Positions 1 to 64,000 of a stretch of DNA of 64,000 nt are shown piece after piece; the first letter of the stretch is position 1; each line of letters opens with the position of its first letter. The translations under genes and the position numbers were made by a program. This DNA comes from a virus, in IMG/VR virus record IMGVR_UViG_3300025120_000034, positions 1 through 64,000 of that record, one strand, 5' to 3'. Under the pieces are notes generated by a model. The model saw only the letters and a list, made by a program, of their open reading frames with translations. It did no database searches and was not told the DNA's origin.

Positions 1-127
1 TGGCCCCAATGAATCATCGCCATTGTCCATAGCGTGATTTACATCTGCATCAGCAACGATTTCCGTACCGCCAATTGACACGGATACTGAATAATTAGGA
101 TTTGTATAGCTAGAGTGATTACTAATT
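1..127. repeat. 127-bp exact direct repeat (copy 1; copy 2 at 55920-56046)
   Basis: I compared both copies base by base: all 127 positions agree, position 128 differs (g here, a at 56047), and the sequences then drift apart within ~100 bp. Both copies lie at the same place inside homologous genes on the same strand. The repeat begins at the first base of the window, so its left limit cannot be seen. It reads as the closure of a 55,919-bp circular or terminally redundant genome rather than as a mobile repeat. Confidence 0.9.
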
Positions 128-273
128 GTGACTGAACCCTGCCCAAAACCGAAGGAGATTGAACCCGTCGGTGTAGTTGTAGCTGTACCACCGCCACTGC
201 TTCCCCTCTCAATACCGTTTATCTTAGATATACTAGCCATTTCCGTTCCGTTGTATTTTAATACTGTTGACAT
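1..273 (-). CDS. virion/appendage protein, cut by window edge
   Basis: The N-terminal 91 residues of a structural protein; the 3' part runs off the left edge. The ATG at 273 follows the stop of the neighbouring fibre gene by one base. The N-terminus (MSTVLKYNGTEMASISKING) is followed by a Gly/Thr-rich linker and then SFGFGQGSV. The last ~60 residues match the complete gene at 55338-56195 almost perfectly, while the first ~30 differ. That match means this gene is the other end of the 55338 gene on a circular map. It belongs to the fibre cassette. Function is inferred from position only. Confidence 0.75.
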   Translation of the reverse strand, partial: MSTVLKYNGTEMASISKINGIERGSSGGGTATTTPTGSISFGFGQGSVTISNHSSYTNPNYSVSVSIGGTEIVADADVNHAMDNGDDSLGP

Positions 274-274
274 A

Positions 275-1396
275 TCATGAACCTATCTCTAAGTAAGTCG
301 CCTCAGGATTAAAGTACATCACAGATGTTGTTACCGAATGGCCCATGACTCTCTTGAATTGACCTTGACTCGGAGACGTATTTGTGATTTGAGCTTGAGT
401 TCCTAAAAAACATTGTCGTGCGGCGGTTAAAGTAGCACCCGTGTTTACATACCCTTGAAGTAAAAAACCAGCATCCTCAGTGCTACCTAAAGCCATGCCA
501 AGAAAAGCTTTGTTACCAGCCTCTACATTGCTCGCTGCAAACTCCCAGCTACTACCGTCATAATAGTAAACCTTTCCAGCTGTGGTTCCTACGCCTGAGT
601 CAATTCCAAAATAAGTAACTATAGAACCGTGGCCGTGGTCGCCAGCACTGCTAAGCCCAGTATTCTGTGCTGTTATGTCTGTGGCTAAAAATGTGCCACA
701 ACTAAGGCTTAGGGTTCCAGCGTCTACCGATACTCCAGACAGCAATGTCTTCTTGTCGGCGTTTCCTACATGGGTGTTTCCAGAACCATCACACTTAATT
801 AGCTCTCTACTTGTACCACCATCATCTTTACCCCTAATAGCTTTATTGTTTGTATCAAGGGATATAAAGTCGGTACAGATAATTCTCCCCGTAATATTGA
901 GCTGACTACCATTAAAGGTCATGTTGGCCTCGCCATCTATATTTCCATTACTGTCGCCCGCTGTAAGGACTCTGTTTTCCGCGTAGCTATCTATACTAAC
1001 ATTTCCACTCCCAGACGGCGTGTCAATCCAAGCTAGGTCACCACTAGAGTTAGACTCAAGAATTCTGTTAGCGGAACCCGGAGGGCTACCGGGAAGTGTA
1101 ATTGTATAGCTGGTACCTACTTCGGACTTTGGCTTTAAGCCGATATAGTGACTGTTGTCAGCATCATTGAATCTAATTGCATTCTCATTAAAGAGAGTAA
1201 ACAATCTATTGTGAGAGTCAAACTGAAACTCAGCCCCCAGTGAGGCATCCACCATCCTTATGATACCGTCCTGAAACCCAAGAATGTTAGTGTTTCCGTT
1301 CAGGTTATATATCCTGCTGGAGGAGGTCTGAGTAAGGTTAGTATTACTTAGGTTGGTGTTGTCACCGTCTACAAGTATTTTTTTCCAAGTTGCCAT
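275..1396 (-). CDS. tail fibre-like protein with MATWKK N-terminal motif
   Basis: A 373-aa protein, low in complexity and rich in Gly, Ser, Asn and Thr, with the repetitive beta-rich look of phage fibres. It opens with MATWKKILVDGDN, a short motif shared with the products of 1781-2899, 57537-58700 and 59076-60161, probably a docking peptide. The C-terminal third (SAGDHGHGS, YYYDGSSWEF, GHSVTTSVMYFNPEA) is matched by the end of the 56200-57534 product, while the N-terminal two thirds differ. It is the last gene of the fibre cassette before the truncated gene at 1-273. Receptor binding is inferred; no enzymatic motif is visible. Confidence 0.7.
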   Translation of the reverse strand: MATWKKILVDGDNTNLSNTNLTQTSSSRIYNLNGNTNILGFQDGIIRMVDASLGAEFQFDSHNRLFTLFNENAIRFNDADNSHYIGLKPKSEVGTSYTITLPGSPPGSANRILESNSSGDLAWIDTPSGSGNVSIDSYAENRVLTAGDSNGNIDGEANMTFNGSQLNITGRIICTDFISLDTNNKAIRGKDDGGTSRELIKCDGSGNTHVGNADKKTLLSGVSVDAGTLSLSCGTFLATDITAQNTGLSSAGDHGHGSIVTYFGIDSGVGTTAGKVYYYDGSSWEFAASNVEAGNKAFLGMALGSTEDAGFLLQGYVNTGATLTAARQCFLGTQAQITNTSPSQGQFKRVMGHSVTTSVMYFNPEATYLEIGS

Positions 1397-1405
1397 GATG
1401 CCGCA

Positions 1406-1588
1406 TTACTTTGCAGCTTCCATCACGCCATTGGAAGGCTGCTCTTTTTCTTGAATCTTTTGCAAGCGGACAAACTCTTTGTCCAACTTATCTAAGAGTC
1501 CGCACACCGTTCTGGAATCTGAAGCCTTGATGGTTTGGTTCTCGACAGAACTCTTTACAAAATGAATCTCAGTGATGTCTAATTTCAT
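1406..1588 (-). CDS. small conserved protein in fibre cassette
   Basis: A 60-aa charged protein with a likely helical, coiled-coil middle (LLDKLDKEFVRLQKIQEKEQ). It has a clear orthologue in the second cassette at 58709-58879 (MKLEINEVYFLNEVVKAA at the N-terminus, LDEEFTRLQGIQEKEE near the end). Conservation of both sequence and position in two diverged genomes shows that it is a real gene. It lies between two fibre genes and could be a fibre chaperone or a regulator; no family was recognised. Confidence 0.7.
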   Translation of the reverse strand: MKLDITEIHFVKSSVENQTIKASDSRTVCGLLDKLDKEFVRLQKIQEKEQPSNGVMEAAK

Positions 1589-1604
1589 TGCAGTGGGTTT
1601 TAAC

Positions 1605-1781
1605 TTACTGTGACTTCAAAAAACTATGTAGCTTGTTCACTACGTCTGCCAACAAAAGTACATCCTTACCCTCGAACGTGCAACCATGCATCGTCTTTAA
1701 GATAAAGGTTACTTCTTGACGAGATAGGGGGTCATTGGGATTGGACCCAGTAACCTCTTTCTTTCTTCCTAGTAAACCCAT
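1605..1781 (-). CDS. small conserved protein in fibre cassette
   Basis: A 58-aa protein starting MGLLGRKKEVTG and ending LLADVVNKLHSFLKSQ. Its ATG overlaps the stop of the upstream fibre gene (TAATG), indicating translational coupling. The orthologue at 58903-59076 shares the MG-L-G-K start, the QELTFILK-like centre and the GKDVLLLADVVNKL block nearly unchanged, so purifying selection is acting. Together with 1406-1588 it forms a conserved pair inside an otherwise fast-changing fibre region. Function unknown. Confidence 0.7.
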   Translation of the reverse strand: MGLLGRKKEVTGSNPNDPLSRQEVTFILKTMHGCTFEGKDVLLLADVVNKLHSFLKSQ

Positions 1782-2899
1782 TAATCAAGGTATAGATAAA
1801 GTCCCTTAGTTCCTGAGCCGGTGCCACCAACATTGCCAGTATTGTACCACATTGAACCAGTAGGCATGATGGTCGAGGCAGGGTCTGCGGTTCCTTTAGT
1901 CAAAGCAGCAACACCCATTGGAGCACTACCAGCAGAGGATGCGGCCCCGTGGTCTTTGAACTGCCATCCAGCAACACCAAGGTTGGTGTCTTTCCAAATA
2001 AAGTTAGGATGGTTTGCGGGGGTAGCCGTAACCGTGTCTACGGTAAGTCCAGCACCGTCAGCGTTTCCAACGCTGTTTGCTCCATCAGCAAGCAAGATTG
2101 AAGCATCCTCAACGGTTAAAGTCTGAACATCAATAGAAGACGTAGAACCATTAACAACGAGGTCACCGTGAATAGTTACTGTAGTATCAAGACCGTTAGC
2201 GGTTGCACCAGCGATAGTAACTGCGGTTTCAAGAGCACTTACGCTAGTTCCACCTGTGGTGCTGACCGTAGATGTCTTAAGAAGAATGCTACCACCAGTA
2301 CCCGTGCCTACACCTGCTCCTCCAGCAATTGTTAAGCCGGTACCAGCTTGGTTATTGGTCGAACCATTAGCACCAGCCATAGATGTCATGCTAGTCAATG
2401 CCGCGTCAAGAGTAACGGTTGGAGTACTTGTTGCGTCCGCTACACTGATGTTGGTTCCGCCAATAACCTCAGTAACGGTACCGCTAGATGTCAATTCGCC
2501 AATAGTCTCCCACTTAACGCCGTTGGTCGCACTACTGTCAGCAACAAGTATTTTGTCGTCAGTTCCTACAGCAAGAGCTGAAGGGTTACCTGAGCCGTCA
2601 CCCACCAAGATGTGACCCTTAGTGACCATAGCTACGGAAGTAACAGCACTAGTGCCATTGCCAATCAAGACGCCATTTGCTGTTAGTGTAGCTGCGCCAG
2701 TACCACCATTTGCAACACCAAGCGTTCCATCAATCGCGGAGGCACCCAAGTCAAGAGAAATCTCGGTTGTATCAATAACGAGACCACTGTTAGCCTTTAA
2801 GTCTGCCGATACCTCGCCTGCCCCACTGACATCAATACCGTCACCAGCAGAGGGGCTGACGACATCACCTTCTATAAGTACTCTTTTCCAACTAGCCAT
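1781..2899 (-). CDS. tail fibre-like protein with MASWKR N-terminal motif
   Basis: A 372-aa protein beginning MASWKRVLIEGDV, followed by a long Ala/Gly/Thr-rich, repetitive beta-solenoid-like body (ANGGTGAATLTANGVLIGNG and similar units). A segment with VQTLTVEDASILLADG resembles one in the 59076-60161 product (VQTETLVVEDKNVVLANP), which is its orthologue by position. The C-terminal region includes PNFIWKDTNLGVAGWQFKD. A host-type promoter lies 28 nt upstream of the ATG. Probably a host-recognition fibre; assigned by composition and context. Confidence 0.7.
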   Translation of the reverse strand: MASWKRVLIEGDVVSPSAGDGIDVSGAGEVSADLKANSGLVIDTTEISLDLGASAIDGTLGVANGGTGAATLTANGVLIGNGTSAVTSVAMVTKGHILVGDGSGNPSALAVGTDDKILVADSSATNGVKWETIGELTSSGTVTEVIGGTNISVADATSTPTVTLDAALTSMTSMAGANGSTNNQAGTGLTIAGGAGVGTGTGGSILLKTSTVSTTGGTSVSALETAVTIAGATANGLDTTVTIHGDLVVNGSTSSIDVQTLTVEDASILLADGANSVGNADGAGLTVDTVTATPANHPNFIWKDTNLGVAGWQFKDHGAASSAGSAPMGVAALTKGTADPASTIMPTGSMWYNTGNVGGTGSGTKGLYLYLD

Positions 2900-2926
2900 G
2901 TTCCTTTATTTCTTAGTTTCTAAAAG

Positions 2927-2955
2927 CAAATATAAGCAGTTTTAAGTCACACCAA
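2927..2955 (-). promoter_or_regulatory. Bacteroidetes-type promoter for the 2899 fibre gene
   Basis: On the minus strand TTG (2955-2953) is followed by 18 bp and then TATATTTG (2934-2927). This fits the TTG-N17-23-TAnnTTTG consensus of Bacteroidetes sigma-ABfr promoters. It lies at the end of the upstream gene and 28 nt before the ATG at 2899. Confidence 0.6.
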
Positions 2956-3484
2956 AATATAGCCTGTTACTGTTGTCAGCATACAAAGCACCAGCAGTTG
3001 GAGATGGTATGTTAGAAGCGTCTGTGGTGTTGAATCTTTTGAACTTAACTACAGCGTCAAGAGCAATAGAACCAGTCCCATCAGGAGTTAAATTTATGTC
3101 TTCGTTGCTACTGCTTACAAAAGAAAAGTTGCCAACATCAAGGTCTCCCCCAAGCTCAGGGTCAGTATCCTCAACAACATTGTCAATCCCGCCACTCGAC
3201 GAACCTACTTCTTTCCAGTTGCTAGTGTTTGTCCAATCACTATTACCTACAGACTGTAACTTATCGGCAAGCCCCACCACGGATTCCCTAGGCCCATCAT
3301 ATACATACAACTTATCGTCATTACACATGTAGGCCAAATAGGGGGATGACCTATTGGCAGAAGACAGAGAGTTTCTTTCAGCTACAGTATCAAATAAACC
3401 AATGCCTCTAGTTTGATGAAGGGCAAGTTCAAGAAGCTTTGCAGAGTCAGATGAATGTGTTAAGGGTCCGTTAAACTCTGGCAT
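2942..3484 (-). CDS. appendage/baseplate-associated protein
   Basis: A 180-aa protein. Its middle contains the block ASSSGGIDNVVEDTDPELGG-DLDVGNF, matched in the orthologue at 60215-60805 (GGGLQNIVEDLSPQLGANLQ), and both end in ADNSNRLYFGVT / ADDADNLYFGVT. Such 'VEDTSPQLGGDL' blocks are common in fibre genes of marine phages (family knowledge). It sits immediately after the collagen-like gene with a one-base gap. It is probably a structural adaptor or fibre component. Confidence 0.7.
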   Translation of the reverse strand: MPEFNGPLTHSSDSAKLLELALHQTRGIGLFDTVAERNSLSSANRSSPYLAYMCNDDKLYVYDGPRESVVGLADKLQSVGNSDWTNTSNWKEVGSSSGGIDNVVEDTDPELGGDLDVGNFSFVSSSNEDINLTPDGTGSIALDAVVKFKRFNTTDASNIPSPTAGALYADNSNRLYFGVT

Positions 3485-3485
3485 T

Positions 3486-5672
3486 TTAAGATTCCGTATT
3501 TCTTATTAGGTAATAGCTTCCTCTCAAACCAATATTGGCTAGTGGTTCGTAAAGCCTTAAGACATGAAATGGAATTTTATTGCCGGCTGTACCGAATTGA
3601 ATTTGCAAATTTAATGCTGATTTTAAAAGCCAAAAGTCACCAGTTGTTTGTGGTGGACTTTCTATTCTTTGTGAGTAATTGTTACCCCCAAAATCCTCAA
3701 AGAAATCTTGATTGACATTACCGCCTCCTGTTAAATCCTGATAACCCCCACTACCATTTGAAAAATAGTATGAAGGAACAAAGACATAAACATAGTCTCC
3801 TGTTTGCTGCGCATTATTCACAAGCATACTGACGCTCAGCTGAGATGTGTTGGCATCAAGTAAGTCCCCGGTAGAGGTTATATTCTCAGGATAGGATGAT
3901 ACACCGTTATTAGAGGTGGACCCATCATACATGTCTTGAAAGTTTCCGTCGCTGCTTGCGGCTGTTAAAGCCGTGGAACTCAGCACCAGTTTAACGGGCA
4001 CTCTATTTACTGAGTAAGATGCAGATTCAAAATCACACTCAGTAGAGCTAAGGCTAGAGTAGGGCCTTACACTATCCCAAACTTTTACTTTATATGTGTT
4101 AGAGTCACCAATAGCAACATCGCCATCATCTATAGCGACAGTGAATGTCCCGGTTCTACCGCTAGAGTCAAGGCTTTCACCAGATATGTCTACTACGTTT
4201 CCAACTAGAGCATTACTTGCATTTAGAACTGCGTAGCTATCCAGAGCAACACCACTTGTTTCAACTTCAACCTTAAACTTGAGATTGCTTTGACCGTTAT
4301 ATAACTGACGATTAGAATCATTCTCATCAGAGGATACTGTAGCCGTGGCGTTTGTGGTCCTCTGAAGCTCAATACCATTAGTGTTATTGGTCTTTATTAG
4401 TCTTGGTGGAATATATACAGGGTCATATTCTTTTTCCTCACTGAACACCTCACCCTGACCATTGGATGGTTCTTCTGCACTTACCTTCCAAGTGATGTGC
4501 TCGCTAGTCGGATTCTCTGTAGCAAAAGCAAAACTATAAGTCTCACTGTGAGTATAGCTGGCTGAAGTTCCAGTAACTCCAGTTTGAGTATGAATCAAAC
4601 TAAAAGCACCAGTCCCAATCTTCTTGTAAAACTTAAAGGTAATCGTGGAACCTTGAGAATGGTTGGGGTTTGTTACAGACGCTTGTATCTGCGCCGTAGC
4701 ATTACTTATAGCCGTGTCGTTAAAACCAACGCTACTAGGCGTGAGAGTTATTGAAGGAGTTGCAATCTGGCCTAACTGAACAAGGGCCTCTCTAATTATA
4801 TCAATGGCTGTCTTGTTGCCGTCACCTACAGCTATTTGGTCGGTATGAGAAAACTTTCCAAAGTTACCTCCGTCTGGTAGAAACACACTGATTGCAGTGT
4901 CTAACGTTTCCGTTGTGGCATTACTACCATCTGCTCCGTCAGCTCCATCAGCACCAGACTGTAGATTCTCAATAGTAATGGGAGCACCCATTCCATACCC
5001 ATGAACCGTGCAGTAATACTGAAGAGAAGATGGTGCGTCATTTGGAACGACAAAACTACCGTTGGCACCAGATTCTCCGGGGGTTCCAGTGTAGGTCCAA
5101 CCGCTAGTATAAGAAGAACCTGCGGCTGTCTGTATAGCTATGGGGTGATTAGAGTTACTGCCTTCAGATTGACTGAAAACATACCTGTGCCCCCTAAGGA
5201 GTTTTAAGCTAGCTTGGGTTACTCCATCTATTGCGAATTTGTTACCACCGCTATTTACTACCGTAACCGCAAAATTTCTAACTATACTAACTGGACCAGC
5301 AGCGCCGTCCGAACCATCCGAACCAGCAGGGCCAGCAGGGCCAGTAGGACCAGTAGGACCAGTAGGACCAGTAGGACCAGTAGCTCCCCCCGAACCGTCA
5401 GAACCGTCAGCACCATCAGGACCAGCGGGGCCTTGTGCCCCAGCAGGACCAGTAGCGCCTGTAGGACCTGTAGCACCAGTAGGGCCTTGTGCGCCTGTCG
5501 CCCCAGCAGGTCCAGCACCAATCGCACCACCAATAGTGACAGAGTTGTTCGCCACCTGATTAAGAGTGACTACTTGAATATCCGACCCACCCTTAACAAT
5601 AGACACCTTAATGATGTCACCGTGCTGGCTGGATATTTTTACATTCTTAGGCTGGGTTACACTTACAGGCAT
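3486..5672 (-). CDS. collagen-like appendage protein with cupredoxin-like domain
   Basis: 728 aa. Residues ~1-50 form a conserved anchor ([20 protein letters not shown]). Residues ~52-130 are a collagen-like Gly-X-Y run rich in GPTGPT and GADGSDG triplets. Residues ~135-235 look like a cupredoxin: a conserved His ([10 protein letters not shown]) and C-x2-H-x3-M ([10 protein letters not shown]), the arrangement of a type 1 copper site. The rest is made of repetitive Ig-like beta segments. The orthologue at 60810-62486 shares the anchor and collagen run but lacks the cupredoxin part, so that domain is a modular insertion. Likely a trimeric fibre or whisker; copper binding is an inference. Confidence 0.75.
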
Positions 5673-5681
5673 GGTGCTTCA

Positions 5682-6110
5682 TTACGCGGTTATTGAAACA
5701 TCTTCGTTCACCTTAAGTGTACCAAAAATCAAAGTAGATACAACTGTTCCTGACTTCTGTTCGACATCATAAACATATAGTCCTGATGGCATGGTCTTCA
5801 TTGTGTCCGCAGACACCGAAAGGTCAATGTACTTGAGTGAAGTATTGGTAGTGCCGGCACTATCGTTTATTCCACCCGCGCTTGCGTTATCAGCAGTGAC
5901 ACTTGCTGAAAAAGTACTAGCCCCGTTAGTAACCAAGTCACCCGTATCGGAGTCTCTTACTTGAAACAGGAATATATCGCCAGCAGCAAACCCCACTGTA
6001 ACTCCATCAGCGGCAGTAACGGTCAAGCGAAGAGAAAAGGTGTCTCCCTTTCTACAGGTTACATCCACTCTCGATGAAGTGTCTAAATTAATCTTAGTCG
6101 CGTTACTCAT
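5682..6110 (-). CDS. small conserved structural protein next to portal
   Basis: 142 aa, predicted all-beta: KINLDTSSRVDVTCRKGDTF, then GDIFLFQVRDSDTGD, then KTMPSGLYVYDVEQKSG. The orthologue at 62496-62888 (130 aa) is highly similar along its length, which argues for the ATG at 6110 rather than the one at 6116. The start overlaps the portal stop (ATGAGTAA). The fold resembles the small beta-sandwich proteins that precede baseplate or fibre genes in many Siphoviridae-like clusters. It could be an adaptor holding the collagen-like appendage; this is inferred from position. Confidence 0.7.
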   Translation of the reverse strand: MSNATKINLDTSSRVDVTCRKGDTFSLRLTVTAADGVTVGFAAGDIFLFQVRDSDTGDLVTNGASTFSASVTADNASAGGINDSAGTTNTSLKYIDLSVSADTMKTMPSGLYVYDVEQKSGTVVSTLIFGTLKVNEDVSITA

Positions 6111-8556
6111 TTCCAAATAGTTCGTTGATTACGTCTTGATTCCCCCGTACAGATGAATCCTCTAGCTCACCCCTTGAGCCCTGTCTTTGAGAAATAAGCT
6201 TTGATTGCTCTACAGCTTGCTTCACTACACGGCTGTCCTTTCTGTCTTCTTTTAGCGTCTCAATCTTTTCCTTAAACTCCTTGTCCTCTGTCTTGAATCC
6301 TAAGCTGGCTTGTGCTCTAATCATCTCAAGCTCTTTTCTCATTTGATGTAAAGCAGCAGCTACCTGAACTTCTACTTGTCCCTTCATCTGAATTTTTTGA
6401 GCTTCTATCTGAGCCTCCATCTGAATCTTCTGCATATCTGCCTGAGCAGCTACCTGAGAAGCTTGTGCATTAGCCTGTGCCTGTGCCTGTATGTTAGCTT
6501 GCTGTTGCTTCTGAATCATTTCAATACGCTTCTTTCGCTTAACAGCTAAGAGTCTCTGTGCTTGGTCAATATCCTTAACCTGTCTGACCGCCATCGCGTC
6601 CTCAAGGTCAATCTCTTTTTGAGCTAGAGTAGCCTGAACGTTCTGCTCAAGAAATATTCTATCATCATCAGACATCTCCTGAACAACACGAATACCGAAA
6701 TTGTACATAGGGAGGTCATTGAAGCTACTCAAGATATCCATGCTTCTCTCCCCTATGGCTTTCTGATATACACGATATAGAACACAGTCCGTTGGTATTA
6801 CCTGCAAACACTTAACGACATCCTCGCAAACCTTCTTATACAATACAAGGCTCGCGTTTGTAATATCATATAACGCATTGTTGCCTGCTGCCAAGGCTTG
6901 TTGCCTGACACCAACCAAAGCTTCTCCCTTTGGGGTGCTAGCATCCATCACCTCGTTGATTCCTGTTGAATCTCGAATCATGCGTAGGTAATGATTATAC
7001 AAGTTTATATACTCGTTTATATTTCTTATGCTGTTTTCAATAGAGCGAATGGGAGGATTCTGAAAACCACCCTCAGCATTCTTACTTCTATAGTAGAACA
7101 CACCTGTCTGTTCGTATATGTCTTGAATCTGGAGAGGCTCTAAATCCCCTCCGCGCCCTAGCTGTACATTTTCCAGCCCTTCGATATCAACAAGAATACC
7201 GTCAGGCTTAGCCTTAGCGATTGACTGTTGAATCTTTAGGTGAGTTAGCTGTAGTTGGTCAGCAAATCCAATGACACCACCAACAATAGACTTAGGTCGC
7301 ATTCTTCTTAGGTTAGTGCATGCAACACTATAAGAAAGCCTAGCCTTAGTTAAGTCGTGTACGTTCTTCGGAATATTTTTCTTTGGACCGTAGTTGTAAA
7401 GAACCTTAGTATTCATAACGAAGCAACCTCCGTAAACCATCTGGTTCTCCATCTTATGTGGCTGCCTATCATATACAGAACTTGTCGGCTCTTTATATTC
7501 CCCACCTTTAAAATAGAATCCAGAGTTTCCAAATTTAGACTCCTTGCTTTCATAGTAAACACAGTCAACGGAAAGGAATTCAAAGTCCATCACCTCGATG
7601 AGGTACTCGTCGTATCCAAACGTGCTAGTACCTGAAGCTCTATCAATTCCTCTCTGACCAAAAATCTCTTTGTTGTTGTATGACTTACCCCTTACAGAGC
7701 CAGCAATCTCTTCATACTCTTTCTCTGATATCTGATTACCAGCCTGTCTCTTGAGTTCTTGAATGCTTATTCTTTTTACATGAGCACCGTAAACCAAGTC
7801 GGACATGTTAGGGTCTTCTGTTTGACTGTGCAGGAATGAAGCGGGGTCTACGTACTTAGTTGTTATTCCGTAGTTAGGGTCGTTCTCTCTTTTGATTACA
7901 CCCATTCCACAAACAACCAAATCCTCTACAGCTCTCCTGTAAATCGTTTGGTCAAAGTCATTCCAATCTAAAGTCAACGCTGTTCCCAACTGAGCAGCTA
8001 TCTCAGCATTAGTCTTCATGTTTTGCTCCATGAAAATCTCTGCCTCTTCCGTTGTGTCCGGAAGGATATCAGGGTCAATCCTTGGTTGAAGACCTAATGA
8101 CTTAGCCTCCATTAATAAGTCCTTGTCTTTAATCGAAGCCTCTACCTCAGCTTTTGCTTCATCCTTTTCCCCCTTACTGATTGGGTCGATGGCATCTACA
8201 GATGGATATGGCTTTCTGGAAAGAATCCTATTGACAACTACCTTTACAAACTTAGGTATGATTGGAACAGGGCTCCAGTCTAAGTTAAGTAGAGTCCCGT
8301 CACCATTGTTTGGGTCAAGAGCATTTAGAATCTGTTTGTAAACAGACGTGTCTTGTGTTCCGTTAGCGTAGTCTCTGTTCTTTTCAAAGTCCTGCATTCT
8401 TTGACTAAGTAGAGAGGTAGACGAATCTCCATTTCCCCACTGACTCTGAATTGCTTTAGCGTACTTTAAACCGTAAGACTTCCCTAGCTTTTGTTCTGGT
8501 GACGCAAAGGGGTCTGGAAAGTTTCCGTATTTGGTATTTTTGCTCCCTTGGGTCAT
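6103..8556 (-). CDS. portal protein
   Basis: 817 aa from the chosen start (MTQGSKNTKYG). A longer frame exists to 8592, but it would read through a TATATTTG promoter element, so the shorter start is preferred. The protein forms the dodecameric head-tail portal. It has a conserved core (LRMIRDSTGINEVMDAS, VGVRQQALAA) and a long Gln/Ala-rich coiled-coil C-terminus (residues ~650-790) typical of large podovirus portals of the crAss-like kind. The start of the homologue at 62890-64000 shows ~70% identity by eye. It follows the large terminase, the classical packaging order. The call rests on size, position and sequence resemblance. Confidence 0.82.
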   Translation of the reverse strand: MTQGSKNTKYGNFPDPFASPEQKLGKSYGLKYAKAIQSQWGNGDSSTSLLSQRMQDFEKNRDYANGTQDTSVYKQILNALDPNNGDGTLLNLDWSPVPIIPKFVKVVVNRILSRKPYPSVDAIDPISKGEKDEAKAEVEASIKDKDLLMEAKSLGLQPRIDPDILPDTTEEAEIFMEQNMKTNAEIAAQLGTALTLDWNDFDQTIYRRAVEDLVVCGMGVIKRENDPNYGITTKYVDPASFLHSQTEDPNMSDLVYGAHVKRISIQELKRQAGNQISEKEYEEIAGSVRGKSYNNKEIFGQRGIDRASGTSTFGYDEYLIEVMDFEFLSVDCVYYESKESKFGNSGFYFKGGEYKEPTSSVYDRQPHKMENQMVYGGCFVMNTKVLYNYGPKKNIPKNVHDLTKARLSYSVACTNLRRMRPKSIVGGVIGFADQLQLTHLKIQQSIAKAKPDGILVDIEGLENVQLGRGGDLEPLQIQDIYEQTGVFYYRSKNAEGGFQNPPIRSIENSIRNINEYINLYNHYLRMIRDSTGINEVMDASTPKGEALVGVRQQALAAGNNALYDITNASLVLYKKVCEDVVKCLQVIPTDCVLYRVYQKAIGERSMDILSSFNDLPMYNFGIRVVQEMSDDDRIFLEQNVQATLAQKEIDLEDAMAVRQVKDIDQAQRLLAVKRKKRIEMIQKQQQANIQAQAQANAQASQVAAQADMQKIQMEAQIEAQKIQMKGQVEVQVAAALHQMRKELEMIRAQASLGFKTEDKEFKEKIETLKEDRKDSRVVKQAVEQSKLISQRQGSRGELEDSSVRGNQDVINELFGNE

Positions 8557-8580
8557 GAAATATTTTGTTGGCCTCAAGTG

Positions 8581-8588
8581 CAAATATA
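8581..8588 (-). promoter_or_regulatory. promoter -7 element for portal operon
   Basis: TATATTTG read on the minus strand, 24 nt before the ATG at 8556 and inside the short gap after the terminase stop. No clear TTG is present at the expected -33 spacing (TTA is there instead). It drives portal and downstream fibre genes if functional. Confidence 0.5.
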
Positions 8589-8605
8589 ACAATATGCGGC
8601 GACCC

Positions 8606-10720
8606 CTAACTCAGCTTGTACCTTCTGAAGAAAACCTTCTCATCGAACTTAGCCTCTTTCTTTTCTGCCTTGACTTTTTGAGCAGCCAGTAAAGCTAAGC
8701 CAGCACTTATCGAAAGGTCATACTTTGTACGCTTGTCTATCTTGAATCCAACCCAATCTTCTAGAGTCCTATTAAAGTACATAGCTCCCGGTTCACCGTC
8801 TTCATTTAGACCAACATGATTGTGGATATAGTCCTCTATTGCGGAGGCGTGGGCCTGTATAACGTCCTGTGAATTTGAGGGGATACCCTTCGTTTTTACA
8901 TTCACCGAAGAGCTAGGAGACTTTAGGTGAGCCGGCCTATCCATTACGTAACCGTCATAACCCCTTGATTCAAAGTACCTTACGATACCGTACTTGTTGT
9001 TCTCTATCAGTAACGGGTACCCATAAAACACAGCGGCCATCAATACATCTTCATAGAATATCTTAGCCATCGGTGGTCTACTCGCGTACTCAGCTACAAA
9101 CATATTGCTAGCCCCATCCAAGTTAAACTTGTTGTATATATGACAAGCACCCTTTGAGCCTCTTCCATCAACAGTAGCATCTAAGTCATAAGAGTCAACC
9201 CCTCCACACCCCCTGCTTGGGTTCGAGGGAATCATCTTACCCTTGTTTCTTGTCAGCACGCTTCGCTCAGAACTTTCAGGCATCCATGATACATACCACC
9301 TTCCGGCTGGGTTAGGATTAAAAACAACTTGGGTGTCCTTGACACCTCCCCTCCATTGAAAATTACCCTTGACTACTGGGTTAGGGTATAGAGAATCGTT
9401 ATGCTCTATCTGTTCGTATATCTTACCAATATTAAATAGGCTCCCCTCTACACTGTCCCTGAATGCTTCGTCCGGTGTAAATGGAAATTGACGGATAAGC
9501 TCATTTAATTCTTTCGCATCACTCTTAAGAGAATCCCTTTCGTTTCTTAGGAATGTCTTGGAGCCAAAGGTCATCATGTCCCCCTCTAATGTTTTAACCT
9601 CATTCTTTGGGTCAGTGATGATTGGGTTTCCATAAAGGTCAAAGAAACCCTCTAACGATTCGTAGGCAGGAATAAACAACCTATACAGGCCTGACACTGT
9701 CCTTCCGTTAGCGTTACGTTTAAGCGGGTCTGAATCTCTCCATATCTGTTTGTACTCAGAGCCACCCTTACCCATAGGGTTCACGGTACTCCCTACTAAT
9801 GCCTTGCCTACTATACGACGGCCTACAATCAAACAGGTCCTCTCTATTCTCCAAGCCTCACGGATGTCAGATGGCTTCTCCCATTTACCTGCCTCGTCCA
9901 TATACAACATATGAAGCTTCTCTCCGTCATACGCATTGTTCGTAGTGTTCTTCCAGTTGAGGACTGTATTCAATGCATCGCCAGCAAAAGAAGTCTTGTT
10001 GTTTTTTGTAATCCTTTTCGAGGGCTCGCGAAAGGCTAGCTCCATTCTTGGATTTGTAGTACCGTCCTGAATAGGTTTGAAGAAAAATGGATAGTGCCTA
10101 AACATAGACACCACCTTCTTCATGAAGATATTTTCCTGCGCGTCTTTACCCGTCTTGCTCTGTATTCCGAGAAGCTTGTCTTTAACTTGAGTAGCTTCAT
10201 CAAGAAGAACAGAGCTACAGATATTAGTGTAGCCAGAACGCCTACACTTAGTATAAAGCTGACCGATGCAACGCGGGTCAGATTCACACGCAGCCATGTG
10301 GAGAAAGATGTCACGTTGGAACGCAAGATACGATGGGTATCCAATGTCAATCTTCGTCCACTGTAAGAGCATGTAGTGCCTCCCCGTGATATACGTAGGT
10401 TCACCCTTATTGTAAAACCAAAGACCCTCCCTACGCCTTCTAAATTCTTCCTCGATATATGGATGAAACTTCTCTCGAAACTCCTTCGGGGCCTCTGCCC
10501 ACTCGTCCATACTTCTAAGACGGGACAGTTCTTTTGGCATAGGTACTCTCTCCCACATCTGCAAACTTGCCTCCAGACCCTCTCCTTTGATTCCGTCCTT
10601 CGGTATCGAGGGAAGGCAAATGAGAAGCCCGCCAAGTTCGACGATACTTCCGACTGTACCGTTGGGACATATCTTAACAGCAGGCTCTTTATATTCATCT
10701 AGATTTAATAAGGTGTCCAT
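8606..10720 (-). CDS. terL: terminase large subunit
   Basis: 704 aa. It packages DNA into the prohead using an N-terminal ATPase and a C-terminal RNase H-fold nuclease. The ATPase P-loop is degenerate, as in many phages (YTKCRRSGYTN, about residue 157). Walker B is MLYMDEAG (about residue 273). The nuclease begins at GCGGVDSYDLDATV (about residue 508), giving the first metal-binding Asp. It lies downstream of a zinc-ribbon gene (adjacent end to start) and upstream of the portal. The nearly full-length frame and neighbours make the call safe. Smaller frames on both strands in this interval are shadows. Confidence 0.88.
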   Translation of the reverse strand: MDTLLNLDEYKEPAVKICPNGTVGSIVELGGLLICLPSIPKDGIKGEGLEASLQMWERVPMPKELSRLRSMDEWAEAPKEFREKFHPYIEEEFRRRREGLWFYNKGEPTYITGRHYMLLQWTKIDIGYPSYLAFQRDIFLHMAACESDPRCIGQLYTKCRRSGYTNICSSVLLDEATQVKDKLLGIQSKTGKDAQENIFMKKVVSMFRHYPFFFKPIQDGTTNPRMELAFREPSKRITKNNKTSFAGDALNTVLNWKNTTNNAYDGEKLHMLYMDEAGKWEKPSDIREAWRIERTCLIVGRRIVGKALVGSTVNPMGKGGSEYKQIWRDSDPLKRNANGRTVSGLYRLFIPAYESLEGFFDLYGNPIITDPKNEVKTLEGDMMTFGSKTFLRNERDSLKSDAKELNELIRQFPFTPDEAFRDSVEGSLFNIGKIYEQIEHNDSLYPNPVVKGNFQWRGGVKDTQVVFNPNPAGRWYVSWMPESSERSVLTRNKGKMIPSNPSRGCGGVDSYDLDATVDGRGSKGACHIYNKFNLDGASNMFVAEYASRPPMAKIFYEDVLMAAVFYGYPLLIENNKYGIVRYFESRGYDGYVMDRPAHLKSPSSSVNVKTKGIPSNSQDVIQAHASAIEDYIHNHVGLNEDGEPGAMYFNRTLEDWVGFKIDKRTKYDLSISAGLALLAAQKVKAEKKEAKFDEKVFFRRYKLS

Positions 10721-10905
10721 TACATTACTTGCCCCCAGCGGTTAGCCTTGAAACTAGGCATACCTGACTTGGGTTCTTTTAAATCCATATATCCTCCACA
10801 CTCATCACACCTTATGTCGTGCCTCACCTTACCGTCCAACATTTTGATGGATGTGTTGAGCCCCTCTTGCTCGTGGCTGCAATCGTTGCATATAAACTTT
10901 GCCAT
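10720..10905 (-). CDS. zinc-ribbon protein upstream of terL
   Basis: 61 aa with two CxxC pairs (CNDC near residue 6 and CDECGGYM near residue 33), a FmdB-like zinc ribbon, and a C-terminal KSGMPSFKANRWGQVM tail. Its last base is the first base of the terL start codon, so the pair is translationally coupled. Small zinc ribbons beside terL recur in podoviruses; they may assist DNA recognition in packaging. That role is inferred. Confidence 0.72.
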   Translation of the reverse strand: MAKFICNDCSHEQEGLNTSIKMLDGKVRHDIRCDECGGYMDLKEPKSGMPSFKANRWGQVM

Positions 10906-10907
10906 AT

Positions 10908-11198
10908 CTACTTACTGAATTTTTCCGCGAATCCTCCTGAGTAATCTTTCTGTTGCTCGATGCTACCGTTAGACCTCATGTCTTTTACCATCTGTTCAAG
11001 CCGCTGCCGTTCCACCAAAAGTTCCTTGCAGTCCACCGCCGTCTGTTTAATACTTTGCAGTTCAGCTTTCCTAGCACTTCCTCCAGCCTCAGGGTCAACA
11101 GGTTTTTTAACTTCATCAATCATGTTATCTATTGCAATCTCCATAGACCTCATAAGTCTCTCGGCTGCGTTAATGGTAGTGAACTTACTTGACCGCAT
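10908..11198 (-). CDS. candidate terminase small subunit (coiled coil)
   Basis: 96 aa, mostly helical and charged, with a probable coiled coil at residues ~45-80 (KQTAVDCKELLVERQRLEQM). It is two genes upstream of terL with a 2-nt gap to the zinc-ribbon gene, where the small terminase is usually found. No helix-turn-helix could be identified with confidence, so the call is positional only. The 5' end overlaps the GroES-like gene by 14 nt. Confidence 0.45.
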   Translation of the reverse strand: MRSSKFTTINAAERLMRSMEIAIDNMIDEVKKPVDPEAGGSARKAELQSIKQTAVDCKELLVERQRLEQMVKDMRSNGSIEQQKDYSGGFAEKFSK

Positions 11199-11769
11199 AT
11201 GGGATGTCGTCTGATTTCATACGATAAACTATCGAGCCATCGTCAAGTTTCATCTTGTAATCTCTGTCCTTTAAGAAGCCAACAACATCACCTTTAACTA
11301 CACCCTCTTTAATCATGTCTATACTAGGTGTAACAACCCTAGCCTCATCCTTTGTTTCTTTAATAACGGATAAGATTATACCGCTGTCTGTCACGTCCTC
11401 CGATGCTTCCTCTTCTAAGGGCTCTAAGAAGACCCAGTCAGCCAGCATATGAATATCTCCTTCCGAATCCCTATAAGCTATAGCGTGACTACCCCTCTTG
11501 TTTTGATTGTCATATATAGCCATATAGATTCCTTCTGATTCATCAATCACATTGGAGGCACCTGAAGTTACGTGGTGATGAAAGAACAAAGTGTCTCCCG
11601 GCTTGGCTCCGGTGTTGTGCTTAGAGGGGGCAGATATTATTTCCCCATAACATACTCTGTGTTCAAATTCGTTGAACCTAGTATCTAAGAAGATTTCTTT
11701 ATCGCCAAGCTTTAGGGTTCCTGTTGATTTATTAGGAACCTTAACGAAGAAGTGATTTAATGTCTTCAT
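11185..11769 (-). CDS. GroES-like co-chaperonin, two-domain
   Basis: 194 aa. The N-terminal half looks like a chaperonin-10 barrel (VCYGEIISAPSKHNTGAKPG followed by DTLFFHHHV). The C-terminal half repeats the logic: SGIILSVIKETKDEARVV, GVVKGDVVGFLKDRDYKMKL, then DGSIVYRMKSDDI. Phage GroES homologues (such as T4 gp31) adapt host GroEL to fold the capsid protein. Here a tandem GroES fold is proposed from the spacing of GxI and KxGD-like motifs. It sits with the packaging genes. It overlaps both neighbours slightly, as expected of a single operon. Confidence 0.5.
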   Translation of the reverse strand: MKTLNHFFVKVPNKSTGTLKLGDKEIFLDTRFNEFEHRVCYGEIISAPSKHNTGAKPGDTLFFHHHVTSGASNVIDESEGIYMAIYDNQNKRGSHAIAYRDSEGDIHMLADWVFLEPLEEEASEDVTDSGIILSVIKETKDEARVVTPSIDMIKEGVVKGDVVGFLKDRDYKMKLDDGSIVYRMKSDDIPYAVK

Positions 11770-12002
11770 TCAAAATTACAATCGTATTCAATTAAAAGTG
11801 GTTGGTTCTCAACCGTCTTCCAAATATACGTTGAATCTTCGTCCTCTAGGTAAACATGATACCTTCTTACATTATACTTATATAGTGAAGCATCATCTTC
11901 TTTGATGGCGATTACCTTAGCACCACCAGCCTTCATGCCTACATAGTAAGCCATAGCGTCCTTGGGGTTTGGCCCAATGACAATCTTTCTAATTACATTC
12001 AT
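11766..12002 (-). CDS. hypothetical protein
   Basis: 78 aa (MNVIRKIVIGPNPKDAMAYY at the start). Overlaps the GroES-like gene by 4 nt (ATGA type), so it is co-translated. It shows mixed alpha/beta character with several aromatic residues in RRYHVYLEDEDSTYIWK. No family was recognised. The segment NPKDAMAYYVGMKAGG resembles pieces found next to GroES-like proteins in marine phages only in a general way; no function is claimed. Confidence 0.6.
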   Translation of the reverse strand: MNVIRKIVIGPNPKDAMAYYVGMKAGGAKVIAIKEDDASLYKYNVRRYHVYLEDEDSTYIWKTVENQPLLIEYDCNFE

Positions 12003-12008
12003 ATCTCT

Positions 12009-12293
12009 TTAGTTTAAAAAGAGACCCGGTAAATCAATTTCGTCTTCTTCACGTCCACGATGAAACGCTTCAACTTGAAGTGTAACAAACTCGTCAAACT
12101 CATCCGTGTCTCTACAATTGTGACCATAAGCCAAGCTCCATTTATTAGCTTCCTCGCCCTCTTCTTCTAAGTACCCAAAAGCTGTACTATACACCAACTC
12201 ACCAGAGTGCTTGTACTTCTCTGCTATCTGTTCAACCTGAGCAAGCAAATCAGCAACCTCTTCAAACATAGCCTTCTTTAAAATGTCATCCAT
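12009..12293 (-). CDS. hypothetical acidic protein
   Basis: 94 aa, strongly acidic with helical heptads (ADLLAQVEQIAEKYKHSGEL, EYLEEEGEEANKW-like stretch). It lies 6 nt upstream of the 11766 gene in the same operon. The length, clean start and conservation of operon spacing support coding. No motif points to a function. Confidence 0.6.
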   Translation of the reverse strand: MDDILKKAMFEEVADLLAQVEQIAEKYKHSGELVYSTAFGYLEEEGEEANKWSLAYGHNCRDTDEFDEFVTLQVEAFHRGREEDEIDLPGLFLN

Positions 12294-12309
12294 GATAATA
12301 AGATACGAA

Positions 12310-13146
12310 TTATGGGGCAGGCATAACTAATACAGCAGCTACTGTAGTGCTAGATGTTGTAAGATTAGCGGTCACTAACCAGTTAGTAGAGTCTACAGCA
12401 ACAATATCGACAACATCGCCCTGACGACCACCGCTACTAGTCGAATCAGGGTCTAGATTTATTTCGTTGCGAGAGTTGTTCTGGGTCACGGTTCCCACTC
12501 TAGATTGACCAGTAGCTGAGTTAGAAGTTACAACAGCCTTACCATAAACATAATCACCTGTTGCTGTGACAATACTTATGTTTCCAGTATTCGCTCCAAT
12601 AATGATGAATTTAAAAACAACTCCGGGAGCCGCAGCAGGCAATGTAATAACAAACCCACTAACAGAGTTTAAGTAATACGTGCTTCCAGAATTACTGGCA
12701 AGGAGAGTGGTGCTTGTACTAAGCTGGTTGATTGTTTCATTACCCCTCCCAATAGTAATTACGTTGCTTGCTCGACTGTAACTCAAGCCGTCAGTTGCAG
12801 CCAGTGTAATCGTAGTGCTTGATGCGTCAGCGGCTTCGATGGTTATGGTAGGCGCAGCACTTCCACCAACGGTTGTGCTAACCGTAGAGTTAGATGGGAA
12901 GGTTCTATACTCGATTGCTTTTGTGCTGTCATTCCACACTAAAGCCTTTGAACTTGAACTACCCCCTGTAATAGTATTAACCTGCAAAGCAGCTGCCTTT
13001 ACGGTGGATGTAGATAAAGACAGAGCTGATTCATTTCCAGAGCCGTCTTGAATAACCTTTAGTGTTCCGGTAAAGTTACCCGCATCACTGGTTTTAAGCA
13101 ACCCAGTGTATGTATCTTTCAATCTAGTTCCGCTAAGAGTAGCCAT
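12310..13146 (-). CDS. fibre/structural protein with low-complexity body
   Basis: 278 aa, rich in Ser, Thr, Val and Ala. It starts MATLSGTRLKDTYTGLLKTS, a pattern also seen in fibre-like proteins of Bacteroidetes phages, followed by SALSLSTSTVKAAALQVNTI. The middle and end are predicted beta strands (LPAAAPGVVFKFIIIGANTG). It is separated from the main fibre cassette by the packaging genes. It may be a second, short fibre or a decoration protein. A host-type promoter precedes it. Confidence 0.6.
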   Translation of the reverse strand: MATLSGTRLKDTYTGLLKTSDAGNFTGTLKVIQDGSGNESALSLSTSTVKAAALQVNTITGGSSSSKALVWNDSTKAIEYRTFPSNSTVSTTVGGSAAPTITIEAADASSTTITLAATDGLSYSRASNVITIGRGNETINQLSTSTTLLASNSGSTYYLNSVSGFVITLPAAAPGVVFKFIIIGANTGNISIVTATGDYVYGKAVVTSNSATGQSRVGTVTQNNSRNEINLDPDSTSSGGRQGDVVDIVAVDSTNWLVTANLTTSSTTVAAVLVMPAP

Positions 13147-13162
13147 GTTCTTAAATTTGAAA

Positions 13163-13170
13163 CAAATATA
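13163..13170 (-). promoter_or_regulatory. promoter -7 element for the 13146 operon
   Basis: TATATTTG on the minus strand, 16 nt before the ATG at 13146, in the short divergent gap shared with the plus-strand gene at 13177. It would start the operon running from the fibre gene through terL. Confidence 0.5.
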
Positions 13171-13176
13171 CTACTA

Positions 13177-13605
13177 ATGAGTAGACATCATCCGGTTAGG
13201 AAGAGAAGGGAATTTAGCAAACTGAACAAGAGATATGTAAAGAAGAATGAGTTGAAGAAACTATCTATGGTTATGAGAGACATCAGGCTTAACTATGATA
13301 TAGGTACAGCTGAAATAGAGGCTATGCTCTTTTGTTATGACTACGAGTTCTTTACCGTTGACCACCTAGCCAAGGCAATGAAGAAGAGCAGGAGTAAGCT
13401 GTATGAAAGAACGGTAATGCCTCTACAACAAAAGGGATACCTAGAAGTAATTCATCACGGAAAGGGAATAGACTCATTCGTTAACGCTATGTTTCACGAA
13501 GCAGGTCATCACAAGAATAGACTTGGTTTGTCTCAGTCGGGAAGAATTCTAGTTCAAAGAATATACAGAAAGCTAGAAGGGGGAGAACCTATAAAACTAT
13601 CCTAG
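13177..13605 (+). CDS. winged-helix DNA-binding protein (MarR-like)
   Basis: 142 aa, on the plus strand in an otherwise minus-strand block. The N-terminus is very basic (SRHHPVRKRREFSKLNKRYV). The core looks like a winged helix: TVDHLAKAMKKSRSKLYERT as helix-turn-helix, MPLQQKGYLEVIHHGKG as recognition helix and wing, and LGLSQSGRILVQRIYRKLEG as the last helix. Being divergently arranged from the fibre/terminase operon, it could regulate that operon. Its TAG stop shares a palindromic CTAG with the stop of the converging lysozyme gene. Confidence 0.62.
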   Translation: MSRHHPVRKRREFSKLNKRYVKKNELKKLSMVMRDIRLNYDIGTAEIEAMLFCYDYEFFTVDHLAKAMKKSRSKLYERTVMPLQQKGYLEVIHHGKGIDSFVNAMFHEAGHHKNRLGLSQSGRILVQRIYRKLEGGEPIKLS

Positions 13606-14153
13606 CTATCAAACCTTAGTCTGTAACTTCCGTACTGGTCTTCAAAATTTTCATTATACCCAAGTATCTTAGATATGTAGTCTCTAGTCTCAAGGGGTAA
13701 TTCTTCAATCCAGTCAAGAGATTCATATATATCCTTGCCCTGTTCTTTAGCTTTGTTAAGCACGCGAACTGTAGCTGTAGGGCCATAGTTATATGCTGCC
13801 AATGCTTTAGCAATCTTAATCTCATCAGAGCCTTTATTCCAGCTCCTGTTCATTAGACTATTCATATAAACCTGTTGCGCTTCTTTCGAGTGCTCAGGGT
13901 TGAATGGGTCGAAATCTTCTCGAAGCATTCCCTTCTCCTTTAGGTACTGCTCTGTTCCGGGCATTATCTGAGCTAATCCTCTCGCACCAGCTGGAGACTC
14001 AGCCAAGGGGTTTCCCGTGGATTCCTTATATATCTGTCTGTCCAGAATAGAATCAAAAGACTTCGCTCCGCTTGGAGGCCAGTCTACTAAACCACCCTCT
14101 CTCATGCTTACTCTGGAGACCCTTTGAAATTTTTTTCCGCGTTTTACAAGCAT
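13602..14153 (-). CDS. lytic transglycosylase (SLT domain)
   Basis: 183 aa from the preferred ATG at 14153. A longer frame reaches 14204 but leaves only 8 nt before the divergent gene. TATATTGTG just upstream of 14153 also resembles the short promoter spacing seen elsewhere. The protein cleaves peptidoglycan glycan strands. Motifs: RQIYKESTGNPLAES with the catalytic Glu, GARGLAQIMPGT, and AKALAAYNYGPTATVRVLNK, the classic SLT set. It could act in virion entry or in lysis. It is far from the holin and may be a virion muralytic enzyme. Confidence 0.8.
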   Translation of the reverse strand: MLVKRGKKFQRVSRVSMREGGLVDWPPSGAKSFDSILDRQIYKESTGNPLAESPAGARGLAQIMPGTEQYLKEKGMLREDFDPFNPEHSKEAQQVYMNSLMNRSWNKGSDEIKIAKALAAYNYGPTATVRVLNKAKEQGKDIYESLDWIEELPLETRDYISKILGYNENFEDQYGSYRLRFDS

Positions 14154-14212
14154 GGGCACAATATACGGAATCTTAATGCGTTGTATAAGGGAACCCCATA
14201 ACACAATTCATT

Positions 14213-14704
14213 ATGAAGAATTTATTTTTTATCCTAGCAATCGCATTGGCAATCGTAAGCAACGCTCAATCCCTTAATAGTATCCTCGATGGTATTTACG
14301 CACCAACAGAAGAGAACGCACTTAGCACACCCCTACTACTAAGTATGAAACCACAGAACGGAATACCGCACGAGGTTCTCGTAATCCGGGCCGTGGGCAT
14401 GAATCCAGACTCAATCTTTGGAGACGTACTAGACCCGAACTTGGGTACCTCGCTGGAAACGTACACCGTATTCCACGGAGCAGACGTATTAGCCTTACCT
14501 CTTTTTGAGAAAGGTATCTACACCATCCTTTGCTTAGACGAGGATGGAAACAACGTAGGAGAGGGAGTACATATCGTCGTGAACGAAAACTTCATTCAGG
14601 GAGTCATAGATACAGGATACGCAGAAAAAAGAAGCAGCCTAATCGTATCGACTAGACCTCTTCGTATTGGTCGGGATAGAACCGAGTTCGTTTCCTTCAA
14701 CTGA
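14213..14704 (+). CDS. secreted protein of unknown function
   Basis: 163 aa with a textbook signal peptide: Lys near the start, hydrophobic FFILAIALAIV and an NAQS cleavage zone around residue 20. The mature part is predicted beta-rich, with PHEVLVIRAVGMNPDSIFGD and FEKGIYTILCLDEDGNNVGE, like a small Ig or secretion-type domain. It lies alone on the plus strand between minus-strand genes. It was probably acquired from a Bacteroidetes host. It could act in the envelope, for example in superinfection exclusion; this is a guess from the signal peptide. Confidence 0.65.
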   Translation: MKNLFFILAIALAIVSNAQSLNSILDGIYAPTEENALSTPLLLSMKPQNGIPHEVLVIRAVGMNPDSIFGDVLDPNLGTSLETYTVFHGADVLALPLFEKGIYTILCLDEDGNNVGEGVHIVVNENFIQGVIDTGYAEKRSSLIVSTRPLRIGRDRTEFVSFN

Positions 14705-15289
14705 TTACATTCCACCTCGCAGACCGGGAACGACCTTAGGGAGGTCTCTTTCTCTCTCGTACTTAACGGGAGCGATGTTGAGTTTAGCTCTGAGGCCGTC
14801 CATGTCTTCGGCACCAAACTCTCCCATCAACGATTTGTTGTAAGAGCCTTGGTTCATCTCAGGGAAAGTGACACCTTTGTCACCGCCCTCCACAGCGATA
14901 CCAGCCATACGATATGCCTGCATCATGTTATCCGCGTCAGGGAAGATTTCCATGAGGTCTCTCGGATTGATTTGCTTTACTCCATCTTCTGTTCTCATGA
15001 AGACTGCTGCAATCTCTTTACCCGATGGGTCGTCACCGCGATTGTCAAACCCAGAAGCCACGAAAAACTTTCTAGGTGGGTCTCCCACTTCTCCGCCTTT
15101 ATCGTATTGCTGTACGACACCTCCGCCCATCATCTCATACATCTTACCACCTTGGCCCATCTCAACCTTGGCACCATATTCGGCCCTATTCATCTTCATG
15201 CCGTACATGGCTTTCTTGAGGTCATTACCCCCTTTGCCATCTGCTGCAAAAAACGGGACTTCTTTGCCCCCAACTTTAACCATTTTCAT
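14705..15289 (-). CDS. hypothetical virion-type protein, Gly/Met-rich
   Basis: 194 aa. Residues ~10-75 are rich in Gly, Met and Lys (DLKKAMYGMKMNRAEYGAKV), as in small virion proteins carrying 'GGxxMYxxGG' stretches. The C-terminal part is more globular (FVASGFDNRGDDPSGKEIAA). Its ATG stands exactly 4 nt after a TATATTTG element, predicting a leaderless mRNA. The next ATG, two codons on, is less likely for that reason. Function unknown. Confidence 0.6.
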   Translation of the reverse strand: MKMVKVGGKEVPFFAADGKGGNDLKKAMYGMKMNRAEYGAKVEMGQGGKMYEMMGGGVVQQYDKGGEVGDPPRKFFVASGFDNRGDDPSGKEIAAVFMRTEDGVKQINPRDLMEIFPDADNMMQAYRMAGIAVEGGDKGVTFPEMNQGSYNKSLMGEFGAEDMDGLRAKLNIAPVKYERERDLPKVVPGLRGGM

Positions 15290-15293
15290 ATCG

Positions 15294-15301
15294 CAAATAT
15301 A
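15294..15301 (-). promoter_or_regulatory. TAnnTTTG element 4 nt before ATG (leaderless type)
   Basis: Minus-strand TATATTTG, then CGAT, then ATG at 15289. With transcription starting about 4 nt after the G, the mRNA would begin at or beside the start codon. Confidence 0.55.
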
Positions 15302-15309
15302 GTTGTTGT

Positions 15310-15732
15310 TTAACTTCTTAAATCTGTGTCGTGTTTACGAGAACCCTTTATGTAGCTGTTGACCCTGCCCATTGCCCAAGCTGCCATTGGCGCACCTCTC
15401 CTTGAGCCAGACGAAAGCCAAGCACCCTGCCCACGTCGGTAAACTTGCTTTAGGGTTCCGAAAGAAATTCCGGAACTCTTGGCTTTCTTTTGTAGCGTAG
15501 ACGAAGTTGCTGAACTAATTGGCTTAGCCTTTACTTTAGTACCTGTCTTCGCCTCTACTCGCTTCTTAAATAGAGATAGCTTGATACGCTTGCCAGACTT
15601 GTAGTCCTTCGCCATCTTCTTCTTGTTGTCGGCATCCTCCTCTACAGTGGCTTTGATTTCTTTACCCTGTCCGGGGTCGGTATACTTCGTTGGTAGTCCC
15701 AACTTATACGACTGTTTTCTCTTACTTGCCAT
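15310..15732 (-). CDS. DUF5824-like basic protein
   Basis: 140 aa, strongly basic. The C-terminal half carries a block typical of a small phage family usually called DUF5824: GTLKQVYRRGQGAWLSSGSR, then GAPMAAWAMGRVNSYIKGS. Such proteins occur in many marine phages, have no proven function, and may be virion-associated (family knowledge). The N-terminal half is Lys-rich (ATVEEDADNKKKMAKDYKSG). It overlaps the next gene by 11 nt. Confidence 0.65.
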   Translation of the reverse strand: MASKRKQSYKLGLPTKYTDPGQGKEIKATVEEDADNKKKMAKDYKSGKRIKLSLFKKRVEAKTGTKVKAKPISSATSSTLQKKAKSSGISFGTLKQVYRRGQGAWLSSGSRRGAPMAAWAMGRVNSYIKGSRKHDTDLRS

Positions 15733-15910
15733 GAGTAGCTATCTTAAACGATGCCTTCTCTACAGCTCCGGGGTGCGAATTATCATCCCCCTCCATTAAA
15801 TAGTATCTACCCTGCTCCTCCATCCAGTGATATCCAGATGGGGATGGTACATCTACTTTCTTTGAGGAAACTTTTAATTTACCTCTCTCTGATTTTTTAG
15901 CTGTCTTCAT
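15722..15910 (-). CDS. small hypothetical protein
   Basis: 62 aa with a basic N-terminus (MKTAKKSERGKLKVSSKKVD) and a conserved-looking PSPSGYHWMEEQGRYYLMEG centre, which resembles a short beta domain. It overlaps both neighbours by a few bases, so it is part of the 16158-15310 operon. Function unknown. Confidence 0.6.
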   Translation of the reverse strand: MKTAKKSERGKLKVSSKKVDVPSPSGYHWMEEQGRYYLMEGDDNSHPGAVEKASFKIATHGK

Positions 15911-16158
15911 GATTTCATATTAGGTGCGGGTAATCCCTTTGACTGACGCTTCTTCTCCTGAGCAATAACAGCTTTTAGTGCGTCATCTTTGCGACCACTA
16001 AGTAACCATGTCATAGCATAACCCTGCATTACCTTATCAGGTATAGCTGTATCAGGGAAGGCTTTGCCCATGTGAACCGCCATGTCCTTTAGGTTAGACT
16101 CTTTGGTGATTGGGTCACCCTTTACCTTCGCTCCCTTCTGTGCCCGTTTGTATTGCAT
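15907..16158 (-). CDS. small hypothetical protein, leaderless start
   Basis: 83 aa starting MQYKRAQKGAKVKGDPITKE. A frame upstream extends to 16227, but a TTG-N17-TATATTTG promoter ends 4 nt before the ATG at 16158, which decides the start. The sequence is helical (DKVMQGYAMTWLLSGRKDDA, LKAVIAQEKKRQSKG). It is first in a three-gene operon of basic proteins near the packaging genes. Function unknown. Confidence 0.62.
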   Translation of the reverse strand: MQYKRAQKGAKVKGDPITKESNLKDMAVHMGKAFPDTAIPDKVMQGYAMTWLLSGRKDDALKAVIAQEKKRQSKGLPAPNMKS

Positions 16159-16162
16159 GGCA

Positions 16163-16190
16163 CAAATATAATTATTTACTGAGTCCCCAA
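16163..16190 (-). promoter_or_regulatory. full Bacteroidetes promoter, leaderless type
   Basis: On the minus strand TTG (16190-16188), 17 bp, TATATTTG (16170-16163), TGCC, then ATG at 16158. Both consensus boxes are present at ideal spacing. Confidence 0.65.
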
Positions 16191-16438
16191 TTATGGTTTG
16201 AATCAGAGATATATTTTTTAAAATCAATATCCTTTATATAGAGACGCATGTTGTTTCGCTGGGTCTTTACTTTGGAGGGGGTTTTGAACGCAAGTTGTAT
16301 GAGTCTATTACGATGTATGTCCGATTGCCATATCAAACTCTTATCGTTTCCGGCTAGAACAACGTCACGTAATTTATACTCGCGCTTGGATTTGCCGTCA
16401 AACAATACGACATCACAAAGATGGATAGGGTCTTTCAT
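16172..16438 (-). CDS. small hypothetical protein
   Basis: 88 aa, basic, predicted beta: MKDPIHLCDVVLFDGKSKRE, YKLRDVVLAGNDKSLIWQSD, and a helical end. The end of the gene contains the promoter of the following gene. It could be a small DNA- or RNA-binding protein judging by charge alone. No relatives were recognised. Confidence 0.5.
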   Translation of the reverse strand: MKDPIHLCDVVLFDGKSKREYKLRDVVLAGNDKSLIWQSDIHRNRLIQLAFKTPSKVKTQRNNMRLYIKDIDFKKYISDSNHNWGLSK

Positions 16439-16464
16439 AGACCTATAACGTAATTAGCTGTGGG

Positions 16465-16671
16465 TTATTGTAGTTGGTTCTTAGCCAACAAAACTTTCAG
16501 CTCTTGGACCTCTCTGAGCAATTGCTTTACGTCCTCCTTCATCTCCCCGTTATCATTCTCAAGTGCAATCACTCTTCCCTTCAGATGCGCGTAATCGGAG
16601 CTGTGTTTAATCCACGTACCAACTATCGAACCCGCAATGATAATCATTTCAAATTGCGTCAATGTGTCCAT
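16465..16671 (-). CDS. small membrane protein with coiled coil
   Basis: 68 aa from MDTLTQFEM. Residues ~6-22 are hydrophobic (FEMIIIAGSIVGTWI) and could span the membrane. Residues ~30-65 form a heptad coiled coil (VIALENDNGEMKEDVKQLLR, EVQELKVLLAK). This layout matches small XhlA-like or spanin-like accessory proteins of phages. A perfect TTG-N17-TACTTTTG promoter ends 4 nt before this ATG, ruling out the longer frame to 16710. Confidence 0.6.
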   Translation of the reverse strand: MDTLTQFEMIIIAGSIVGTWIKHSSDYAHLKGRVIALENDNGEMKEDVKQLLREVQELKVLLAKNQLQ

Positions 16672-16675
16672 GCTA

Positions 16676-16703
16676 CAAAAGTAATAAAGAAAGGGACCGG
16701 CAA
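16676..16703 (-). promoter_or_regulatory. full Bacteroidetes promoter, leaderless type
   Basis: On the minus strand TTG (16703-16701), 17 bp, TACTTTTG (16683-16676), TAGC, then the ATG at 16671. Confidence 0.65.
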
Positions 16704-16746
16704 ATGCCAATCCCCCTCCCTATCTAACCAAATGAATTATAGGAGA

Positions 16747-16878
16747 TTAGCCACTACAGCTCTCGCAGTCCTCTGGGGAATCTATGTTACAGGTAATCTC
16801 TCCGCTCTCTAGTTTGTCTTCTGACTCTTTAAGCTTCTTAGGGTCAAGGAATGATATGTCGAACTCTTCTTCTTTCAT
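16747..16878 (-). CDS. 43-aa Cys-containing small protein
   Basis: A short minus-strand frame: acidic N-terminus MKEEEFDISFLDPKKLKESE and a Cys-rich end ITCNIDSPEDCESCSG. It is the outermost minus-strand gene next to the divergent control region. Three cysteines in 16 residues suggest metal binding or a disulfide. Coding is supported by good codon pattern and position only. Confidence 0.4.
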   Translation of the reverse strand: MKEEEFDISFLDPKKLKESEDKLESGEITCNIDSPEDCESCSG

Positions 16879-17600
16879 AGTATCTGGGGTTAGGGCACAA
16901 GCATCCTCTTCTCACGTACTTAGTTAATACGATTATGATAGCCGAGTTTATAAAAATGCTGGGAGCTATCTAAAGAACTCTTGAATGCGGCCACCGCAAG
17001 CATTCGAAGATGTTCGTTCGTTCGCTAAGCTGATGCGAAGTTACACGAAAAAAATGACAAAGTCAAGTCCTTTTCCTGTTTAGTATGAATTCAACTGTCC
17101 ACTTGAATGCGAAGAAAGTGTAAGCTCCAAGTATGCTATATGCTAAAAAAATCATCACGCAAAAATACACATTTCTTTTAATTGATGATACAGCTACACC
17201 CGGTTTTTTTGGGAGTAATGTTTACTAGTGGGATTATACATACATAGGGACGATTGGCTGAGCAAACCGAAACGCATTGCACAGACCCACCCCCACAAAC
17301 TTTCTCAGGGTTGCGCTAAATGTTTTGGCTTTTTGGTCCAGCCTATCCGGTGAGCACATCGCATCTATATCAACCTAAGGGATACGCCAACCAATGACAG
17401 ATGGAATCGATTCACTATCGAGCACCGAAGACCTCAGGTACAATCATCCCCCTTGCGTTAGTCAATCATATAGTACTACCCATGTGTGGGATGTTAACAT
17501 CTGTTGGCAAGTACTGGATACTAGAACAAGATTGATATCCGTTATAGAACCTGTAACGCGATAGCTAAATAGATATAACATAACCCCTAACACACTGATA
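16879..17600. other. gene-free divergent control region, origin candidate
   Basis: About 720 bp without a convincing gene on either strand, between divergently transcribed halves of the genome. It contains an imperfect hairpin with arms GAATGC/GCATTC near 16984-17006, and the 10-mer CTTGAATGCG twice (near 16980 and 17103). There are also poly-A/T runs near 17045, 17143 and 17203, and a motif CCGTTATAG near 17541 like the repeated early element downstream. It is the best candidate for replication origin and early promoters; this is inferred from layout. Confidence 0.45.
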
Positions 17601-18089
17601 ATGAGTAAGTTAAACATCACATTCAAGAGAGGCATCAACACGATGGACCTGAGAGCCGCGGGATACGGAGTCATCCAGCAGAAGGTCACCGACGTATTCG
17701 TCGATGGTGAATTCAAGATGTTCATCGCAAAGGACGAAGTGCTCAAGGAGTACACTGCATACGAGGACAATGACAGCGAGATGTTCGCTGGAGGATTGAC
17801 CTTGAGAGAGTGCAAGGAGAACGTTGAGCGCGTCCTGTTGAAGGAGGCTCGTGAGGACAATCAAGACGCATACGAAGACGCGTTACTTGAGCGGCGCTTC
17901 ATGCGCAGCGTCAAGGATGTTTGCACTACTCCAAGTGAGCGGTTCGAGGCTCAGGAAGCCATTGATATCGCACAGGCTAAACTGGATGCATTGCAGTCTG
18001 AATTCGAGGCGATACTGGACCGCCTTAAGGACCTTATGCCTAGCCACGCACGGAGCGCGGCGCAAATTAGATTGGGCTCTGCACAATAA
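17601..18089 (+). CDS. first early protein, hypothetical
   Basis: 162 aa. The N-terminal half is beta-rich (NITFKRGINTMDLRAAGYGV) and the C-terminal half helical with a coiled coil (FEAQEAIDIAQAKLDALQSE, FEAILDRLKDL). It is the first plus-strand gene after the divergent region, so probably the earliest expressed. Its last codons, GCA CAA TAA, form the CACAATAA box of the next repeated element. No family was recognised; it could be a host take-over protein. Confidence 0.65.
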   Translation: MSKLNITFKRGINTMDLRAAGYGVIQQKVTDVFVDGEFKMFIAKDEVLKEYTAYEDNDSEMFAGGLTLRECKENVERVLLKEAREDNQDAYEDALLERRFMRSVKDVCTTPSERFEAQEAIDIAQAKLDALQSEFEAILDRLKDLMPSHARSAAQIRLGSAQ

Positions 18090-18121
18090 AGTAAATGTTG
18101 AATCCGTTATAGCTGTATAAC
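18082..18121 (+). promoter_or_regulatory. repeated early element, copy 1
   Basis: CACAATAA (overlapping the stop of 17601-18089), CCGTTA, and TATAAC just upstream of the gene at 18139. Looser than the other copies in spacing (26 nt between boxes). Confidence 0.4.
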
Positions 18122-18138
18122 TAAAACCCCGATAGAAA

Positions 18139-18465
18139 ATGTGGATTGATGACAACGTTAGTTTGGTGTGCATTGAAGCGATGGCACTGGAAAACATTAA
18201 AAATGATAGTGAAATGACTCAGCGACAAAGAGCAATGCTCAAGGATATTCAAGAAGGAGAAAACGACGGAATCGGAATGGGTTACAGCGAATTCGACGGC
18301 ACAGGACTCACACCAGAGGAGAAAGGCGTTCTCGGTTCATTGGTTGCAGCCGGATACGTTTACAACTCATTCGAAGGGCAAGAAGGATTTGAGCCGATGT
18401 ACTGCTCTACCATGAAAGCACCGAGACTGATTGACGAAAGCATGCATGACCACACAATAAAGTGA
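18139..18465 (+). CDS. hypothetical early protein
   Basis: 108 aa, acidic. The N-terminal part MWIDDNVSLVCIEAMALENI is helical. The later part, GMGYSEFDGTGLTPEEKGVL followed by GSLVAAGYVYNSFEGQE, resembles a short winged-helix-like fold ('GLTPEEKGVLGSLVAAGYV'). It is preceded by one copy of the repeated early element and ends inside the next. No function assigned. Confidence 0.6.
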   Translation: MWIDDNVSLVCIEAMALENIKNDSEMTQRQRAMLKDIQEGENDGIGMGYSEFDGTGLTPEEKGVLGSLVAAGYVYNSFEGQEGFEPMYCSTMKAPRLIDESMHDHTIK

Positions 18466-18490
18466 GATTGAGGAGCGTTAACATTATAGA
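18453..18490 (+). promoter_or_regulatory. repeated early element, copy 2
   Basis: CACAATAA, 24 nt including GCGTTAAC, TATAGA. It is followed by a hairpin (GGGGAG...CTCCCC, about 18494-18517) before the ardC start at 18532. Confidence 0.5.
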
Positions 18491-18531
18491 AACAGGGGAG
18501 GCAATCCAGTCTCCCCACAAATTGAAAGAGC

Positions 18532-19452
18532 ATGGCTAAAGTAGATATTTATAAGAAAGTGACTGACCGAATCGTAGAAGGTTTGGAGTCAAAAGGTCTC
18601 CAGTGGTTTCGTCCTTGGAGCGGAGGTGACGGCATGATGTCTCCAATCAATAACTCGACTGGCAAGGCGTACAAGGGAGTCAACACCCTGTTCCTATGCG
18701 TAGAGCAGATGGAGCATGAGTATCCGCACAACGAGTGGTTGACATACAAGCAAGCTGTTGCCAAGGGGGGGCAGGTTCGCAAGGGAGAGTCAGGCACATG
18801 GATTGTCTTCTGGAACATCGTATTCCGTGGAGAGGACGGCAAGTTCTACCGAAAGCATCAGGATATCCCGAACGGCATGAAGTACGACAAGATTTTCACT
18901 CCTCGCTCTTGGAACGTATTCAACATCGCCCAGTGTGATGACATTGAGCCGAGACGCAAGCCTGTTGCTCCAGTCGAAGGTGTGGGCGAATTCACACCGA
19001 TTGACAAGGCTGAGAGAGTTTACAAAGAGCAGTACCCGAAGGACAATCGTCCAAGCCTGTCTCATGGAGGAGAGCGTGCGTTCTACGTTCCGTCACGTCA
19101 CCATGTGCAGATGCCGAATCCAGAGACGTTCGTCACCAACGACGATTACTACAAGACCTTGTTCCATGAGCTGGTTCACAGCACTGGACACGAAACAATC
19201 TTGAAGCGACTAGACAAGGTTGCAGCATTCGGAAGTGATGCGTACTCCAAGGAGGAGTTAGTTGCTGAGATTGGGAGTCAGTTCCTTGTGGGCCTCACTG
19301 GAATCAGCCCAAAGGATGATGAGCAGAATAGTCAGGCATATATCAATGGATGGGTTAAAGAGCTAAAGGATAAGCCAAAGATGGCCCTGTCAGCCGCGAC
19401 CAAAGCGATGAAAGCTGTGGACTACATGCTGGACGAAAAAGAGGAATCATGA
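18532..19452 (+). CDS. ardC: ArdC-like antirestriction protein
   Basis: 306 aa. Residues ~1-130 form the ArdC N-terminal ssDNA-binding domain (LQWFRPWSGGDG, NEWLTYKQAVAKGGQVRKGE, FTPRSWNVFNIAQCD). The C-terminal part is a zinc-metallopeptidase-like domain with the HELVH core (residues ~213-220, LFHELVHSTGHE) and a downstream EELVAEIGSQFL helix giving the third ligand. ArdC of plasmids protects incoming DNA from restriction. Early position and the absence of GATC in this genome fit a phage under restriction pressure. The match to the family is good along the whole length. Confidence 0.85.
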   Translation: MAKVDIYKKVTDRIVEGLESKGLQWFRPWSGGDGMMSPINNSTGKAYKGVNTLFLCVEQMEHEYPHNEWLTYKQAVAKGGQVRKGESGTWIVFWNIVFRGEDGKFYRKHQDIPNGMKYDKIFTPRSWNVFNIAQCDDIEPRRKPVAPVEGVGEFTPIDKAERVYKEQYPKDNRPSLSHGGERAFYVPSRHHVQMPNPETFVTNDDYYKTLFHELVHSTGHETILKRLDKVAAFGSDAYSKEELVAEIGSQFLVGLTGISPKDDEQNSQAYINGWVKELKDKPKMALSAATKAMKAVDYMLDEKEES

Positions 19453-19514
19453 GCATCGAGGAGCTACAGGAGTTATACGGATTGGAGTGGATTGACTATG
19501 TCGATTGCCTCTAG
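19449..19514 (+). CDS. 21-aa peptide coupled to ardC
   Basis: A short frame whose ATG overlaps the ardC stop (ATGA). Sequence begins MSIEELQELYGLEWIDY and ends with Cys-Leu. It is acidic and helical. Translational coupling supports expression, but length is too small for certainty. Confidence 0.3.
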   Translation: MSIEELQELYGLEWIDYVDCL

Positions 19515-19544
19515 GAGAGCGTTAACATTCGTTCACATACTACG

Positions 19545-19581
19545 CACAATAACAAGGAGAGTCCTGCGTTATTACTATAGA
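19545..19581 (+). promoter_or_regulatory. repeated early element, copy 3
   Basis: CACAATAA, 23 nt, TATAGA, with GCGTTATTAC between. An inverted repeat AATAAC...GTTATT with inner GGA/TCC brackets the spacer. A GTTAACA motif lies ~20 nt upstream. Confidence 0.55.
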
Positions 19582-19604
19582 GGTTCAATTAAACACATTA
19601 AGAT

Positions 19605-19988
19605 ATGATGAAAGCAACAGGAAGACAGCAACACTTTAGCCTTATAGGATTCGTTCCCTCCCCTATGGAGATGAAGGTTCGAGATAGCATTCGGCTACTC
19701 TACACCAACATGCCCGGAGTCAACGTCGATGGTGTCAGCGCAAGGATGGAGTTTGAATGCAAGAAAGGTGGATTCCGAACCAAGGTCAACGTACACCTTA
19801 CCATAATGACTGGCAAATCACCGAATATGGTCCTTAGCTGCGATGTACCAACAGCTATGGCTCTTATGGATATGTATGGTCTGCGTCATCCGTTTGACAT
19901 GCTGGGACTGGAGTGCACTTTGTTGAGCAGAGACTACAAGAAATCGTATGAGATTCTACGGACTCGTACACAATCCATAGCATCATGA
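19605..19988 (+). CDS. hypothetical early protein
   Basis: 127 aa. It looks beta-rich (GRQQHFSLIGFVPSPMEMKV, RMEFECKKGGFRTKVNVHL) with a helical end (DVPTAMALMDMYGLRHPFDM). The start is an ATG-ATG doublet at 19605/19608. It follows a copy of the repeated early element and is coupled to the next gene by an ATGA overlap. No family was recognised. Confidence 0.6.
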   Translation: MMKATGRQQHFSLIGFVPSPMEMKVRDSIRLLYTNMPGVNVDGVSARMEFECKKGGFRTKVNVHLTIMTGKSPNMVLSCDVPTAMALMDMYGLRHPFDMLGLECTLLSRDYKKSYEILRTRTQSIAS

Positions 19989-20158
19989 ACAAGCCGTTTG
20001 ACAATTCTCCGAACCCCTTTCTACAGCTAAACCTGTCGATAGAAGAGATTGTAGAAGCATACATATTTTTCAGCGATGCCGACCACGAGGCCCAACTACT
20101 TGTGATTGAGGCACTTGACAAGTCATACAACGTAAGAGACTTAATTAACTTTCGTTAA
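19985..20158 (+). CDS. small hypothetical protein
   Basis: 57 aa beginning MNKPFDNSPNPFLQLNLSIE and continuing helically (EIVEAYIFFSDADHEAQLLV). The ATG overlaps the upstream stop (ATGA). Its 3' end reads into a GTTAACA motif that heads the next repeated element. Coding is supported by overlap and amino-acid pattern. Confidence 0.5.
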   Translation: MNKPFDNSPNPFLQLNLSIEEIVEAYIFFSDADHEAQLLVIEALDKSYNVRDLINFR

Positions 20159-20167
20159 CAACACAAG

Positions 20168-20204
20168 CACAATAACAGCAAACCTGCCGCGTTATTACTA
20201 CAGA
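20168..20204 (+). promoter_or_regulatory. repeated early element, copy 4
   Basis: CACAATAA, 23 nt, TACAGA. The spacer holds CGCGTTATTAC and an AATAAC...GTTATT inverted repeat with inner GCA/TGC. Almost the same as copy 3. Confidence 0.55.
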
Positions 20205-20232
20205 AGCAGTTTAATCTTTTAATCTAATTGAC

Positions 20233-21402
20233 ATGAGTAAATCTAAATTCACACCACAGGAAGCGTTAGCGCAAATCGAGAGCAAGCTCTTGGGAGATAA
20301 CGAGTCACGACAATCTATCGTGCTATCAGTATTGAAGCAAGAGGTGGAGAAGACCAAAGACCAATTCGGAGTCCCGCAAATATGGAAAGATTTCCGAGAG
20401 TACAGGGTAGCTGTAAAGCTATCGTTGATTGCAGAGTTTCCCAATATCGTGGAGCTAATGGAGTCTCTGCCTCTACTTAATGATAGTGACTGGGATACAG
20501 ACGCGCCTCTCAAGCTAGCTGTCAGGGAATACAGGGAAGCAAATCCCAGCCGTGTATGGTACAAGTCAGCGTTCTTGGCGGAACTGAGTCGTATTGACTA
20601 CGTATTGAACCATGAGCTGAAGCACACCAGTCAGTACCTAGCCAACGTTGACCGCTCACTTCGAGAGATAGAGGAAGACATGCAGGACGAGGCAAAGTCT
20701 AACTTCAAGCGTAGCGAATACCTGAAGCGAATCAGTGCTGGAAACTACGAGGTGAAGGAAAGCTTCATGGATACGCTTGACAGCGTAGTCATAAACGGAG
20801 TTATTGTCAATCTTAAAAAGGACTCTGATAACGTATGGGCATTAAGTATAGATGGTATAGTTCTCACATGGTACGACACGCTTCGTGATGCTGTAATGTG
20901 CTTGGAAGAGCGGTTAGCTATCAATGAGAAGCGATGTATCGAAGAGGCTTTCAATGCCATCAAGCAAGGTAAGAGCGAAGGAGAGGCAGTCACTAGTCGT
21001 GGTTTCTCAAGAGGGGAGTTTGAGATTCTCCTTGAGGTCAAAGGTTTATCAAAGCCCGATGTATCCAAGTTTCATGTCATCAAGGGAGGATGGAGAGTGT
21101 ACGATGTTGTTGAGGCTGGCGAAGCTCAATCTCATGCCAGTGATGTAGAGATGGAAAAAGTCACCTCTGGTGATGGTCTATCATACAGCGATGCAGAAGC
21201 GTTGTGCAATCACCTCAGGAACGCTAAGAGTAATGCATCAGCCATAAGCTTTCAGCAGAATCGGGTTTCTGAATTAGTAGCTTCCCTTGACGAGGCTGAG
21301 GAAAAGCTCAAGGATTTGATGCACGCGAAGTCGATTATATCTCATCGCGGAGAGGAATGGGACGTGGTCTTAAACTCTAACCAACAGGTTAACATCCGTT
21401 AA
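20233..21402 (+). CDS. large hypothetical early protein
   Basis: 389 aa, mostly helical and charged. Visible regions: EALAQIESKLLGDNESRQSI at the start; a helical bundle with EMESLPLL-type segments; KESFMDTLDSVVINGVIVNL with a small beta unit (VWALSIDGIVLTWYDTLRDA, residues ~195-215); and a C-terminal coiled coil (FQQNRVSELVASLDEAEEKL, residues ~345-370). No enzymatic motif is apparent. It is the largest of the unassigned early genes and may target a host factor. Confidence 0.65.
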   Translation: MSKSKFTPQEALAQIESKLLGDNESRQSIVLSVLKQEVEKTKDQFGVPQIWKDFREYRVAVKLSLIAEFPNIVELMESLPLLNDSDWDTDAPLKLAVREYREANPSRVWYKSAFLAELSRIDYVLNHELKHTSQYLANVDRSLREIEEDMQDEAKSNFKRSEYLKRISAGNYEVKESFMDTLDSVVINGVIVNLKKDSDNVWALSIDGIVLTWYDTLRDAVMCLEERLAINEKRCIEEAFNAIKQGKSEGEAVTSRGFSRGEFEILLEVKGLSKPDVSKFHVIKGGWRVYDVVEAGEAQSHASDVEMEKVTSGDGLSYSDAEALCNHLRNAKSNASAISFQQNRVSELVASLDEAEEKLKDLMHAKSIISHRGEEWDVVLNSNQQVNIR

Positions 21403-21411
21403 CAAACGACG

Positions 21412-21448
21412 GACAATATTTCAGAACTCGGTGCGTTCTAACTATAGA
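21412..21448 (+). promoter_or_regulatory. repeated early element, copy 5
   Basis: GACAATAT, 23 nt, TATAGA. The arms have changed together compared with copies 3-4: AGAAC...GTTCT replaces AATAAC...GTTATT. A second hairpin TTCTA-ACTA-TAGAA covers the TATAGA box. A GTTAACA motif lies upstream. Confidence 0.55.
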
Positions 21449-21469
21449 AACACCACAAAACAATTCATC

Positions 21470-21712
21470 ATGAATATCAACTGCAATTCCAAAGCGTTAA
21501 TCCCAGACACAGCTCAGCTGACTGGAATGATTATGAATTACGAGGGAGGTTTAGCTAGTGCTGATAGCGTACTGGAGCTGTTCTCTGTGCTAATCCAAAC
21601 CGGATTAGTGTGGAGTCTACAAGGCAGCTATGGTCGCACTGCTAGGCACCTCATCGACGTAGGAAGTTTATCCGAGGATGGCACAATAACTCACGAGTTC
21701 CTGCCGTTCTAA
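21470..21712 (+). CDS. small hypothetical protein
   Basis: 80 aa starting MNINCNSKALIPDTAQLTGM. A longer GTG-initiated frame from 21431 would translate the repeated regulatory element, so the ATG at 21470 is chosen. The sequence is helical: MNYEGGLASADSVLELFSVL, IQTGLVWSLQGSYGRTA. It resembles short phage proteins of the 'ELFSxLIxTGLxWxLQGxYGR' type that recur in phage genomes without known function. Confidence 0.6.
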   Translation: MNINCNSKALIPDTAQLTGMIMNYEGGLASADSVLELFSVLIQTGLVWSLQGSYGRTARHLIDVGSLSEDGTITHEFLPF

Positions 21713-21719
21713 ATGTAGA
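21682..21719 (+). promoter_or_regulatory. repeated early element, copy 6
   Basis: CACAATAA (inside the upstream coding end), 24 nt, TGTAGA. It contains a perfect hairpin GTTCTA-AATG-TAGAAC over the downstream box. Confidence 0.45.
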
Positions 21720-21737
21720 ACCATTAATAATAGAATC

Positions 21738-22019
21738 ATGAGCTACGAATCATTCAGAAACAAAGAGACTTGGTTGCTAAATGTATGGGGATACATTGAT
21801 GAGATTGCCAGTGTTTGGCAAGAGACAGAAGCTGTAAATGATGCAATGACAATTAACATCACACCTCAGTATTGCCAAGATGTATTTGACATGCTAATAG
21901 AAAGCACCTACGAAACCATTCCCAACGGAGTCCTTAAGGATTTCATAGACCACAGCCTACAATCAATAGATTGGAACGAAGTGTTAACGCATGTTAAAGA
22001 CACAATAACAGAAAGTTAA
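21738..22019 (+). CDS. DUF7249-like small phage protein
   Basis: 93 aa. N-terminal MSYESFRNKETWLLNVWGYI and C-terminal SIDWNEVLTHV match a widespread phage/archaeal small family with an 'NxETWxxxxW' start and 'xxxDWxEI' end (often DUF7249 in annotations; named from memory). The central part is helical. Function is unknown. It follows repeated element copy 6, and its own stop region overlaps copy 7. Confidence 0.6.
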   Translation: MSYESFRNKETWLLNVWGYIDEIASVWQETEAVNDAMTINITPQYCQDVFDMLIESTYETIPNGVLKDFIDHSLQSIDWNEVLTHVKDTITES

Positions 22020-22039
22020 TCACGTTAATACAGTATAAC
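22001..22039 (+). promoter_or_regulatory. repeated early element, copy 7
   Basis: CACAATAA, 25 nt containing CACGTTAATAC, TATAAC, followed by CCCC and an AT-rich leader to the gene at 22058. GTTAAC is present ~20 nt upstream, as in copies 3-5. Confidence 0.5.
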
Positions 22040-22057
22040 CCCTTTAATTTAATTCAC

Positions 22058-22291
22058 ATGAATACGGAAACAGATAGAAACTTTAGTCTCACCCACGGCC
22101 CTGAATCAGGAGTCCTTAAGATTACCATAGGCAAGCTCACGTTATCAGTTACAACTATCAACAACAGACATGAAGCTGTAGTTTTTAGTGAGAGCGGTGA
22201 CACGGTCAGCCAGAAGAATGGAATCACAGACTTCATGGAGGTAGTTCATATCATGTGGAATCTTGAACGCTTGTCAAATTTGAACCGATGA
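22058..22291 (+). CDS. small hypothetical protein
   Basis: 77 aa, beta-rich: NFSLTHGPESGVLKITIGKL, TLSVTTINNRHEAVVFSESG, then a helix ending in MWNLERLSNLNR. It is followed without a gap by a coupled membrane peptide gene. No family was recognised. Confidence 0.55.
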   Translation: MNTETDRNFSLTHGPESGVLKITIGKLTLSVTTINNRHEAVVFSESGDTVSQKNGITDFMEVVHIMWNLERLSNLNR

Positions 22292-22374
22292 GTAATAACA
22301 CAGAAGAATTAGCTGTATCAATAGGATACATAGGGATATTTTTAATCTTAATCTATTTAACCTTAACTCAATGA
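22288..22374 (+). CDS. 28-aa membrane peptide
   Basis: MSNNTEELAVSIGYIGIFLI then LIYLTLTQ: a short hydrophilic head and one transmembrane helix of about 20 residues. Its ATG overlaps the upstream stop and its own TGA overlaps the next ATG (ATGA at both ends). That double coupling makes translation likely despite its size. It may be an envelope-acting early peptide. Confidence 0.45.
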   Translation: MSNNTEELAVSIGYIGIFLILIYLTLTQ

Positions 22375-22583
22375 ACATAACAGAAGAACAACCACTAAAA
22401 GAGCATGACAGGATGTTCAAACTGCACGACAGCGAGTCTGTTTGCAAACGTTTTTTAGACGCTTGTAGGCAATACGATGCAGGTCAACTTACAGTGCCAG
22501 AGTTCACTCAAAAGTGCATGGTGATTAACGATGACGCTGAAAGACTTGGCTTGACCGGCACGCTTAATTCATTGAAATCATGA
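22371..22583 (+). CDS. small hypothetical protein
   Basis: 70 aa, helical: EEQPLKEHDRMFKLHDSESV, CKRFLDACRQYDAGQLTVPE, FTQKCMVINDDAERLGL. The start overlaps the membrane peptide's stop and the end overlaps the next gene (ATGA). The operon 22058-22843 is thus a chain of four coupled small genes. Function unknown. Confidence 0.55.
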   Translation: MNITEEQPLKEHDRMFKLHDSESVCKRFLDACRQYDAGQLTVPEFTQKCMVINDDAERLGLTGTLNSLKS

Positions 22584-22843
22584 ACAAAGCCTTTCACATG
22601 TGGAAAAAAATGTGTGCAAACATGTTGATAATGTCGAGGAAAACCTCGAACTTTGTAGAACAGGCACACACAGAGAGGAAAGCATACAACAATCTGATTC
22701 GACAACAGAGCGTATTGCTTGATGAATACGAGGACTTAATAAAAGCCTATGATGAGAACAATAAAGATGTTGATAGCATCTCCGATAGTAATCCTCTGCA
22801 TACTGCTCCAACCAGTAGTGATGCTTCAGATGAGGTTGATTAA
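22580..22843 (+). CDS. small coiled-coil protein
   Basis: 87 aa. A basic N-terminus with MWKKMCANMLIMSRKTSNFV, a helical coil (ERKAYNNLIRQQSVLLDEYE, DLIKAYDENN) and an acidic, Ser-rich tail. Coupled to the preceding gene by ATGA. No function assigned; the charge separation resembles small phage adaptor proteins. Confidence 0.5.
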   Translation: MNKAFHMWKKMCANMLIMSRKTSNFVEQAHTERKAYNNLIRQQSVLLDEYEDLIKAYDENNKDVDSISDSNPLHTAPTSSDASDEVD

Positions 22844-22869
22844 AGAAGTTGAATCCCTAATTAAATAAC

Positions 22870-23406
22870 ATGAGCAATCATAAATTCAAGACCACGAACA
22901 TTCGTGGCAAGCAGTACGTAGAAGTAAACGAGCGTATCAAATTCTTCCGAGCTGAACAACAATACAATTTTTGGACCATCTCAACCGAGGTTACCATACT
23001 GGATAACAATGAAGAGTGTATCTGTAGATGCGTAATAGCAGACCTAGAGCAGCGTGTCATAGCGACGGGACATGCGCATGAGGTAAAGGGTAGCAGCAAC
23101 ATCAACAAGACTAGCTACGTGGAGAACTGCGAGACTTCGGCTATTGGTAGAGCGTTAGGGGTGTTAGGTATTGGAATTGACACATCCATAGCTTCAGCGA
23201 ATGAGGTAAAGGATGCAATTGCTAAGCAATCAGCACCGGAAAAACCTAAGAAGGAGTCGTCCGTAGATGATGACTACCAGAAAGCTGTTGACTATCTCAA
23301 GAAATCAGATGACAAGATGGACTCTTGGTCTAAGATTGAGAAGCAGTCGAAGACTAAGTTCAATGACGAGCAGTACAATCGTCTCGCTGAATACGCTAAG
23401 TCGTAA
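22870..23406 (+). CDS. ERF/Rad52-type single-strand annealing protein
   Basis: 178 aa. The N-terminal region carries a beta-beta-beta-alpha pattern (RIKFFRAEQQYNFWTISTEV, VTILDNNEECICRCVIADLE), then NKTSYVENCETSAIGRALGV and LGIGIDTSIASANEV. The 'SxxENxETSAxGRALxxLGI' block is characteristic of phage annealing-protein-like families. The next gene is a PD-(D/E)XK exonuclease in ATG/TAATG overlap, matching a Red-type annealase-exonuclease pair. The C-terminal ~50 residues are charged and flexible. Exact subfamily is uncertain. Confidence 0.65.
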   Translation: MSNHKFKTTNIRGKQYVEVNERIKFFRAEQQYNFWTISTEVTILDNNEECICRCVIADLEQRVIATGHAHEVKGSSNINKTSYVENCETSAIGRALGVLGIGIDTSIASANEVKDAIAKQSAPEKPKKESSVDDDYQKAVDYLKKSDDKMDSWSKIEKQSKTKFNDEQYNRLAEYAKS

Positions 23407-24170
23407 TGTTATCCATCAAGTTAGCCGAGGCAGTAGGTAAGGGTCACTTATCATACAGCTCAATCAAGTACGCCTTGCAAGACATGCGTCTGTGGGAGAT
23501 GTACATGAGGGGACAGCTAAGGAAAGAGTCTCCAGCGTTGGCGTTTGGCAGCATGTATGACTGCATGTTGTTTACCCCTGAAGATTTTGATAAGCAGTTC
23601 TCCATACTCAATGACAAGGAGAAGTGTGATGAGATAGGAGGCAGAGCTCCCAAGATGACTAACAAGTACAAGGCTTGGGTCAAAGACTATGAGGAGGACG
23701 CAGAACAACGTGGAGTCAGGTTGGTGAGCGAGGAGGATTACAAGAAATCTCTTGAGATGATTGAAAGGTTGAAGGTCACTGGGGTGTATGACAAATACCT
23801 CGTTGGTGACTATCAATATGAATTCAACGAAGAGATTGACGGATGTCCGGTTAGAGGATTCCTCGATTGCCTTGGGAGTGATTATGTATCAGACAGCAAG
23901 AGCACAATGTCGCTCGATAAGTTTAGGTACAATGTGTTCAGCTTTGGATATGACATTCAAGCTTACATATACATGGAGGTTCTCAAGAAGGAGAAGTTCT
24001 ATTGGGTAGCACAAGAGAAGGCTTATCCCTTTGCAATTGGTGTTTATCAGGCAAGCGAAGAAACATTACAATCTGGTGCTGATAAATTCAACAAGGCGGT
24101 AGACAGAATCAACTACTACCTAGACAATAAAAAAGAAACGGACACGTTTTTTAAATCAGGAATAATCTAA
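23406..24170 (+). CDS. PD-(D/E)XK exonuclease (RecE/ExoVIII-like)
   Basis: 254 aa. It begins with LSYSSIKYALQDMRLWEMYM, typical of PDDEXK_12 exonucleases ('SxSxIKxxxxxPxxY' motif). AFGSMYDCMLFTPEDFDKQF follows. The catalytic Asp and DxK lie in VRGFLDCLGSDYVSDSKSTM (residues ~150-170), then the QxxxY helix, YDIQAYIYMEVL (residues ~185-195). It degrades dsDNA ends to give ssDNA for the annealing protein encoded just upstream; the stop and start overlap by one base. Together they would drive recombination-dependent replication or concatemer formation. Confidence 0.78.
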   Translation: MLSIKLAEAVGKGHLSYSSIKYALQDMRLWEMYMRGQLRKESPALAFGSMYDCMLFTPEDFDKQFSILNDKEKCDEIGGRAPKMTNKYKAWVKDYEEDAEQRGVRLVSEEDYKKSLEMIERLKVTGVYDKYLVGDYQYEFNEEIDGCPVRGFLDCLGSDYVSDSKSTMSLDKFRYNVFSFGYDIQAYIYMEVLKKEKFYWVAQEKAYPFAIGVYQASEETLQSGADKFNKAVDRINYYLDNKKETDTFFKSGII

Positions 24171-24436
24171 TGACTGCACAAGAACTCATATTAAAATCTA
24201 ACCTTCACTTCGGTATTGACGTGAGCCTACCTACAGCTTTTGGAAAGGGGGCGTTCAATGAGCGTTGCATGACGGCATACTACGCCATCAATGAACTTCA
24301 CATGCCATACAAGGAGTTGGGTTTAGCTATGGGTTCTGACAACTTAGAGTTGCGTATGATGTGGTTATATGCAGAGGGAAACATGGGAGTTGTACAATCC
24401 CGTAACCGGTACAAAGAATATATTTTAAACCTTTAA
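24170..24436 (+). CDS. hypothetical protein, HTH-like
   Basis: 88 aa, starting on the last base of the exonuclease stop. It is helical, and NELHMPYKELGLAMGSDNLE looks like a short helix-turn-helix. MMWLYAEGNMGVVQSRNRYK follows. It may bind DNA as part of the recombination operon. Family not recognised. Confidence 0.55.
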   Translation: MTAQELILKSNLHFGIDVSLPTAFGKGAFNERCMTAYYAINELHMPYKELGLAMGSDNLELRMMWLYAEGNMGVVQSRNRYKEYILNL

Positions 24437-24449
24437 TACTTCACCAATT

Positions 24450-24713
24450 ATGGCTGAAAAAAAAGAAAACGTGTACGTGGGCTACGTCAATGCCCCACGA
24501 GTAGAGACTAGAATCTCTTTTACATTGGAAGAGCTTGAATCAATGAAGCAATATGCTACAGCGAAAGGGCGAGTGTATATTGATGTGCTTGGAATCCCGG
24601 ACAAGGAGGACAATCGACGGATGAAAGCTTTCTGCTCAGTGTATGACCCGAATAGCGCAAGCGAGCAACAACGAAAGCTCGACAAGCAAAGCACTAATGA
24701 TGTGCCATTCTAA
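24450..24713 (+). CDS. small protein with SSB-like C-terminal tip
   Basis: 87 aa. It ends NDVPF, close to the acidic DDIPF tip with which bacterial SSBs recruit partners. The body (VYVGYVNAPRVETRISFTLE, YATAKGRVYIDVLGIPDKED) is beta-strand-rich but too short for a normal OB fold. Just after the annealase-exonuclease pair, it could act as a small ssDNA-binding or partner-recruiting protein. That role is inferred from tip and context. Confidence 0.55.
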   Translation: MAEKKENVYVGYVNAPRVETRISFTLEELESMKQYATAKGRVYIDVLGIPDKEDNRRMKAFCSVYDPNSASEQQRKLDKQSTNDVPF

Positions 24714-24722
24714 ATAAAAGTC

Positions 24723-24800
24723 AAGGGAGAGTTACGATTAAAACCCTCATCCGTTAACGTGATTGTTTGAAGACACGCACGTCAGAAGGGTCTCTCCTAC
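24723..24800 (+). ncRNA. structured leader upstream of tRNA
   Basis: Nested complementary arms: GGAGAG...CTCTCC outermost, ACCCT...AGGGT inside, CGTG...CACG innermost. No gene fits here. It directly precedes the tRNA and might guide processing of the tRNA or end the upstream transcript. Proposed by eye; unverified. Confidence 0.3.
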
Positions 24801-24802
24801 CT

Positions 24803-24876
24803 GCCTTCGTAGCTCAGCTGGATAGAGCAACTGTCTTCTAAGCAGTAGGTCATAGGTTCGATTCCTATCGAGGGTA
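24803..24876 (+). tRNA. tRNA-Arg (anticodon TCT)
   Basis: A full cloverleaf can be drawn. The acceptor is GCCTTCG with CGAGGGT (one G-T and one T-G pair). The D-arm is GCTC...GAGC and the anticodon stem ACTGT/GCAGT. The 7-base loop CTTCTAA gives anticodon TCT (reads AGA), and the T-arm is ATAGG-TTCGATT-CCTAT. The discriminator is A; CCA is not encoded. AGA/AGG codons are frequent in this phage, so the tRNA may help translation of its genes. Confidence 0.92.
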
Positions 24877-24884
24877 CTTTTGAA

Positions 24885-25050
24885 AGCCGCGCACCTAATT
24901 AAATCTTTACCTTGTCGGGTGAGGTGGGGTGTCCAGTCTTTTACTTTGAATTTAATTGTAGAAGTAAAGGGTTAAGTCAAGAGGTGCGTGGTGTTAACCA
25001 TGAACTTGTTATGGACATCAAAGACTGACAGCTCGGAAAGTCGAGCCTTA
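24885..25050 (+). ncRNA. structured noncoding RNA candidate
   Basis: About 165 nt without a gene but dense in complementary segments. CGCGCACCT pairs with AGGTGCGTG (9 bp with one G-U), AATTAAAT with ATTTAATT, CTTTAC with GTAAAG, and CAGTCTTT with AAAGACTG. Further pairings are TGTCC with GGACA, the CCAT/ATGG hairpin, and GCTCG-GAAAGT-CGAGC near the 3' end. Some pairings exclude each other, as in a switch or pseudoknot. It could be a phage small RNA or the leader of the gene at 25076. Confidence 0.35.
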
Positions 25051-25075
25051 ATTGAACATAATAAAACACATATAA

Positions 25076-25663
25076 ATGGACATTTTCAGGGAAGTTTGGA
25101 ACGAGTATTGTAGTGAGTTGAGTTGGTCACCAAATCTCAACTCTAGGATGAGACCGGAAGTTGAAATGAGAGCTGCATTTGCCAATGCATCCGCACCTTT
25201 CTTTCACACTTCTGTGTGTGCTAAGATTTTTAATAAAGACAGGACCACCATCTCTCACTACGTAGTAAACCATGAATGCTACTACATGAACAGCCCTGAC
25301 TATCGCTCCGCGTTTGATGTGGCATCGAGAATAATTACAGAGAGGATTGATAACATGCCTAAGGAAAATCTTACCTTAGAGGCACAAAATTTCTTAAGAC
25401 CCCATGAGCAAGTTGACACAATCGAAGGACTCATTGAAACACTCAAAACCTTCAAAGAAAAAATTCAATACCGATTACGATACGGTAAATCCAAATCACT
25501 ACAAGAAAGGAGGGCAACAAGTGTGGCATATGATGCTAAAGATTTGGGGAAGGGAAGCTTACATGGCTTTCTGCGAGATGAACAGCTTCAAGTACAGGAT
25601 GAGAGCGGGTTCGAAACCAACGTCAAGCATCGAAGAGGACCTAAAGAAAGCGCAGTGGTATGA
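25076..25663 (+). CDS. DnaA-domain-IV-like protein
   Basis: 195 aa as an open frame. Residues ~20-80 contain MRPEVEMRAAFANASAPFFH and CAKIFNKDRTTISHYVVNHE, the latter closely like the DnaA domain IV DNA-binding motif (GRDHTTVIHA). Residues ~95-130 are helical. The last ~60 residues run out of frame over the DUF3310 gene and look like a read-through, so the natural protein may be shorter or be fused by frameshift. It may bind an origin or act as a transcription factor at the start of the replication block. Confidence 0.6.
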   Translation: MDIFREVWNEYCSELSWSPNLNSRMRPEVEMRAAFANASAPFFHTSVCAKIFNKDRTTISHYVVNHECYYMNSPDYRSAFDVASRIITERIDNMPKENLTLEAQNFLRPHEQVDTIEGLIETLKTFKEKIQYRLRYGKSKSLQERRATSVAYDAKDLGKGSLHGFLRDEQLQVQDESGFETNVKHRRGPKESAVV

Positions 25664-25778
25664 AAACCAGATAGAGGAACTGCGCAATGAAAAGCAAGAG
25701 AGTAACAATATATCCGACAATCTATCGCACACAGGACGCAGTGATTACGTCCCTAGATACAGTGCTAACGAGGATTAA
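25404..25778 (+). CDS. DUF3310-like protein (SaV-like)
   Basis: 124 aa, +1 frame relative to the gene it overlaps by 260 nt. The DUF3310 signature is plain: DTVNPNHYKKGGQQ, MNSFKYRMRAGSKPTSSIEE, DLKKAQWYENQIEELR. The domain is common beside replication genes of phages and has no settled function. Homology starts near residue 25, so residues 1-24 may be an overlap artefact. The C-terminus overlaps the primase-helicase by 92 nt. An A-run at about 25459 (GAAAAAATTC) lies at the frame change. Confidence 0.65.
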   Translation: MSKLTQSKDSLKHSKPSKKKFNTDYDTVNPNHYKKGGQQVWHMMLKIWGREAYMAFCEMNSFKYRMRAGSKPTSSIEEDLKKAQWYENQIEELRNEKQESNNISDNLSHTGRSDYVPRYSANED

Positions 25779-27483
25779 AGATGGAAAGAGCCGACCAAAG
25801 GTTGAGTTAATAAGGAACGGAGATAAAAGTCATAAGCAAGAGCTTCCGGCGGTTTGTTTTAGTGGTGTGTTTGAAGATGGTCAGCGCAGTGACGATACGC
25901 TAAAGTATCACAGCGGCCTTATCATCCTAGATTTTGACCACGTTGACGCGAACAGAGCTAAGTCAGCCCTAGCTGGAGACAAATACATTATGTCTTGTTG
26001 GTCATCACCAAGCGGTGACGGAGTCAAGGCTCTTGTGGAGGTAACAAATACCGAGAGACATAGAGACCACTATCGCTCTTTAATAACATACTTCGATAAG
26101 CAGTATGGGCTAGAGCTAGATAGCACAGGAGAGAATGAAAGCAGGTTGTGCTTTGAGTCGTATGACCCAGACATCGTAATCAAGAATGAGTACGAGCGAT
26201 ATGGAGGCATGCTCTCCGAGCGTTCCCAGCATCAAGAAGTGAAAGGCACGGGCGGTAAGACCGACTTTAACAAGGTCAATATAGCTGCTGCCATGATTGC
26301 TAAAGCTCCGGATGGAGAGAAGCATTCTGTTCTTGTGAAGGCTGCCAGTCTTATGGGTGGTTACATAGCTAGCGGTATTGTCGAAGAGGATGTAGCGAGA
26401 TGGGTGCTTGAGAGAGAGATATCAAAGAGAGATATAGATAACATCGAAGCCGCTATCAATACTATTAATGATGGTATTGCGAATGGTAAGAACCTTCCAA
26501 TTGGGGAGGTGATAAGCAACGAGGAGAAGGTTCGTAGAGAGATGAAGCTCAACGATGGCGATATGTCATTCGTAAGTAGTGATGATGTTGACTATGACTG
26601 GATTGAAAACTATGTGGATGGCAACATCCCTCTTGGATTATCTACAGGGAACAGTCGGGTTGATGAGCATTTTGTTTTCAAGAAAGAGTTTGTTATGATT
26701 AACGGTCACAGCAACATAGGTAAAACAACATTTGCTCTTTGGATGATGGTTGCCAGTGCCATGAATCATGATTGGAGGTGGGTTATTTACAGCTCTGAAA
26801 ATAGAACGGCAGCAGTCAAGATGAAGCTTGTTCAGTTTGCTCTTAATAAAAAGATAAGCAGCACTACATATCAAGAGAGGGCGCATGCACGAGAGTGGGT
26901 TGAGAATCATTTTATTGTGATTGACAACAGTAAAACTTACAGCTACTCAGATATCATTATATTTTGTGAGAAAGTTCACAGGCAGCAACCTATTGATGGC
27001 CTCTTCGTTGACCCTTACAACAGCCTCAAGATAGAGATGAGTGCGGGTAGAGGTGTAGGTCCTCATGAGTATCACTACGAAGCAGCATCAGAATTCCTGA
27101 CCTTTAGCAACAATATGGATGTAGCTGTATGGGTTAACGCGCATAGCATTACGGAGAGTCAAAGAAGAAAGGGAGACGATGGATTACAGGTAGCCCCTTA
27201 TGCTGAAGACACAGAGCACGGTGGTAAATGGGTTAATCGTAGCGATTGTTTCATCACACTACACAGAAAGATACAGCATCCAGATGTGTTGATGCGTAGA
27301 TGCGTGGAGATGCACGTTAGGAAAGTGAGAGAGGTAGATACCGGAGGAAAGCCAACCTCATATCATGAACCATTGATGTTTGAATTCAACAGTACACAGA
27401 GTGGTTTTGCATTGCGCGGTCCCGAACCATTGTTATTCACATCGCTTGGTGAAAAAGTTGTTGGCAAACAAATCAGTATCTAG
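25687..27483 (+). CDS. primase-helicase (VirE/BT4734-type N-terminus, RecA-fold C-terminus)
   Basis: 598 aa. The N-terminal ~170 residues resemble the VirE/BT4734 domain of Bacteroidetes elements: IILDFDHVD and SCWSSPSGDGVKALVEV, likely primase-polymerase-related. The C-terminal ~300 residues are a RecA/DnaB-like motor with Walker A VMINGHSNIGKTTFALWM, Walker B PIDGLFVDPYNSL and sensor-like DVAVWVNAHS. It would unwind and prime phage DNA. No phage DNA polymerase is present, so host polymerase is presumably recruited. It is the central replication gene. Confidence 0.8.
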   Translation: MKSKRVTIYPTIYRTQDAVITSLDTVLTRIKDGKSRPKVELIRNGDKSHKQELPAVCFSGVFEDGQRSDDTLKYHSGLIILDFDHVDANRAKSALAGDKYIMSCWSSPSGDGVKALVEVTNTERHRDHYRSLITYFDKQYGLELDSTGENESRLCFESYDPDIVIKNEYERYGGMLSERSQHQEVKGTGGKTDFNKVNIAAAMIAKAPDGEKHSVLVKAASLMGGYIASGIVEEDVARWVLEREISKRDIDNIEAAINTINDGIANGKNLPIGEVISNEEKVRREMKLNDGDMSFVSSDDVDYDWIENYVDGNIPLGLSTGNSRVDEHFVFKKEFVMINGHSNIGKTTFALWMMVASAMNHDWRWVIYSSENRTAAVKMKLVQFALNKKISSTTYQERAHAREWVENHFIVIDNSKTYSYSDIIIFCEKVHRQQPIDGLFVDPYNSLKIEMSAGRGVGPHEYHYEAASEFLTFSNNMDVAVWVNAHSITESQRRKGDDGLQVAPYAEDTEHGGKWVNRSDCFITLHRKIQHPDVLMRRCVEMHVRKVREVDTGGKPTSYHEPLMFEFNSTQSGFALRGPEPLLFTSLGEKVVGKQISI

Positions 27484-27499
27484 CCTTACCTTTTAGGTT

Positions 27500-27967
27500 A
27501 TGGCTAAAATTCGAAGGAGTAAAACAAAGCCTAGCAAGAAAAGAAATTTAAATCGTGGCGGTGTAAATCTAAAGTCAACGCTAGAGACTTACTGTTACGA
27601 TAAATTAAGAGAGGCTAAGCTTAAGTTTAATTACGAAGGCGAGACGTTTCAATTGATGGACTCTTTTAGATATCCCGGTATATACTATAAGTCAACAAGG
27701 GGTAAAGATGTTCTCGTTGATGCAACAAACAAAGTGGCTCTAGGAATAAAGTACACACCTGACTTTGTTAGCCACGAACATAAGTTCATCATAGAGACAA
27801 AAGGATTCGTTCCGTCTCAACACACCTTCCCTTTGAGGTGGAAGCTTTTCCTGAAGTACATGGTTGAAAATGATATGGATGACTACATGTTATTCATCCC
27901 TAAGAATAAAAAACAGATAGAGCATGCAGTCTCTGTCATAAAAAAAGAGATAGATGACCGAAGCTAA
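27500..27967 (+). CDS. PD-(D/E)XK endonuclease, resolvase-like
   Basis: 155 aa. A basic N-terminal tail (KIRRSKTKPSKKRNLNRGG) is followed by KSTLETYCYDKLREAKLKFN. The nuclease core reads YTPDFVSHEHKFIIETKG (residues ~94-111), with the Asp of 'TPDF' and ExK. This resembles DUF1064/T7 endonuclease I-like enzymes that resolve branched DNA. It follows the primase-helicase after 16 nt. Probable role: resolving recombination or replication branches before packaging. Confidence 0.72.
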   Translation: MAKIRRSKTKPSKKRNLNRGGVNLKSTLETYCYDKLREAKLKFNYEGETFQLMDSFRYPGIYYKSTRGKDVLVDATNKVALGIKYTPDFVSHEHKFIIETKGFVPSQHTFPLRWKLFLKYMVENDMDDYMLFIPKNKKQIEHAVSVIKKEIDDRS

Positions 27968-28190
27968 ACTCAGTCAATTATACAGCTACTGTACCATCGA
28001 GATACAGAGACTGACTACAGAGCTTTATGAGCAACTCCACGAACCTGAGGGGATGCCAGACAGTAAATACGAGGAGACTCTGGAGAATGTAAGGAAATAC
28101 AAACGTCTAATTGTTCTTGAGCTTGAGGCAATAAAGCACGCCGTTCGAGAGTTTAACAACCATGATAATGGGAAGCAGCTTCAAAAGTGA
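27954..28190 (+). CDS. small coiled-coil protein
   Basis: 78 aa, fully helical: SYCTIEIQRLTTELYEQLHE, then ENVRKYKRLIVLELEAIKHA. It overlaps the endonuclease gene by 14 nt and the next gene by 29 nt. It could be an accessory subunit; no motif supports a specific job. Confidence 0.55.
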   Translation: MTEAKLSQLYSYCTIEIQRLTTELYEQLHEPEGMPDSKYEETLENVRKYKRLIVLELEAIKHAVREFNNHDNGKQLQK

Positions 28191-28746
28191 TAAGGAATGG
28201 GGCGATTACATAGAGCTTGTATGGGCTAATTGGCTGCACTCACACACCGGTGGTGACACGTTCGAACACTCTAACGGAAGAGTACCGGGATGGGACTTGA
28301 GGAACGAAAGGACTGAAAGAAAGCACGAGGTTAAATGGGACGCTGCCGGAAGGTCGCCTTGGAAGAGTTACGGTAATGTCCGTCAACCAACGGGAAACAT
28401 CTTCATCGAATATAAAAATCCTACTACTAATGTTGATACAGGAATCATGGCATCTGAGTCAAACATATGGGCGCATATTGTTAAGGTGTCTGACAGCTTT
28501 GTAGAGGATTCTTCTTTCGACTACAGTGCTTGGGCCTATGTCTTTTCATTGCCTAAACTTAGGGAGTTCTGCAAAGAGGTGGGCCTTCGTTCTCGTGAAA
28601 CAACAAGAGACATAGGTAAGAAGGGCAAGCCTAATGCTAAGGGGTGGCTGCTTCCAATTGATATGATTCTATCAAACAGTAAGGAGTGTGGTTTGATATT
28701 GAGAGCTGACATTACCCCTTATCTTTACTCCTCAGAAAAATTTTAA
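28162..28746 (+). CDS. putative nuclease, restriction-endonuclease-like fold
   Basis: 194 aa; ATGs at 28162 and 28168 are both possible. The centre reads PGWDLRNERTERKHEVKWD, with Asp and a following ExK (HEVKW), then GNIFIEYKN with a further acidic residue, a PD-(D/E)XK pattern. Many small phage nucleases and VSR-like enzymes share it. The C-terminal part (GWLLPIDMILSNSKECGLIL) is helical. It may process replication intermediates or degrade host DNA. Catalysis is an inference from the motif. Confidence 0.6.
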   Translation: MIMGSSFKSDKEWGDYIELVWANWLHSHTGGDTFEHSNGRVPGWDLRNERTERKHEVKWDAAGRSPWKSYGNVRQPTGNIFIEYKNPTTNVDTGIMASESNIWAHIVKVSDSFVEDSSFDYSAWAYVFSLPKLREFCKEVGLRSRETTRDIGKKGKPNAKGWLLPIDMILSNSKECGLILRADITPYLYSSEKF

Positions 28747-28747
28747 T

Positions 28748-29281
28748 ATGAGTCACCTGAAAGAATTTAACTCACTGCGAGATGCAGTGAATGAAGTAAT
28801 GGACGCAAGTGTAGAGGCTACTGACCGGAAGAGAGTAAATGTTGAGGCGAGAATGGTGTTCTCTAAAATATTAGTTGACAAGGGCCATAGTAAATCAATG
28901 GTAGGCAGATACCTTAATAAGTCTCACTGCCTAGTTATTCACTACTGCAATCAGTTTAAGGACTTAGTTGTTTATGACAAAAGACTCAAGGTCAAGTACG
29001 AAACTGTCGTTGATGTTTATCATGAAAATTACGACCCTATTTACAACATGACTAGGGCTGATATGAAGGAGCTGATATTTAAACAGCGGAGAGAGCTAAA
29101 GGATTTTGAGAACGAGCTATTCAAACAGGATAAAGTTATTAAAGAGTTGAGTCGTGATGAAGATACCGGATACGACAGGCTAGAAAAACTGCATAACCTC
29201 ATCAGGGAAAAGGTTCCTGTAGGAAAAGAAGACATCCTTTATAACAGAATAAATATCTTTCTCAATGGCCTATACAGTTAA
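28748..29281 (+). CDS. second DnaA-domain-IV-like protein
   Basis: 177 aa. Residues ~28-70 contain VNVEARMVFSKILVDKGHSK and VGRYLNKSHCLVIHYCNQFK, similar to DnaA domain IV (GxxxxxDHTTVIHA). The C-terminal half is a coiled coil (ELIFKQRRELKDFENELFKQ). Gap of 1 nt to the preceding gene; it overlaps the next gene by 17 nt. With 25076-25663 it gives two related DNA-binding proteins flanking the replication module, perhaps regulators or origin binders. Confidence 0.6.
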   Translation: MSHLKEFNSLRDAVNEVMDASVEATDRKRVNVEARMVFSKILVDKGHSKSMVGRYLNKSHCLVIHYCNQFKDLVVYDKRLKVKYETVVDVYHENYDPIYNMTRADMKELIFKQRRELKDFENELFKQDKVIKELSRDEDTGYDRLEKLHNLIREKVPVGKEDILYNRINIFLNGLYS

Positions 29282-29501
29282 TGACATCCATAAAATAGTG
29301 GAGTTTAAAAGTTGGACAGACGAGAAGAAGCTGTCTGAACTCCTTAGGATTGATGCCGCTTTATACTGCTCGCTTGGCACCGACTCAACCAAAACGGAAA
29401 GAGATTTAGTAAAGTCTAAATCAAGGACAATATACAAGGCTATTAAAACGTTTGACCAATCAACTGGAGAGATGTTTCTCCGTGCAATGGACATGAAATA
29501 A
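29265..29501 (+). CDS. small hypothetical protein
   Basis: 78 aa, helical: NDIHKIVEFKSWTDEKKLSE, LLRIDAALYCSLGTDSTKTE. It is coupled at both ends by overlaps. Its beginning overlaps the DnaA-like gene. Function unknown; the sequence has no metal or nucleotide motif. Confidence 0.55.
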   Translation: MAYTVNDIHKIVEFKSWTDEKKLSELLRIDAALYCSLGTDSTKTERDLVKSKSRTIYKAIKTFDQSTGEMFLRAMDMK

Positions 29502-29782
29502 TGACTGAAGAATTTATGACTGGCTTGCTCAAGCACAAGCACGAGCAGATGATGGATATGCTGATTGAATCAGAAGCACTTCTTGCTGATGGGTTTCATC
29601 AAGCAATCATTGGGCACACACAGGGTTTTAATGTGATAGCTGTATATGATTATGACTTGTGCATTCACATACTAATGGAAAGAGATGAGATGGATTGCCA
29701 AGATGCGATTGATTTCATGGAGTACAATGTTATCGGCTCCTATGTTGGCGAGAAGACCCCCTTGTTTATATCTGTAATTTAA
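29501..29782 (+). CDS. last gene of plus-strand block, hypothetical
   Basis: 93 aa, acidic with many Met, His and aromatic residues: FMTGLLKHKHEQMMDMLIES, GHTQGFNVIAVYDYDLCIHI, DCQDAIDFMEYNVIGSYVGE. A similar 'AIDFMEYNVIGAYxGExTPxF' block occurs in many phage small proteins of unknown role. It is followed by a terminator-like hairpin that ends the plus-strand transcript. Confidence 0.65.
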   Translation: MTEEFMTGLLKHKHEQMMDMLIESEALLADGFHQAIIGHTQGFNVIAVYDYDLCIHILMERDEMDCQDAIDFMEYNVIGSYVGEKTPLFISVI

Positions 29783-29823
29783 GTATATTACAGCTGTTAC
29801 ACCGGTATAGTGCTGGAGTTTCG

Positions 29824-30939
29824 CTACCAATGACGGCCCTCACTTTTAATAGTGGGGGCTTCTTGTTCTCTATAGAATGGGTCAAGCTCAGCTCCATAGC
29901 ATATCATTCCCCAATGCGCTAGCAATATTTGAAAGTCAATTACATTGAAGTATCCGTTACCATTGAGGTCCCCATCAATCCAGTAAGCATCGTCCCAGTT
30001 TGTTAGCATAAGCATTAAGTCCATCATGCCCACCACATGGTCTCCGTTTATATCGCCCACGCAATAGGGTGGTTGGTCTGTGATTCCCGGACGAAGTATA
30101 GGGAGTGCAGCATGTATTCTTTCTATCTGACCTTCTGTAAAGTTTGTTCTACATGAGTCAACGTAGTAATCCATATGATTATTCGGTGTGTAGTCGTAAG
30201 CTCCGGGTGGACAAATAGGATTAACACAGCTCCAGTTTATTTTAGTTGGAGGTGTATCACACACATAGTCTCCTGTCTCTAAGCAATCCCCTAAGACCTG
30301 ACCGCAGTTATCTACATTCCTAAACACATGATGCAAACCAACGAAGTGACCCACCTCATGTACTAATGTTTTGTTTTCCATTCTTGCAGAGTCTGTTAGT
30401 TGCGGCCCATACCTACCCGTCATATCAGACCTAACCCAAACTCCATCAAGGTCAGTCGAGGCATAGGCAGTCCAAGCAAATCCCAATATACCGCCGCAAA
30501 ACTGGGGGAATATATGTACATTCATATACTCCTCTCTATCCCATATTAAATCTTCTACATAATCTTCCATCCAGTTCCAACCGCTTGAACTGTAGGGGAC
30601 GCATACGTTGTTATTGCCTAGTATTTCTGGGGCTGCCCAGAACTCATCGAAGTTATGGTGCGAAATTGACACAAGGTCAAAGCTTATCATGGCCTCGCTA
30701 AACTCTTCATTTAAATGCTCGTGAGCATCCATAATAATGTCTTCTGAAATATAACTATAAGGAAAGCTGTCGGTGTAATGTACGTGGTAGACACAGTCTA
30801 TCTCCTCCCACTGGATAGAGCGAGACTGAAGCCCCATGAATTTAGCGTATACACTTTCCTCGGAACTAAAAACGATACATTCCTCTTGAGCTTGAGATGA
30901 TAAGCTAAGAAGAGAAAGAGTTAAAGTTAACCACCTCAT
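29824..30939 (-). CDS. secreted M43-type metalloprotease with dockerin-like repeats
   Basis: 371 aa. A signal peptide (WLTLTLSLLSLSSQAQ, cleavage near residue 18) is followed by a pappalysin/cytophagalysin domain. It has HEVGHFVGLHHVF (residues ~193-205), the extended zinc motif HExxHxxGxxH, and the Met-turn NHMDYY (about residue 253), so the site looks intact. The Cys pattern around CETGDYVCDTPPT is also typical of M43. The end has two dockerin-like units, GDINGDHVVGMMDLMLMLTN and GDLNGNGYFNVIDFQILLAH. It overlaps the holin gene by 4 nt and is last in the lysis operon. Host acquisition is likely; role unknown. Confidence 0.85.
   Translation of the reverse strand: MRWLTLTLSLLSLSSQAQEECIVFSSEESVYAKFMGLQSRSIQWEEIDCVYHVHYTDSFPYSYISEDIIMDAHEHLNEEFSEAMISFDLVSISHHNFDEFWAAPEILGNNNVCVPYSSSGWNWMEDYVEDLIWDREEYMNVHIFPQFCGGILGFAWTAYASTDLDGVWVRSDMTGRYGPQLTDSARMENKTLVHEVGHFVGLHHVFRNVDNCGQVLGDCLETGDYVCDTPPTKINWSCVNPICPPGAYDYTPNNHMDYYVDSCRTNFTEGQIERIHAALPILRPGITDQPPYCVGDINGDHVVGMMDLMLMLTNWDDAYWIDGDLNGNGYFNVIDFQILLAHWGMICYGAELDPFYREQEAPTIKSEGRHW
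29836..29865 (+). terminator. terminator-like hairpin between converging blocks
   Basis: GCCCTCAC - TTTTAATA - GTGGGGGC forms an 8-bp stem (one G-T pair) followed by TTCTTGTT on the plus strand. It lies 50 nt past the last plus-strand gene and inside the 3' end of the metalloprotease gene, stopping early transcripts from running into the late strand. Confidence 0.6.
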
Positions 30940-31382
30940 CTTTTTGTTTTTTCTATAGTTCTTCCTGCAAAGTAAGCCCCGAATACCGTAAGCATTAACA
31001 CTTGAAGAAGGTCTATGTAGTTCTCTCTTGGGGAGAACTCAGTGTCAACTCCATCCCAAATCATAACCACCATAAAAAAAGCAAGCATAGTGATTAGCAC
31101 GCTAGGTCTAATGAGCTTGGCTAGCTTTACATCGCTTGACATGTCTGACTCCCATCGCTTCGTGACGTTGTCCTGAGCATTCATCTCTTGTCGCGCAGCA
31201 ATCTCACTGAACTCCATTCGCTGCTCAGGCGTTAAGTCTGGCTCACTATCCACCAGTCTCTTTACAACACCCAGTACACCTTTGTCCGGAAGCGAGTTCC
31301 CTACCACATCCAGTACATGAGGTACACTCCTTGCCAGCCACTTTCCTACAGCTGTGTCCTTTAATTTCTTCTTGTCTTCCAT
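30936..31382 (-). CDS. holin-like membrane protein
   Basis: 148 aa. An N-terminal cytosolic part (LKDTAVGKWLARSVPHVLDV) is followed by two hydrophobic segments in the C-terminal half, SVLITMLAFFMVVMIWDGV (residues ~88-107) and LLQVLMLTVFGAYFAGRTI (residues ~122-140). This resembles the 3TM holin family of Bacteroidetes phages. It lies between the DUF5675 lysis-type gene and the protease. It overlaps the former by 137 nt in another frame. It would form the membrane hole that starts lysis. Confidence 0.7.
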   Translation of the reverse strand: MEDKKKLKDTAVGKWLARSVPHVLDVVGNSLPDKGVLGVVKRLVDSEPDLTPEQRMEFSEIAARQEMNAQDNVTKRWESDMSSDVKLAKLIRPSVLITMLAFFMVVMIWDGVDTEFSPRENYIDLLQVLMLTVFGAYFAGRTIEKTKR

Positions 31383-31836
31383 CTAAGTCTATATATGTGA
31401 TGCTACAGTCCTCGATTTCAATTGCATCTGCAATATCCGAATATATGGATTTGTAGGCTGTGATTGAAGAACCGACATATCCTGTAGAGTTTTTGTTTTC
31501 TGTTTGTGTGGCCCCAACAAGAAGGCAACCGCTGGTGTCATCATTATCGTTTCCACAGTGTATTAGTATGTGAGTGAAGTTAGGGACATCCATAACCTCA
31601 ATCATGCCTTTGTGAATTCCAGAAAATCTTTTTGAATACCTGTCGTGAAACCCGCCCCATGTTTTTAACCGGAGGTTGTATGTACCCGCAGGGATTCTAG
31701 TCTCATGCATAACCTTGGTTTCTCTGTACTCATCTTCCAAAGTGTAGCACATGAACTTGCGGCCTTCCGTTACATCAAACAGTAACCCAAGGGTATCATC
31801 CTTCTGACTGCTGAATCTGATTACCTCTAGTCTCAT
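31246..31836 (-). CDS. DUF5675 protein, probable lysis enzyme
   Basis: 196 aa. The first ~145 residues match DUF5675: FMCYTLEDEYRETKVMHETR, IPAGTYNLRLKTWGGFHDRY, FTHILIHCGNDNDDTSGCLL. The family shares an LD-peptidase-like look (conserved His and Cys in 'IHxGNxxxDTxGC') and is often placed next to holins. The last ~46 residues carry 8 Cys and lie over the holin gene in another frame, so they may be only read-through. Overlap of 4 nt with the 3322-aa gene upstream. Probable endolysin or virion peptidase. Confidence 0.65.
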   Translation of the reverse strand: MRLEVIRFSSQKDDTLGLLFDVTEGRKFMCYTLEDEYRETKVMHETRIPAGTYNLRLKTWGGFHDRYSKRFSGIHKGMIEVMDVPNFTHILIHCGNDNDDTSGCLLVGATQTENKNSTGYVGSSITAYKSIYSDIADAIEIEDCSITYIDLDGRQEEIKGHSCRKVAGKECTSCTGCGRELASGQRCTGCCKETGG

Positions 31837-34800
31837 TCTTCTATCGATTCAATGTATCGTTCTTGTACATAAAAGCTAGGCTTTACTAGGCTAAGATAAG
31901 TGTCAAGGAATAATTTAAATGCCTCGAAATCTTTTGGCTTCATGTTATCTTTCTTGCCCCTGAGATACGCATAGTAATCTCTAGCATTCTTCAATTGTTT
32001 AGGTAGCTTTCTGGCCTCCCTCATGTATACCTTATACTGTTCGGGATAAGAGGTTCTCATGTGCTGTTCAGCTATGACTGGCTTTACAGATGACTTGAAT
32101 GAGTTCGCAACTCTAATCTTATCGAATGGATTGTCTACCTGATTGATGAGTTTGATTAACCTTTCATCTCCCTCCCCTGAGATTACATCACGACCATATC
32201 TTTCTGCGATAGTTTCGTATGCAGCTAGCTGTTCTTCATTTGATAACCTTCTATCTCTTGGTAAGTCATCCAATGATGATATCAATTTTCTAACCTCGCT
32301 ACTGGATAGCCCTACCATTTGAGTAGCTGCTAACGTAGTCTTAAGAGCGAAGTGAAGCATCATTGAGTTCTTGTCCTCAGGTCTAACGTAATACTCTGCA
32401 CCAGTGGCGGTAACAACTTTGTTATTGGGGAGCTGTAAGTTGTGTACCGTAGTTACGATGTCATCAATATAGTCTCCGTAAGGTCCAGCCCAGCTACCAC
32501 CGTCTTCAAATACAGGGACACCCTTGTTTAATCTCACCCATCGCTCATACCCATCATCGTCACCAAGATTATAATCACCCTCTCTTGCCTTATCTAATTG
32601 ATACCACACGCTTCTGTTCAAAAAGGATTTCGCTTTGTTGTCTACCAAGGATAACGGAGGCAAAGGAGACATATCAATAGCCGTTTGAGTCGCAATATCT
32701 CTAAGTGTATTTGATTTTTTAGGAGCTTCTTCATCATCTTCCCCGAATAGCAACGCGCCCACATAAGCCGTAAGTCCCGCCAATACAATCTTATTGGTGG
32801 CATGGAACATAGCGGTCTCTACGCTATGACCAAGCATAGCAACTGCACCTTCGGACTTAACTTTTAAATCCTGTCTGCTCTTAGGTATTAGTCCGCTCAT
32901 CCCATCAGCCCCAACCATTCGCCACCAATCAGAAGACACGCTTCTCTTTTTGTTTATGCTAAACCTTGCAAATGGAATGAGAAGATTTTTAGCTATGTGC
33001 ATTCCCAAGTTGTTAAGACCTTTCTCTTGAGCATATATTTCAGCTGCCTCTCTAGTAGTGGATGCTGACTGGTCTTTAGCAACCATCATATCAGAGTAAC
33101 TCAAAGCTGTACTGTTGGGGTTCGCTGCCTCCGCATCCCAGTCAATCTCTTCAAAGCTATCTACAACGCCTTCGCTTATTAAAGCGTCCCCGTAGAACAT
33201 AAACCATGAAGCAACAGCCGCAATCTTATCTGTACCCTTGAGGTTTTTTAAACTTATGTTTGTTAGCTTTCTCTGTAGCTTTGCGAATCCACCTTCATCA
33301 AGGTTTAACTTACCTGTGAATGGGTCAATGTTTCCCGCTTCGTAATCCCTTTGAAACACAGGTGAATTTTGCAGTAGCTTGTATCTACCACCATCCATTG
33401 CTAGCTTGGAATCCTTTTTCGTTAGGGTCTCAATATTAAACATCATGAACTCTGACATTACCTGAATCAGATAAGGGATAGACTTCATTGGGTTGTTGGC
33501 TTGAAATGCAACACTCCACAGTACCTGTGATTGCTTTAATGTTTGAAAGACAAAGCCACCAAAAAGACTAACAACAACTGCATTTCTCAGTACGCTGATT
33601 GGGTTAACAAACTTAACCCCTCTTATCGTCTGTGTTGGCTGGAATGCCAACGGCACTGTAGCTGAATCCTGCTGAACATACAGCATAATCTTTTTCTCTA
33701 GGTCGAGTCTGGATTTTCTGTTTGGAATCAATGATGCGGCAGCGTCACTATTAATTACATGATTAGCAACAACGACATCCCCTATAGTATTTGATAGTAT
33801 AACGTTCTCTCGAATCGTTCTTTCATTTATAGCCACGAAGTCTAAGCCTATCTTGCTCTTCCCTTTTAGTGACCTTGGGTTTCTTTCAAAGCTGCTGCCT
33901 GCAACTTTCTTAGAATGAGACAGAGACGTACTAGCTAGTGACTGCTGAAGCGAAAGTCTTAAACTGAGTATGTCATCTACATCCTTGACCCCTGTCTCAG
34001 GTATAACCTTAAAGGCAGTGTAGTTCTCCTCTACCTCCAGCTCCTTTCCTAAATATCTCTCTACATAATTTCTAAACTGAGGCATCAAGGTAGAATGAAT
34101 GTCCGCCACAAACTGAACGAACCCAGTAATGTCAGACCTATCTCCCTCAACCCTTGCAATCATATCAGATAGCGTTTCGTTCTCATTGAACATGTAAGAG
34201 TACGCATCCTCGAATTCATTTATCTCCTCAATAGGGTATGTCTTTTGTTCAATGTAGTCGTCAATCGTTCTTCTCATTGAATCTCTAAGCTCTATATACC
34301 AAGCTGCTTCAGCTCCACCACGCTCACCCTCGAAGCTCGGCATCTGTCTTGCCATTGAATATAACTGAGCGATTGCCCTGTCATATCTAGTACCAACACT
34401 ACCACCCTCTTCCGATATCCTGTCAATCTCTTCGCTAATCATTTCAGTTAGCTGTGAATGAATGAAGTCGGCCTTAGCAAAGCTTCCAACAAGCTGAGCA
34501 ATACCAAAGCTAACCCTAAGCTTAGCTGAAGTAATCCTGTCTGTTGGGATTAGGTTCTGAAGGAATGAGTTTATTGTTCCGAACGGAGCCAAGAAAACAT
34601 TTGGTCTAGACTTCAATCCCTTTGACCGCGTGAGTTTAGATAATGAAGATGGTAGGTCAATGTTACCTCTAACCAAGGAGTGCATATATCCAATGCCGTA
34701 CACAGAATCATTTACAATGTAATCATCAAGCCTATAGTCAAGGTTGATTACGTGATGTCTCTTTAACAGGTTTAATCTATCTCTTAATACATCTAGGTCT

Positions 34801-37800
34801 AAGTCTTCAACGCTATGAATCCCCAATATCTCAGCAATGTGATTGTCCTCTAGTAGCTTCTCAATGTTGGCGGCTATCCTAGGTATTAATACATCGTTGA
34901 TTATTGCGTCTTTCTTTAGCTCTTCTTTTGTAGAAGCTTGCTCTGCTAGAATCCCTGTTACGATATCAATGTGAGCTGGGTTGCTTTCGTTTAGAGCTAT
35001 CGTCTCCCCGGTATCAGGGTTTACAGCTGTAGGGTTTTCGTCAATGAATTTAAGTATCGCTCTTCTGCTTGAAGACAATCTACTTCTTTCATAGTTCTTT
35101 AGTAGCTTTTCGTACTCCTGCTGAACGCTTGTACCGTTTTTAATTGCTCTTGATTGCGCCCTAGCCATGAACAATGACTGCCGACCAAGCTCCTCCATTG
35201 CGCTGTAATTGCTTAGTCTATTATACAGAGCCTCAGCAGTGGTCTTAGTGTAATCCACACCAACATAAGCCTCCAGTTCTTTATCGAATACAGCTTCAGA
35301 CTTCGACATAGACGCGATAGTCTCCATGATAGTAGCAACGAATCCCTCAAGTTCTTTTTGAGGCAGGAGTGCTGGGTTAATAGCAGCTAATCCTCTGGCT
35401 ATCTTGGCGTATGTAGTTACATTCTTGGGTGAAGAACCTCTACCTTTTACCTTAGCCATTTTCTTTAGCCTCTTCTGTAGAGACTGAGCATACTTAATAC
35501 CCTTAAGGTATTTATCCATTTCAGCCTTGGCATCTCGGCTATCGAATATCACAGATATCTTGTCAATGAATGACTGCATAGAGTCAAGACCTTCGCTCTG
35601 TGCTTTCTTTGCGCTAGTCCTATGAGCTTGCCGGATGAACTTAACAATGCTATTTACCTGACCCCTAGTAAACGGTGTCTTAGAGTTCTCTTTCATCCTA
35701 GCGTCAATGAGCTCGATGGCCTTTGCTAAGAATTCATTGAATGTACTTGACTTGTCTCTTAACTCCTCTAGTGACTTCTTTAGATTACGCGCCTTGGTTG
35801 ACAGCTTCTTTGCGTCAGCTGCATTCTTTGAAGCAACACGCATACCTTCTTTCTTGCCTTGAGTCCTTCCTTGCTTGTAGGCTACCGCCTGCTTAAACAT
35901 CATCTCGGAACCCTCCTTAGAGAAGCCCATGTCAACTAAAGTTTTAATTACCTCCGCCTTGGTGTGCGCGAAAGCATCTAGCTGTGAGGTTTCATCAAGC
36001 CCTGTGACAGGATTCTTTCTTCTCTTATCACGATTTACAATTGGTGATGGGTACTTCTGGTCTATCAATTGAGACACTTGTTTTAAGAAGCTGCCTTGAG
36101 CTTTTGACTCTTGAGCTACGATAGCTTGAGCCTTGGTCTTAACCTTACCCGTTCCGAAGGCTTGATTTCTCATGCCTAGAAGAGCGTACCATGCTGACTC
36201 TGCTGCTTTCAGCGGGTCTTTAGGTGTGCCGTCTTTCCTGAACCTCCCTTCATATTTGGAAGAGAACTTGTCTATAAAAGGTTGCTTTTCAAAACCTCTT
36301 TCAGTAGTAAGAATATCCTCTGCTGACTCTTTGTCTTTAAATAAGTGAAGAGTTGAATTTTTCTTGTTGCCTTTTTCGTCTACCTGAAACAGTGCTGCGG
36401 GGAATATAGGTGATGACTCTGGCTCCATAGCAAAAGACAGGTCGGAGTCAATCTCTACGGCGGCGTAAATCATTCCTTGAGGAACGCCCTGCAAGAAATT
36501 CTCAGTAAGCATCTTAGAAACCACACCCTTAGGAACGCTTCCGCCTTGAGCCTTACCTATTTCCTCACTGTTAAGGAGTTTCTGGACAGCTAGTCTAGCT
36601 TCTTCATTTTCTTTTAGAGCGTCTCGCATATTAACAAACAACCTATCCGTGTAATACTTTCTCTTACCGAAGGTTGATTCATTTACATCCCCCATGTAAG
36701 CAAGTATTCTTTCTGCTACATCTGAGAATGAACCGTCAATTCGGATTGGCTTTTTCTTTGGAAACGTTTGCTTAAACGATTTAATCAGAAGCTTATTAAA
36801 CACGGACTCAGGCATAACACCCTGCTCAACAAGCTTTCTAAGTATGATTTCAGAAGCCTTAAGAGCCCCTGTATTACTGAACAGCTTCTCTTGTGTTCCG
36901 CTAATCAAAGTAAAGAAGACTTTACCATCAGGAGACTTCTTGCGCATGGCATTAATCTTATCGACCATTTCCTTGGCCTCCTTTGGTTTGGCAACAGCCC
37001 ACACATTACCAGTTCTTACAGGATAGAATACACCACCACCGCCCGTGAATATTAATTCATCCTCAAAGTATACATCACCAACCATTAGGTTGTCTGGAGA
37101 CGATGTAACTATAGTCCTTCCTGCCAGTAATTCATACACATCAGCATCATGCTTAACCACCTTGCTCATCAACTTCTTAAACTCCTTGTCGTCTTTACTG
37201 TATCTGTTGGAGAAGCTACCAAACTTCTGAGCTTTGTTAGAAAAAGTTTGAGATGTAGATAATCCGGTTTGACCGGGAAGCACCTTCTGAAACTTTACAG
37301 CTGAACCGTCTTTATTAATTACGTTAAACCTTTCATCAGACACAGCCACCTTTTCGGCGTTCTTAGCCAAAACTAAAGCTCCTATTTGAATTACTTCAGA
37401 AGCAGATACAATAGGCTTTCCATCTCTCTTGTCATAGAACCAGCTGTGACGGAAGGGATTCATACCAACTTGAATCCAACCCTCAAGCTTTCCTTCTCCG
37501 AGTTCTGATTTGTTGTACTCCTCACTAGCCATGATGTCTTCAGCCCTGTCTCTCAATCCCTGCGGGTCATGATTATTCCAGTCACCAAACATCCTAGCTA
37601 TTGTTGTTTTCCCCTTTTCAAGAGCTATGTTTAACGCTCCCTTGGCTATGGATTGAAACTCTACATTGGTGGCTAGTGCTGTTTGAGCATACCCAATTGA
37701 CTTGCCGCCTAAGTTTGGAGTCCTCTCTTCACCTCTAGCACCTTGGTGTACTGACACAACCCATACATCATAGTTATCATATGCGGGAATATCCAGTCTA

Positions 37801-40800
37801 AGACCAACGTAATAGTTCTCAGGTATTTCTTTGTTAACACCTATGATACCAGACTCAACCTTATTACTTGTAAGTGCAGCCACAATGTCCATAGTAGTAG
37901 GTACTGCCGGAACAGAAACAAATGGCGTTATTGGTGACTCCTCCCTTACAACTTGTATGTATTGGCTTTGATTAATTTCTTGAGCGACATAATTCTTTAA
38001 AGCATCTACAACCTTAGGACTACGCTTTTGTCTTTGACTTTCATCTAGCTTTAAATCTTCTCTTCGCTTCTCTAGCTGTTCTTCGGTAACGCCTTCAGCA
38101 GATAAAAAAGACTCTCTACCCGGCTTATCTTCTAGTGATTTTATGACTAGGGCCTGAGCCTTTCCGTTAGCCTTTCCTTCGGCATAGTTATAAGCTTCCA
38201 TGTAGTCGCTCATTCTAATACCATCACCAATATTACCATCACCCTTGACAAAGAACACAACGTCAGGCTGGTCTTTAAGGGGAGAAGATTCACTATCCCA
38301 TCCGTCTGGTGCAAACTCAGGATTGAAGTCAAGCCTAGCAACTGGCCTCCACCCGTTGTTTACGTACTGACGTTCAAGGTCTGTTGCAAATGCATCATAA
38401 AACTTACCACCCTCTCTACCTCTAATGATTTGTAGTGGGTAGCTGACAGCTTTTAATTGAGAGTCTGGGTTTTTAAACAACCCCCCCATGTATCCGTCCT
38501 TGTTAACGTAAGCTCCAGCTAGTCCATCTTTAGTCATGAACAGTTTACCACCACCATCTAGAATTTCCTGAGCCTCTTCTTCCGAAAGGGGTGTCACTTG
38601 TAGTGCCATGAGTTTACCCATGTCTCGCATCCTGCGAATAGCATCACTCATAGCTGTAGAGAACTGGGCAGCGTCGTTCACCTCCTCAACATCTCTCATT
38701 CTAGCGTTAATGCCTTGGGCCTTGGAGCTCATGTCGTCGAGCTCAACCATCATAGCGTTATAACCAGCTCTTATTGCTGCTTCCCGAACGTCTTGAGTTC
38801 CTGTTACAGCCTCACCAGAGGCTAGCTGACCAGTCATTTTTTGAATAGCTGTGACTAGGTCTTGTTGTTTTGGGTCAACGTCTGTGAAGTCAACGCTTAC
38901 ATTAGGTATCTTATTTAAGGACGTATTGATAAAGCTCTTGAGAGAGTTTACCAGTCCTCTTTTTACCGTGGCCTCTAAGCCTCCTGTAGTAATATCAGCA
39001 AGCAATTCAACCAAGAACTCCTCTGCTACAGCGGGGTTGTTTAAAATGGCTTTACGAATGTTTCCCGCCGCACCATACTTCTTTAGGAACTCAACATATT
39101 TTGGGCGTAGCTCACCAGAAAGATTTGCGAAAAGCTTTTCCGCTAGCCCTGTAACAGCTTCAACGCCTATTGACTCAAGGACCAAGTCGTGAAACGCCTC
39201 GTGAAATCCTGTATTTTCTAGCACCGCAGGAGCATAGATATGAATCTTTCCTTTACCAGTCCACATACCCCTAGCTACTTCTCCAGCCGCATCCTGAAAG
39301 GAGCTCTCGGTCTTGTGAATAACAACCCCATCAAGCTTGCCCGTTTTTGATAGAGCTTTTACAACCGTCATGACGTTAGCCATTGCTCGCCTCATCTGAG
39401 CACCACTCTTAAATGTCTTGTCTTCTATCTGACGGACACCATCTAAGGTTGTGCCATTGATAGCGTCAAGCACGGCATCTACATTTTCTCCAGTCACGGT
39501 AACTGAATCACCCTCTCCTTGGAATATCTCACCGTATCCATTGTACCTCTCGTCTATCTTAGACACACCCCTAAGTATTCTTCCAACTTCACTGCTTGAG
39601 TTTAGGTCATATTCTAAACCAAGCTCAGCCTCTTTCTTAGTTCGTTCGTCAATCAAAGCTGTGAGCTGTCCTTTTAAAGTGCCCCTCTCGCTTTCGCTTT
39701 CACTTCTGCTATGGTCAATGCCTAGCTTTGCAATCTTCTTTTGTATCTCCTCAAGACTGTTGAATGCCTCTGGGTTTGACTCTTGAAGTTGTTCGTAGAA
39801 CTTAGAGCGTCCAAGCTTTTTGTCCCACGCTTTCATCACAGCTGCATTTAACTTCTCGCCAATCTCTTTTCTGAGGGCTTGACTCTCCGCCACATCATAC
39901 TCACGAGCTAGCTTTTTAATCTCAATGCTATCCCTTAGTCCGGGTATAGATGTAGCACTCATTGCTGCTGCACGGATACCAGCAGGAAGGTTGGCAGCTC
40001 CAGCTACCCCAGCACCTAGAAAAGCACCAGCATAAATCCCCTCTTTAGTTGCTTCCCAAAGTCCAGCTTGACTGAACTCTACGTTAGGGTTAGTAATTGA
40101 GTTGATGTAGTACTGTCCAGCTGCTGTGACTCCCTCTGTAATAGCCTCTTCAGTAGCACCTGCAAAAACAGATTTAATCAATCCTTTCGCAAAAGACTCA
40201 ACAGACCTTTTACCAGCAGTTCTTAGTACGTTTGTTGCAATGGCTGCGCCGACAAATGCTGGTGCTCCTTCAAGGAATCCCATCGCGCTTGTGTATCCAG
40301 CTTTCTCAAAACCATCCATCTCTTGAAACCAACTCTCGTCTCTTACCGAGTTGTATGTAGATGCCATACCCATTGCGGTAGTAGCTGTTAAGGCTCCCCT
40401 GTTCTGAGCTTTCCCAGCCTGCTTAGCAATCCTAGCAGACGTAGTTGTCTTTTGTGATTTTCCTAATAGGTTTGTAGAGCGTACAGCATTTAAATCTTTG
40501 TTCGCCTCTAGAATTTTTCGACCAGCAGCAACTTTGTCCGCGCCCTTAAGCTTACTGAACTTCCTACCAATCCCCATGCCTCTAGTTGCACGACCACGAG
40601 TGACAACACCTGCCGCTAAAGCCGCACCCATCATTGGTACTGACTCACCGAACATCCGTAAGTTTTCATTCACCCAAGAACCTATGTTCGCTGTGGTGGT
40701 CTCGTCCTCATCTACACCACTACCGATACCCGTAAACTCTGTGAATGTCTTGCCAAATAACTGTTCGGTTCTTGTGGCATAACTCTGAAGAGAGAAGGGT

Positions 40801-41801
40801 AATCTTTTCTCAGCCTCTTCCGCTAGGTTTCTGCTATCCTGACCAGATTGATGTGCCCATCTGCTAAACATATTGTCCTCGCCGAAAACAGAAGAGACGG
40901 CATCGCCCGCCAGCAGCTTACCACCGGCCATAGCTTCGTGCCACGCCCTTGCTATCGAAGTCCCCGTGCCTGAAAAAGCACCGCCCTTCAGAACGTCATA
41001 ACCACCAATATACGTATCCTCATTAAGGTCTACAGCTATATTGTATTCATCAAATAAGTACCTTTCGTAGTCGCTTATTTTCTGAGGGTCGTCTTGAATT
41101 TCTTGTGGGAGTAGCTCTCTCACAGCTTGTGCATTTTCCCTAGCGGCAGCACTACCGATATCCTTTATAGCGTCTGCCATTGGGACCGACAGTGCCTCTC
41201 TCTCTAGCGCACCCTCACCCTCAAACTCTGCGCGGCCAGTCATGTGTCTAAAAACCCTCTCATCAGAGGAACCTACTACATATCTACTGACCTCATAGTC
41301 AGAGTCCTCCTCAATCATGTAGTAGTCAACAATATCTGACTTAGCCTCTAGCCTTTCAGCCTCAGAATCAGCTGTGTCAAACGCCGTTATTAACTCCCGT
41401 TGGGCATCATTAGCTGAACCTTCATAATCTAGTATCTGCTTGTACTTATCTACGTCAAATCGGTCATATAAAACCGAGGTGTATGAGTTCGAAAATTCAG
41501 ACGCTAATAAATCAAGAGCATCAGCCTCATATTGAGGCACTCTCTTGTTACCAATCAGTGGTCTTTGAAGTACATCCGAAAGTGTAAGCTCTTCGCCTCC
41601 CTCCAAAGTTGAACCCTGCCTTGAACCCAACGAATCCTCCTCCGAAGTGGACGGAAAAGTCGCAATAAGAGGTGGGGTAATCTGTTCGGATAATTCTTTT
41701 TTTTTTTGAGCTTTATACTCATCAAGCATTCGAATCAACTCTTCTCTTGAAGCTCCGTTTGCACGGGCCTCAATCAACATGGCTTTTATTGTTTCATCCA
41801 T
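31833..41801 (-). CDS. giant polyvalent ejection protein (3322 aa)
   Basis: An internal virion protein likely injected with the DNA. Order: an acidic N-terminus; Ala/Gly-rich amphipathic stretches at ~385 and ~500-620; a zincin-like HEAFH site (NTGFHEAFHDLV, ~865-873). Next come a domain at ~1280-1500 (YVGLRLDIPAYDNYDVWVVS, GDWNNHDPQGLRDRAEDIM) and another at ~1580-1810, both of the kind seen in 'large polyvalent' phage proteins. Long helical segments follow, then a hydrophobic region near ~2740 (NAVVVSLFGGFVFQTL), and finally TAYVGALLFGEDDEE near ~3010. No RNA polymerase or lysozyme motif was seen. It is the largest gene, ~18% of the genome. Confidence 0.75.
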   Translation of the reverse strand: MDETIKAMLIEARANGASREELIRMLDEYKAQKKKELSEQITPPLIATFPSTSEEDSLGSRQGSTLEGGEELTLSDVLQRPLIGNKRVPQYEADALDLLASEFSNSYTSVLYDRFDVDKYKQILDYEGSANDAQRELITAFDTADSEAERLEAKSDIVDYYMIEEDSDYEVSRYVVGSSDERVFRHMTGRAEFEGEGALEREALSVPMADAIKDIGSAAARENAQAVRELLPQEIQDDPQKISDYERYLFDEYNIAVDLNEDTYIGGYDVLKGGAFSGTGTSIARAWHEAMAGGKLLAGDAVSSVFGEDNMFSRWAHQSGQDSRNLAEEAEKRLPFSLQSYATRTEQLFGKTFTEFTGIGSGVDEDETTTANIGSWVNENLRMFGESVPMMGAALAAGVVTRGRATRGMGIGRKFSKLKGADKVAAGRKILEANKDLNAVRSTNLLGKSQKTTTSARIAKQAGKAQNRGALTATTAMGMASTYNSVRDESWFQEMDGFEKAGYTSAMGFLEGAPAFVGAAIATNVLRTAGKRSVESFAKGLIKSVFAGATEEAITEGVTAAGQYYINSITNPNVEFSQAGLWEATKEGIYAGAFLGAGVAGAANLPAGIRAAAMSATSIPGLRDSIEIKKLAREYDVAESQALRKEIGEKLNAAVMKAWDKKLGRSKFYEQLQESNPEAFNSLEEIQKKIAKLGIDHSRSESESERGTLKGQLTALIDERTKKEAELGLEYDLNSSSEVGRILRGVSKIDERYNGYGEIFQGEGDSVTVTGENVDAVLDAINGTTLDGVRQIEDKTFKSGAQMRRAMANVMTVVKALSKTGKLDGVVIHKTESSFQDAAGEVARGMWTGKGKIHIYAPAVLENTGFHEAFHDLVLESIGVEAVTGLAEKLFANLSGELRPKYVEFLKKYGAAGNIRKAILNNPAVAEEFLVELLADITTGGLEATVKRGLVNSLKSFINTSLNKIPNVSVDFTDVDPKQQDLVTAIQKMTGQLASGEAVTGTQDVREAAIRAGYNAMMVELDDMSSKAQGINARMRDVEEVNDAAQFSTAMSDAIRRMRDMGKLMALQVTPLSEEEAQEILDGGGKLFMTKDGLAGAYVNKDGYMGGLFKNPDSQLKAVSYPLQIIRGREGGKFYDAFATDLERQYVNNGWRPVARLDFNPEFAPDGWDSESSPLKDQPDVVFFVKGDGNIGDGIRMSDYMEAYNYAEGKANGKAQALVIKSLEDKPGRESFLSAEGVTEEQLEKRREDLKLDESQRQKRSPKVVDALKNYVAQEINQSQYIQVVREESPITPFVSVPAVPTTMDIVAALTSNKVESGIIGVNKEIPENYYVGLRLDIPAYDNYDVWVVSVHQGARGEERTPNLGGKSIGYAQTALATNVEFQSIAKGALNIALEKGKTTIARMFGDWNNHDPQGLRDRAEDIMASEEYNKSELGEGKLEGWIQVGMNPFRHSWFYDKRDGKPIVSASEVIQIGALVLAKNAEKVAVSDERFNVINKDGSAVKFQKVLPGQTGLSTSQTFSNKAQKFGSFSNRYSKDDKEFKKLMSKVVKHDADVYELLAGRTIVTSSPDNLMVGDVYFEDELIFTGGGGVFYPVRTGNVWAVAKPKEAKEMVDKINAMRKKSPDGKVFFTLISGTQEKLFSNTGALKASEIILRKLVEQGVMPESVFNKLLIKSFKQTFPKKKPIRIDGSFSDVAERILAYMGDVNESTFGKRKYYTDRLFVNMRDALKENEEARLAVQKLLNSEEIGKAQGGSVPKGVVSKMLTENFLQGVPQGMIYAAVEIDSDLSFAMEPESSPIFPAALFQVDEKGNKKNSTLHLFKDKESAEDILTTERGFEKQPFIDKFSSKYEGRFRKDGTPKDPLKAAESAWYALLGMRNQAFGTGKVKTKAQAIVAQESKAQGSFLKQVSQLIDQKYPSPIVNRDKRRKNPVTGLDETSQLDAFAHTKAEVIKTLVDMGFSKEGSEMMFKQAVAYKQGRTQGKKEGMRVASKNAADAKKLSTKARNLKKSLEELRDKSSTFNEFLAKAIELIDARMKENSKTPFTRGQVNSIVKFIRQAHRTSAKKAQSEGLDSMQSFIDKISVIFDSRDAKAEMDKYLKGIKYAQSLQKRLKKMAKVKGRGSSPKNVTTYAKIARGLAAINPALLPQKELEGFVATIMETIASMSKSEAVFDKELEAYVGVDYTKTTAEALYNRLSNYSAMEELGRQSLFMARAQSRAIKNGTSVQQEYEKLLKNYERSRLSSSRRAILKFIDENPTAVNPDTGETIALNESNPAHIDIVTGILAEQASTKEELKKDAIINDVLIPRIAANIEKLLEDNHIAEILGIHSVEDLDLDVLRDRLNLLKRHHVINLDYRLDDYIVNDSVYGIGYMHSLVRGNIDLPSSLSKLTRSKGLKSRPNVFLAPFGTINSFLQNLIPTDRITSAKLRVSFGIAQLVGSFAKADFIHSQLTEMISEEIDRISEEGGSVGTRYDRAIAQLYSMARQMPSFEGERGGAEAAWYIELRDSMRRTIDDYIEQKTYPIEEINEFEDAYSYMFNENETLSDMIARVEGDRSDITGFVQFVADIHSTLMPQFRNYVERYLGKELEVEENYTAFKVIPETGVKDVDDILSLRLSLQQSLASTSLSHSKKVAGSSFERNPRSLKGKSKIGLDFVAINERTIRENVILSNTIGDVVVANHVINSDAAASLIPNRKSRLDLEKKIMLYVQQDSATVPLAFQPTQTIRGVKFVNPISVLRNAVVVSLFGGFVFQTLKQSQVLWSVAFQANNPMKSIPYLIQVMSEFMMFNIETLTKKDSKLAMDGGRYKLLQNSPVFQRDYEAGNIDPFTGKLNLDEGGFAKLQRKLTNISLKNLKGTDKIAAVASWFMFYGDALISEGVVDSFEEIDWDAEAANPNSTALSYSDMMVAKDQSASTTREAAEIYAQEKGLNNLGMHIAKNLLIPFARFSINKKRSVSSDWWRMVGADGMSGLIPKSRQDLKVKSEGAVAMLGHSVETAMFHATNKIVLAGLTAYVGALLFGEDDEEAPKKSNTLRDIATQTAIDMSPLPPLSLVDNKAKSFLNRSVWYQLDKAREGDYNLGDDDGYERWVRLNKGVPVFEDGGSWAGPYGDYIDDIVTTVHNLQLPNNKVVTATGAEYYVRPEDKNSMMLHFALKTTLAATQMVGLSSSEVRKLISSLDDLPRDRRLSNEEQLAAYETIAERYGRDVISGEGDERLIKLINQVDNPFDKIRVANSFKSSVKPVIAEQHMRTSYPEQYKVYMREARKLPKQLKNARDYYAYLRGKKDNMKPKDFEAFKLFLDTYLSLVKPSFYVQERYIESIEE

Positions 41802-41805
41802 AGTT

Positions 41806-41813
41806 CAAAAATA
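41806..41813 (-). promoter_or_regulatory. TAnnTTTG element 4 nt before ATG (leaderless type)
   Basis: Minus-strand TATTTTTG, AACT, ATG at 41801. It would give the giant gene its own transcript with no leader. No TTG at the usual upstream spacing. Confidence 0.45.
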
Positions 41814-41820
41814 CGGATTA

Positions 41821-43566
41821 TTAATTGCTTTCGTCCTGAGGGTTCGGGAACAATTCATCAAGTTCCTTCTCAGACTTCGTCTTCTTAGCCTCCTCCTTCT
41901 TCCGAAGTTCAATATAGCGGACCGCTGATTCTTTTGCGTCATCAAGGAACTGAGCCCCACTTCTCTTGTTCTTTGAAGCTGCCTGAAATTGCTGGATGCT
42001 CGTCCTAATTTCCTCAAATGCGGGTTGACCTTTTTGAACGTATATTGATTTAAGAGGTGTACCATCTATAGATAGAATAGCATTTTCAAGAACTCCCGGA
42101 CCAGTGACAATATCAAATCCCTCTAGCTCTCCGGTGGTTGGGTTAAACGCTAGGTTTTCTACCTCTATCTTTATATCTCCATCCAACTCTCCAGTTACGT
42201 CTTTTACTTCCTTGCCCTGTTCGTCTAACGTAGACTTTACTACATCACCACTAATCGTAAACGCATATTTTCTAGTACCAACAGAAGCTTTTACTTTGGG
42301 CATGTCACCACTTATATTCTTATTTTCGTCACCATCGGTTATTGCGTAAGTGCCCTTCCCTTTGAATGCTTGAATAGGGGTGAAAGGTGAAGTAATGTTT
42401 TTTAAAGCTTCCTCATCGGCAAGACGCTCCTCATCTAGTAATCTCTTAGCCTCTCTGTCTGCAAGAATTCTGTCCTGCTCATCTTGAACTACGATTTGTT
42501 GGAACGCTCTGTTAGCTGTCTGCTCGGCGTACTCCTTGAAAGCTAGTCTTTTGTCGATTGCTTCACCGAACCCTACCTTTTTTAACTCGTCGTCTGTTAC
42601 ATCAAATACATACTCTCCATCAGTATTGATTCCACCAGCAGTCAGGGTTGAACCTGCTTTATCTCCGACAGGATATTGAGTGTCTAATAGCTCAGACTGG
42701 GTGTAGTATTTTTGTGCGTCTGCAAAGTCCGACTCAGTCAATTGAGTTTTACCGGGAGTACGTAATGTCTTCTGACCCACAGCTTGTATAGCTTCCATTA
42801 GCTCAGGCCCCCTTAAGCTTACCCTAGCCTTAAACTCTTTGTTAAATAAATCTATCGCTGCATTCATATCAACCCTACCTGTAGCAAACCCTGTTTCAGG
42901 GTCTCTACCTTGAAGGCTTTCTAACTTTGGCTGCAAAAGATTAGAGTATATATCATCTCCAACTTTCTCTGGCATATACTCAGTACCAGTCCAAAGCATC
43001 TTAGGAACATATACATCGTTAAGGTCACCGATATTACTTGATTGCCAAGGGACAAACTGATTGCCAACACCTACCATCAAGCTAGATGTTTCTTCATTCC
43101 AAATATAAGAAGCTTGATTGCTGTCCCTATACAAAGCTAAATTATCCTCAACACTTCCAGACATTCCGGGTATTTGCTGGTTCACTATGTTAACCATAGT
43201 CTGGCTATCCATTGCGCTTTTAGCAGATGCGACATTTTTAAACTCAGTAAACTCTCTCTTCAACTTAACGTAGTCATCCACGTCAGAAGACTTACCTGTC
43301 CTTTGAGCTGTGATAGCTGCTTCTTGATACTTCTCTAAAAGAATCTGAGCACCTGCTTGGTATTTCTCAGTTAGTCCTGCTGGAGATGATTCAGAAAGGG
43401 CTTTAGAAAAACCCATGTTTGCGTTTAACTGGGCCTTCCTTCTGCTATCTGCGTCAGCTAGGTCTTGCAGGTTATCAGCTATACGTTCACCAAAGGCGCG
43501 ACCCATTTCTGAATAGCTAACCTGAGCAGGCAAAAACCCTGTCTTAAATCTAGTTCCTTCGGCCAT
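41821..43566 (-). CDS. internal virion/ejection-type protein
   Basis: 581 aa, charged and helical in the N-terminal two thirds (FGERIADNLQDLADADSRRK, LTEKYQAGAQILLEKYQEAA). A more beta-rich part lies at ~400-500 (YAFTISGDVVKSTLDEQGKE), and the C-terminus is Lys/Glu-rich. It begins at the last base of the preceding gene. Position between the 312-aa protein and the giant polyvalent protein matches the ejection-protein cluster of podoviruses. No enzymatic motif was seen. Confidence 0.65.
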   Translation of the reverse strand: MAEGTRFKTGFLPAQVSYSEMGRAFGERIADNLQDLADADSRRKAQLNANMGFSKALSESSPAGLTEKYQAGAQILLEKYQEAAITAQRTGKSSDVDDYVKLKREFTEFKNVASAKSAMDSQTMVNIVNQQIPGMSGSVEDNLALYRDSNQASYIWNEETSSLMVGVGNQFVPWQSSNIGDLNDVYVPKMLWTGTEYMPEKVGDDIYSNLLQPKLESLQGRDPETGFATGRVDMNAAIDLFNKEFKARVSLRGPELMEAIQAVGQKTLRTPGKTQLTESDFADAQKYYTQSELLDTQYPVGDKAGSTLTAGGINTDGEYVFDVTDDELKKVGFGEAIDKRLAFKEYAEQTANRAFQQIVVQDEQDRILADREAKRLLDEERLADEEALKNITSPFTPIQAFKGKGTYAITDGDENKNISGDMPKVKASVGTRKYAFTISGDVVKSTLDEQGKEVKDVTGELDGDIKIEVENLAFNPTTGELEGFDIVTGPGVLENAILSIDGTPLKSIYVQKGQPAFEEIRTSIQQFQAASKNKRSGAQFLDDAKESAVRYIELRKKEEAKKTKSEKELDELFPNPQDESN

Positions 43567-44504
43567 TACTTATCTGCTTTTTCAAATCTTTTAACTAAGC
43601 TACCAACGAATTTGTGTAGCTCACCTTTACCACTGCCTACCAGTTGTTTTAATTTCTGTGCATCCTTGGGGGCAATAACATATTCGCCACCAGTAAGCGC
43701 AATCCCCATAGACTTACCGTCCTCATCAACCACGTACATTTCATTAGTGTCGTGATTAAATTCACCCGGAGTCTTTTGAACCTTTATGCCTTTTTTAGCA
43801 AAGCCTCCCCCACCAACGGGTTGTACTGGAGGAAGGAAATCACCTTCTTCGCCCGCGCCAGTCTCCAAATTTTTGAATTTGTTCTTGTTGCCGCCACCAT
43901 ACTTATTAGCAGCAGCAATTCCTAGTCCAACTGTAGCCAAGCCACCAACAGCACTAGCAATTCCGCCTGACATCTGTTGTCTTGCTTGGGCTAGCTGAGC
44001 TTCAGACAAAGCCTTTGCATCATACCCATACTCTAAGTCTCTATTTGAACGTGCTTCACGAAGACCAGTTTCTCTTTCTCTTGCGGTAGCAAGGTTAGTT
44101 AAGGCTTGAGTTTGAAGCTGTTGTTGATTCATCGCTTCCTGCCTTAGCTGACCCTGAGCTTGCTGCTGAGCTTGCATAACGGCACCAAGGCCTCTTGAGC
44201 CATACTGTTGTGCGGCTTGCGTAGTGGTGGCAAGAGAACGATTGATGTCTTCATTCCTCATCGATAGCAACCTCTGGTCATAAGCATTCTTAACAGCGTC
44301 GTAATACTCTGCGGGTGTAGATAAAGAGGGTTGGGAGGCTTTCAGGGACTCAAGATTCTGATTGGCTTTATCAAGAGCATCTTGACCTCTCTTCTTTCCT
44401 GCCGCCCCAGCAAATATATCTATCACCCCACCGACAGTTCCGCCGATAACCTGTGCTCCAACCCCAGCTAGTGACGCTGCTCCTTGTAAATCTAATTCAG
44501 CCAT
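43566..44504 (-). CDS. internal virion protein, Gln/Ala-rich
   Basis: 312 aa. The N-terminal part is Gly/Ala-rich (LAGVGAQVIGGTVGGVIDIF) and may insert in membranes. A long Gln/Ala/Arg helix follows (MQAQQQAQGQLRQEAMNQQQ), then a second GGIASAVGGLATVGLGIAAA stretch. A conserved-looking end is ALTGGEYVIAPKDAQKLKQL. Such layouts are typical of podovirus core proteins like P22 gp7/gp20. The ATG follows a promoter element by 4 nt. Confidence 0.65.
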   Translation of the reverse strand: MAELDLQGAASLAGVGAQVIGGTVGGVIDIFAGAAGKKRGQDALDKANQNLESLKASQPSLSTPAEYYDAVKNAYDQRLLSMRNEDINRSLATTTQAAQQYGSRGLGAVMQAQQQAQGQLRQEAMNQQQLQTQALTNLATARERETGLREARSNRDLEYGYDAKALSEAQLAQARQQMSGGIASAVGGLATVGLGIAAANKYGGGNKNKFKNLETGAGEEGDFLPPVQPVGGGGFAKKGIKVQKTPGEFNHDTNEMYVVDEDGKSMGIALTGGEYVIAPKDAQKLKQLVGSGKGELHKFVGSLVKRFEKADK

Positions 44505-44508
44505 ATTG

Positions 44509-44516
44509 CAAATTTA
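44509..44516 (-). promoter_or_regulatory. TAnnTTTG element 4 nt before ATG (leaderless type)
   Basis: Minus-strand TAAATTTG, CAAT, ATG at 44504. It overlaps the end of the 1754-aa gene. Confidence 0.5.
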
Positions 44517-47500
44517 GTTTGTTTCTGAGTTATCTAGTGCTGAGGGTGTATATATTGCATTGACAGCATATAGTTCTTTCTCAGCTGTGTTGTCGTTTGT
44601 CAGTTTGAATTTCGCGTAGTAATCTCTCATCTGCTCACCGTTAATTACGTCTGACGATACAGCAACAAGAGTATTACCAATCTGTCCAGTAGCCGCCCCA
44701 GAAAACCGTAATTTATTTCTGCCTAAAACAGCAGTAATTGTCAACCCTAAATCTTGCTCGCCGCTTCCTGATATAACTTTTACCGAATCACCAATCCCGA
44801 ACGGTAGGTTACTTACCCTCCCTGTAAAGGTCACATCTAAAGAATTTCCAGAAAGAGCCGACACCTCGCCCAACACAACCCTTTCTGTGCCTACGGAATC
44901 ATTAGAATCCGCTGCAACATCGTTAGGAATGTTAGTGTAGTAAATACCCTCCTTCTCCTCATACATAGCCTCTGGAATTGAGGTGGTTTGATTGCTGTTG
45001 GTTACAACACCAGCCCAAGTATCATTACCCTCAAGGCTTATTGCGTTGTAAACTTTTACAGAAGATGGGTTTTTCTTAGAAACGATTTCAATCTCTGAGT
45101 TCTTCTGAGCACCGTAGAAATTATTTCTAGTCTCATTAACATTATGTCTGTAAATCTGACCAGCTTCAAATGAAAAGAATCTATTATGAAGAGAGGAATA
45201 CAGCTCTGGATTAAACGAATAAAAGCTTAACCAGAAGTTTTTATCTGTGCTGTAGGCCAAGGTCTTACCGTCATCGTCAACACCATCTGTAATCGTAATA
45301 GTTTTAGATACGTCAGAGGAGGCTCCTTTTTCTATTATGGTGGTAGAGAAGATTATACTCCCATCAGCCATATTCATTTTAGCCACACCTCGGTACTTAC
45401 CGTCTGATGTAATTACATCTGCTTTAAAATCTGAAGTGCTCGCACTTTTATCAGGACTAACAAAAGACGAACCTCTTTCGGTTAGCTTGTCAATAACCAC
45501 TAGAGCATCACCAACAGAGTCCCATTCAGGAAGAAATGATACTGGAGTTATGTTTGTGTCGTCCCACTTAATTGGGTCGGTTGACCAAGAAAGCATATTA
45601 GAACCACCGACAACGGGCTTTATCTTACCCACAGCACCAGTAACCCTAGCATTAGCTGGAGGTTTAGGAACGTTTCCAACATTTAAAGTACCAAGAGTAA
45701 TATCATTTACGTCTTGACCTTCGACAGTAACTATAAACTCATCATTTTCTGGGTCAATTCCACACGGAATCCTTGGGATAGAATCCCTGAGCAATAGGTC
45801 GGCAAATAAGCTTCCAAAGAACGCAGACATTTTAACCTCGCTTATGGGTTGAATACCCTTAGACGACAAGGAGAAAACCTTACCAGCATCCATGTCGCAA
45901 AAGTATGTTACTCCAAACCTGTCTACCACAGACTCAGGATTTAATCCCGGACCAAAAGTTCCTGCAAAGTAAGTTTCAGTTCCTAATACGTTAGTGCTAG
46001 TTACCAGCATGCCATCTTTCCCTGCCGATTGAATAAGCGTCCTATCTATTGGTGTACTGCTAATCTTTTTTTCCTGCATAACAAGAAGTGATTCACCCTT
46101 GTCAATTATGGAACACACAGGACCGTTGATTGAGTTGTAATCTTTATAGGAAAACAAAAGAGGGTTAAATGTGGAAAGATTCAATACGTTAGAGTCCGAT
46201 ACAAAAGGTGCGCTATATGTGATGGCTGTCGCCCTGCGTATTTCTTCTTGGTCTGGCGTTTCTATAAATGGCCTGCCAATCGATATGGCTTTTGAATCGA
46301 AGTAGTCGCTAACGGACTCGTCCTCTATGACAAATTTCCTGTAAAGCTGATTGTCAGGTATGGTCGGGTCGTATTTAAAAACAATAGTTTGACCACTGGG
46401 TGTATAGTCAGTCTTGGAGTTTCCTAATTGCTCTCTTATTCTTAAGTACATATCACCCTTAGTGAGCGTCACCACGCCTTTATGAAGGCTGTTCGGGCTT
46501 CCCACGGCGTTATCTACGACACACGGGAATATAGCTCCGTCTGACACGTTTGATGTGGTGAACGGCTGTCCTGAGTATACGGTATAGGTATACACCCCAT
46601 TAGAGTTTGGTACTATACCTTCTATGAAAACATGCTCCCCAGAACCTGCACCTATTATAAGCTTATCCCCTAAATACAACCTTGTAGTGGATGTGAAAAT
46701 AGTAGGGCTTAATACCTGAATAGTAACCGCAGGGCTTACTGAATTCGAGCGGTCACCCGCATGAGTTCTTACACCGCCAACCTCCAAAATATCATACTGC
46801 TTTTCAATCTCGTAGTAAACCCTAGACTCTTCCTCAACGCCTCTCTTAGGTCTACATATCTCCACTAAACAGTTTTGGGAGAAGAAGTCCTTTCCTACTA
46901 AGATGTCTCCTCTCTTAAAGTTAGAAATATTATTATCCCTAATCGTCAAATACCAGCCAGTCCTTCTGTAGTTAGTCTCGTCTTCATCTGGGGAGTTTTG
47001 AGAAAGCCTTATAGGGTTCTCGTCATTGTCAGTATAGAACTTATATGAGGTTATTTTAAACTCGTGAAGAGGTCTCTGTATATTACCTTCCGAATCTTCG
47101 TACTGAAGAATTCTCAGTATATCACCCTCATTATACTCGTAAGATTTACTAGCCCCCTTGAAGTCCTTATAAGAGTTAGACTTTCCCTCTAGCCCACGAA
47201 GAGAAATAAAGATTTGACCGTTAACACCCCCCTCCAGACCAGATAATACGGGCCTAGTTTTTACACCGTCATTAGAACGGATGTCTGTGAATGTTGTTTG
47301 CTTTCCCGTTGCGGCCTCGTTAACCAAGACCTGAAGAACCTCACTATAGGATGTGTTTTTAGAGTAGACGGGGGCCCATTTAGTTGCCCAACTTGGAGGC
47401 TCGTGTAATAATCTGAAGTCTATTTCTGTTCTACCATTATTACCTCCCGGTCTTTGCCCGAAATGCTTTACGCTTTTTTCCTCTAAGGGCTGTACGCCAG

Positions 47501-49778
47501 ACGGTCTGTTTCTGTGGTCGTAATAAACGATACCAAAATCATGTGTAGCCCCAGCCTTAAAAGAAGTAACTGCTTCTCCATCCTGAGTAAAAATAGATAT
47601 GTCGCCAGAGATAAAGTTATATTCTTCCCAATGACTTCTCAATGCACCTGAACCTACACTATAATCACGAACAGTATATCCTGCTCCATTCTCCTGAGAA
47701 CCTATACTTAATGATACTTTATCAGAAGTAAATAAATTCATCTGATGGTTGTACCCACTTCCTTGGAAAATTGACCCGTTATTCGCTCCTACTCCATAGT
47801 AAAGATTCGCTGCAAGCTGAGCGTCGGTTCCGCCAACAAAATCATTTGTCACCGTAGTAGGTCCTACAGTGGTTGGTGCTAAGGCATAGTCGGTATCAAG
47901 GCTTATGTCGATACAACGAACCATGCATGTTACTTTTTGAGATTGTTGGTCGTATGTAGCACTGTGAACCTTAAACTCACCAAAGCCTGACATCCAAGCT
48001 AGGAGACAATCGGCTTCTTGGGTGGTGGGCTGAATGCTGGGGAAACCAGCAGATGTCCCAGAGAAAAATGCAGTTGCGCCAATCAGGTTTTGGTTCGGTC
48101 CTTCGGTTGAAGGGGTGAGACCTACCGTTGAGGATTCTAATTCATTAACTATAGCGGATGAAATAAATTCTCCAAAAGAATTAACGTCTTGAAAGTCTTG
48201 GCCTTGCGATGTCAAATTAAATTGCAAGGGATTCTGAAACTTAAGATTGCCTATCCCAGACTGAATACTATCGGGGTTCAGTATAGTTACATTTTGACTG
48301 TGGATTTCCTCTCCGTCGTCGGCGTATGTAGTAGCCAACACACTGAATTGTGTGTTACTTGCGTTGCTATCTAAATCAGGGGAAATTCCAAACCTATCGC
48401 AAGACAAATTAAAGTTCATATTTATCTGCGAATCCGAAGCGTCAAATCCCTGTGAGGGGAAGTCAGATAAATCAATCTGAAAACTTATTCCGTTTGTAGT
48501 GGAATCCCCGTACCTAGCAAAGGTTAGTGACGGAGACAAACTCAGCCATTCTCCAGATGCATAAAAAGCATTCGTAGAGGTGCCTCCATAAATAGCTCTC
48601 CAAGAACTCTGAAACTGGTCTGATGCATAGGAGCCTACTCCAAGAGTTTCGGTAACGACACCGTTTGTACCGCCAACAACATCAATATTTATAGAAGAAG
48701 ATGTTTCTATGTCGGGGTGATATACAGGGTATGAAAACACATCTGGCTGGGGTAGATTATCAAACCCTTCTAAATAGTTACCGTAAAACAGTCTGCTATT
48801 CGAAATAGCCTGTGCGGAAGCTACCCTAGGGACAGCGTCGTGAGTTCTATTAACCTCTTCAGAGGAGACGTAGCTGTATATCTTGTCGTTTCTGAACGTA
48901 AATGTTTGCTCGGTTTGCTGCGGGTCATTACTAAGTTCCTTGACTTTGAAGAATGCTCCGTCGTTATTTCGCCTAGCGAACACCCTAATCTTATCTACTG
49001 GGCCATCAGAATTTGAAACTGTTACAGCTAATTCATTGTTAAACGCACTAGCAAACTGAATAGAGGTTGAGTTAAACGCTAAGTTTGTGGGGCTCACGGC
49101 TAAAGGCGAGTAAGCGGAAATTGCACTTACCTCACCGTCATCATATATGTATTGATAGGCAAACTGAAAGCAATTATCCCTGAGGTTATTCTGCCCCACA
49201 GATTCGTTAGTTCCAAACTTAAAAGTAGGGACCGATTGAGGCGGTGGTTTACAAACAGTAAAGAATTTTTCCTTCTGTATGGATGTCCCTGAAGTCAAGT
49301 TCGGTCCATACCCGTTGTATAAAAGTCTAGTTGCGTTTATTTTTCTCGGCTCGTTTCTGTTGTCCGTGAAGTATAGTAGGTGTTCTTCAAATTGATTTAT
49401 AATAACATCAGCTTTAATAAAACCGTCTCTACTAAAATTAAGAACGGGGTCTTGATAAAGTTTAATGTACTTGTCATCTATGAAGTCATACTTATATATA
49501 CCGTGATTTAGATTTGAGTTGTAAACAAAGAAATAAATACACTTTCCAGATTCGCACGTTACCGCACCTACTGCTCTATTAGTCCCTGAGGGGATAGCAT
49601 CATCGGTTGTAACCGGGTTTACAATAGTGTTTCCCTTTATATTTCTAACTATTCCTTGGTCACTTCCATCGTCAGGAGAGATTCGGATGTTAAGAGCATC
49701 GGTCATCTCGAAAGGCTTAACCAACCTCTCGTCCTCATCCTTGTTCAGATACTGGGGTACAAGCTTGTCAATAGCCAT
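44514..49778 (-). CDS. crAss-like tail stabilisation/muzzle-type protein
   Basis: 1754 aa, mostly beta. The N-terminus AIDKLVPQYLNKDEDERLVK, followed by FEMTDALNIRIS, resembles the large 'stabilisation' protein found after the ring proteins in crAss-like and related Bacteroidetes podoviruses. The body has repeated domain-like stretches (VDKIRVFARRNNDGAFFKVK, GQIFISLRGLEGKSNSYKDF, YFCDMDAGKVFSLSSKGIQP). It starts at the last base of the ring-like gene. It likely forms the distal tail or its plug. Resemblance is from memory of the family, not a search. Confidence 0.72.
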   Translation of the reverse strand: MAIDKLVPQYLNKDEDERLVKPFEMTDALNIRISPDDGSDQGIVRNIKGNTIVNPVTTDDAIPSGTNRAVGAVTCESGKCIYFFVYNSNLNHGIYKYDFIDDKYIKLYQDPVLNFSRDGFIKADVIINQFEEHLLYFTDNRNEPRKINATRLLYNGYGPNLTSGTSIQKEKFFTVCKPPPQSVPTFKFGTNESVGQNNLRDNCFQFAYQYIYDDGEVSAISAYSPLAVSPTNLAFNSTSIQFASAFNNELAVTVSNSDGPVDKIRVFARRNNDGAFFKVKELSNDPQQTEQTFTFRNDKIYSYVSSEEVNRTHDAVPRVASAQAISNSRLFYGNYLEGFDNLPQPDVFSYPVYHPDIETSSSINIDVVGGTNGVVTETLGVGSYASDQFQSSWRAIYGGTSTNAFYASGEWLSLSPSLTFARYGDSTTNGISFQIDLSDFPSQGFDASDSQINMNFNLSCDRFGISPDLDSNASNTQFSVLATTYADDGEEIHSQNVTILNPDSIQSGIGNLKFQNPLQFNLTSQGQDFQDVNSFGEFISSAIVNELESSTVGLTPSTEGPNQNLIGATAFFSGTSAGFPSIQPTTQEADCLLAWMSGFGEFKVHSATYDQQSQKVTCMVRCIDISLDTDYALAPTTVGPTTVTNDFVGGTDAQLAANLYYGVGANNGSIFQGSGYNHQMNLFTSDKVSLSIGSQENGAGYTVRDYSVGSGALRSHWEEYNFISGDISIFTQDGEAVTSFKAGATHDFGIVYYDHRNRPSGVQPLEEKSVKHFGQRPGGNNGRTEIDFRLLHEPPSWATKWAPVYSKNTSYSEVLQVLVNEAATGKQTTFTDIRSNDGVKTRPVLSGLEGGVNGQIFISLRGLEGKSNSYKDFKGASKSYEYNEGDILRILQYEDSEGNIQRPLHEFKITSYKFYTDNDENPIRLSQNSPDEDETNYRRTGWYLTIRDNNISNFKRGDILVGKDFFSQNCLVEICRPKRGVEEESRVYYEIEKQYDILEVGGVRTHAGDRSNSVSPAVTIQVLSPTIFTSTTRLYLGDKLIIGAGSGEHVFIEGIVPNSNGVYTYTVYSGQPFTTSNVSDGAIFPCVVDNAVGSPNSLHKGVVTLTKGDMYLRIREQLGNSKTDYTPSGQTIVFKYDPTIPDNQLYRKFVIEDESVSDYFDSKAISIGRPFIETPDQEEIRRATAITYSAPFVSDSNVLNLSTFNPLLFSYKDYNSINGPVCSIIDKGESLLVMQEKKISSTPIDRTLIQSAGKDGMLVTSTNVLGTETYFAGTFGPGLNPESVVDRFGVTYFCDMDAGKVFSLSSKGIQPISEVKMSAFFGSLFADLLLRDSIPRIPCGIDPENDEFIVTVEGQDVNDITLGTLNVGNVPKPPANARVTGAVGKIKPVVGGSNMLSWSTDPIKWDDTNITPVSFLPEWDSVGDALVVIDKLTERGSSFVSPDKSASTSDFKADVITSDGKYRGVAKMNMADGSIIFSTTIIEKGASSDVSKTITITDGVDDDGKTLAYSTDKNFWLSFYSFNPELYSSLHNRFFSFEAGQIYRHNVNETRNNFYGAQKNSEIEIVSKKNPSSVKVYNAISLEGNDTWAGVVTNSNQTTSIPEAMYEEKEGIYYTNIPNDVAADSNDSVGTERVVLGEVSALSGNSLDVTFTGRVSNLPFGIGDSVKVISGSGEQDLGLTITAVLGRNKLRFSGAATGQIGNTLVAVSSDVINGEQMRDYYAKFKLTNDNTAEKELYAVNAIYTPSALDNSETN

Positions 49779-50581
49779 TAATACTTAGGTGCTTGTTTGA
49801 AGTTCTTTCTAATTGTCTTGAGTGCCTCTTCACCGCTAAACGCCTTAAGCCTTGCGTTAGCCTTGCGTCTCTCGTTGTAGTATTCCTGACGAGCTCTACC
49901 CTTCTCTCCGAGTGGGACACTTCCCTTCCTTTCTACAAGCTTGTAGTAGATGTAAGAACGTAACGCCTCTTCTGCTTCAACATGCACTGTCGGGTTAACC
50001 GAGCGAGCCTCGTCAGCTATGTACTCAATTACAACCTCAGAGAAAGTACCGCCAGAAACTTCAATCCTGTTCTGGTCTTCGTTGAGTCGATACTGCCCAC
50101 TATAAAAACCTCCGCCTAATCCATACAGCTGACCAACTCCACCCTGAAAAATGTAATTACTAAACGTCATAAAGTCGTCCTCGCTAAACAAGCTTCCAGT
50201 TGAACCCGTCTTTGAGTCAACCCTATCAGCAATCCCATCACCATCAGAGTCGATGATGTTACCAGACGAATCAGTAGAATACTTCTGAGAGTAGTTAATG
50301 TTTTTGTTCTCACCAAACACACTAACCAATCCATCATTACCCACGATACCTATCTTAATCAATGAGACGAAATCATCAGGGAGAGTAACTGTATCGTTAG
50401 AGTTCTTGGTTAGTTTAATTGACCTTACCCTCTTAAGCATGTCAAAGCCCATCTCCCGGATTCCCCTGAGTGCAACGTTTTTAATAACAACGTCAGAAAC
50501 ATTGTTTACGTAATCATCTGAATCGAGCGTCAGTACAAAGTCATTGACTACCTGCTCTACTGTAACTAAGTTCCTTGCCAT
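49778..50581 (-). CDS. ring-like head-tail connector protein
   Basis: 267 aa. Contains VVNDFVLTLDSDDYVNNVSD, VALRGIREMGFDMLKRVRSI and LPDDFVSLIKIGIVGNDGLV, a pattern seen in crAss-like ring/connector proteins downstream of the capsid. A short Asp-rich stretch DSDGDGIADRVDSKTG (around residue 110-125) looks like a calcium-binding thrombospondin type 3 loop. The end is helical and basic. Start overlaps by position with the following genes' continuous operon. Confidence 0.65.
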   Translation of the reverse strand: MARNLVTVEQVVNDFVLTLDSDDYVNNVSDVVIKNVALRGIREMGFDMLKRVRSIKLTKNSNDTVTLPDDFVSLIKIGIVGNDGLVSVFGENKNINYSQKYSTDSSGNIIDSDGDGIADRVDSKTGSTGSLFSEDDFMTFSNYIFQGGVGQLYGLGGGFYSGQYRLNEDQNRIEVSGGTFSEVVIEYIADEARSVNPTVHVEAEEALRSYIYYKLVERKGSVPLGEKGRARQEYYNERRKANARLKAFSGEEALKTIRKNFKQAPKY

Positions 50582-50584
50582 CTA

Positions 50585-51322
50585 TCAACGCTTTTGTTTC
50601 TGTCCTTCTGCGTAGTTGTAGATGCTGGCATCACGCAGGTTAACACCAATGAGTCTAGCCATCTCCTCAACAAGCTCTGGTATATAGTGCTCAGGCAACT
50701 CAAAGTCAACACTAGTGGAAGCTGTGTACACCTCCTTGTTATTGGTTACAGTGAAACCAAACTTAGGCATTGAAGCTGTCCTCGCCCCCGTTGTGGCTAA
50801 CAGTCCTTCTGGCTGCTTATAATACCTTACACTAATCTTCTTAATGCTGTCAGGGAATACCATGACCTCATCATCTAAGAAAGCTACAGGCGAGTCTTCA
50901 GTTGGTTTACTGAGATTACTATTAAGCACATACTCAAGCTTTTCTTCATCATACTCTACTGGAATTGTTACAGAGCTACTTACATCCATTAGGATGCTTC
51001 CAAACGTTTTAACTGTAATAATCCTAGATAGGTCATCTGGCTTTGCAAAGTGAGAACCCACGGTTCTTGTGATTGCTCCTGATGTTTTTGAAAATAATGA
51101 CAGGTCTTCCTTGACTTGTTTGCCAAGTGACTTATCTCTGCCGGGGTCGATACCCCTACGTCTCATTGCTTCTGCATTACCCAACTTATTAAATATGTTG
51201 TTAAACACATTCGTTTGGGCTATAGGTGCAAACGCATTGAATTGACTAGGTGTAACAAACCCTCGCTGGTCTTTGTTTGCGATATCTTTCAGTGCATTGT
51301 AAACTTCTCTAACGCTTGCCAT
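50585..51322 (-). CDS. ring-like head-tail connector protein
   Basis: 245 aa. The N-terminus VREVYNALKDIANKDQRGFV, then TPSQFNAFAPIAQTNVFNNI, matches the second small connector of crAss-like tails in look. The middle is beta-rich (VPVEYDEEKLEYVLN-like segment, SIKKISVRYYKQPEG) and the end is helical (HYIPELVEEMARLIGVNLRD). It follows a terminator and its own promoter, so it starts a new transcript for the tail genes. Confidence 0.65.
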   Translation of the reverse strand: MASVREVYNALKDIANKDQRGFVTPSQFNAFAPIAQTNVFNNIFNKLGNAEAMRRRGIDPGRDKSLGKQVKEDLSLFSKTSGAITRTVGSHFAKPDDLSRIITVKTFGSILMDVSSSVTIPVEYDEEKLEYVLNSNLSKPTEDSPVAFLDDEVMVFPDSIKKISVRYYKQPEGLLATTGARTASMPKFGFTVTNNKEVYTASTSVDFELPEHYIPELVEEMARLIGVNLRDASIYNYAEGQKQKR

Positions 51323-51341
51323 AGTTGAGGGGAATCTCCAG

Positions 51342-51349
51342 CAAATATA
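51342..51349 (-). promoter_or_regulatory. promoter -7 element for tail operon
   Basis: Minus-strand TATATTTG, 19 nt before the ATG at 51322 and just after the U-tract of the terminator that ends the capsid transcript. Confidence 0.55.
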
Positions 51350-51380
51350 CAGAAAAAGAAAGGGGGCTAATGCCCCCCTT
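51350..51380 (-). terminator. rho-independent terminator after the capsid operon
   Basis: On the minus strand GGGGGC-ATTA-GCCCCC is followed by TTTCTTTTTC: perfect 6-bp GC stem, tetraloop and U-rich tail. It lies 23 nt after the stop of the 274-aa gene and separates the capsid genes from the tail genes. Confidence 0.8.
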
Positions 51381-51402
51381 CGTCTGATGAGAATACCGAT
51401 GA

Positions 51403-52218
51403 TTAAGCAAGTGCCTCAAGCTGGCGTTCCAGCTCCGACAGGACAGAAGCTCCCTTATCAGTCATTACAAATCTAGTCATTACCTCGATAATATCCTGAC
51501 CTAATGGTACAGAAACAATCATCTTTCCTGTGTCAAACCAAACACAAGCTCCGTTTCTTTCCTCAATTATTTGGAAATCAATGGATTGAGCTACGGTTGA
51601 GCGAGCGTTAACCATCGGACTATCAATCGTAGACATAAAATCGTCTGGCTTATTCTTTGCGTATTTAATCAAGGCATGCTTTATCGATAAGTCCTTTTGA
51701 TTGGTGTTGATGTTAAGTGCCATAGCCACTGGTAACAACTCATCAATCGGTCTGTTCTTGATAATAGAAATAGCATCGCTGACCTTGAACTCCTCCTCTA
51801 CGTCAACCTCTACATTCTCATCTTTCTGAACCAGCTTGAATATATTACCGCCATTCTTTACGTTTCCCGGATGCGTGTCCATAAACGCCCTGAGGTTAGG
51901 TTGGGTGGGTGGTACTGTCAAATACTTTTTATCAAAAAACAAGGGTTCTATTAGAGCCCCTTCTGACTGTTCGTCGATGTAGATAGACTTCTCCATAGGC
52001 GCATACCTAATACCCCTTACTGAATTAGACGGCTCATCATACACCTGAATGTTTTTAGTGGGTAGCCTTCTCATGAAGTTACTTCCGTCAATACATTCAT
52101 AGAGCCTAGCTTGTTTGGCTAAGTCTGGAATTTCTCTCCTGATAATAGGAGATTTTTTGCGAGCTGTTGCAGGTTCTTGTTTAGGCGGTCTGCCCCCGCG
52201 CTTCTTAGTCTGTTCCAT
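51403..52218 (-). CDS. capsid-adjacent protein with basic AT-hook-like N-terminus
   Basis: 271 aa from MEQTKKRGGRPPK; an ATG three codons earlier (52227) is also possible. GGRPPK resembles an AT-hook minor-groove binder. Later parts: ARLYECIDGSNFMRRLPTKN, SIYIDEQSEGALIEPLFFD, and a helical end MTDKGASVLSELERQLEALA. Located directly after the capsid gene and before a strong terminator, it is likely made in large amount. It may be a virion DNA-associated or head protein. Confidence 0.6.
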   Translation of the reverse strand: MEQTKKRGGRPPKQEPATARKKSPIIRREIPDLAKQARLYECIDGSNFMRRLPTKNIQVYDEPSNSVRGIRYAPMEKSIYIDEQSEGALIEPLFFDKKYLTVPPTQPNLRAFMDTHPGNVKNGGNIFKLVQKDENVEVDVEEEFKVSDAISIIKNRPIDELLPVAMALNINTNQKDLSIKHALIKYAKNKPDDFMSTIDSPMVNARSTVAQSIDFQIIEERNGACVWFDTGKMIVSVPLGQDIIEVMTRFVMTDKGASVLSELERQLEALA

Positions 52219-52248
52219 TTTATACAATTTAAATTAGGAGATAATGAA

Positions 52249-52269
52249 GGGGAGAGCGATTCCCTCCCC
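52249..52269 (-). terminator. hairpin after major capsid gene (possible attenuator)
   Basis: GGGGAG...CTCCCC arms with an 9-nt loop in the 58-nt gap after the capsid stop; on the minus strand followed by TTCATTATC, a weak U-tract. It may reduce read-through into the next gene or protect the capsid mRNA 3' end. Confidence 0.45.
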
Positions 52270-52285
52270 CGCATTACCAATTAGA

Positions 52286-53662
52286 TTACTTAATCAATAC
52301 GTGCTGGTTTGCAGCTCGTGTCACCAAGCAGCATTCAGAACGGTAGTGAAACTTAGCGATGTCAGTGGTATCGTTAGTGAAACCAAGAACACCACCACCA
52401 GTTACCCAGTGGTCCATTTCTCTGTTGTATCCATTAGCAGCCTTATAGTTAAGCTCTAGAGAAGGTGCTTTATTACCTGTCTTCGGGTCTACAACATTAG
52501 CCAAAGGAATCAAACATCCTTTTGCAATAGCCTGACCGTTGGTGTTACCCAACAAGTTAGGGCTGTTCAAAAGACCCATCTTCTTCATGTGGAAAGTGTA
52601 ACCACCTCTAGCGAAGCTTTGGAAACCGAGGTTAACAGCTGCGGCAGAGTCATTGTTGAATGTGCCATAAGCAGCATTGTCAGCCTCTCCAGCAACGAAT
52701 CCGTTGAAGGCAGCAAACAAGCTACTGTTTAACATAGCTGCATACTCAACAGGGGCCCCTTGCTTATCCAAGAGAGCGATAGTAGCATCCAACTCTGTAA
52801 GGTTATCCAAGTCTCCTGCGGCTCCAGTAATACCTCTTTCTCTTACAGCGGCGAAGTAGCCTTCCGTTCCTGAGATACCGGTTGGGACGGATGTCTTTTC
52901 GCCCAAAAGCATGGTCAACTCTCTAGCGTCTAGGAAACGCTGACGAGCATCCATCTCACCTTTGATGTACCATCTGTAGTCTCCTCCACCAACGTCGATA
53001 TAACCGATGTTAGTTGCGGCAGAACCACTTACTTGATAGCTTTCCTTAACGATAGCGAAGGGGTTAGTTCTCTTCACGATGTTAGACTCAATGTATCGGG
53101 TGGGTTGGTCCGTTCCTTGAGCGTACATGTTACCTACGATAGGAAACTGAACTATCGCATCGTCTGCAATAGCGGCCAAGTTTTCACCGTCCAGAGACTC
53201 AATAGTAAATGCGCCAGTAGAAGGAGTAGCAGCAGTAACGATTGCAACTTTTCCTGTCGTATCGAGAACGAGGTCACCCTTACGCACCTTCAAACCAATT
53301 AAGCTATCTGTACCAGCTGCGTCAGCATCGGTTGCTGCTAAGGTTTGAGAGGCTGCCGCGTCAATATCGGCACTACCGGCGATATTCTTAATTTGCTGAA
53401 TAGGGTGTAGACGAGTCTCCTCAAAATAGGTTACGTCATCAGCTGTACCTACAGCTTTAGTTGCCCCCATCAACTCCAACAAACCAGAGATACCCTGATT
53501 TCCAAAAGTTTTTGTGAGGTCTTTTCTAACGTCTGGTGCAATGTTATCGGCAAGGTCACCTAAGGAGGCGTACTTTGCTGCTGGTGTACCAAAGTTAAAG
53601 GCGTTGCTCACCGCACCTTTTGGTGCGTTTAGAGCGTTTTGGCCTTGAATTTCTTGAGCCAT
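52286..53662 (-). CDS. major capsid protein
   Basis: 458 aa. N-terminal LNAPKGAVSNAFNFGTPAAK, then FGNQGISGLLELMGATKAVG and YFEETRLHPIQQIKN. This resembles the start of HK97-fold capsid proteins of crAss-like podoviruses ('GLLELMG' then 'EExRxH'). The middle has a beta-rich insertion (LVLDTTGKVAIVTAATPSTG). Preceded by an acidic scaffold gene and followed by hairpin/terminator structures, the normal place for the capsid gene. No N-terminal prohead protease gene was recognised. Confidence 0.8.
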   Translation of the reverse strand: MAQEIQGQNALNAPKGAVSNAFNFGTPAAKYASLGDLADNIAPDVRKDLTKTFGNQGISGLLELMGATKAVGTADDVTYFEETRLHPIQQIKNIAGSADIDAAASQTLAATDADAAGTDSLIGLKVRKGDLVLDTTGKVAIVTAATPSTGAFTIESLDGENLAAIADDAIVQFPIVGNMYAQGTDQPTRYIESNIVKRTNPFAIVKESYQVSGSAATNIGYIDVGGGDYRWYIKGEMDARQRFLDARELTMLLGEKTSVPTGISGTEGYFAAVRERGITGAAGDLDNLTELDATIALLDKQGAPVEYAAMLNSSLFAAFNGFVAGEADNAAYGTFNNDSAAAVNLGFQSFARGGYTFHMKKMGLLNSPNLLGNTNGQAIAKGCLIPLANVVDPKTGNKAPSLELNYKAANGYNREMDHWVTGGGVLGFTNDTTDIAKFHYRSECCLVTRAANQHVLIK

Positions 53663-53676
53663 TTGTTCTAAGTTTT

Positions 53677-54765
53677 TTAGATGTTAAAAGTCATTGTTGA
53701 CCCCCCACCTAAAGCATTGCGAAGCTGTTCTGCGATACTATCTGACTGCTGAGATGTGTCTCTTTGAGCTGATTCATTGCTTACGTTAGCAGCTGACTGT
53801 ACAACTTTCTTTTGACCGTCACTCATACCCTGTTGGTAAACAGATTGTACGATGCTGTCAATATTGTCAACCAGTGCCCTGTGTGCATTAAGCTTCTCAA
53901 AGTTCCAATCACCTTGGTCACTCACATAGTCATCGAAGTATTGCTCCAGCTGAGTGTTCTTTGCTACCAGTTCCTTTCGATAATCGTCTTTGATTCCGTA
54001 GGTGAATTTCTCACCAGATGGAAGTTCAAAAACCAAACCATCGAAATCTTGGACCTCGGCAGACATAGTCTTCAGCCAATCTTCTGTAATGGGGGATTGC
54101 GCTTCGGTTTCTCCCTGTTCATTTACGGGTAGTTGATACCCGTCTCTCAGTTCAGAGATAGACTTCCGTGCAGTTTCCGCGTCCATCTTAAGCTGTAGTT
54201 TAGCCATCGAGACTTCGTTCTCGTCGTATCGGTCAGCATCCATTTTGTACTTATTCCCCACGAGCATGTTAATCTCATCGAGAGATAGGTTGTCGTGTTG
54301 AATAACCATCTGGTTACGTACAGCTGTCATGTCATCCATTTCAGATGGGTTCAACTGCTGATACTTATACCAGTCTTCTGGACTGCGTCCCGTCTTCTTA
54401 ACGAAGTCATTGATTGCTGCTACGCGCTCGTCAATTTCTGCGGGTTTATTTGAAATCATTTCAGTCAAAGCATCGTATCCGGAGAACTCAGTCCCAAGCT
54501 TTTCGCTTAAGTATCTAAGAACTTCAGAATCGACATCAATGTCTGGGATTGATTCAGATTCATTTGTTATCGCTTCCTGAACGGGAACTGAAGGTTCAAC
54601 CTCAGGCTCCGCGACAGGTGCGTTATTTTCAACAGGAGTTTGTTCAACCACTGCTTGCTCTTGTACAGGCTGTTCTGTAACATTCTCTGTTGGTTCTTGT
54701 GTAGGCGGAGTATCACTGATTGCAAAACCAGCAGCCTCCATCGCCTCTTCTAATTCTTTACTCAT
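53677..54765 (-). CDS. scaffold protein
   Basis: 362 aa, acidic and helical. The N-terminal ~85 residues are a low-complexity Glu/Pro/Val/Gln tract (TEQPVQEQAVVEQTPVENNA). Helical coils follow (SMAKLQLKMDAETARKSISE), and then a Gln/Ser-rich end. Acidic, Pro/Glu-rich proteins just upstream of the capsid gene act as scaffolds for prohead assembly. Sequence conservation of scaffolds is low, so composition and position carry the call. Confidence 0.75.
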   Translation of the reverse strand: MSKELEEAMEAAGFAISDTPPTQEPTENVTEQPVQEQAVVEQTPVENNAPVAEPEVEPSVPVQEAITNESESIPDIDVDSEVLRYLSEKLGTEFSGYDALTEMISNKPAEIDERVAAINDFVKKTGRSPEDWYKYQQLNPSEMDDMTAVRNQMVIQHDNLSLDEINMLVGNKYKMDADRYDENEVSMAKLQLKMDAETARKSISELRDGYQLPVNEQGETEAQSPITEDWLKTMSAEVQDFDGLVFELPSGEKFTYGIKDDYRKELVAKNTQLEQYFDDYVSDQGDWNFEKLNAHRALVDNIDSIVQSVYQQGMSDGQKKVVQSAANVSNESAQRDTSQQSDSIAEQLRNALGGGSTMTFNI

Positions 54766-54771
54766 ATCTAT

Positions 54772-55092
54772 TTATTTAAATTTCTTTTTTTGTCCTTTAG
54801 GTGGGGTCTTTGAATGACCTCCCGCCTTCCAAAGGAATCTATTTGCCCAGTATGCGGCACTGCCCTTTCGTGCAATATTCTTAGCGTGTCTGCTTTTAAA
54901 CGCAGCCCTTGCTTTAGCATTGTAATTATTCCCCATGCTCTGGTCTCCAAAGCGAATGAGAACACCAGCTTCTTGACCGGGACCAAGAGTACTAACTACA
55001 GCTGCCTTTTTTGTTGCATGGCCTTTAGTCAACTTAGGTTTGTTGACTCCTTTAAAACCTAGCTTCTTAGCTTTATCTGCGGCACTGGACAT
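54772..55092 (-). CDS. small basic protein upstream of scaffold
   Basis: 106 aa, highly basic: DKAKKLGFKGVNKPKLTKGH, RFGDQSMGNNYNAKARAAFK, SRHAKNIARKGSAAYWANRF. The 'ARxxFKxRHxKNIxxKxSAxYWA' pattern recurs in small basic proteins of marine phages without known function. Its ATG is 4 nt after a TATCTTTG element. The scaffold gene follows after 6 nt. It could bind nucleic acid or be packaged in the head. Confidence 0.65.
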   Translation of the reverse strand: MSSAADKAKKLGFKGVNKPKLTKGHATKKAAVVSTLGPGQEAGVLIRFGDQSMGNNYNAKARAAFKSRHAKNIARKGSAAYWANRFLWKAGGHSKTPPKGQKKKFK

Positions 55093-55096
55093 TTAG

Positions 55097-55104
55097 CAAA
55101 GATA
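55097..55104 (-). promoter_or_regulatory. TAnnTTTG element 4 nt before ATG (leaderless type)
   Basis: Minus-strand TATCTTTG, CTAA, ATG at 55092. Likely promoter of the head-assembly operon (small basic protein, scaffold, capsid). Confidence 0.5.
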
Positions 55105-55125
55105 ATGAAAAGAGGATAAGGCTTT

Positions 55126-55338
55126 TTAAGGCATCAAAGACGCTATCAGTGCTTTATCTGATTCTGATAGAACTACTTGCTGTTGAATAATTTCTGCTTC
55201 ATCATCTGAAATAACGCCATTGTTATCATAGGATGTAATCATTGCCAATTTTACCTGCAAATTGTAATCGCCTTCGACTATGTGTTGGACAACTAAATCC
55301 TCACCTAACAAGTCCACAACTGCTTTTATCTTGTTCAT
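55126..55338 (-). CDS. small hypothetical protein
   Basis: 70 aa: NKIKAVVDLLGEDLVVQHIV, KLAMITSYDNNGVISDDEAE, then a helical end. NNGVISDDEAE looks like a short regulatory loop. It overlaps the stop of the larger gene by one base. Probably a minor structural or assembly protein. Confidence 0.55.
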   Translation of the reverse strand: MNKIKAVVDLLGEDLVVQHIVEGDYNLQVKLAMITSYDNNGVISDDEAEIIQQQVVLSESDKALIASLMP

Positions 55339-56195
55339 TATCCAACGTTTAAGTTACTATTACCTGCGTTATTACTGGTAGCACTCATTGGCCCAACGTG
55401 TGCCAATTCAGTGTAGTTTACTCCATCATTTGACCCTTCAAACAATAAATGAAAAGCGTACAGCACGTTCAAGTTCATGCTCTTAATGGTTGGAGGGGTG
55501 CTATAGGTTCCCGGCTCAAATTCAATTTGAAGGTATTTTGGAGTACCGCTTATGCCCCAAAATCTCGTAGAAGTACTGCTGTCAAAAGCCTTGTACTTAT
55601 AATTGGTTGAATACACAGCTGACGAGGTTAAAGCGATACCCGTTTGACTTGTATTAGAACTAAGGTTTGTGGTTGGGTGATTTGTTCCTGTTTGACCCGC
55701 CCCCTCATACAAAGACCAGTCTCTTATAGATAACCATGAAGTACCGCTTGTCCCTTTGGTGGCGTTCGTGTTGGTCAAGCGGATATATCTATAAGCAGTG
55801 AAAGACGGCGTATAAGTCAATGTTAGTGCTGTACTTTGTATGTTATCCCCAAACTCCTGAGCCTTGACTGTTACGGTGCGTTCTGCTGTGCTTGTGTTTG
55901 TATCGGTAAAGGTCATGACTGGCCCCAATGAATCATCGCCATTGTCCATAGCGTGATTTACATCTGCATCAGCAACGATTTCCGTACCGCCAATTGACAC
56001 GGATACTGAATAATTAGGATTTGTATAGCTAGAGTGATTACTAATTATGACTGAACCCTGCCCAAAACCGAAGGAGATTGAAGCCGTCGGTGTGGTTGTA
56101 GTTGTACCACCACCACTGCTGGTTGCTATATCAACACCGCTTATTTTTTCAATATCAGCCATGTCTATTCCGCTGTACTTTTCAATATCTGGCAT
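55338..56195 (-). CDS. appendage/structural protein with discoidin-like C-terminus
   Basis: 285 aa. A short repeated-looking N-terminus (MPDIEKYSGIDMADIEKISG), a Gly/Thr linker, a beta domain (SISFGFGQGSVIISNHSSYT), then a C-terminal region that looks like a carbohydrate-binding F5/8 (discoidin) fold: YRYIRLTNTNATKGTSGTSW, then RFWGISGTPKYLQIEFEP and HLLFEGSNDGVNYTELAHVG. It could recognise host surface glycans. The first ~30 residues appear to belong to genome B while the rest is shared with A (see repeat). Confidence 0.7.
   Translation of the reverse strand: MPDIEKYSGIDMADIEKISGVDIATSSGGGTTTTTPTASISFGFGQGSVIISNHSSYTNPNYSVSVSIGGTEIVADADVNHAMDNGDDSLGPVMTFTDTNTSTAERTVTVKAQEFGDNIQSTALTLTYTPSFTAYRYIRLTNTNATKGTSGTSWLSIRDWSLYEGAGQTGTNHPTTNLSSNTSQTGIALTSSAVYSTNYKYKAFDSSTSTRFWGISGTPKYLQIEFEPGTYSTPPTIKSMNLNVLYAFHLLFEGSNDGVNYTELAHVGPMSATSNNAGNSNLNVG
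55920..56046. repeat. 127-bp exact direct repeat (copy 2; copy 1 at 1-127)
   Basis: Identical over 127 bases with the first 127 bases of the window, then diverging. The switch from genome A to genome B is placed here or within the following ~950 bp, before the first GATC at 56991. Confidence 0.9.
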
Positions 56196-56199
56196 GCCA

Positions 56200-57534
56200 T
56201 TACGCTAATTCAATATGCTCGACAGAAGGGTTAAAATAAATAACGCTAGTGCTGACTGCGTGTCCAAGTATTCTTTGATAGCCCGTAGTTGGTGCGGTAG
56301 AAGTTACTTGACCCGAGCCATTCGAAGAAGAAGAAAACACCGTTTGACCCGCTGTGAGTTGAGCACTTACCAATGACGGGCGAACAAACCCCCTCAAGAT
56401 GAATCCTGAACTCATTGTGCTTCCTACTGCCATACCTAAAAGGGAAATTTGAGAAGCTGCTACAGCTGTTGAATAAAGAGCCCAAGTTGTCCCGTTGTGG
56501 TAATATATCTTTCCAGCAACAACAGAGGTTCCAGAGCTCCCAAGAAAAGTAATATCGGCTCCAGCTCCATAATCGCCAGCAGAACTGATACCAGAGCTAT
56601 GCTCTTGAATAAACTCATTTGCCGTGACTGGCCCATTTAGTTCGATTCCGCTTGACCCGCCAATAAGTGTCTGGGTAAACCCCCCGTTAAATACAGCAAC
56701 ATTGTTGGCATCTGCTTTAGCTAATACTCTAGGACTGCCGCCCGTGTTTTTAGCAATAAAAGACTCGTTATTATCAACTTGAATGCCACCCGAAGCAACA
56801 GCCAAATTGGTTCCGTCGTATGTCAGGTTAGCCTCACCCTCTAACGTGCTGGCAGTTCCAGAGCCTGTAATAAGGCTGTTGTCGGCGTTGTTGTTTATAG
56901 TGACCCCTCCGCCTGCGGCCTCTAAACTTATCTTAGCGGAAGAGTGGTCGTATGTCAGTACGTAGTTGTCTTGACCCGAACCCACAGACTGATCGGCATC
57001 CAAAGTGTAGTTACCTAGTTTTACGTCCCCTGTCCCATTAGGCTCCAACACTATATTACCGTTCGTTGCTGTGGTGTATATCTTTTTTATGGACAAGTCT
57101 AGATCAGCGCCTAGCTTTAGGTGGTCGTGGTTGTTGAACAACAGCTTTCCGCTAGTAGAAAGATTTAAATCAGTCCCGTCAACGATTACAGCATATCCAG
57201 ATTTTCCAGTAAAGTCAGAAGCTGAAACCCCATCCAAGGCTGTCACTTTATCTGTACTCTTAATTAGAGTGTCTGGAGCTGCGTTTACAACAGCGTTTAC
57301 AGCTGTAACAGCAGCGCTAACGGTGGTGCCAAAAACTGCATCGGAAGAATCAACAAGTTGAGTGATGTCAAAATTATTCAACACCTTCCTGTTGGTGTCT
57401 GTGTCGGTCAAAATAATCCTACCCCCGCTAGTTCCTGCTGCCGCCTGAAGAACTCCTGTTTCGTAATTAACAAACCTATTAGTGGTCTGTACGGTTACCA
57501 GGTTGTTTGTTTTGCTAATTATTACCTTCCCCAT
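56200..57534 (-). CDS. genome-B tail fibre-like protein
   Basis: 444 aa. N-terminus GKVIISKTNNLVTVQTTNRF; GRIILTDTDTNRKVLNNFDI follows, a fibre-type block common in Bacteroidetes phages. The end (AGDYGAGADITFLGSSGTSV, GHAVSTSVIYFNPSVEH) is the counterpart of the end of the 275-1396 product, but the N-terminal region is unrelated to it. So the C-terminal tip module is shared while the stalk was exchanged. Likely host recognition. Confidence 0.7.
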   Translation of the reverse strand: MGKVIISKTNNLVTVQTTNRFVNYETGVLQAAAGTSGGRIILTDTDTNRKVLNNFDITQLVDSSDAVFGTTVSAAVTAVNAVVNAAPDTLIKSTDKVTALDGVSASDFTGKSGYAVIVDGTDLNLSTSGKLLFNNHDHLKLGADLDLSIKKIYTTATNGNIVLEPNGTGDVKLGNYTLDADQSVGSGQDNYVLTYDHSSAKISLEAAGGGVTINNNADNSLITGSGTASTLEGEANLTYDGTNLAVASGGIQVDNNESFIAKNTGGSPRVLAKADANNVAVFNGGFTQTLIGGSSGIELNGPVTANEFIQEHSSGISSAGDYGAGADITFLGSSGTSVVAGKIYYHNGTTWALYSTAVAASQISLLGMAVGSTMSSGFILRGFVRPSLVSAQLTAGQTVFSSSSNGSGQVTSTAPTTGYQRILGHAVSTSVIYFNPSVEHIELA

Positions 57535-57536
57535 AA

Positions 57537-58700
57537 TTAGTTGTTTGCTACAAAATTAATTTTAGTTCCCGTTTTAAGGTTTATGAACTCAGTTCCCCCA
57601 AAACTCTGAGCTTCTATGGTGAGCCTTATCTCGTCGTACGAAGCTGGATAGAAAGCGGTCAAAAAGGGAATAAGGCTTTCTGTTGCCGAATACTCCCACG
57701 ACCCTGCCGTTGGATCCTCGTTAAGCTGCTGTGGAAAGTAATGTACGCCAGAAGCCTGCAAAGTATTGTTGTTGAAAAACTCAACCTTAATCCGTGGCAT
57801 TATTTCTGAATAATTAGGAACGGTTTTATTTACGTTTAGCTTAATCGTGGCTTCGGCGACGTCAGGGATTTGACCAGTACCTAAAAAATTAGAAAGCAGA
57901 GTAAAGTTAGTTCCATCCGACAGGGTTAAATAATCATTAGCGTCGTTAAAACCGTTGTTAATCCCAGTAGATGTAAGGCCGTTAGTAAGATCGCTAGACT
58001 CAAACGTAATCGTTTTAAAGCTGAGTGCGTCGCTCGCCCCAGTGAAGTCAACGGGACTCCCATCGCTTTGAAAGTCTGCTGTCCAGTCTATAGTAAAGGG
58101 GGCTCCAATCCCAAAATTCCCAAGAAACAACAGTAGGTCAGCCGTAGTGACTACGCCGTCACCATTAAAGTCTCCCAAGATGTTTGATCCAGCTGCCGAA
58201 TATGTATCAACGGTTCCTAAGCCTTGGTCTATTAAGACCTGAGCGAAGGCGGTTGTGAACCACCCAAAGAAATCGTTCTGAGAAAGCTTCTTGTACGTAT
58301 CAGTGTCTGGATTATAAAGCTGAAAAAAATACTTATCGTCGTCTGCCGCAGTCAAAGTAGCAGGAGTTACAACCCCGTACTCATCCGTATTGTGAGGAAT
58401 TAAAAGCCAGTTAGATCCTGTTTGCCAAGGAGTGTCGCCCATGTCCGCAGACGTGTAAACACGAAGCTCATTGTTGCTTTTAGTGTACGCTAGATAACCT
58501 TCTTTTCGACTTGAGGAGGCTACACCGTTTCTTGCATTGACATCAGCAAAAACATTGTAATCACTAGACCCCGAAGCCGCCTCCCAAGCAGCACCTCCAG
58601 CCCCATCCGAAGCTAAAACGTATCCGTCGCTAGAACTCTCAGAGTTTATATCGCCAGCAGTTACAGAGCCAGACGTTAATATTTTTTTCCAGGTCGCCAT
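57537..58700 (-). CDS. genome-B fibre-like protein with dockerin-like unit
   Basis: 387 aa beginning MATWKKILTSGSV, the shared docking motif. Residues ~170-195 read ILGDFNGDGVVTTADLLLFL, an EF-hand-like dockerin type I unit (DxNxDGxxxxxDLLLFLxxFG). A fibre-type beta body follows (IPDVAEATIKLNVNKTVPNY). It has no counterpart in the A cassette, where only the small gene 1406-1588 lies between the two fibre genes. A calcium-binding fold is inferred. It starts 3 nt after the neighbour. Confidence 0.7.
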   Translation of the reverse strand: MATWKKILTSGSVTAGDINSESSSDGYVLASDGAGGAAWEAASGSSDYNVFADVNARNGVASSSRKEGYLAYTKSNNELRVYTSADMGDTPWQTGSNWLLIPHNTDEYGVVTPATLTAADDDKYFFQLYNPDTDTYKKLSQNDFFGWFTTAFAQVLIDQGLGTVDTYSAAGSNILGDFNGDGVVTTADLLLFLGNFGIGAPFTIDWTADFQSDGSPVDFTGASDALSFKTITFESSDLTNGLTSTGINNGFNDANDYLTLSDGTNFTLLSNFLGTGQIPDVAEATIKLNVNKTVPNYSEIMPRIKVEFFNNNTLQASGVHYFPQQLNEDPTAGSWEYSATESLIPFLTAFYPASYDEIRLTIEAQSFGGTEFINLKTGTKINFVANN

Positions 58701-58708
58701 TTTTTAGC

Positions 58709-58879
58709 TTAAGACTTTTTAAGCTTTGTTTCTTCTTTTTCCTGAATGCCTTGAAGTCTAGTAAATTCTTCATCCAGTTTAGTCATAAGGTTAGCTACCG
58801 TTGGGGCATCTACGGCCTTGATGCTAGCCGCTTTTACTACTTCGTTTAGGAAGTAAACTTCGTTGATTTCTAATTTCAT
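58709..58879 (-). CDS. genome-B orthologue of the 1406-1588 small protein
   Basis: 56 aa (MKLEINEVYFLNEVVKAASI, then KAVDAPTVANLMTKLDEEFT). It aligns end to end with the 60-aa protein at 1406-1588, with conserved MKLxIxExxF start, LDxEFxRLQxIQEKE end. Its conservation while neighbours change supports a core function in fibre assembly. It lies 8 nt before the start of the dockerin-containing fibre gene. Confidence 0.65.
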   Translation of the reverse strand: MKLEINEVYFLNEVVKAASIKAVDAPTVANLMTKLDEEFTRLQGIQEKEETKLKKS

Positions 58880-58902
58880 TTGAATTGAATTAAGGTTTGA
58901 AA

Positions 58903-59076
58903 TTATTTAGCCTTCAGTTGATTCTGAAGTTTATTTACTACGTCTGCCAACAAAAGTACGTCTTTTCCTTCAAAAGTGCTATCGTGAAGGCACTTTAAAA
59001 TAAACGTAAGCTCCTGCTGGGTCAGGGTGTCAGTGGTCACCCCACCGACATCTCTGCCCTTGCCAAGAATTCCCAT
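58903..59076 (-). CDS. genome-B orthologue of the 1605-1781 small protein
   Basis: 57 aa (MGILGKGRDVGGVTTDTLTQ, later GKDVLLLADVVNKLQNQLKA). It matches the 58-aa protein at 1605-1781, especially in the second half. The ATG overlaps the stop of the upstream fibre gene, the same coupling as in genome A. Confidence 0.65.
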   Translation of the reverse strand: MGILGKGRDVGGVTTDTLTQQELTFILKCLHDSTFEGKDVLLLADVVNKLQNQLKAK

Positions 59077-60161
59077 TACTGAACTCTCACGTAGAGTGCG
59101 CCATCTGCGTTAGATGCTGATTGAGCAAAGAAGAAAGATCCTACTCCCGCAGCATCACCTGTTGGTGCATCAGCCGAAGTGAGGTTGAAATCCATAATGG
59201 AAATTTCAAAATCAGTCTGGGCAACATCGGTTGCTGTAGAGTAATCAGCAGTATCTCTTAATGTCCAACCAGTAAGGTTTTGACCTGTTTTGCTCCAGTT
59301 GAGTGCAGCAAACATAGTTTCGCTTGAGCCATGATGGGACGTAAGCGTCAAACCACCGCCATTAGCACCATCATTCGCTAGGCCTGCCCCTGTGTCGTTA
59401 GTGGCATAGGCGCTGTCTGGGTTTGCAAGAACAACGTTTTTATCTTCGACAACAAGTGTTTCAGTCTGAACGGAAGTGGTAGTTCCAGTTACAGTGAGAT
59501 TACCAGCTATAGTTGTATTACCAGTGATGTCCGCGCCACCCGTAGTAACGGTCAAGCCAGTAGCCGCAGTAATTGTAGATGTTGAGGCAATACTACCTGG
59601 AGCGATAAACGCAGCAGGAGTGCTAAACACAACGCTATTAGTACCTGTGGTCGTAGAAATCTGATTAGCCGTTCCCGCTAAATTAAGCGTCTCTGAGTTT
59701 AAGATTTCTTGAGCGGCCCCTGAATCTCCAGAAACGTCGAGAGCAAAACCAGCCGCTGTCACTGTCGCAATTTCGCTGTCCACGTAGCTCTTAATGGCCT
59801 TGGCGGAAGCAAGTGTGTCATCATTCGCAGAAACACTAGAAAGGTTAGCGTCAATGGTGAGAGCTGTAGGTGCTGCGGCACTAGCCGTTGCGTTACCGAG
59901 AACGGTAGCGGCGGCAATATCTGCAATCTTAGCGAGGGTGACGTTTGAGTCAAGGATCTTTGCCGTAACAACCTTGTCGGCCCCAATAGTAACCGCACCA
60001 GTGGTTGCAATCGTAACATCACCACTAACGGATACGTTGTCAAAGGAGTCTACGCCGTCATGAACTAAAATTTGAGCTGACGATGCAGATGATACTGATG
60101 CGTCTGATAAGTCATTGATGGCGACGGCACCCTCAACTAATACTTTTTTCCATGTTGCCAT
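59076..60161 (-). CDS. genome-B tail fibre-like protein
   Basis: 361 aa starting MATWKKVLVEGAVAINDLSD. Repetitive Ala/Thr/Val-rich beta body (TTTGTNSVVFSTPAAFIAPG) with VQTETLVVEDKNVVLANP, the counterpart of the 1781-2899 fibre by position and by this block. The C-terminus (QNLTGWTLRDTADYSTATDV) differs from that of A. A TATATTTG element lies upstream. Likely host-recognition fibre. Confidence 0.7.
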   Translation of the reverse strand: MATWKKVLVEGAVAINDLSDASVSSASSAQILVHDGVDSFDNVSVSGDVTIATTGAVTIGADKVVTAKILDSNVTLAKIADIAAATVLGNATASAAAPTALTIDANLSSVSANDDTLASAKAIKSYVDSEIATVTAAGFALDVSGDSGAAQEILNSETLNLAGTANQISTTTGTNSVVFSTPAAFIAPGSIASTSTITAATGLTVTTGGADITGNTTIAGNLTVTGTTTSVQTETLVVEDKNVVLANPDSAYATNDTGAGLANDGANGGGLTLTSHHGSSETMFAALNWSKTGQNLTGWTLRDTADYSTATDVAQTDFEISIMDFNLTSADAPTGDAAGVGSFFFAQSASNADGALYVRVQ

Positions 60162-60195
60162 GATATGCTATTTTTTTATTTTCTAAATATTTCAA

Positions 60196-60203
60196 CAAAT
60201 ATA
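60196..60203 (-). promoter_or_regulatory. promoter -7 element (genome B fibre operon)
   Basis: Minus-strand TATATTTG in the gap between 60161 and 60215, 34 nt before the ATG at 60161; same place as the promoter before the A fibre gene at 2899. Confidence 0.45.
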
Positions 60204-60214
60204 CAACGTATTTA

Positions 60215-60805
60215 TTAGGTCACCCCGAAGTACAGGTTATCAGCATCGTCCGCATACATACCCCCCTCGAAAGCTGTAGGGGCATCGGCAGTGTGATCGA
60301 ACTGCTTAAACTGTACAAGACCGTCTAGATTTATCTTTCCAGTAGATGCTGGGGATGGAGTAAACTTTATCGTTTGATCTGTTGTAGCCTCTATCTTAAA
60401 CACAGACCCTGTAGAGGACATCTCCACAGAGTTGTTAAATTCAATTTTGTCGCTTTCGCCAAGCTCAATATCGAAATTGTTTGTTTGAAGGTTAGCCCCT
60501 AGCTGAGGAGATAAGTCTTCTACTATGTTTTGCAAACCACCACCAATAATGGTTGCTAGGTCTGTCCACCCTGTGGCTTTTGTAGCAATGTTGTTCTCAT
60601 CCACTAAGAGGTAAAACTTAGAGTCACCCTGGTGGTAGACTATAGTAACGTACTCCTTGAGCTGATCGCTTACAGACGTAAGACCAGTTAAACCAGCGTC
60701 GTTAGCAACCACCCTGACACCGCCTCTAACGAAGTTAGAATCAACAAAAGCTTTTGCTGAGTTGTTATGGCCGTATTCGCCCGCCCTTCCTAGTTGTACT
60801 GGCAT
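60215..60805 (-). CDS. genome-B orthologue of the 2942-3484 protein
   Basis: 196 aa. MPVQLGRAGEYGHNNSAKAF at the start, the conserved GGGLQNIVEDLSPQLGANLQ block in the middle and the ADDADNLYFGVT end. It occupies the same place as the A gene between the collagen-like gene and a fibre gene. Appendage component by context. Confidence 0.68.
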   Translation of the reverse strand: MPVQLGRAGEYGHNNSAKAFVDSNFVRGGVRVVANDAGLTGLTSVSDQLKEYVTIVYHQGDSKFYLLVDENNIATKATGWTDLATIIGGGLQNIVEDLSPQLGANLQTNNFDIELGESDKIEFNNSVEMSSTGSVFKIEATTDQTIKFTPSPASTGKINLDGLVQFKQFDHTADAPTAFEGGMYADDADNLYFGVT

Positions 60806-60809
60806 GAGT

Positions 60810-62486
60810 TTATGAAATGCTTAGGAATTGGTTATTCAGTGCGTTTGTAGAATCACTTCTGTAAACGGTATAAGTACTGGAAACTCCATACCTGTTTTCA
60901 AGCGTATAGGTACCAAGATCATTGAAAGCCCCAAGAGTGGGAGATACACCGTCCAAGTTCATTGTAGATATGTGATTATTACCTGGGTAGAATATATACA
61001 TAAACTTATTGCTCGTTTGAATAGTGTATGTATTCGTATTCCCTATGCTTGAAGGATAAGACCCTGTTTTTATCTCTCTTTCATTGTTGCCGCTGTCGTC
61101 ACCACCAAACGCTGCATAAACAGTTTGAACGGCGTTCTGGGAAGATCCAGTAGTCAATGCTGTTGTGTCGAAACACACCTGATAAGAGTAGTAGTAGTTT
61201 ATGTTAGAAAAGTCACTAGAGGTGTCAGACCCGTAAGTGCTGTCAACAACAACTCTATATCTATGGGGTGTGGCCTCCGCCGTTAAATCAGTAGATCCGT
61301 CTGTAGCAACAGTAATTGAATCCGTGTTTATAGCGAGCGAGATATTATTCTCAGTGGAACCATTTCCTAAAGAGCTGAGATCCGTAGTAGAGTCTGGAGT
61401 TGTTATCTCCCTGTAATTGCTTCCTACTTCAAATTGAACAACAGAGTCAATTAGCGGATCATAAAGCTCATCCCTTCTCACGTCATAACGAAGAGTAGAC
61501 TGAACATCACCATACTCCCTGGTTGTAGAGGTTGTGCCTGTTGCAGCAGAAATGGTTGAATTGCTCCTAGTTATTTGCTTGTCGCTAATAAGAGGCGAGT
61601 CAAAACTATTGGCTGTTGTGAATTCGTTTGCTGTCTGTTCAGTTGTACCGCTGGTGCTGTCCGTTACCCTAAGTCGAAAATGGAATACGTTGTTGCTAGC
61701 CCAGGCCTCTCCAGTGCTATAGACCTTTGAGAGATTCGAGGCCCCAAAAGTAACCTCAGAGGATGTGTACGATTGAACCGTTGTCCATGATCCAGTAGGG
61801 GTTGACTGAGTATTAGCAAGTTGGTACTCAAGTACAGCGGTTCCCGTAGCGCCTTGGTTGGCGATGCCAAAGTTTATAGAAGATACAGTTACAGAAGATG
61901 CGCTTGAAGGGTGCTGCCAATCAGGTCCAGAAAGGCTAAAGCTAGGGGTTGGGTTAATGGCGTCCGTAAACGCATCAACTAAAAGTTCTGAAGCTGTCTT
62001 TCCATTAGCGGGAATGGTGTCTCCGTTTTTGTATTTCCCAAAAGTTTTCACGACCCCTGAAACGGTGGGCATGTTTGCCACATAGTTCTGAGTAAAAGTC
62101 AATTGGCCTCCGTCCGCTCCGTCTGCTCCAGCGGCTCCATCAGCACCAGCAGGACCAGCAGGTCCCTGAGCACCATCAGCTCCAGCGGCTCCAGCAGGCC
62201 CCTGAGCGCCTTGAGCTCCGTCAGATCCAGCAGCCCCAGCAGCCCCAGCAGCCCCAGCAGGACCAGCAGGACCTTGAGGTCCTTGAGCGCCAGTAGGCCC
62301 TTGAGCGCCAGTTGCTCCAGCAGGTCCAGCGCCAATAGCTCCAGCTACAGAAATGTTATTATTTGCAGCCTGATTTAAAACTACGACCTTAGTGTCAGTG
62401 CCTCCCTTTACGACAGATACTTTAATGATATCTCCGTTCTCACTAGATATCTTTATGCTTTTTGGTTGTTCTACACTTATCGGCAT
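60810..62486 (-). CDS. genome-B collagen-like appendage protein (no cupredoxin)
   Basis: 558 aa. The conserved anchor MPISVEQPKSIKISSENGDI is followed by a collagen-like run (residues ~52-135, GPAGPAGADGAAGADGADGG) and Ig-like beta segments (VTVSSINFGIANQGATGTAV, FHFRLRVTDSTSGTTEQTAN). Compared with 3486-5672 it lacks the copper-type domain: the collagen run passes straight to QLTFTQNYVANMPTVSG. Likely a trimeric fibre or whisker. Confidence 0.72.
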   Translation of the reverse strand: MPISVEQPKSIKISSENGDIIKVSVVKGGTDTKVVVLNQAANNNISVAGAIGAGPAGATGAQGPTGAQGPQGPAGPAGAAGAAGAAGSDGAQGAQGPAGAAGADGAQGPAGPAGADGAAGADGADGGQLTFTQNYVANMPTVSGVVKTFGKYKNGDTIPANGKTASELLVDAFTDAINPTPSFSLSGPDWQHPSSASSVTVSSINFGIANQGATGTAVLEYQLANTQSTPTGSWTTVQSYTSSEVTFGASNLSKVYSTGEAWASNNVFHFRLRVTDSTSGTTEQTANEFTTANSFDSPLISDKQITRSNSTISAATGTTSTTREYGDVQSTLRYDVRRDELYDPLIDSVVQFEVGSNYREITTPDSTTDLSSLGNGSTENNISLAINTDSITVATDGSTDLTAEATPHRYRVVVDSTYGSDTSSDFSNINYYYSYQVCFDTTALTTGSSQNAVQTVYAAFGGDDSGNNEREIKTGSYPSSIGNTNTYTIQTSNKFMYIFYPGNNHISTMNLDGVSPTLGAFNDLGTYTLENRYGVSSTYTVYRSDSTNALNNQFLSIS

Positions 62487-62495
62487 AATAATATC

Positions 62496-62888
62496 TTAAG
62501 CTGTTTCTGACACGTCTTCAATAACTCTTACCGTTCCGTAGATTAAAGTGGTTACAACTGCTCCTGACTTCTGTTCGACATCATAAGCATAGAGTCCAGA
62601 TGGCATCGTCTTCATTGTGGTCGCGGCCAAGGTGAGATCAATGTACTTTGCGGTAACGTCGTCAGAATCTGCCGTTACCTCCATCACGAATTGCACAACA
62701 GGGTCGGAGGTGTTAGCCACTGGGGTGCCCGTGTCGGAATTTCTTACCTCCATCAAAAAAACATCTCCAGCGGTAAAACCAACAGTATCGTCAGCATTGG
62801 TTATATTAAGTCTCAAGGAAAAAGTGTCACCTTTCCTGCAAGTGATGTCAACCCTTTCAGATGTATCTAAGTTTATTTTTGTAGCCAT
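62496..62888 (-). CDS. genome-B orthologue of the 5682-6110 structural protein
   Basis: 130 aa: MATKINLDTSERVDITCRKG, then GDVFLMEVRNSDTGTPVANT, ending AYDVEQKSGAVVTTLIYGTV. Strong similarity to the A protein along its length apart from a shorter central loop. It sits between the portal and the collagen-like gene, as in A. Probably an adaptor of the appendage. Confidence 0.7.
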   Translation of the reverse strand: MATKINLDTSERVDITCRKGDTFSLRLNITNADDTVGFTAGDVFLMEVRNSDTGTPVANTSDPVVQFVMEVTADSDDVTAKYIDLTLAATTMKTMPSGLYAYDVEQKSGAVVTTLIYGTVRVIEDVSETA

Positions 62889-62889
62889 C

Positions 62890-64000
62890 TTATTCGTTGA
62901 TTATTTGTGGTGTTTCATCCCCCTGTCTTTGAGCAATAAGCTTACTCTGCTCAGCAGACTGCTTCTTAACTCTATCGTCTTTTCGATCCTCTTTAAGGAC
63001 TTCAAGCTTTTCTTTAAAGTTGTCGTCAGTTTCTTTAAACCCAAGGGTTGCCTTAGCTTTAATGATTTCGATCTCCTTCCTGAACCCGTGTTTTACCTCT
63101 TCTAGTTGAGCCTCTAGCTGAGCCTTAAGCTGCATCTCTTGGGATTTTAGCTGGGCCTCCATTTGCATTTCTTGCTGTCTAGCCTGAGAAGCAGCCTGTG
63201 CTGATTGCTGCTGAACCTGAGCTTGCTGCTGAGAGTTCTGTTGGGCCATCTGCTGGTTGCTAGCCATTCGCTTCTTTCTTCTAACGATTAAAAGCCTTTC
63301 AGCCTGGTTTACGTCCCTAAGCTGTCGTATAGCAAGGGCGTCCTCAAGGTCTATCTCTTTTTGAGACAAGGCTATCTGTATGTTCTGCTCCAAGAACTGC
63401 CTTTCGTTTTCCTCCATCTCCTTCACAACCTTGACGCCGAAATTAAACATCGACAGGTTCCTGAAGGAAGACAAAACTTTCATGTTCTCCTTACCGACAG
63501 CATTCTCATACATAGAATAGAGAATAGAATCTGGATGAATAACCTGCAAGCACTTTACCACATCGCTACAAACCTTCTTGTACAAAACCATAGAGGAATT
63601 CGTGATGTCATATATAGCGTTGTTTGCAGCGGCAAGAGCTTGTTGCCTGACGCCTACAAGGGCGTCACCCTTAGGTGAAGAGGCGTCCATAACCTCGTTG
63701 ATTCCTGTGGAGTCTCGGATCATCCTGAGGTAGTGGTTATATAAACCAGTTAGCTCGTTGATATTACGAATGCTGTTGCCGATCTCCCGAATAGGGGGAT
63801 TTTGAAAGCCTCCTTCTGGGTTCTTGCTTCTATAGTAGAACACACCCGTCTGCTCGTATATGTCGTGCAGCTCAAGCGGCTGAAGCTCTCCACCCTTTCC
63901 TAGCTGTACGTTTTCCAGCCCCTCAATATCAATGATGATACCGTCTGGCTTTGCCTTCGCTACAGCCTGTTGAATCTTTAAGTGAGTAAGCTGAAGTTGA
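62890..64000 (-). CDS. genome-B portal protein, 5' end beyond the window
   Basis: The C-terminal ~369 residues of a second portal gene; the frame stays open to the last base, beginning QLQLTHLKIQQAVAKAKPDG. The core LRMIRDSTGINEVMDAS is identical to that of the 6103-8556 portal, and the Gln/Ala-rich coil at the end is also shared in style. Around 70% identity overall by eye. A phage needs one portal, so two diverged copies indicate two genomes joined in one contig. Confidence 0.8.
   Translation of the reverse strand, partial: QLQLTHLKIQQAVAKAKPDGIIIDIEGLENVQLGKGGELQPLELHDIYEQTGVFYYRSKNPEGGFQNPPIREIGNSIRNINELTGLYNHYLRMIRDSTGINEVMDASSPKGDALVGVRQQALAAANNAIYDITNSSMVLYKKVCSDVVKCLQVIHPDSILYSMYENAVGKENMKVLSSFRNLSMFNFGVKVVKEMEENERQFLEQNIQIALSQKEIDLEDALAIRQLRDVNQAERLLIVRRKKRMASNQQMAQQNSQQQAQVQQQSAQAASQARQQEMQMEAQLKSQEMQLKAQLEAQLEEVKHGFRKEIEIIKAKATLGFKETDDNFKEKLEVLKEDRKDDRVKKQSAEQSKLIAQRQGDETPQIINE

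Follow-up and report, generated by a model that had tools for sequence, protein, structure and literature searches.

A conserved M43B metalloprotease of exported type in a swappable, holin-linked cassette of Bacteroidota-type phages

The stretch of viral DNA analysed here (the window: 64,000 nucleotides, positions 1 to 64,000 of the 71,553-bp IMG/VR virus record IMGVR_UViG_3300025120_000034) encodes a conserved, selected pappalysin of exported type, carried in a mobile cassette that is linked to holins. The activity, latency, timing and substrate that we infer for this enzyme are discussed below. Its protease family is already known; the phage lineage, the short architecture and the genomic setting are new. 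To our knowledge, phages are not noted for carrying secreted proteases, which are known tools of Bacteroidota.

The surrounding contig is that of a phage, with terminase, portal and structural proteins related to those of Flavobacterium elemo phages and Cellulophaga phages. The assembly is probably chimeric or over-extended, having passed from one phage to a related one where the two share sequence: a 201-bp repeat (1-201 and 55920-56120, 97.5% identical) joins two versions of the packaging/structural block, at 1-16 kb and 56-71.5 kb, whose nucleotide identity is ∼68%. The protease gene lies 25 kb from this suspected chimeric join, its neighbourhood recurs in the independent contigs L043 and L044, and 66 other contigs carry the gene between phage flanks. 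Misassembly, which the first-pass annotation of this DNA had considered fatal to its reading, and host contamination are therefore rejected.

Table 1. Positions of the protease gene, its domains and neighbours in the window, and of proteins in related loci
Feature	Position	Strand	Basis or remark
M43B (unicellular pappalysin-type) metalloprotease, 371 aa	29824..30939	-	Pfam M43 and fold match
Signal peptide, residues 1-17	30889..30939	-	Sequence; predicted cut leaves N-terminal Gln18
Short putative pro-segment, residues 18-44, with candidate switch Cys21 (codon 30877-30879)	30808..30888	-	Cys in 50/50
Zinc-binding motif HEVGHFVGLHH, residues 194-204	30328..30360	-	H194, E195, H198, H204 invariant, 50/50
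Met-turn NHMDY with Tyr258, plus Asp261	30157..30180	-	M256, Y258 in 50/50
Two-loop Ca-binding dockerin-like C-terminal domain, residues 293-347	29899..30063	-	Pfam Dockerin_1; loop Asp in 50/50
Holin, 148 aa	30936..31382	-	phrog_3427 (PHROG 3427), E=2e-16
DUF5675 protein, candidate endolysin by position	31246..31836	-	Pfam DUF5675, 3.5e-27
3322-aa late protein upstream of cassette	31833..41801	-	ORF list; layout of MT497072
Cys-rich T9SS cargo of relatives	L139:4435-6576, L105:4435-6843, L133:4538-6967, L125:6042-8183, L141:4423-6546		Behind holin
Barrel-like ∼345-aa family of relatives	L139:6573-7607, L105:6840-7877, L133:7164-8210, L144:4435-5532		
Longer M43 class of relatives	L203:13594-15501, L135:5962-7860, L205:9512-11398, L222:16169-18085, L234:13213-14967		

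Domains, fold and conservation of the protease

The protein, read from an ATG start codon, passes the curated Pfam cut-off for Peptidase_M43 (E=1.3e-17, 64.5 bits against a cut-off of 23) and carries a signal peptide and two calcium loops, so the earlier description of a phage-encoded, secreted M43-type protease holds. The elements on which that description relied, namely the zinc motif (H194-E195-V-G-H198-(5)-H204), the Met-turn (M256, with Y258), the signal peptide and both calcium units, are all intact in the reading frame. Counting over 50 distinct full-length relatives, we find the zinc ligands, the catalytic Glu, the Met-turn Met and the Tyr to be invariant, as are the Asp residues of the dockerin loops; Cys21 occurs in every sequence and ten other conserved cysteines each in 49 or 50. 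The broken active site that would have counted against the annotation is thus not found in these relatives. Residue 261 is acidic throughout (Asp in 41, Glu in 9), and the counterpart of Asp261 in mirolysin is Asp289, associated with an S1' preference for Lys/Arg (mirolysin numbering, PMC6949598).

The C-terminal domain is bounded by Cys293 and Cys347 and has the two F-hand calcium loops of a type I dockerin, with all ligand positions filled (D296/N298/D300/D307 and D324/N326/N328/D335) and a Pfam score at the cut-off: Dockerin_1 falls slightly below it by hmmscan (E=0.0011) and slightly above it when scored in the genome frame (24.6 against 22.9 bits). The resemblance to dockerin calcium repeats therefore stands, but no cohesin partner was found in the 71.5-kb record, and we call the domain dockerin-like only.

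Searching IMG/VR with the single protein gave 37 loci and with an alignment 66, down to 38-40% identity, and further relatives came from holin-anchored and helicase-anchored scans. The rarity suggested in the first-pass annotation is borne out among catalogued phages, in that PHROG holds no match to the protease and INPHARED one weak match (35% identity over 29% of the protein); nor did we find a useful match in the literature on phage M43 proteins together with holins. The protease points to a class of exported phage cargo absent from current phage protein libraries.

The protein is under selection, with a median dN/dS of 0.081 over 23 pairs and 0.16 between the window protease and its nearest allele. 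An AlphaFold model built with 52 more diverse sequences reached pLDDT 80 (25 close sequences gave 54) and matches PAPP-A2, PAPP-A, mirolysin and ulilysin with E 4e-11 to 2e-9, so the structure prediction called for at the outset agrees with the family assignment. Taken with the Pfam match, the fold and the dN/dS rule out a chance motif. In both sequence and fold the closest matches are ulilysin and PAPP-A/PAPP-A2; PAPP-A is built of many more domains, whereas the phage protein is compact and ends in the dockerin-like tail. A first scan of genome contigs returned no relatives, and the alignment scan returned only cellular Bacteroidota M43 proteins at 30-35% identity, so a recent host donor was not found; furthermore, deep support in the tree is weak, and the donor cannot be firmly stated.

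Among viral structures, BFVD gave significant matches only to proteins of giant viruses and to a matrixin from the Maribacter phage Colly. The latter, a 199-aa zinc metallopeptidase of phages Molly and Colly (PMC8776804; BFVD A0A8E4XY18), is likewise an exported-type metzincin in a flavophage, but it is a matrixin-like lipoprotein with a weaker fold match (E 4e-5), is too short to hold a dockerin-like domain, and has no reported holin linkage. Another protease gene on a Bacteroidota phage, bfp3 of the Bfgi2 prophage of Bacteroides fragilis (PMC2873492), encodes a C10 cysteine protease of different fold and belongs to a temperate phage.

Holin linkage, exchange and the post-holin position

The coupling of protease and holin by a 4-nt overlap, as annotated, is read directly from the sequence as ATGA, and the upstream partner matches a holin family (PHROG 3427). 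The holin gene in turn overlaps that of the DUF5675 protein by 137 nt (31246-31382) in a different frame, an arrangement shared by L043 and L044. The 3322-aa protein beyond stands where Flavobacterium elemo phages have a giant structural protein (layout of MT497072). It contains a HEAFH motif and may hold a second zincin-like domain. Within the 3' end of the protease gene, a hairpin at 29835-29860 reads as a terminator for convergent plus-strand genes; such hairpins are no more frequent here than in shuffles.

Following the suggestion that M43 genes be sought beside holins, we found a recognised holin at most 2.6 kb upstream of the protease in 45 of the 56 loci with 5' context, directly in 25, after one to three intervening genes in 17, and belonging to a different holin family in three; of the upstream junctions measured, 32 are ATGA overlaps. 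Small genes between holin and protease (L002:7795-8004, L011:1516-1803 and L011:1800-2120) encode coiled-coil proteins with a single TM segment, similar to i-spanins, and a ∼106-aa secreted protein that has a Q-rule start and may be thioredoxin-like.

The protease gene is nevertheless an accessory, swappable cassette, present in about a fifth of holin-bearing relatives. An M43 gene lies within 4 kb in 17 of 78 holin-anchored loci and is present in 9 of the 47 helicase-anchored loci that have a holin in reach, both sets being biased to close relatives and not de-duplicated. The gene has moved elsewhere in L050-L053 and L055-L056, with no holin adjacent, and two of these contigs have their holin near the helicase instead. 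In L038 the protease is a pseudogene, broken by about ten small indels next to holin and upstream ORFs that are still open; that of L058 carries one frameshift. Compared with L043, the window is ∼90% identical in nucleotides through the DUF5675 and holin genes and again downstream, but only ∼70% over the protease (protein identities: protease 68%, holin 97%, helicase 99%). The comparison with L002 is the reverse, with the protease gene 89% identical over 952 nt amid genes that show poor alignment or none (protease 85%, holin 50%, helicase 55%). We conclude that the protease gene is exchanged as a unit.

In relatives lacking the protease, other ORFs fill the place behind the holin, often again through ATGA. 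Some encode proteins of 690-810 aa that begin with a signal peptide, contain 30-39 Cys and end in type IX sorting domains, the last scoring above the NCBIfam cut-off in L139, L105 and L133. Signal-peptide proteins of ∼345 aa follow this T9SS cargo; judged by eye alone, they resemble outer-membrane barrels, and neither Pfam nor NCBIfam matches the copy in L139. Elsewhere the position holds proteins of 430-870 aa with no signal peptide. A second, longer class of phage M43 proteins (584-638 aa, with calcium repeats and in several cases a T9SS-like tail, judged by eye) lies mostly near helicase and replication genes in other members, and the tree separates it from the short family, with weak deep support.

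These results bear on whether the protease belongs to the lysis machinery, as its first-pass placement in a lysis operon implied. In that case it might replace a spanin and perform the outer-membrane step, cleaving proteins that anchor the outer membrane to peptidoglycan. Its location is suggestive, last in the late block after the holin and DUF5675 genes, where a spanin classically sits and where most loci show the recognised holin upstream; moreover, only unimolecular spanins are reported for Bacteroidetes phages (PMC12596118), and an unsystematic look noticed none in the window. Yet a core lysis gene should be retained with its holin, and this one is missing from about 80% of holin-bearing relatives, has decayed beside an open holin in L038, lies away from the lysis module in six loci, and in many others stands behind a spanin-like single-TM coiled-coil protein. 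We therefore regard a spanin-replacing role as unlikely. Such patchiness speaks against a core lysis role generally, and the allele swapping and the unrelated secreted proteins in the same position tell against the lysis-operon reading; distribution and slot contents together fit a gene for accessory secreted cargo that is expressed along with the lysis genes.

Export, latency and possible roles

The signal peptide, with its cut site predicted by eye, reads MRWLTLTLSLLSLSSQA before the cut and QEEC after it. A Gln stands at Cys-3 in 45 of 50 distinct relatives, and an N-terminal Gln obeys the Bacteroidetes Q-rule (PMC5837995), which fits a Bacteroidota host. No T9SS C-terminal sorting domain was detected in the window protease by NCBIfam search.

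The protease is probably a zymogen, since its invariant Cys sits at the place of the cysteine switch of mirolysin, the M43B protease of Tannerella forsythia, whose expressed pro-form starts at Gln20 and whose zinc is bound by Cys23 (PMC6949598). The Q-x-x-C spacing is identical in the two proteins (Gln18/Cys21 in the phage, Gln20/Cys23 in promirolysin), and nearly all sampled Bacteroidia M43 proteins have a Cys soon after the signal peptide. Furthermore, the commonest number of cysteines in the mature protein is 11 (33 of 50), an odd number that would leave one unpaired if the rest pair as in mirolysin, with extra pairs such as Cys293-Cys347. The spacing, the placement and the odd count together suggest a cysteine switch. 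Latency is nonetheless something that we infer, because the Gly of the mirolysin Cys-Gly motif is not conserved (the Cys being present in 50/50), the pro-segment is ∼30 residues shorter than in cellular relatives, the anchoring Arg at Cys-2 is replaced, mostly by Asp or Glu, and the AlphaFold model has low confidence across this segment. The two enzymes otherwise share the metzincin fold, the extended zinc motif, the Met-turn with Tyr at +2 and the acidic S1' residue at Met+5, and calcium dependence would be expected by analogy; the phage protein differs in having more conserved cysteines and predicted disulfides and a C-terminal dockerin-like domain.

Our preferred model, which we hold to be reasonably probable, is that an M43B zymogen is exported and becomes active late, as accessory cargo and not as an essential lysis protein. 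Judging from the ATGA overlap, the protease would be read with the late/lysis transcript through coupling to the preceding lysis-module gene. Host Sec and signal peptidase I would export it, baring the N-terminal Gln, and, if mirolysin is a guide, the single Cys of the short N-terminal segment would hold the zinc until that segment is cut away or displaced, while calcium in the exported environment would stabilise the catalytic and dockerin-like domains. As the short family has no T9SS tail, the enzyme would be periplasmic before lysis and reach the outer surface only then; it would thus be active in the periplasm, be released in bulk at lysis, and cut before Lys/Arg. The likeliest targets would be outer-membrane and surface proteins of the host, phage receptors included, on the dying cell, debris and vesicles. 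Such cleavage would free progeny and stop wasteful re-adsorption; granting the model, we give these targets and this benefit somewhat less than an even chance.

The contents of the slot and the swapping of alleles favour a function at or beyond the cell surface, where variation is an advantage, and the protease probably serves late-released remodelling of surfaces or surroundings rather than core lysis. Tentatively, we extend this to the post-holin position as a whole, which in a large Bacteroidota-type phage group may be a dedicated slot for exported cargo that remodels the host surface or surroundings at lysis. Its alleles would be traded like receptor-linked genes, and the protease, activated by export and calcium, would destroy receptors. 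On this equally tentative proposal the slot would hold M43 zymogens, Cys-rich T9SS-secreted proteins and barrel-like outer-membrane proteins. Variable, swappable exported-cargo genes are also found in Cryophage (PMC7468147), where they encode an endoglucanase, GH39 and PA14 with T9SS tails, which the phage protease family lacks. Our leading guess for the protease, drawn from analogy and allele swapping, is the clearing of receptors from debris, although we would call even this rather doubtful. A functional parallel is lytic conversion in phage T5, where Llp protects progeny from binding receptors on debris; Llp is a receptor-blocking lipoprotein, not a protease. A conserved, swapped, latent-type protease behind holins suggests that lytic phages, too, devote resources to biochemistry at the surface or outside the cell when they lyse it, and it offers a testable entry into flavophage cell exit, debris avoidance and competition.

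Might the released protease instead attack extracellular proteins of competitors, grazers or particles, to the advantage of later hosts or sister virions? M43 enzymes secreted by Bacteroidota do work extracellularly (mirolysin, PMC6949598), and the same slot holds T9SS cargo in relatives, the Cryophage counterparts having been proposed as secreted factors (PMC7468147); but the benefit to a lytic phage after lysis would be diffuse and nothing here points to such substrates, so we consider this improbable. Least probable is an entry protease packaged in the virion by contact with the giant late protein encoded alongside, for although the gene adjoins the late/structural block and calcium-loop domains can mediate binding, the protein has a clear signal peptide with a Q-rule cut, and its gene is coupled to the holin, not to structural genes, and is exchanged independently of its neighbours.

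Elsewhere in the window, at 18532-19452, an ArdC-type anti-restriction protein carries a zincin-like metallopeptidase domain.

Follow-up and report, generated by a model that had tools for sequence, protein, structure and literature searches.

The question raised by this locus is whether a single deposited virus contig, whose first bases recur far inside it, represents one phage genome or parts of two. The window, i.e., the whole stretch of DNA analysed (G000:C1:1-64000, 64,000 bp), comes from a 71,553-bp IMG/VR virus record and starts at base 1 of that record, which means that the window and the contig have the same left end. Bases 1–127 are identical to bases 55920–56046 and the first mismatch is found at base 128 (G versus A), exactly as a previous sequence-only reading had claimed. 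From the base composition of the window, the chance expectation for exact pairs of 127 bp is approx. 7e-67. The only other exact repeats of at least 31 bp in the window are the SNP-interrupted continuation of this same match, at 129/56048, and a tandem-like pair at 5341/5350. Past base 128 the two copies are still 93–97% alike up to approx. position 190/56109, and the similarity falls to chance level thereafter. The length of the repeat is a standard k value, and the repeat begins exactly at the contig end. Short direct terminal repeats are present in some tailed phages, and a linear phage genome with a genuine repeat of this type could be proposed from these data; nevertheless, the 127 bp sit inside a coding tail gene, the similarity between both copies runs past the right end of the repeat, with SNPs, and in another assembly (see below) the left edge moves from 1 to 27 while the right edge does not move. 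For these reasons this explanation is considered exceedingly improbable.

The first part of the contig can be closed on itself to give the genome of a phage that will be referred to as A. When position 55919 is joined to position 1, the tail gene reads from 273 to 1 and then from 55919 to 55338, as a frame of 855 nt and 284 amino acids with no internal stops. Sequence continuity across this join is also observed in two related contigs. G001 gives one uninterrupted alignment that spans the join, from A 55095 to A 1150, with 94–99% identity per 100 bp across it; likewise, G007 aligns through the join from 55416 to 1137. In addition, the order terminase, portal, gp30, gp29, gp28, gp27, gp26 and gp25, which is that of the isolated Elemovirus phage elemoA, is found in A only if base 1 adjoins base 55919, the match to gp30 in this order being weak (E=0.005). 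The restored gene, the alignments with G001 and G007, and the Elemovirus gene order support the earlier proposal that A is complete at 55,919 bp. The term circle refers here to the assembly graph, which is closed; at the sequence level, a terminally redundant linear genome would be indistinguishable from it. The coordinates of the main features are listed in Table 1.

Table 1. Features of the window and of the adjoining part of the record (window numbering; - indicates the minus strand).
Feature	Coordinates	Strand	Remarks
Repeat copy 1	1..127		Contig left end, proposed branching k-mer; exact match to 55920-56046
Repeat copy 2	55920..56046		Proposed point where the path, having circled A, exits to B
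A tail gene, N-terminal part	1..273	-	Continues at 55919..55338
Hybrid open frame, 285 aa	55338..56195	-	Shared or A tail-protein body plus B N-terminus
Phage A, complete turn	1..55919		Join 55919/1 from the reading frame, G001 and G007, and the Elemovirus gene order
A portal protein	6103..8592	-	PHROG 6547, E=1.3e-198
A terminase large subunit	8606..10720	-	PHROG 6681
Phage B	56047..64000 (record continues to 71553)		Colinear homologues of the A late module; 99.88% to G002
B portal protein	62890..64000, truncated at the window edge (record: to 65277)	-	PHROG 6547, E=8e-83

Other regions of A deserve a brief description. A single protein of 3,322 residues (31833–41801, minus strand) takes up approx. 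18% of the A genome, and it showed no significant match in Pfam or PHROG. A virion protein of 1,754 residues (44514–49778, minus strand) matches the Pfam crassvirus muzzle models PF25731 (E=3e-16) and PF25729 (E=2e-11), which may point to a remote relationship of this group of 55–60 kb genomes with the crAss-like phages. The product of 18532–19452 (plus strand) matches phrog_7245 (E=8e-71), for which the PHROG annotation is anti-restriction protein.

On the other side of the internal repeat copy, the record was read to its last base (71553), and its final 15.5 kb were assigned to a phage that will be referred to as B. This part carries a portal protein with 59% amino acid identity to that of A, and a terminase large subunit, located outside the window at 65317–67437 of the record, that is 72–73% identical to the A terminase. 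Most of the genes beside them have homologues between position 128 and approx. 13.6 kb, in the same order and with 28–84% amino acid identity. The presence of a second portal, a second terminase and a late module in the order of A indicates that the tail of the record belongs to a second, related phage. Its nearest records are G002, which is 99.88% identical over 15,608 bp and extends 1,458 bp beyond the end of the record analysed here, and G001 (55,069 bp), which is approx. 92% identical across the portal and terminase region. The foreign part thus appears, from its gene content and order, to be a colinear relative of A from the same group and not an unrelated genome; A and B could not be distinguished by GC content. 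A gene for tRNA-Arg (TCT) is found in the early module of A (24803–24877, plus strand), and in B the same tRNA gene lies beside the terminase (67642–67716 of the record, minus strand; L003:12642-12716), as it does in the relatives of B, so that its location differs between two otherwise colinear phages.

Since the deposited sequence is a single contig in which both terminase and portal occur twice, it could be argued that it represents a real phage genome of at least 71.5 kb with two diverged copies of the late module (portal, terminase and tail genes). This is extremely unlikely, given that only one terminase is present in 14 of 15 long relatives (54–68 kb), with G008, which seems to be a hybrid as well, as the exception; moreover, G001 runs on past the end of B without an attached A body, the repeat has the length of a standard k and begins at base 1 of the contig, and elsewhere A and B are recovered as separate contigs, each broken at the repeat. 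The view that the sequence after approx. 56 kb belongs to another genome is therefore well supported by the diverged portal and terminase duplicates and by these separate contigs.

The separate contigs come from metagenome 3300001460, where A corresponds to G006 and B to G002. G006 and A show no mismatches in a base-by-base comparison of 12,949 bp, and 100% identity by BLAST over A 27–16000. Both G006 and G002 stop at one and the same base, 27 of A or 55946 of the hybrid, and they have exactly 101 bp in common. On its right side the overlap thus ends at the same base in both assemblies (127/56046, the last base before the A/B difference), and the left edge is shifted by 26 bases, with an overlap of 127 bp here and 101 bp there. 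A graph modelled from circular A plus B, in which the A gene body was assumed as the left flank of B, has a single branching node, which is placed at 1/55920 for k=127, at 27/55946 for k=101 and at 51/55970 for k=77; hence, the length of the overlap varies with k and the branching edge stays fixed in the model as well. The two assemblies apparently match k=127 and k=101, these k values being deduced from the overlaps. It had also been suggested that the repeat is a branching 127-mer, and the fixed right edge, the k-dependent left edge and the modelled graph all agree with it. However long the shared sequence may be, a contig beginning at its last common k-mer on the right displays just one k-mer of it at the left end, and the figure of 127 is for this reason a property of the assembler; A and B are truly identical over 127 bp or more, probably with an extension further to the left.

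From these results, it is proposed that the record is almost certainly a hybrid contig built from phages A and B by a de Bruijn assembler run at k = 127. According to this proposal, two related, tailed, Elemovirus-like phages would be present together in the sample, with one stretch of a tail gene identical in both, and the graph would split at the right edge of this stretch, at base 128/56047. The contig would begin at the branching 127-mer, circle the closed A genome once (55,919 bp) and re-enter the same 127-mer; from there the path would leave through the B branch, presumably the wrong exit, for another 15.5 kb. It is possible that B carries the left flank of A for some distance, and the crossover would then be right for B at the local level; the position of the crossover cannot be fixed within the shared block. 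A 30-mer from the left flank of A (55821–55850) that was used to look for the left flank of B matched no IMG/VR contig.

Another aspect of this locus is the tail gene in which the crossover falls. The sequence-only reading had proposed that the truncated gene at 1–273 continues as 55338–56046; the continuation itself was confirmed, but the frame printed in the window is a different one, given that the A gene is formed by 273..1 plus 55919..55338, whereas the frame 55338–56195 combines the body of A with the N-terminus of B. The A frame and the hybrid frame have a common body and differ in approximately the first 25–30 residues, up to a linker rich in Ser, Gly and Thr; a more distant locus, L008, shares the N-terminal motif only and is followed by a different body. 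The protein encoded by 55338–56195 matches PHROG 17517 (tail protein, E=9e-10), and searches against Pfam (to E=1) and against PDB sequences gave nothing of value. AlphaFold predictions with four sequences reached a mean pLDDT of 47 and showed mostly strands, a quality too poor for a fold search. Our impression is that the C-terminus is a putative discoidin-like carbohydrate-binding region.

The relatives of A and B are mosaic at this same place. G001 and G007 have a B-like portal and terminase together with an A-like block of approx. 1.6–2 kb around the tail gene, and outside this block they mostly show approx. 68–72% identity or no detectable alignment. It seems reasonably likely that the C-terminal body of the tail protein and its neighbouring sequence have been exchanged among Elemovirus-like phages that are diverged elsewhere, that one of the breakpoints lies at the Ser/Gly/Thr-rich linker behind the short variable N-terminus, and that the coexisting A and B share this body nearly base for base. 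Mosaic tail genes of this type are well known, and such an exchange would account for the identity of A and B along one k-mer or more. The mosaic relatives could also be taken in favour of a real recombinant, in which the structural genes of A lie to the left of the tail gene and the tail, portal and terminase genes of B to its right, its sequence being joined in the contig to the A circle. However, the A-like block of G001 ends near A 55095, and beyond this point the identity to A is approx. 68–72% or undetectable, so that the left flank that a B-type phage has in common with A is probably limited to about 1 kb. Such a recombinant is regarded as very unlikely, and even if it were real, the record would still be a hybrid of two genomes.

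Accordingly, two entries should be made from the record, one for phage A (complete, 55,919 bp) and one for the 15.5-kb piece of phage B. If left as deposited (71.5 kb), it overstates the genome size, masks a complete genome under the label "linear" and gives the appearance of a gene duplication that is not real. Such cases could be flagged simply by the internal recurrence of the first k bases of a record, with k being a standard assembler value. The exception mentioned above, G008 (IMGVR_UViG_3300025108_000031, 68,281 bp; L175-L178), has a partial terminase at 3–767 and a full one at 62249–64354. Its head (1–3228) is only 69% identical to 63585–66807, and a stretch of 311 bp (5360–5670) is 96.8% identical to the contig end. 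G008 is probably another hybrid contig, which suggests that other over-long records of the group need the same scrutiny.

Seen against what has been reported previously, the record is an example of an already known type of artefact and brings no new biological element. End overlaps with the length of maxK, with k lists that reach 127, have been published (COBRA, PMC10914622), as have direct terminal repeats whose lengths fall at k-mer sizes (CheckV, PMC8116208). The locus resembles these cases in that a repeat of standard k length starts from the contig end, and in that the overlap changes between assemblies with a fixed right edge. It differs in that the second copy is internal instead of terminal and the path entered a second genome; as a consequence, circularity tests based on end repeats class the record as linear. 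Chimeric virome contigs formed from coexisting viruses with similar regions are also a known type of artefact (PMC5610896), and here too two different genomes with a region of high similarity were combined in one contig; in contrast with those, one of the genomes is complete, with a full turn that makes the join visible. Regarding the phages themselves, Elemovirus (Flavobacterium phages vB_FspP_elemoA to F) and the isolate ctfjg026 (MW202828), with genomes of approx. 60 kb, have colinear terminase, portal, structural and virion genes, and the late structural gene order of Elemovirus is found in A across the join. Nevertheless, the terminases are only 41–46% identical, and A has a tail-fibre block between the portal and the structural genes that elemoA does not have there. 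The amino acid identity to Elemovirus (terminase 41%, portal 28%, virion protein 29%) lies below genus-level similarity and would place A as a relative outside this genus.
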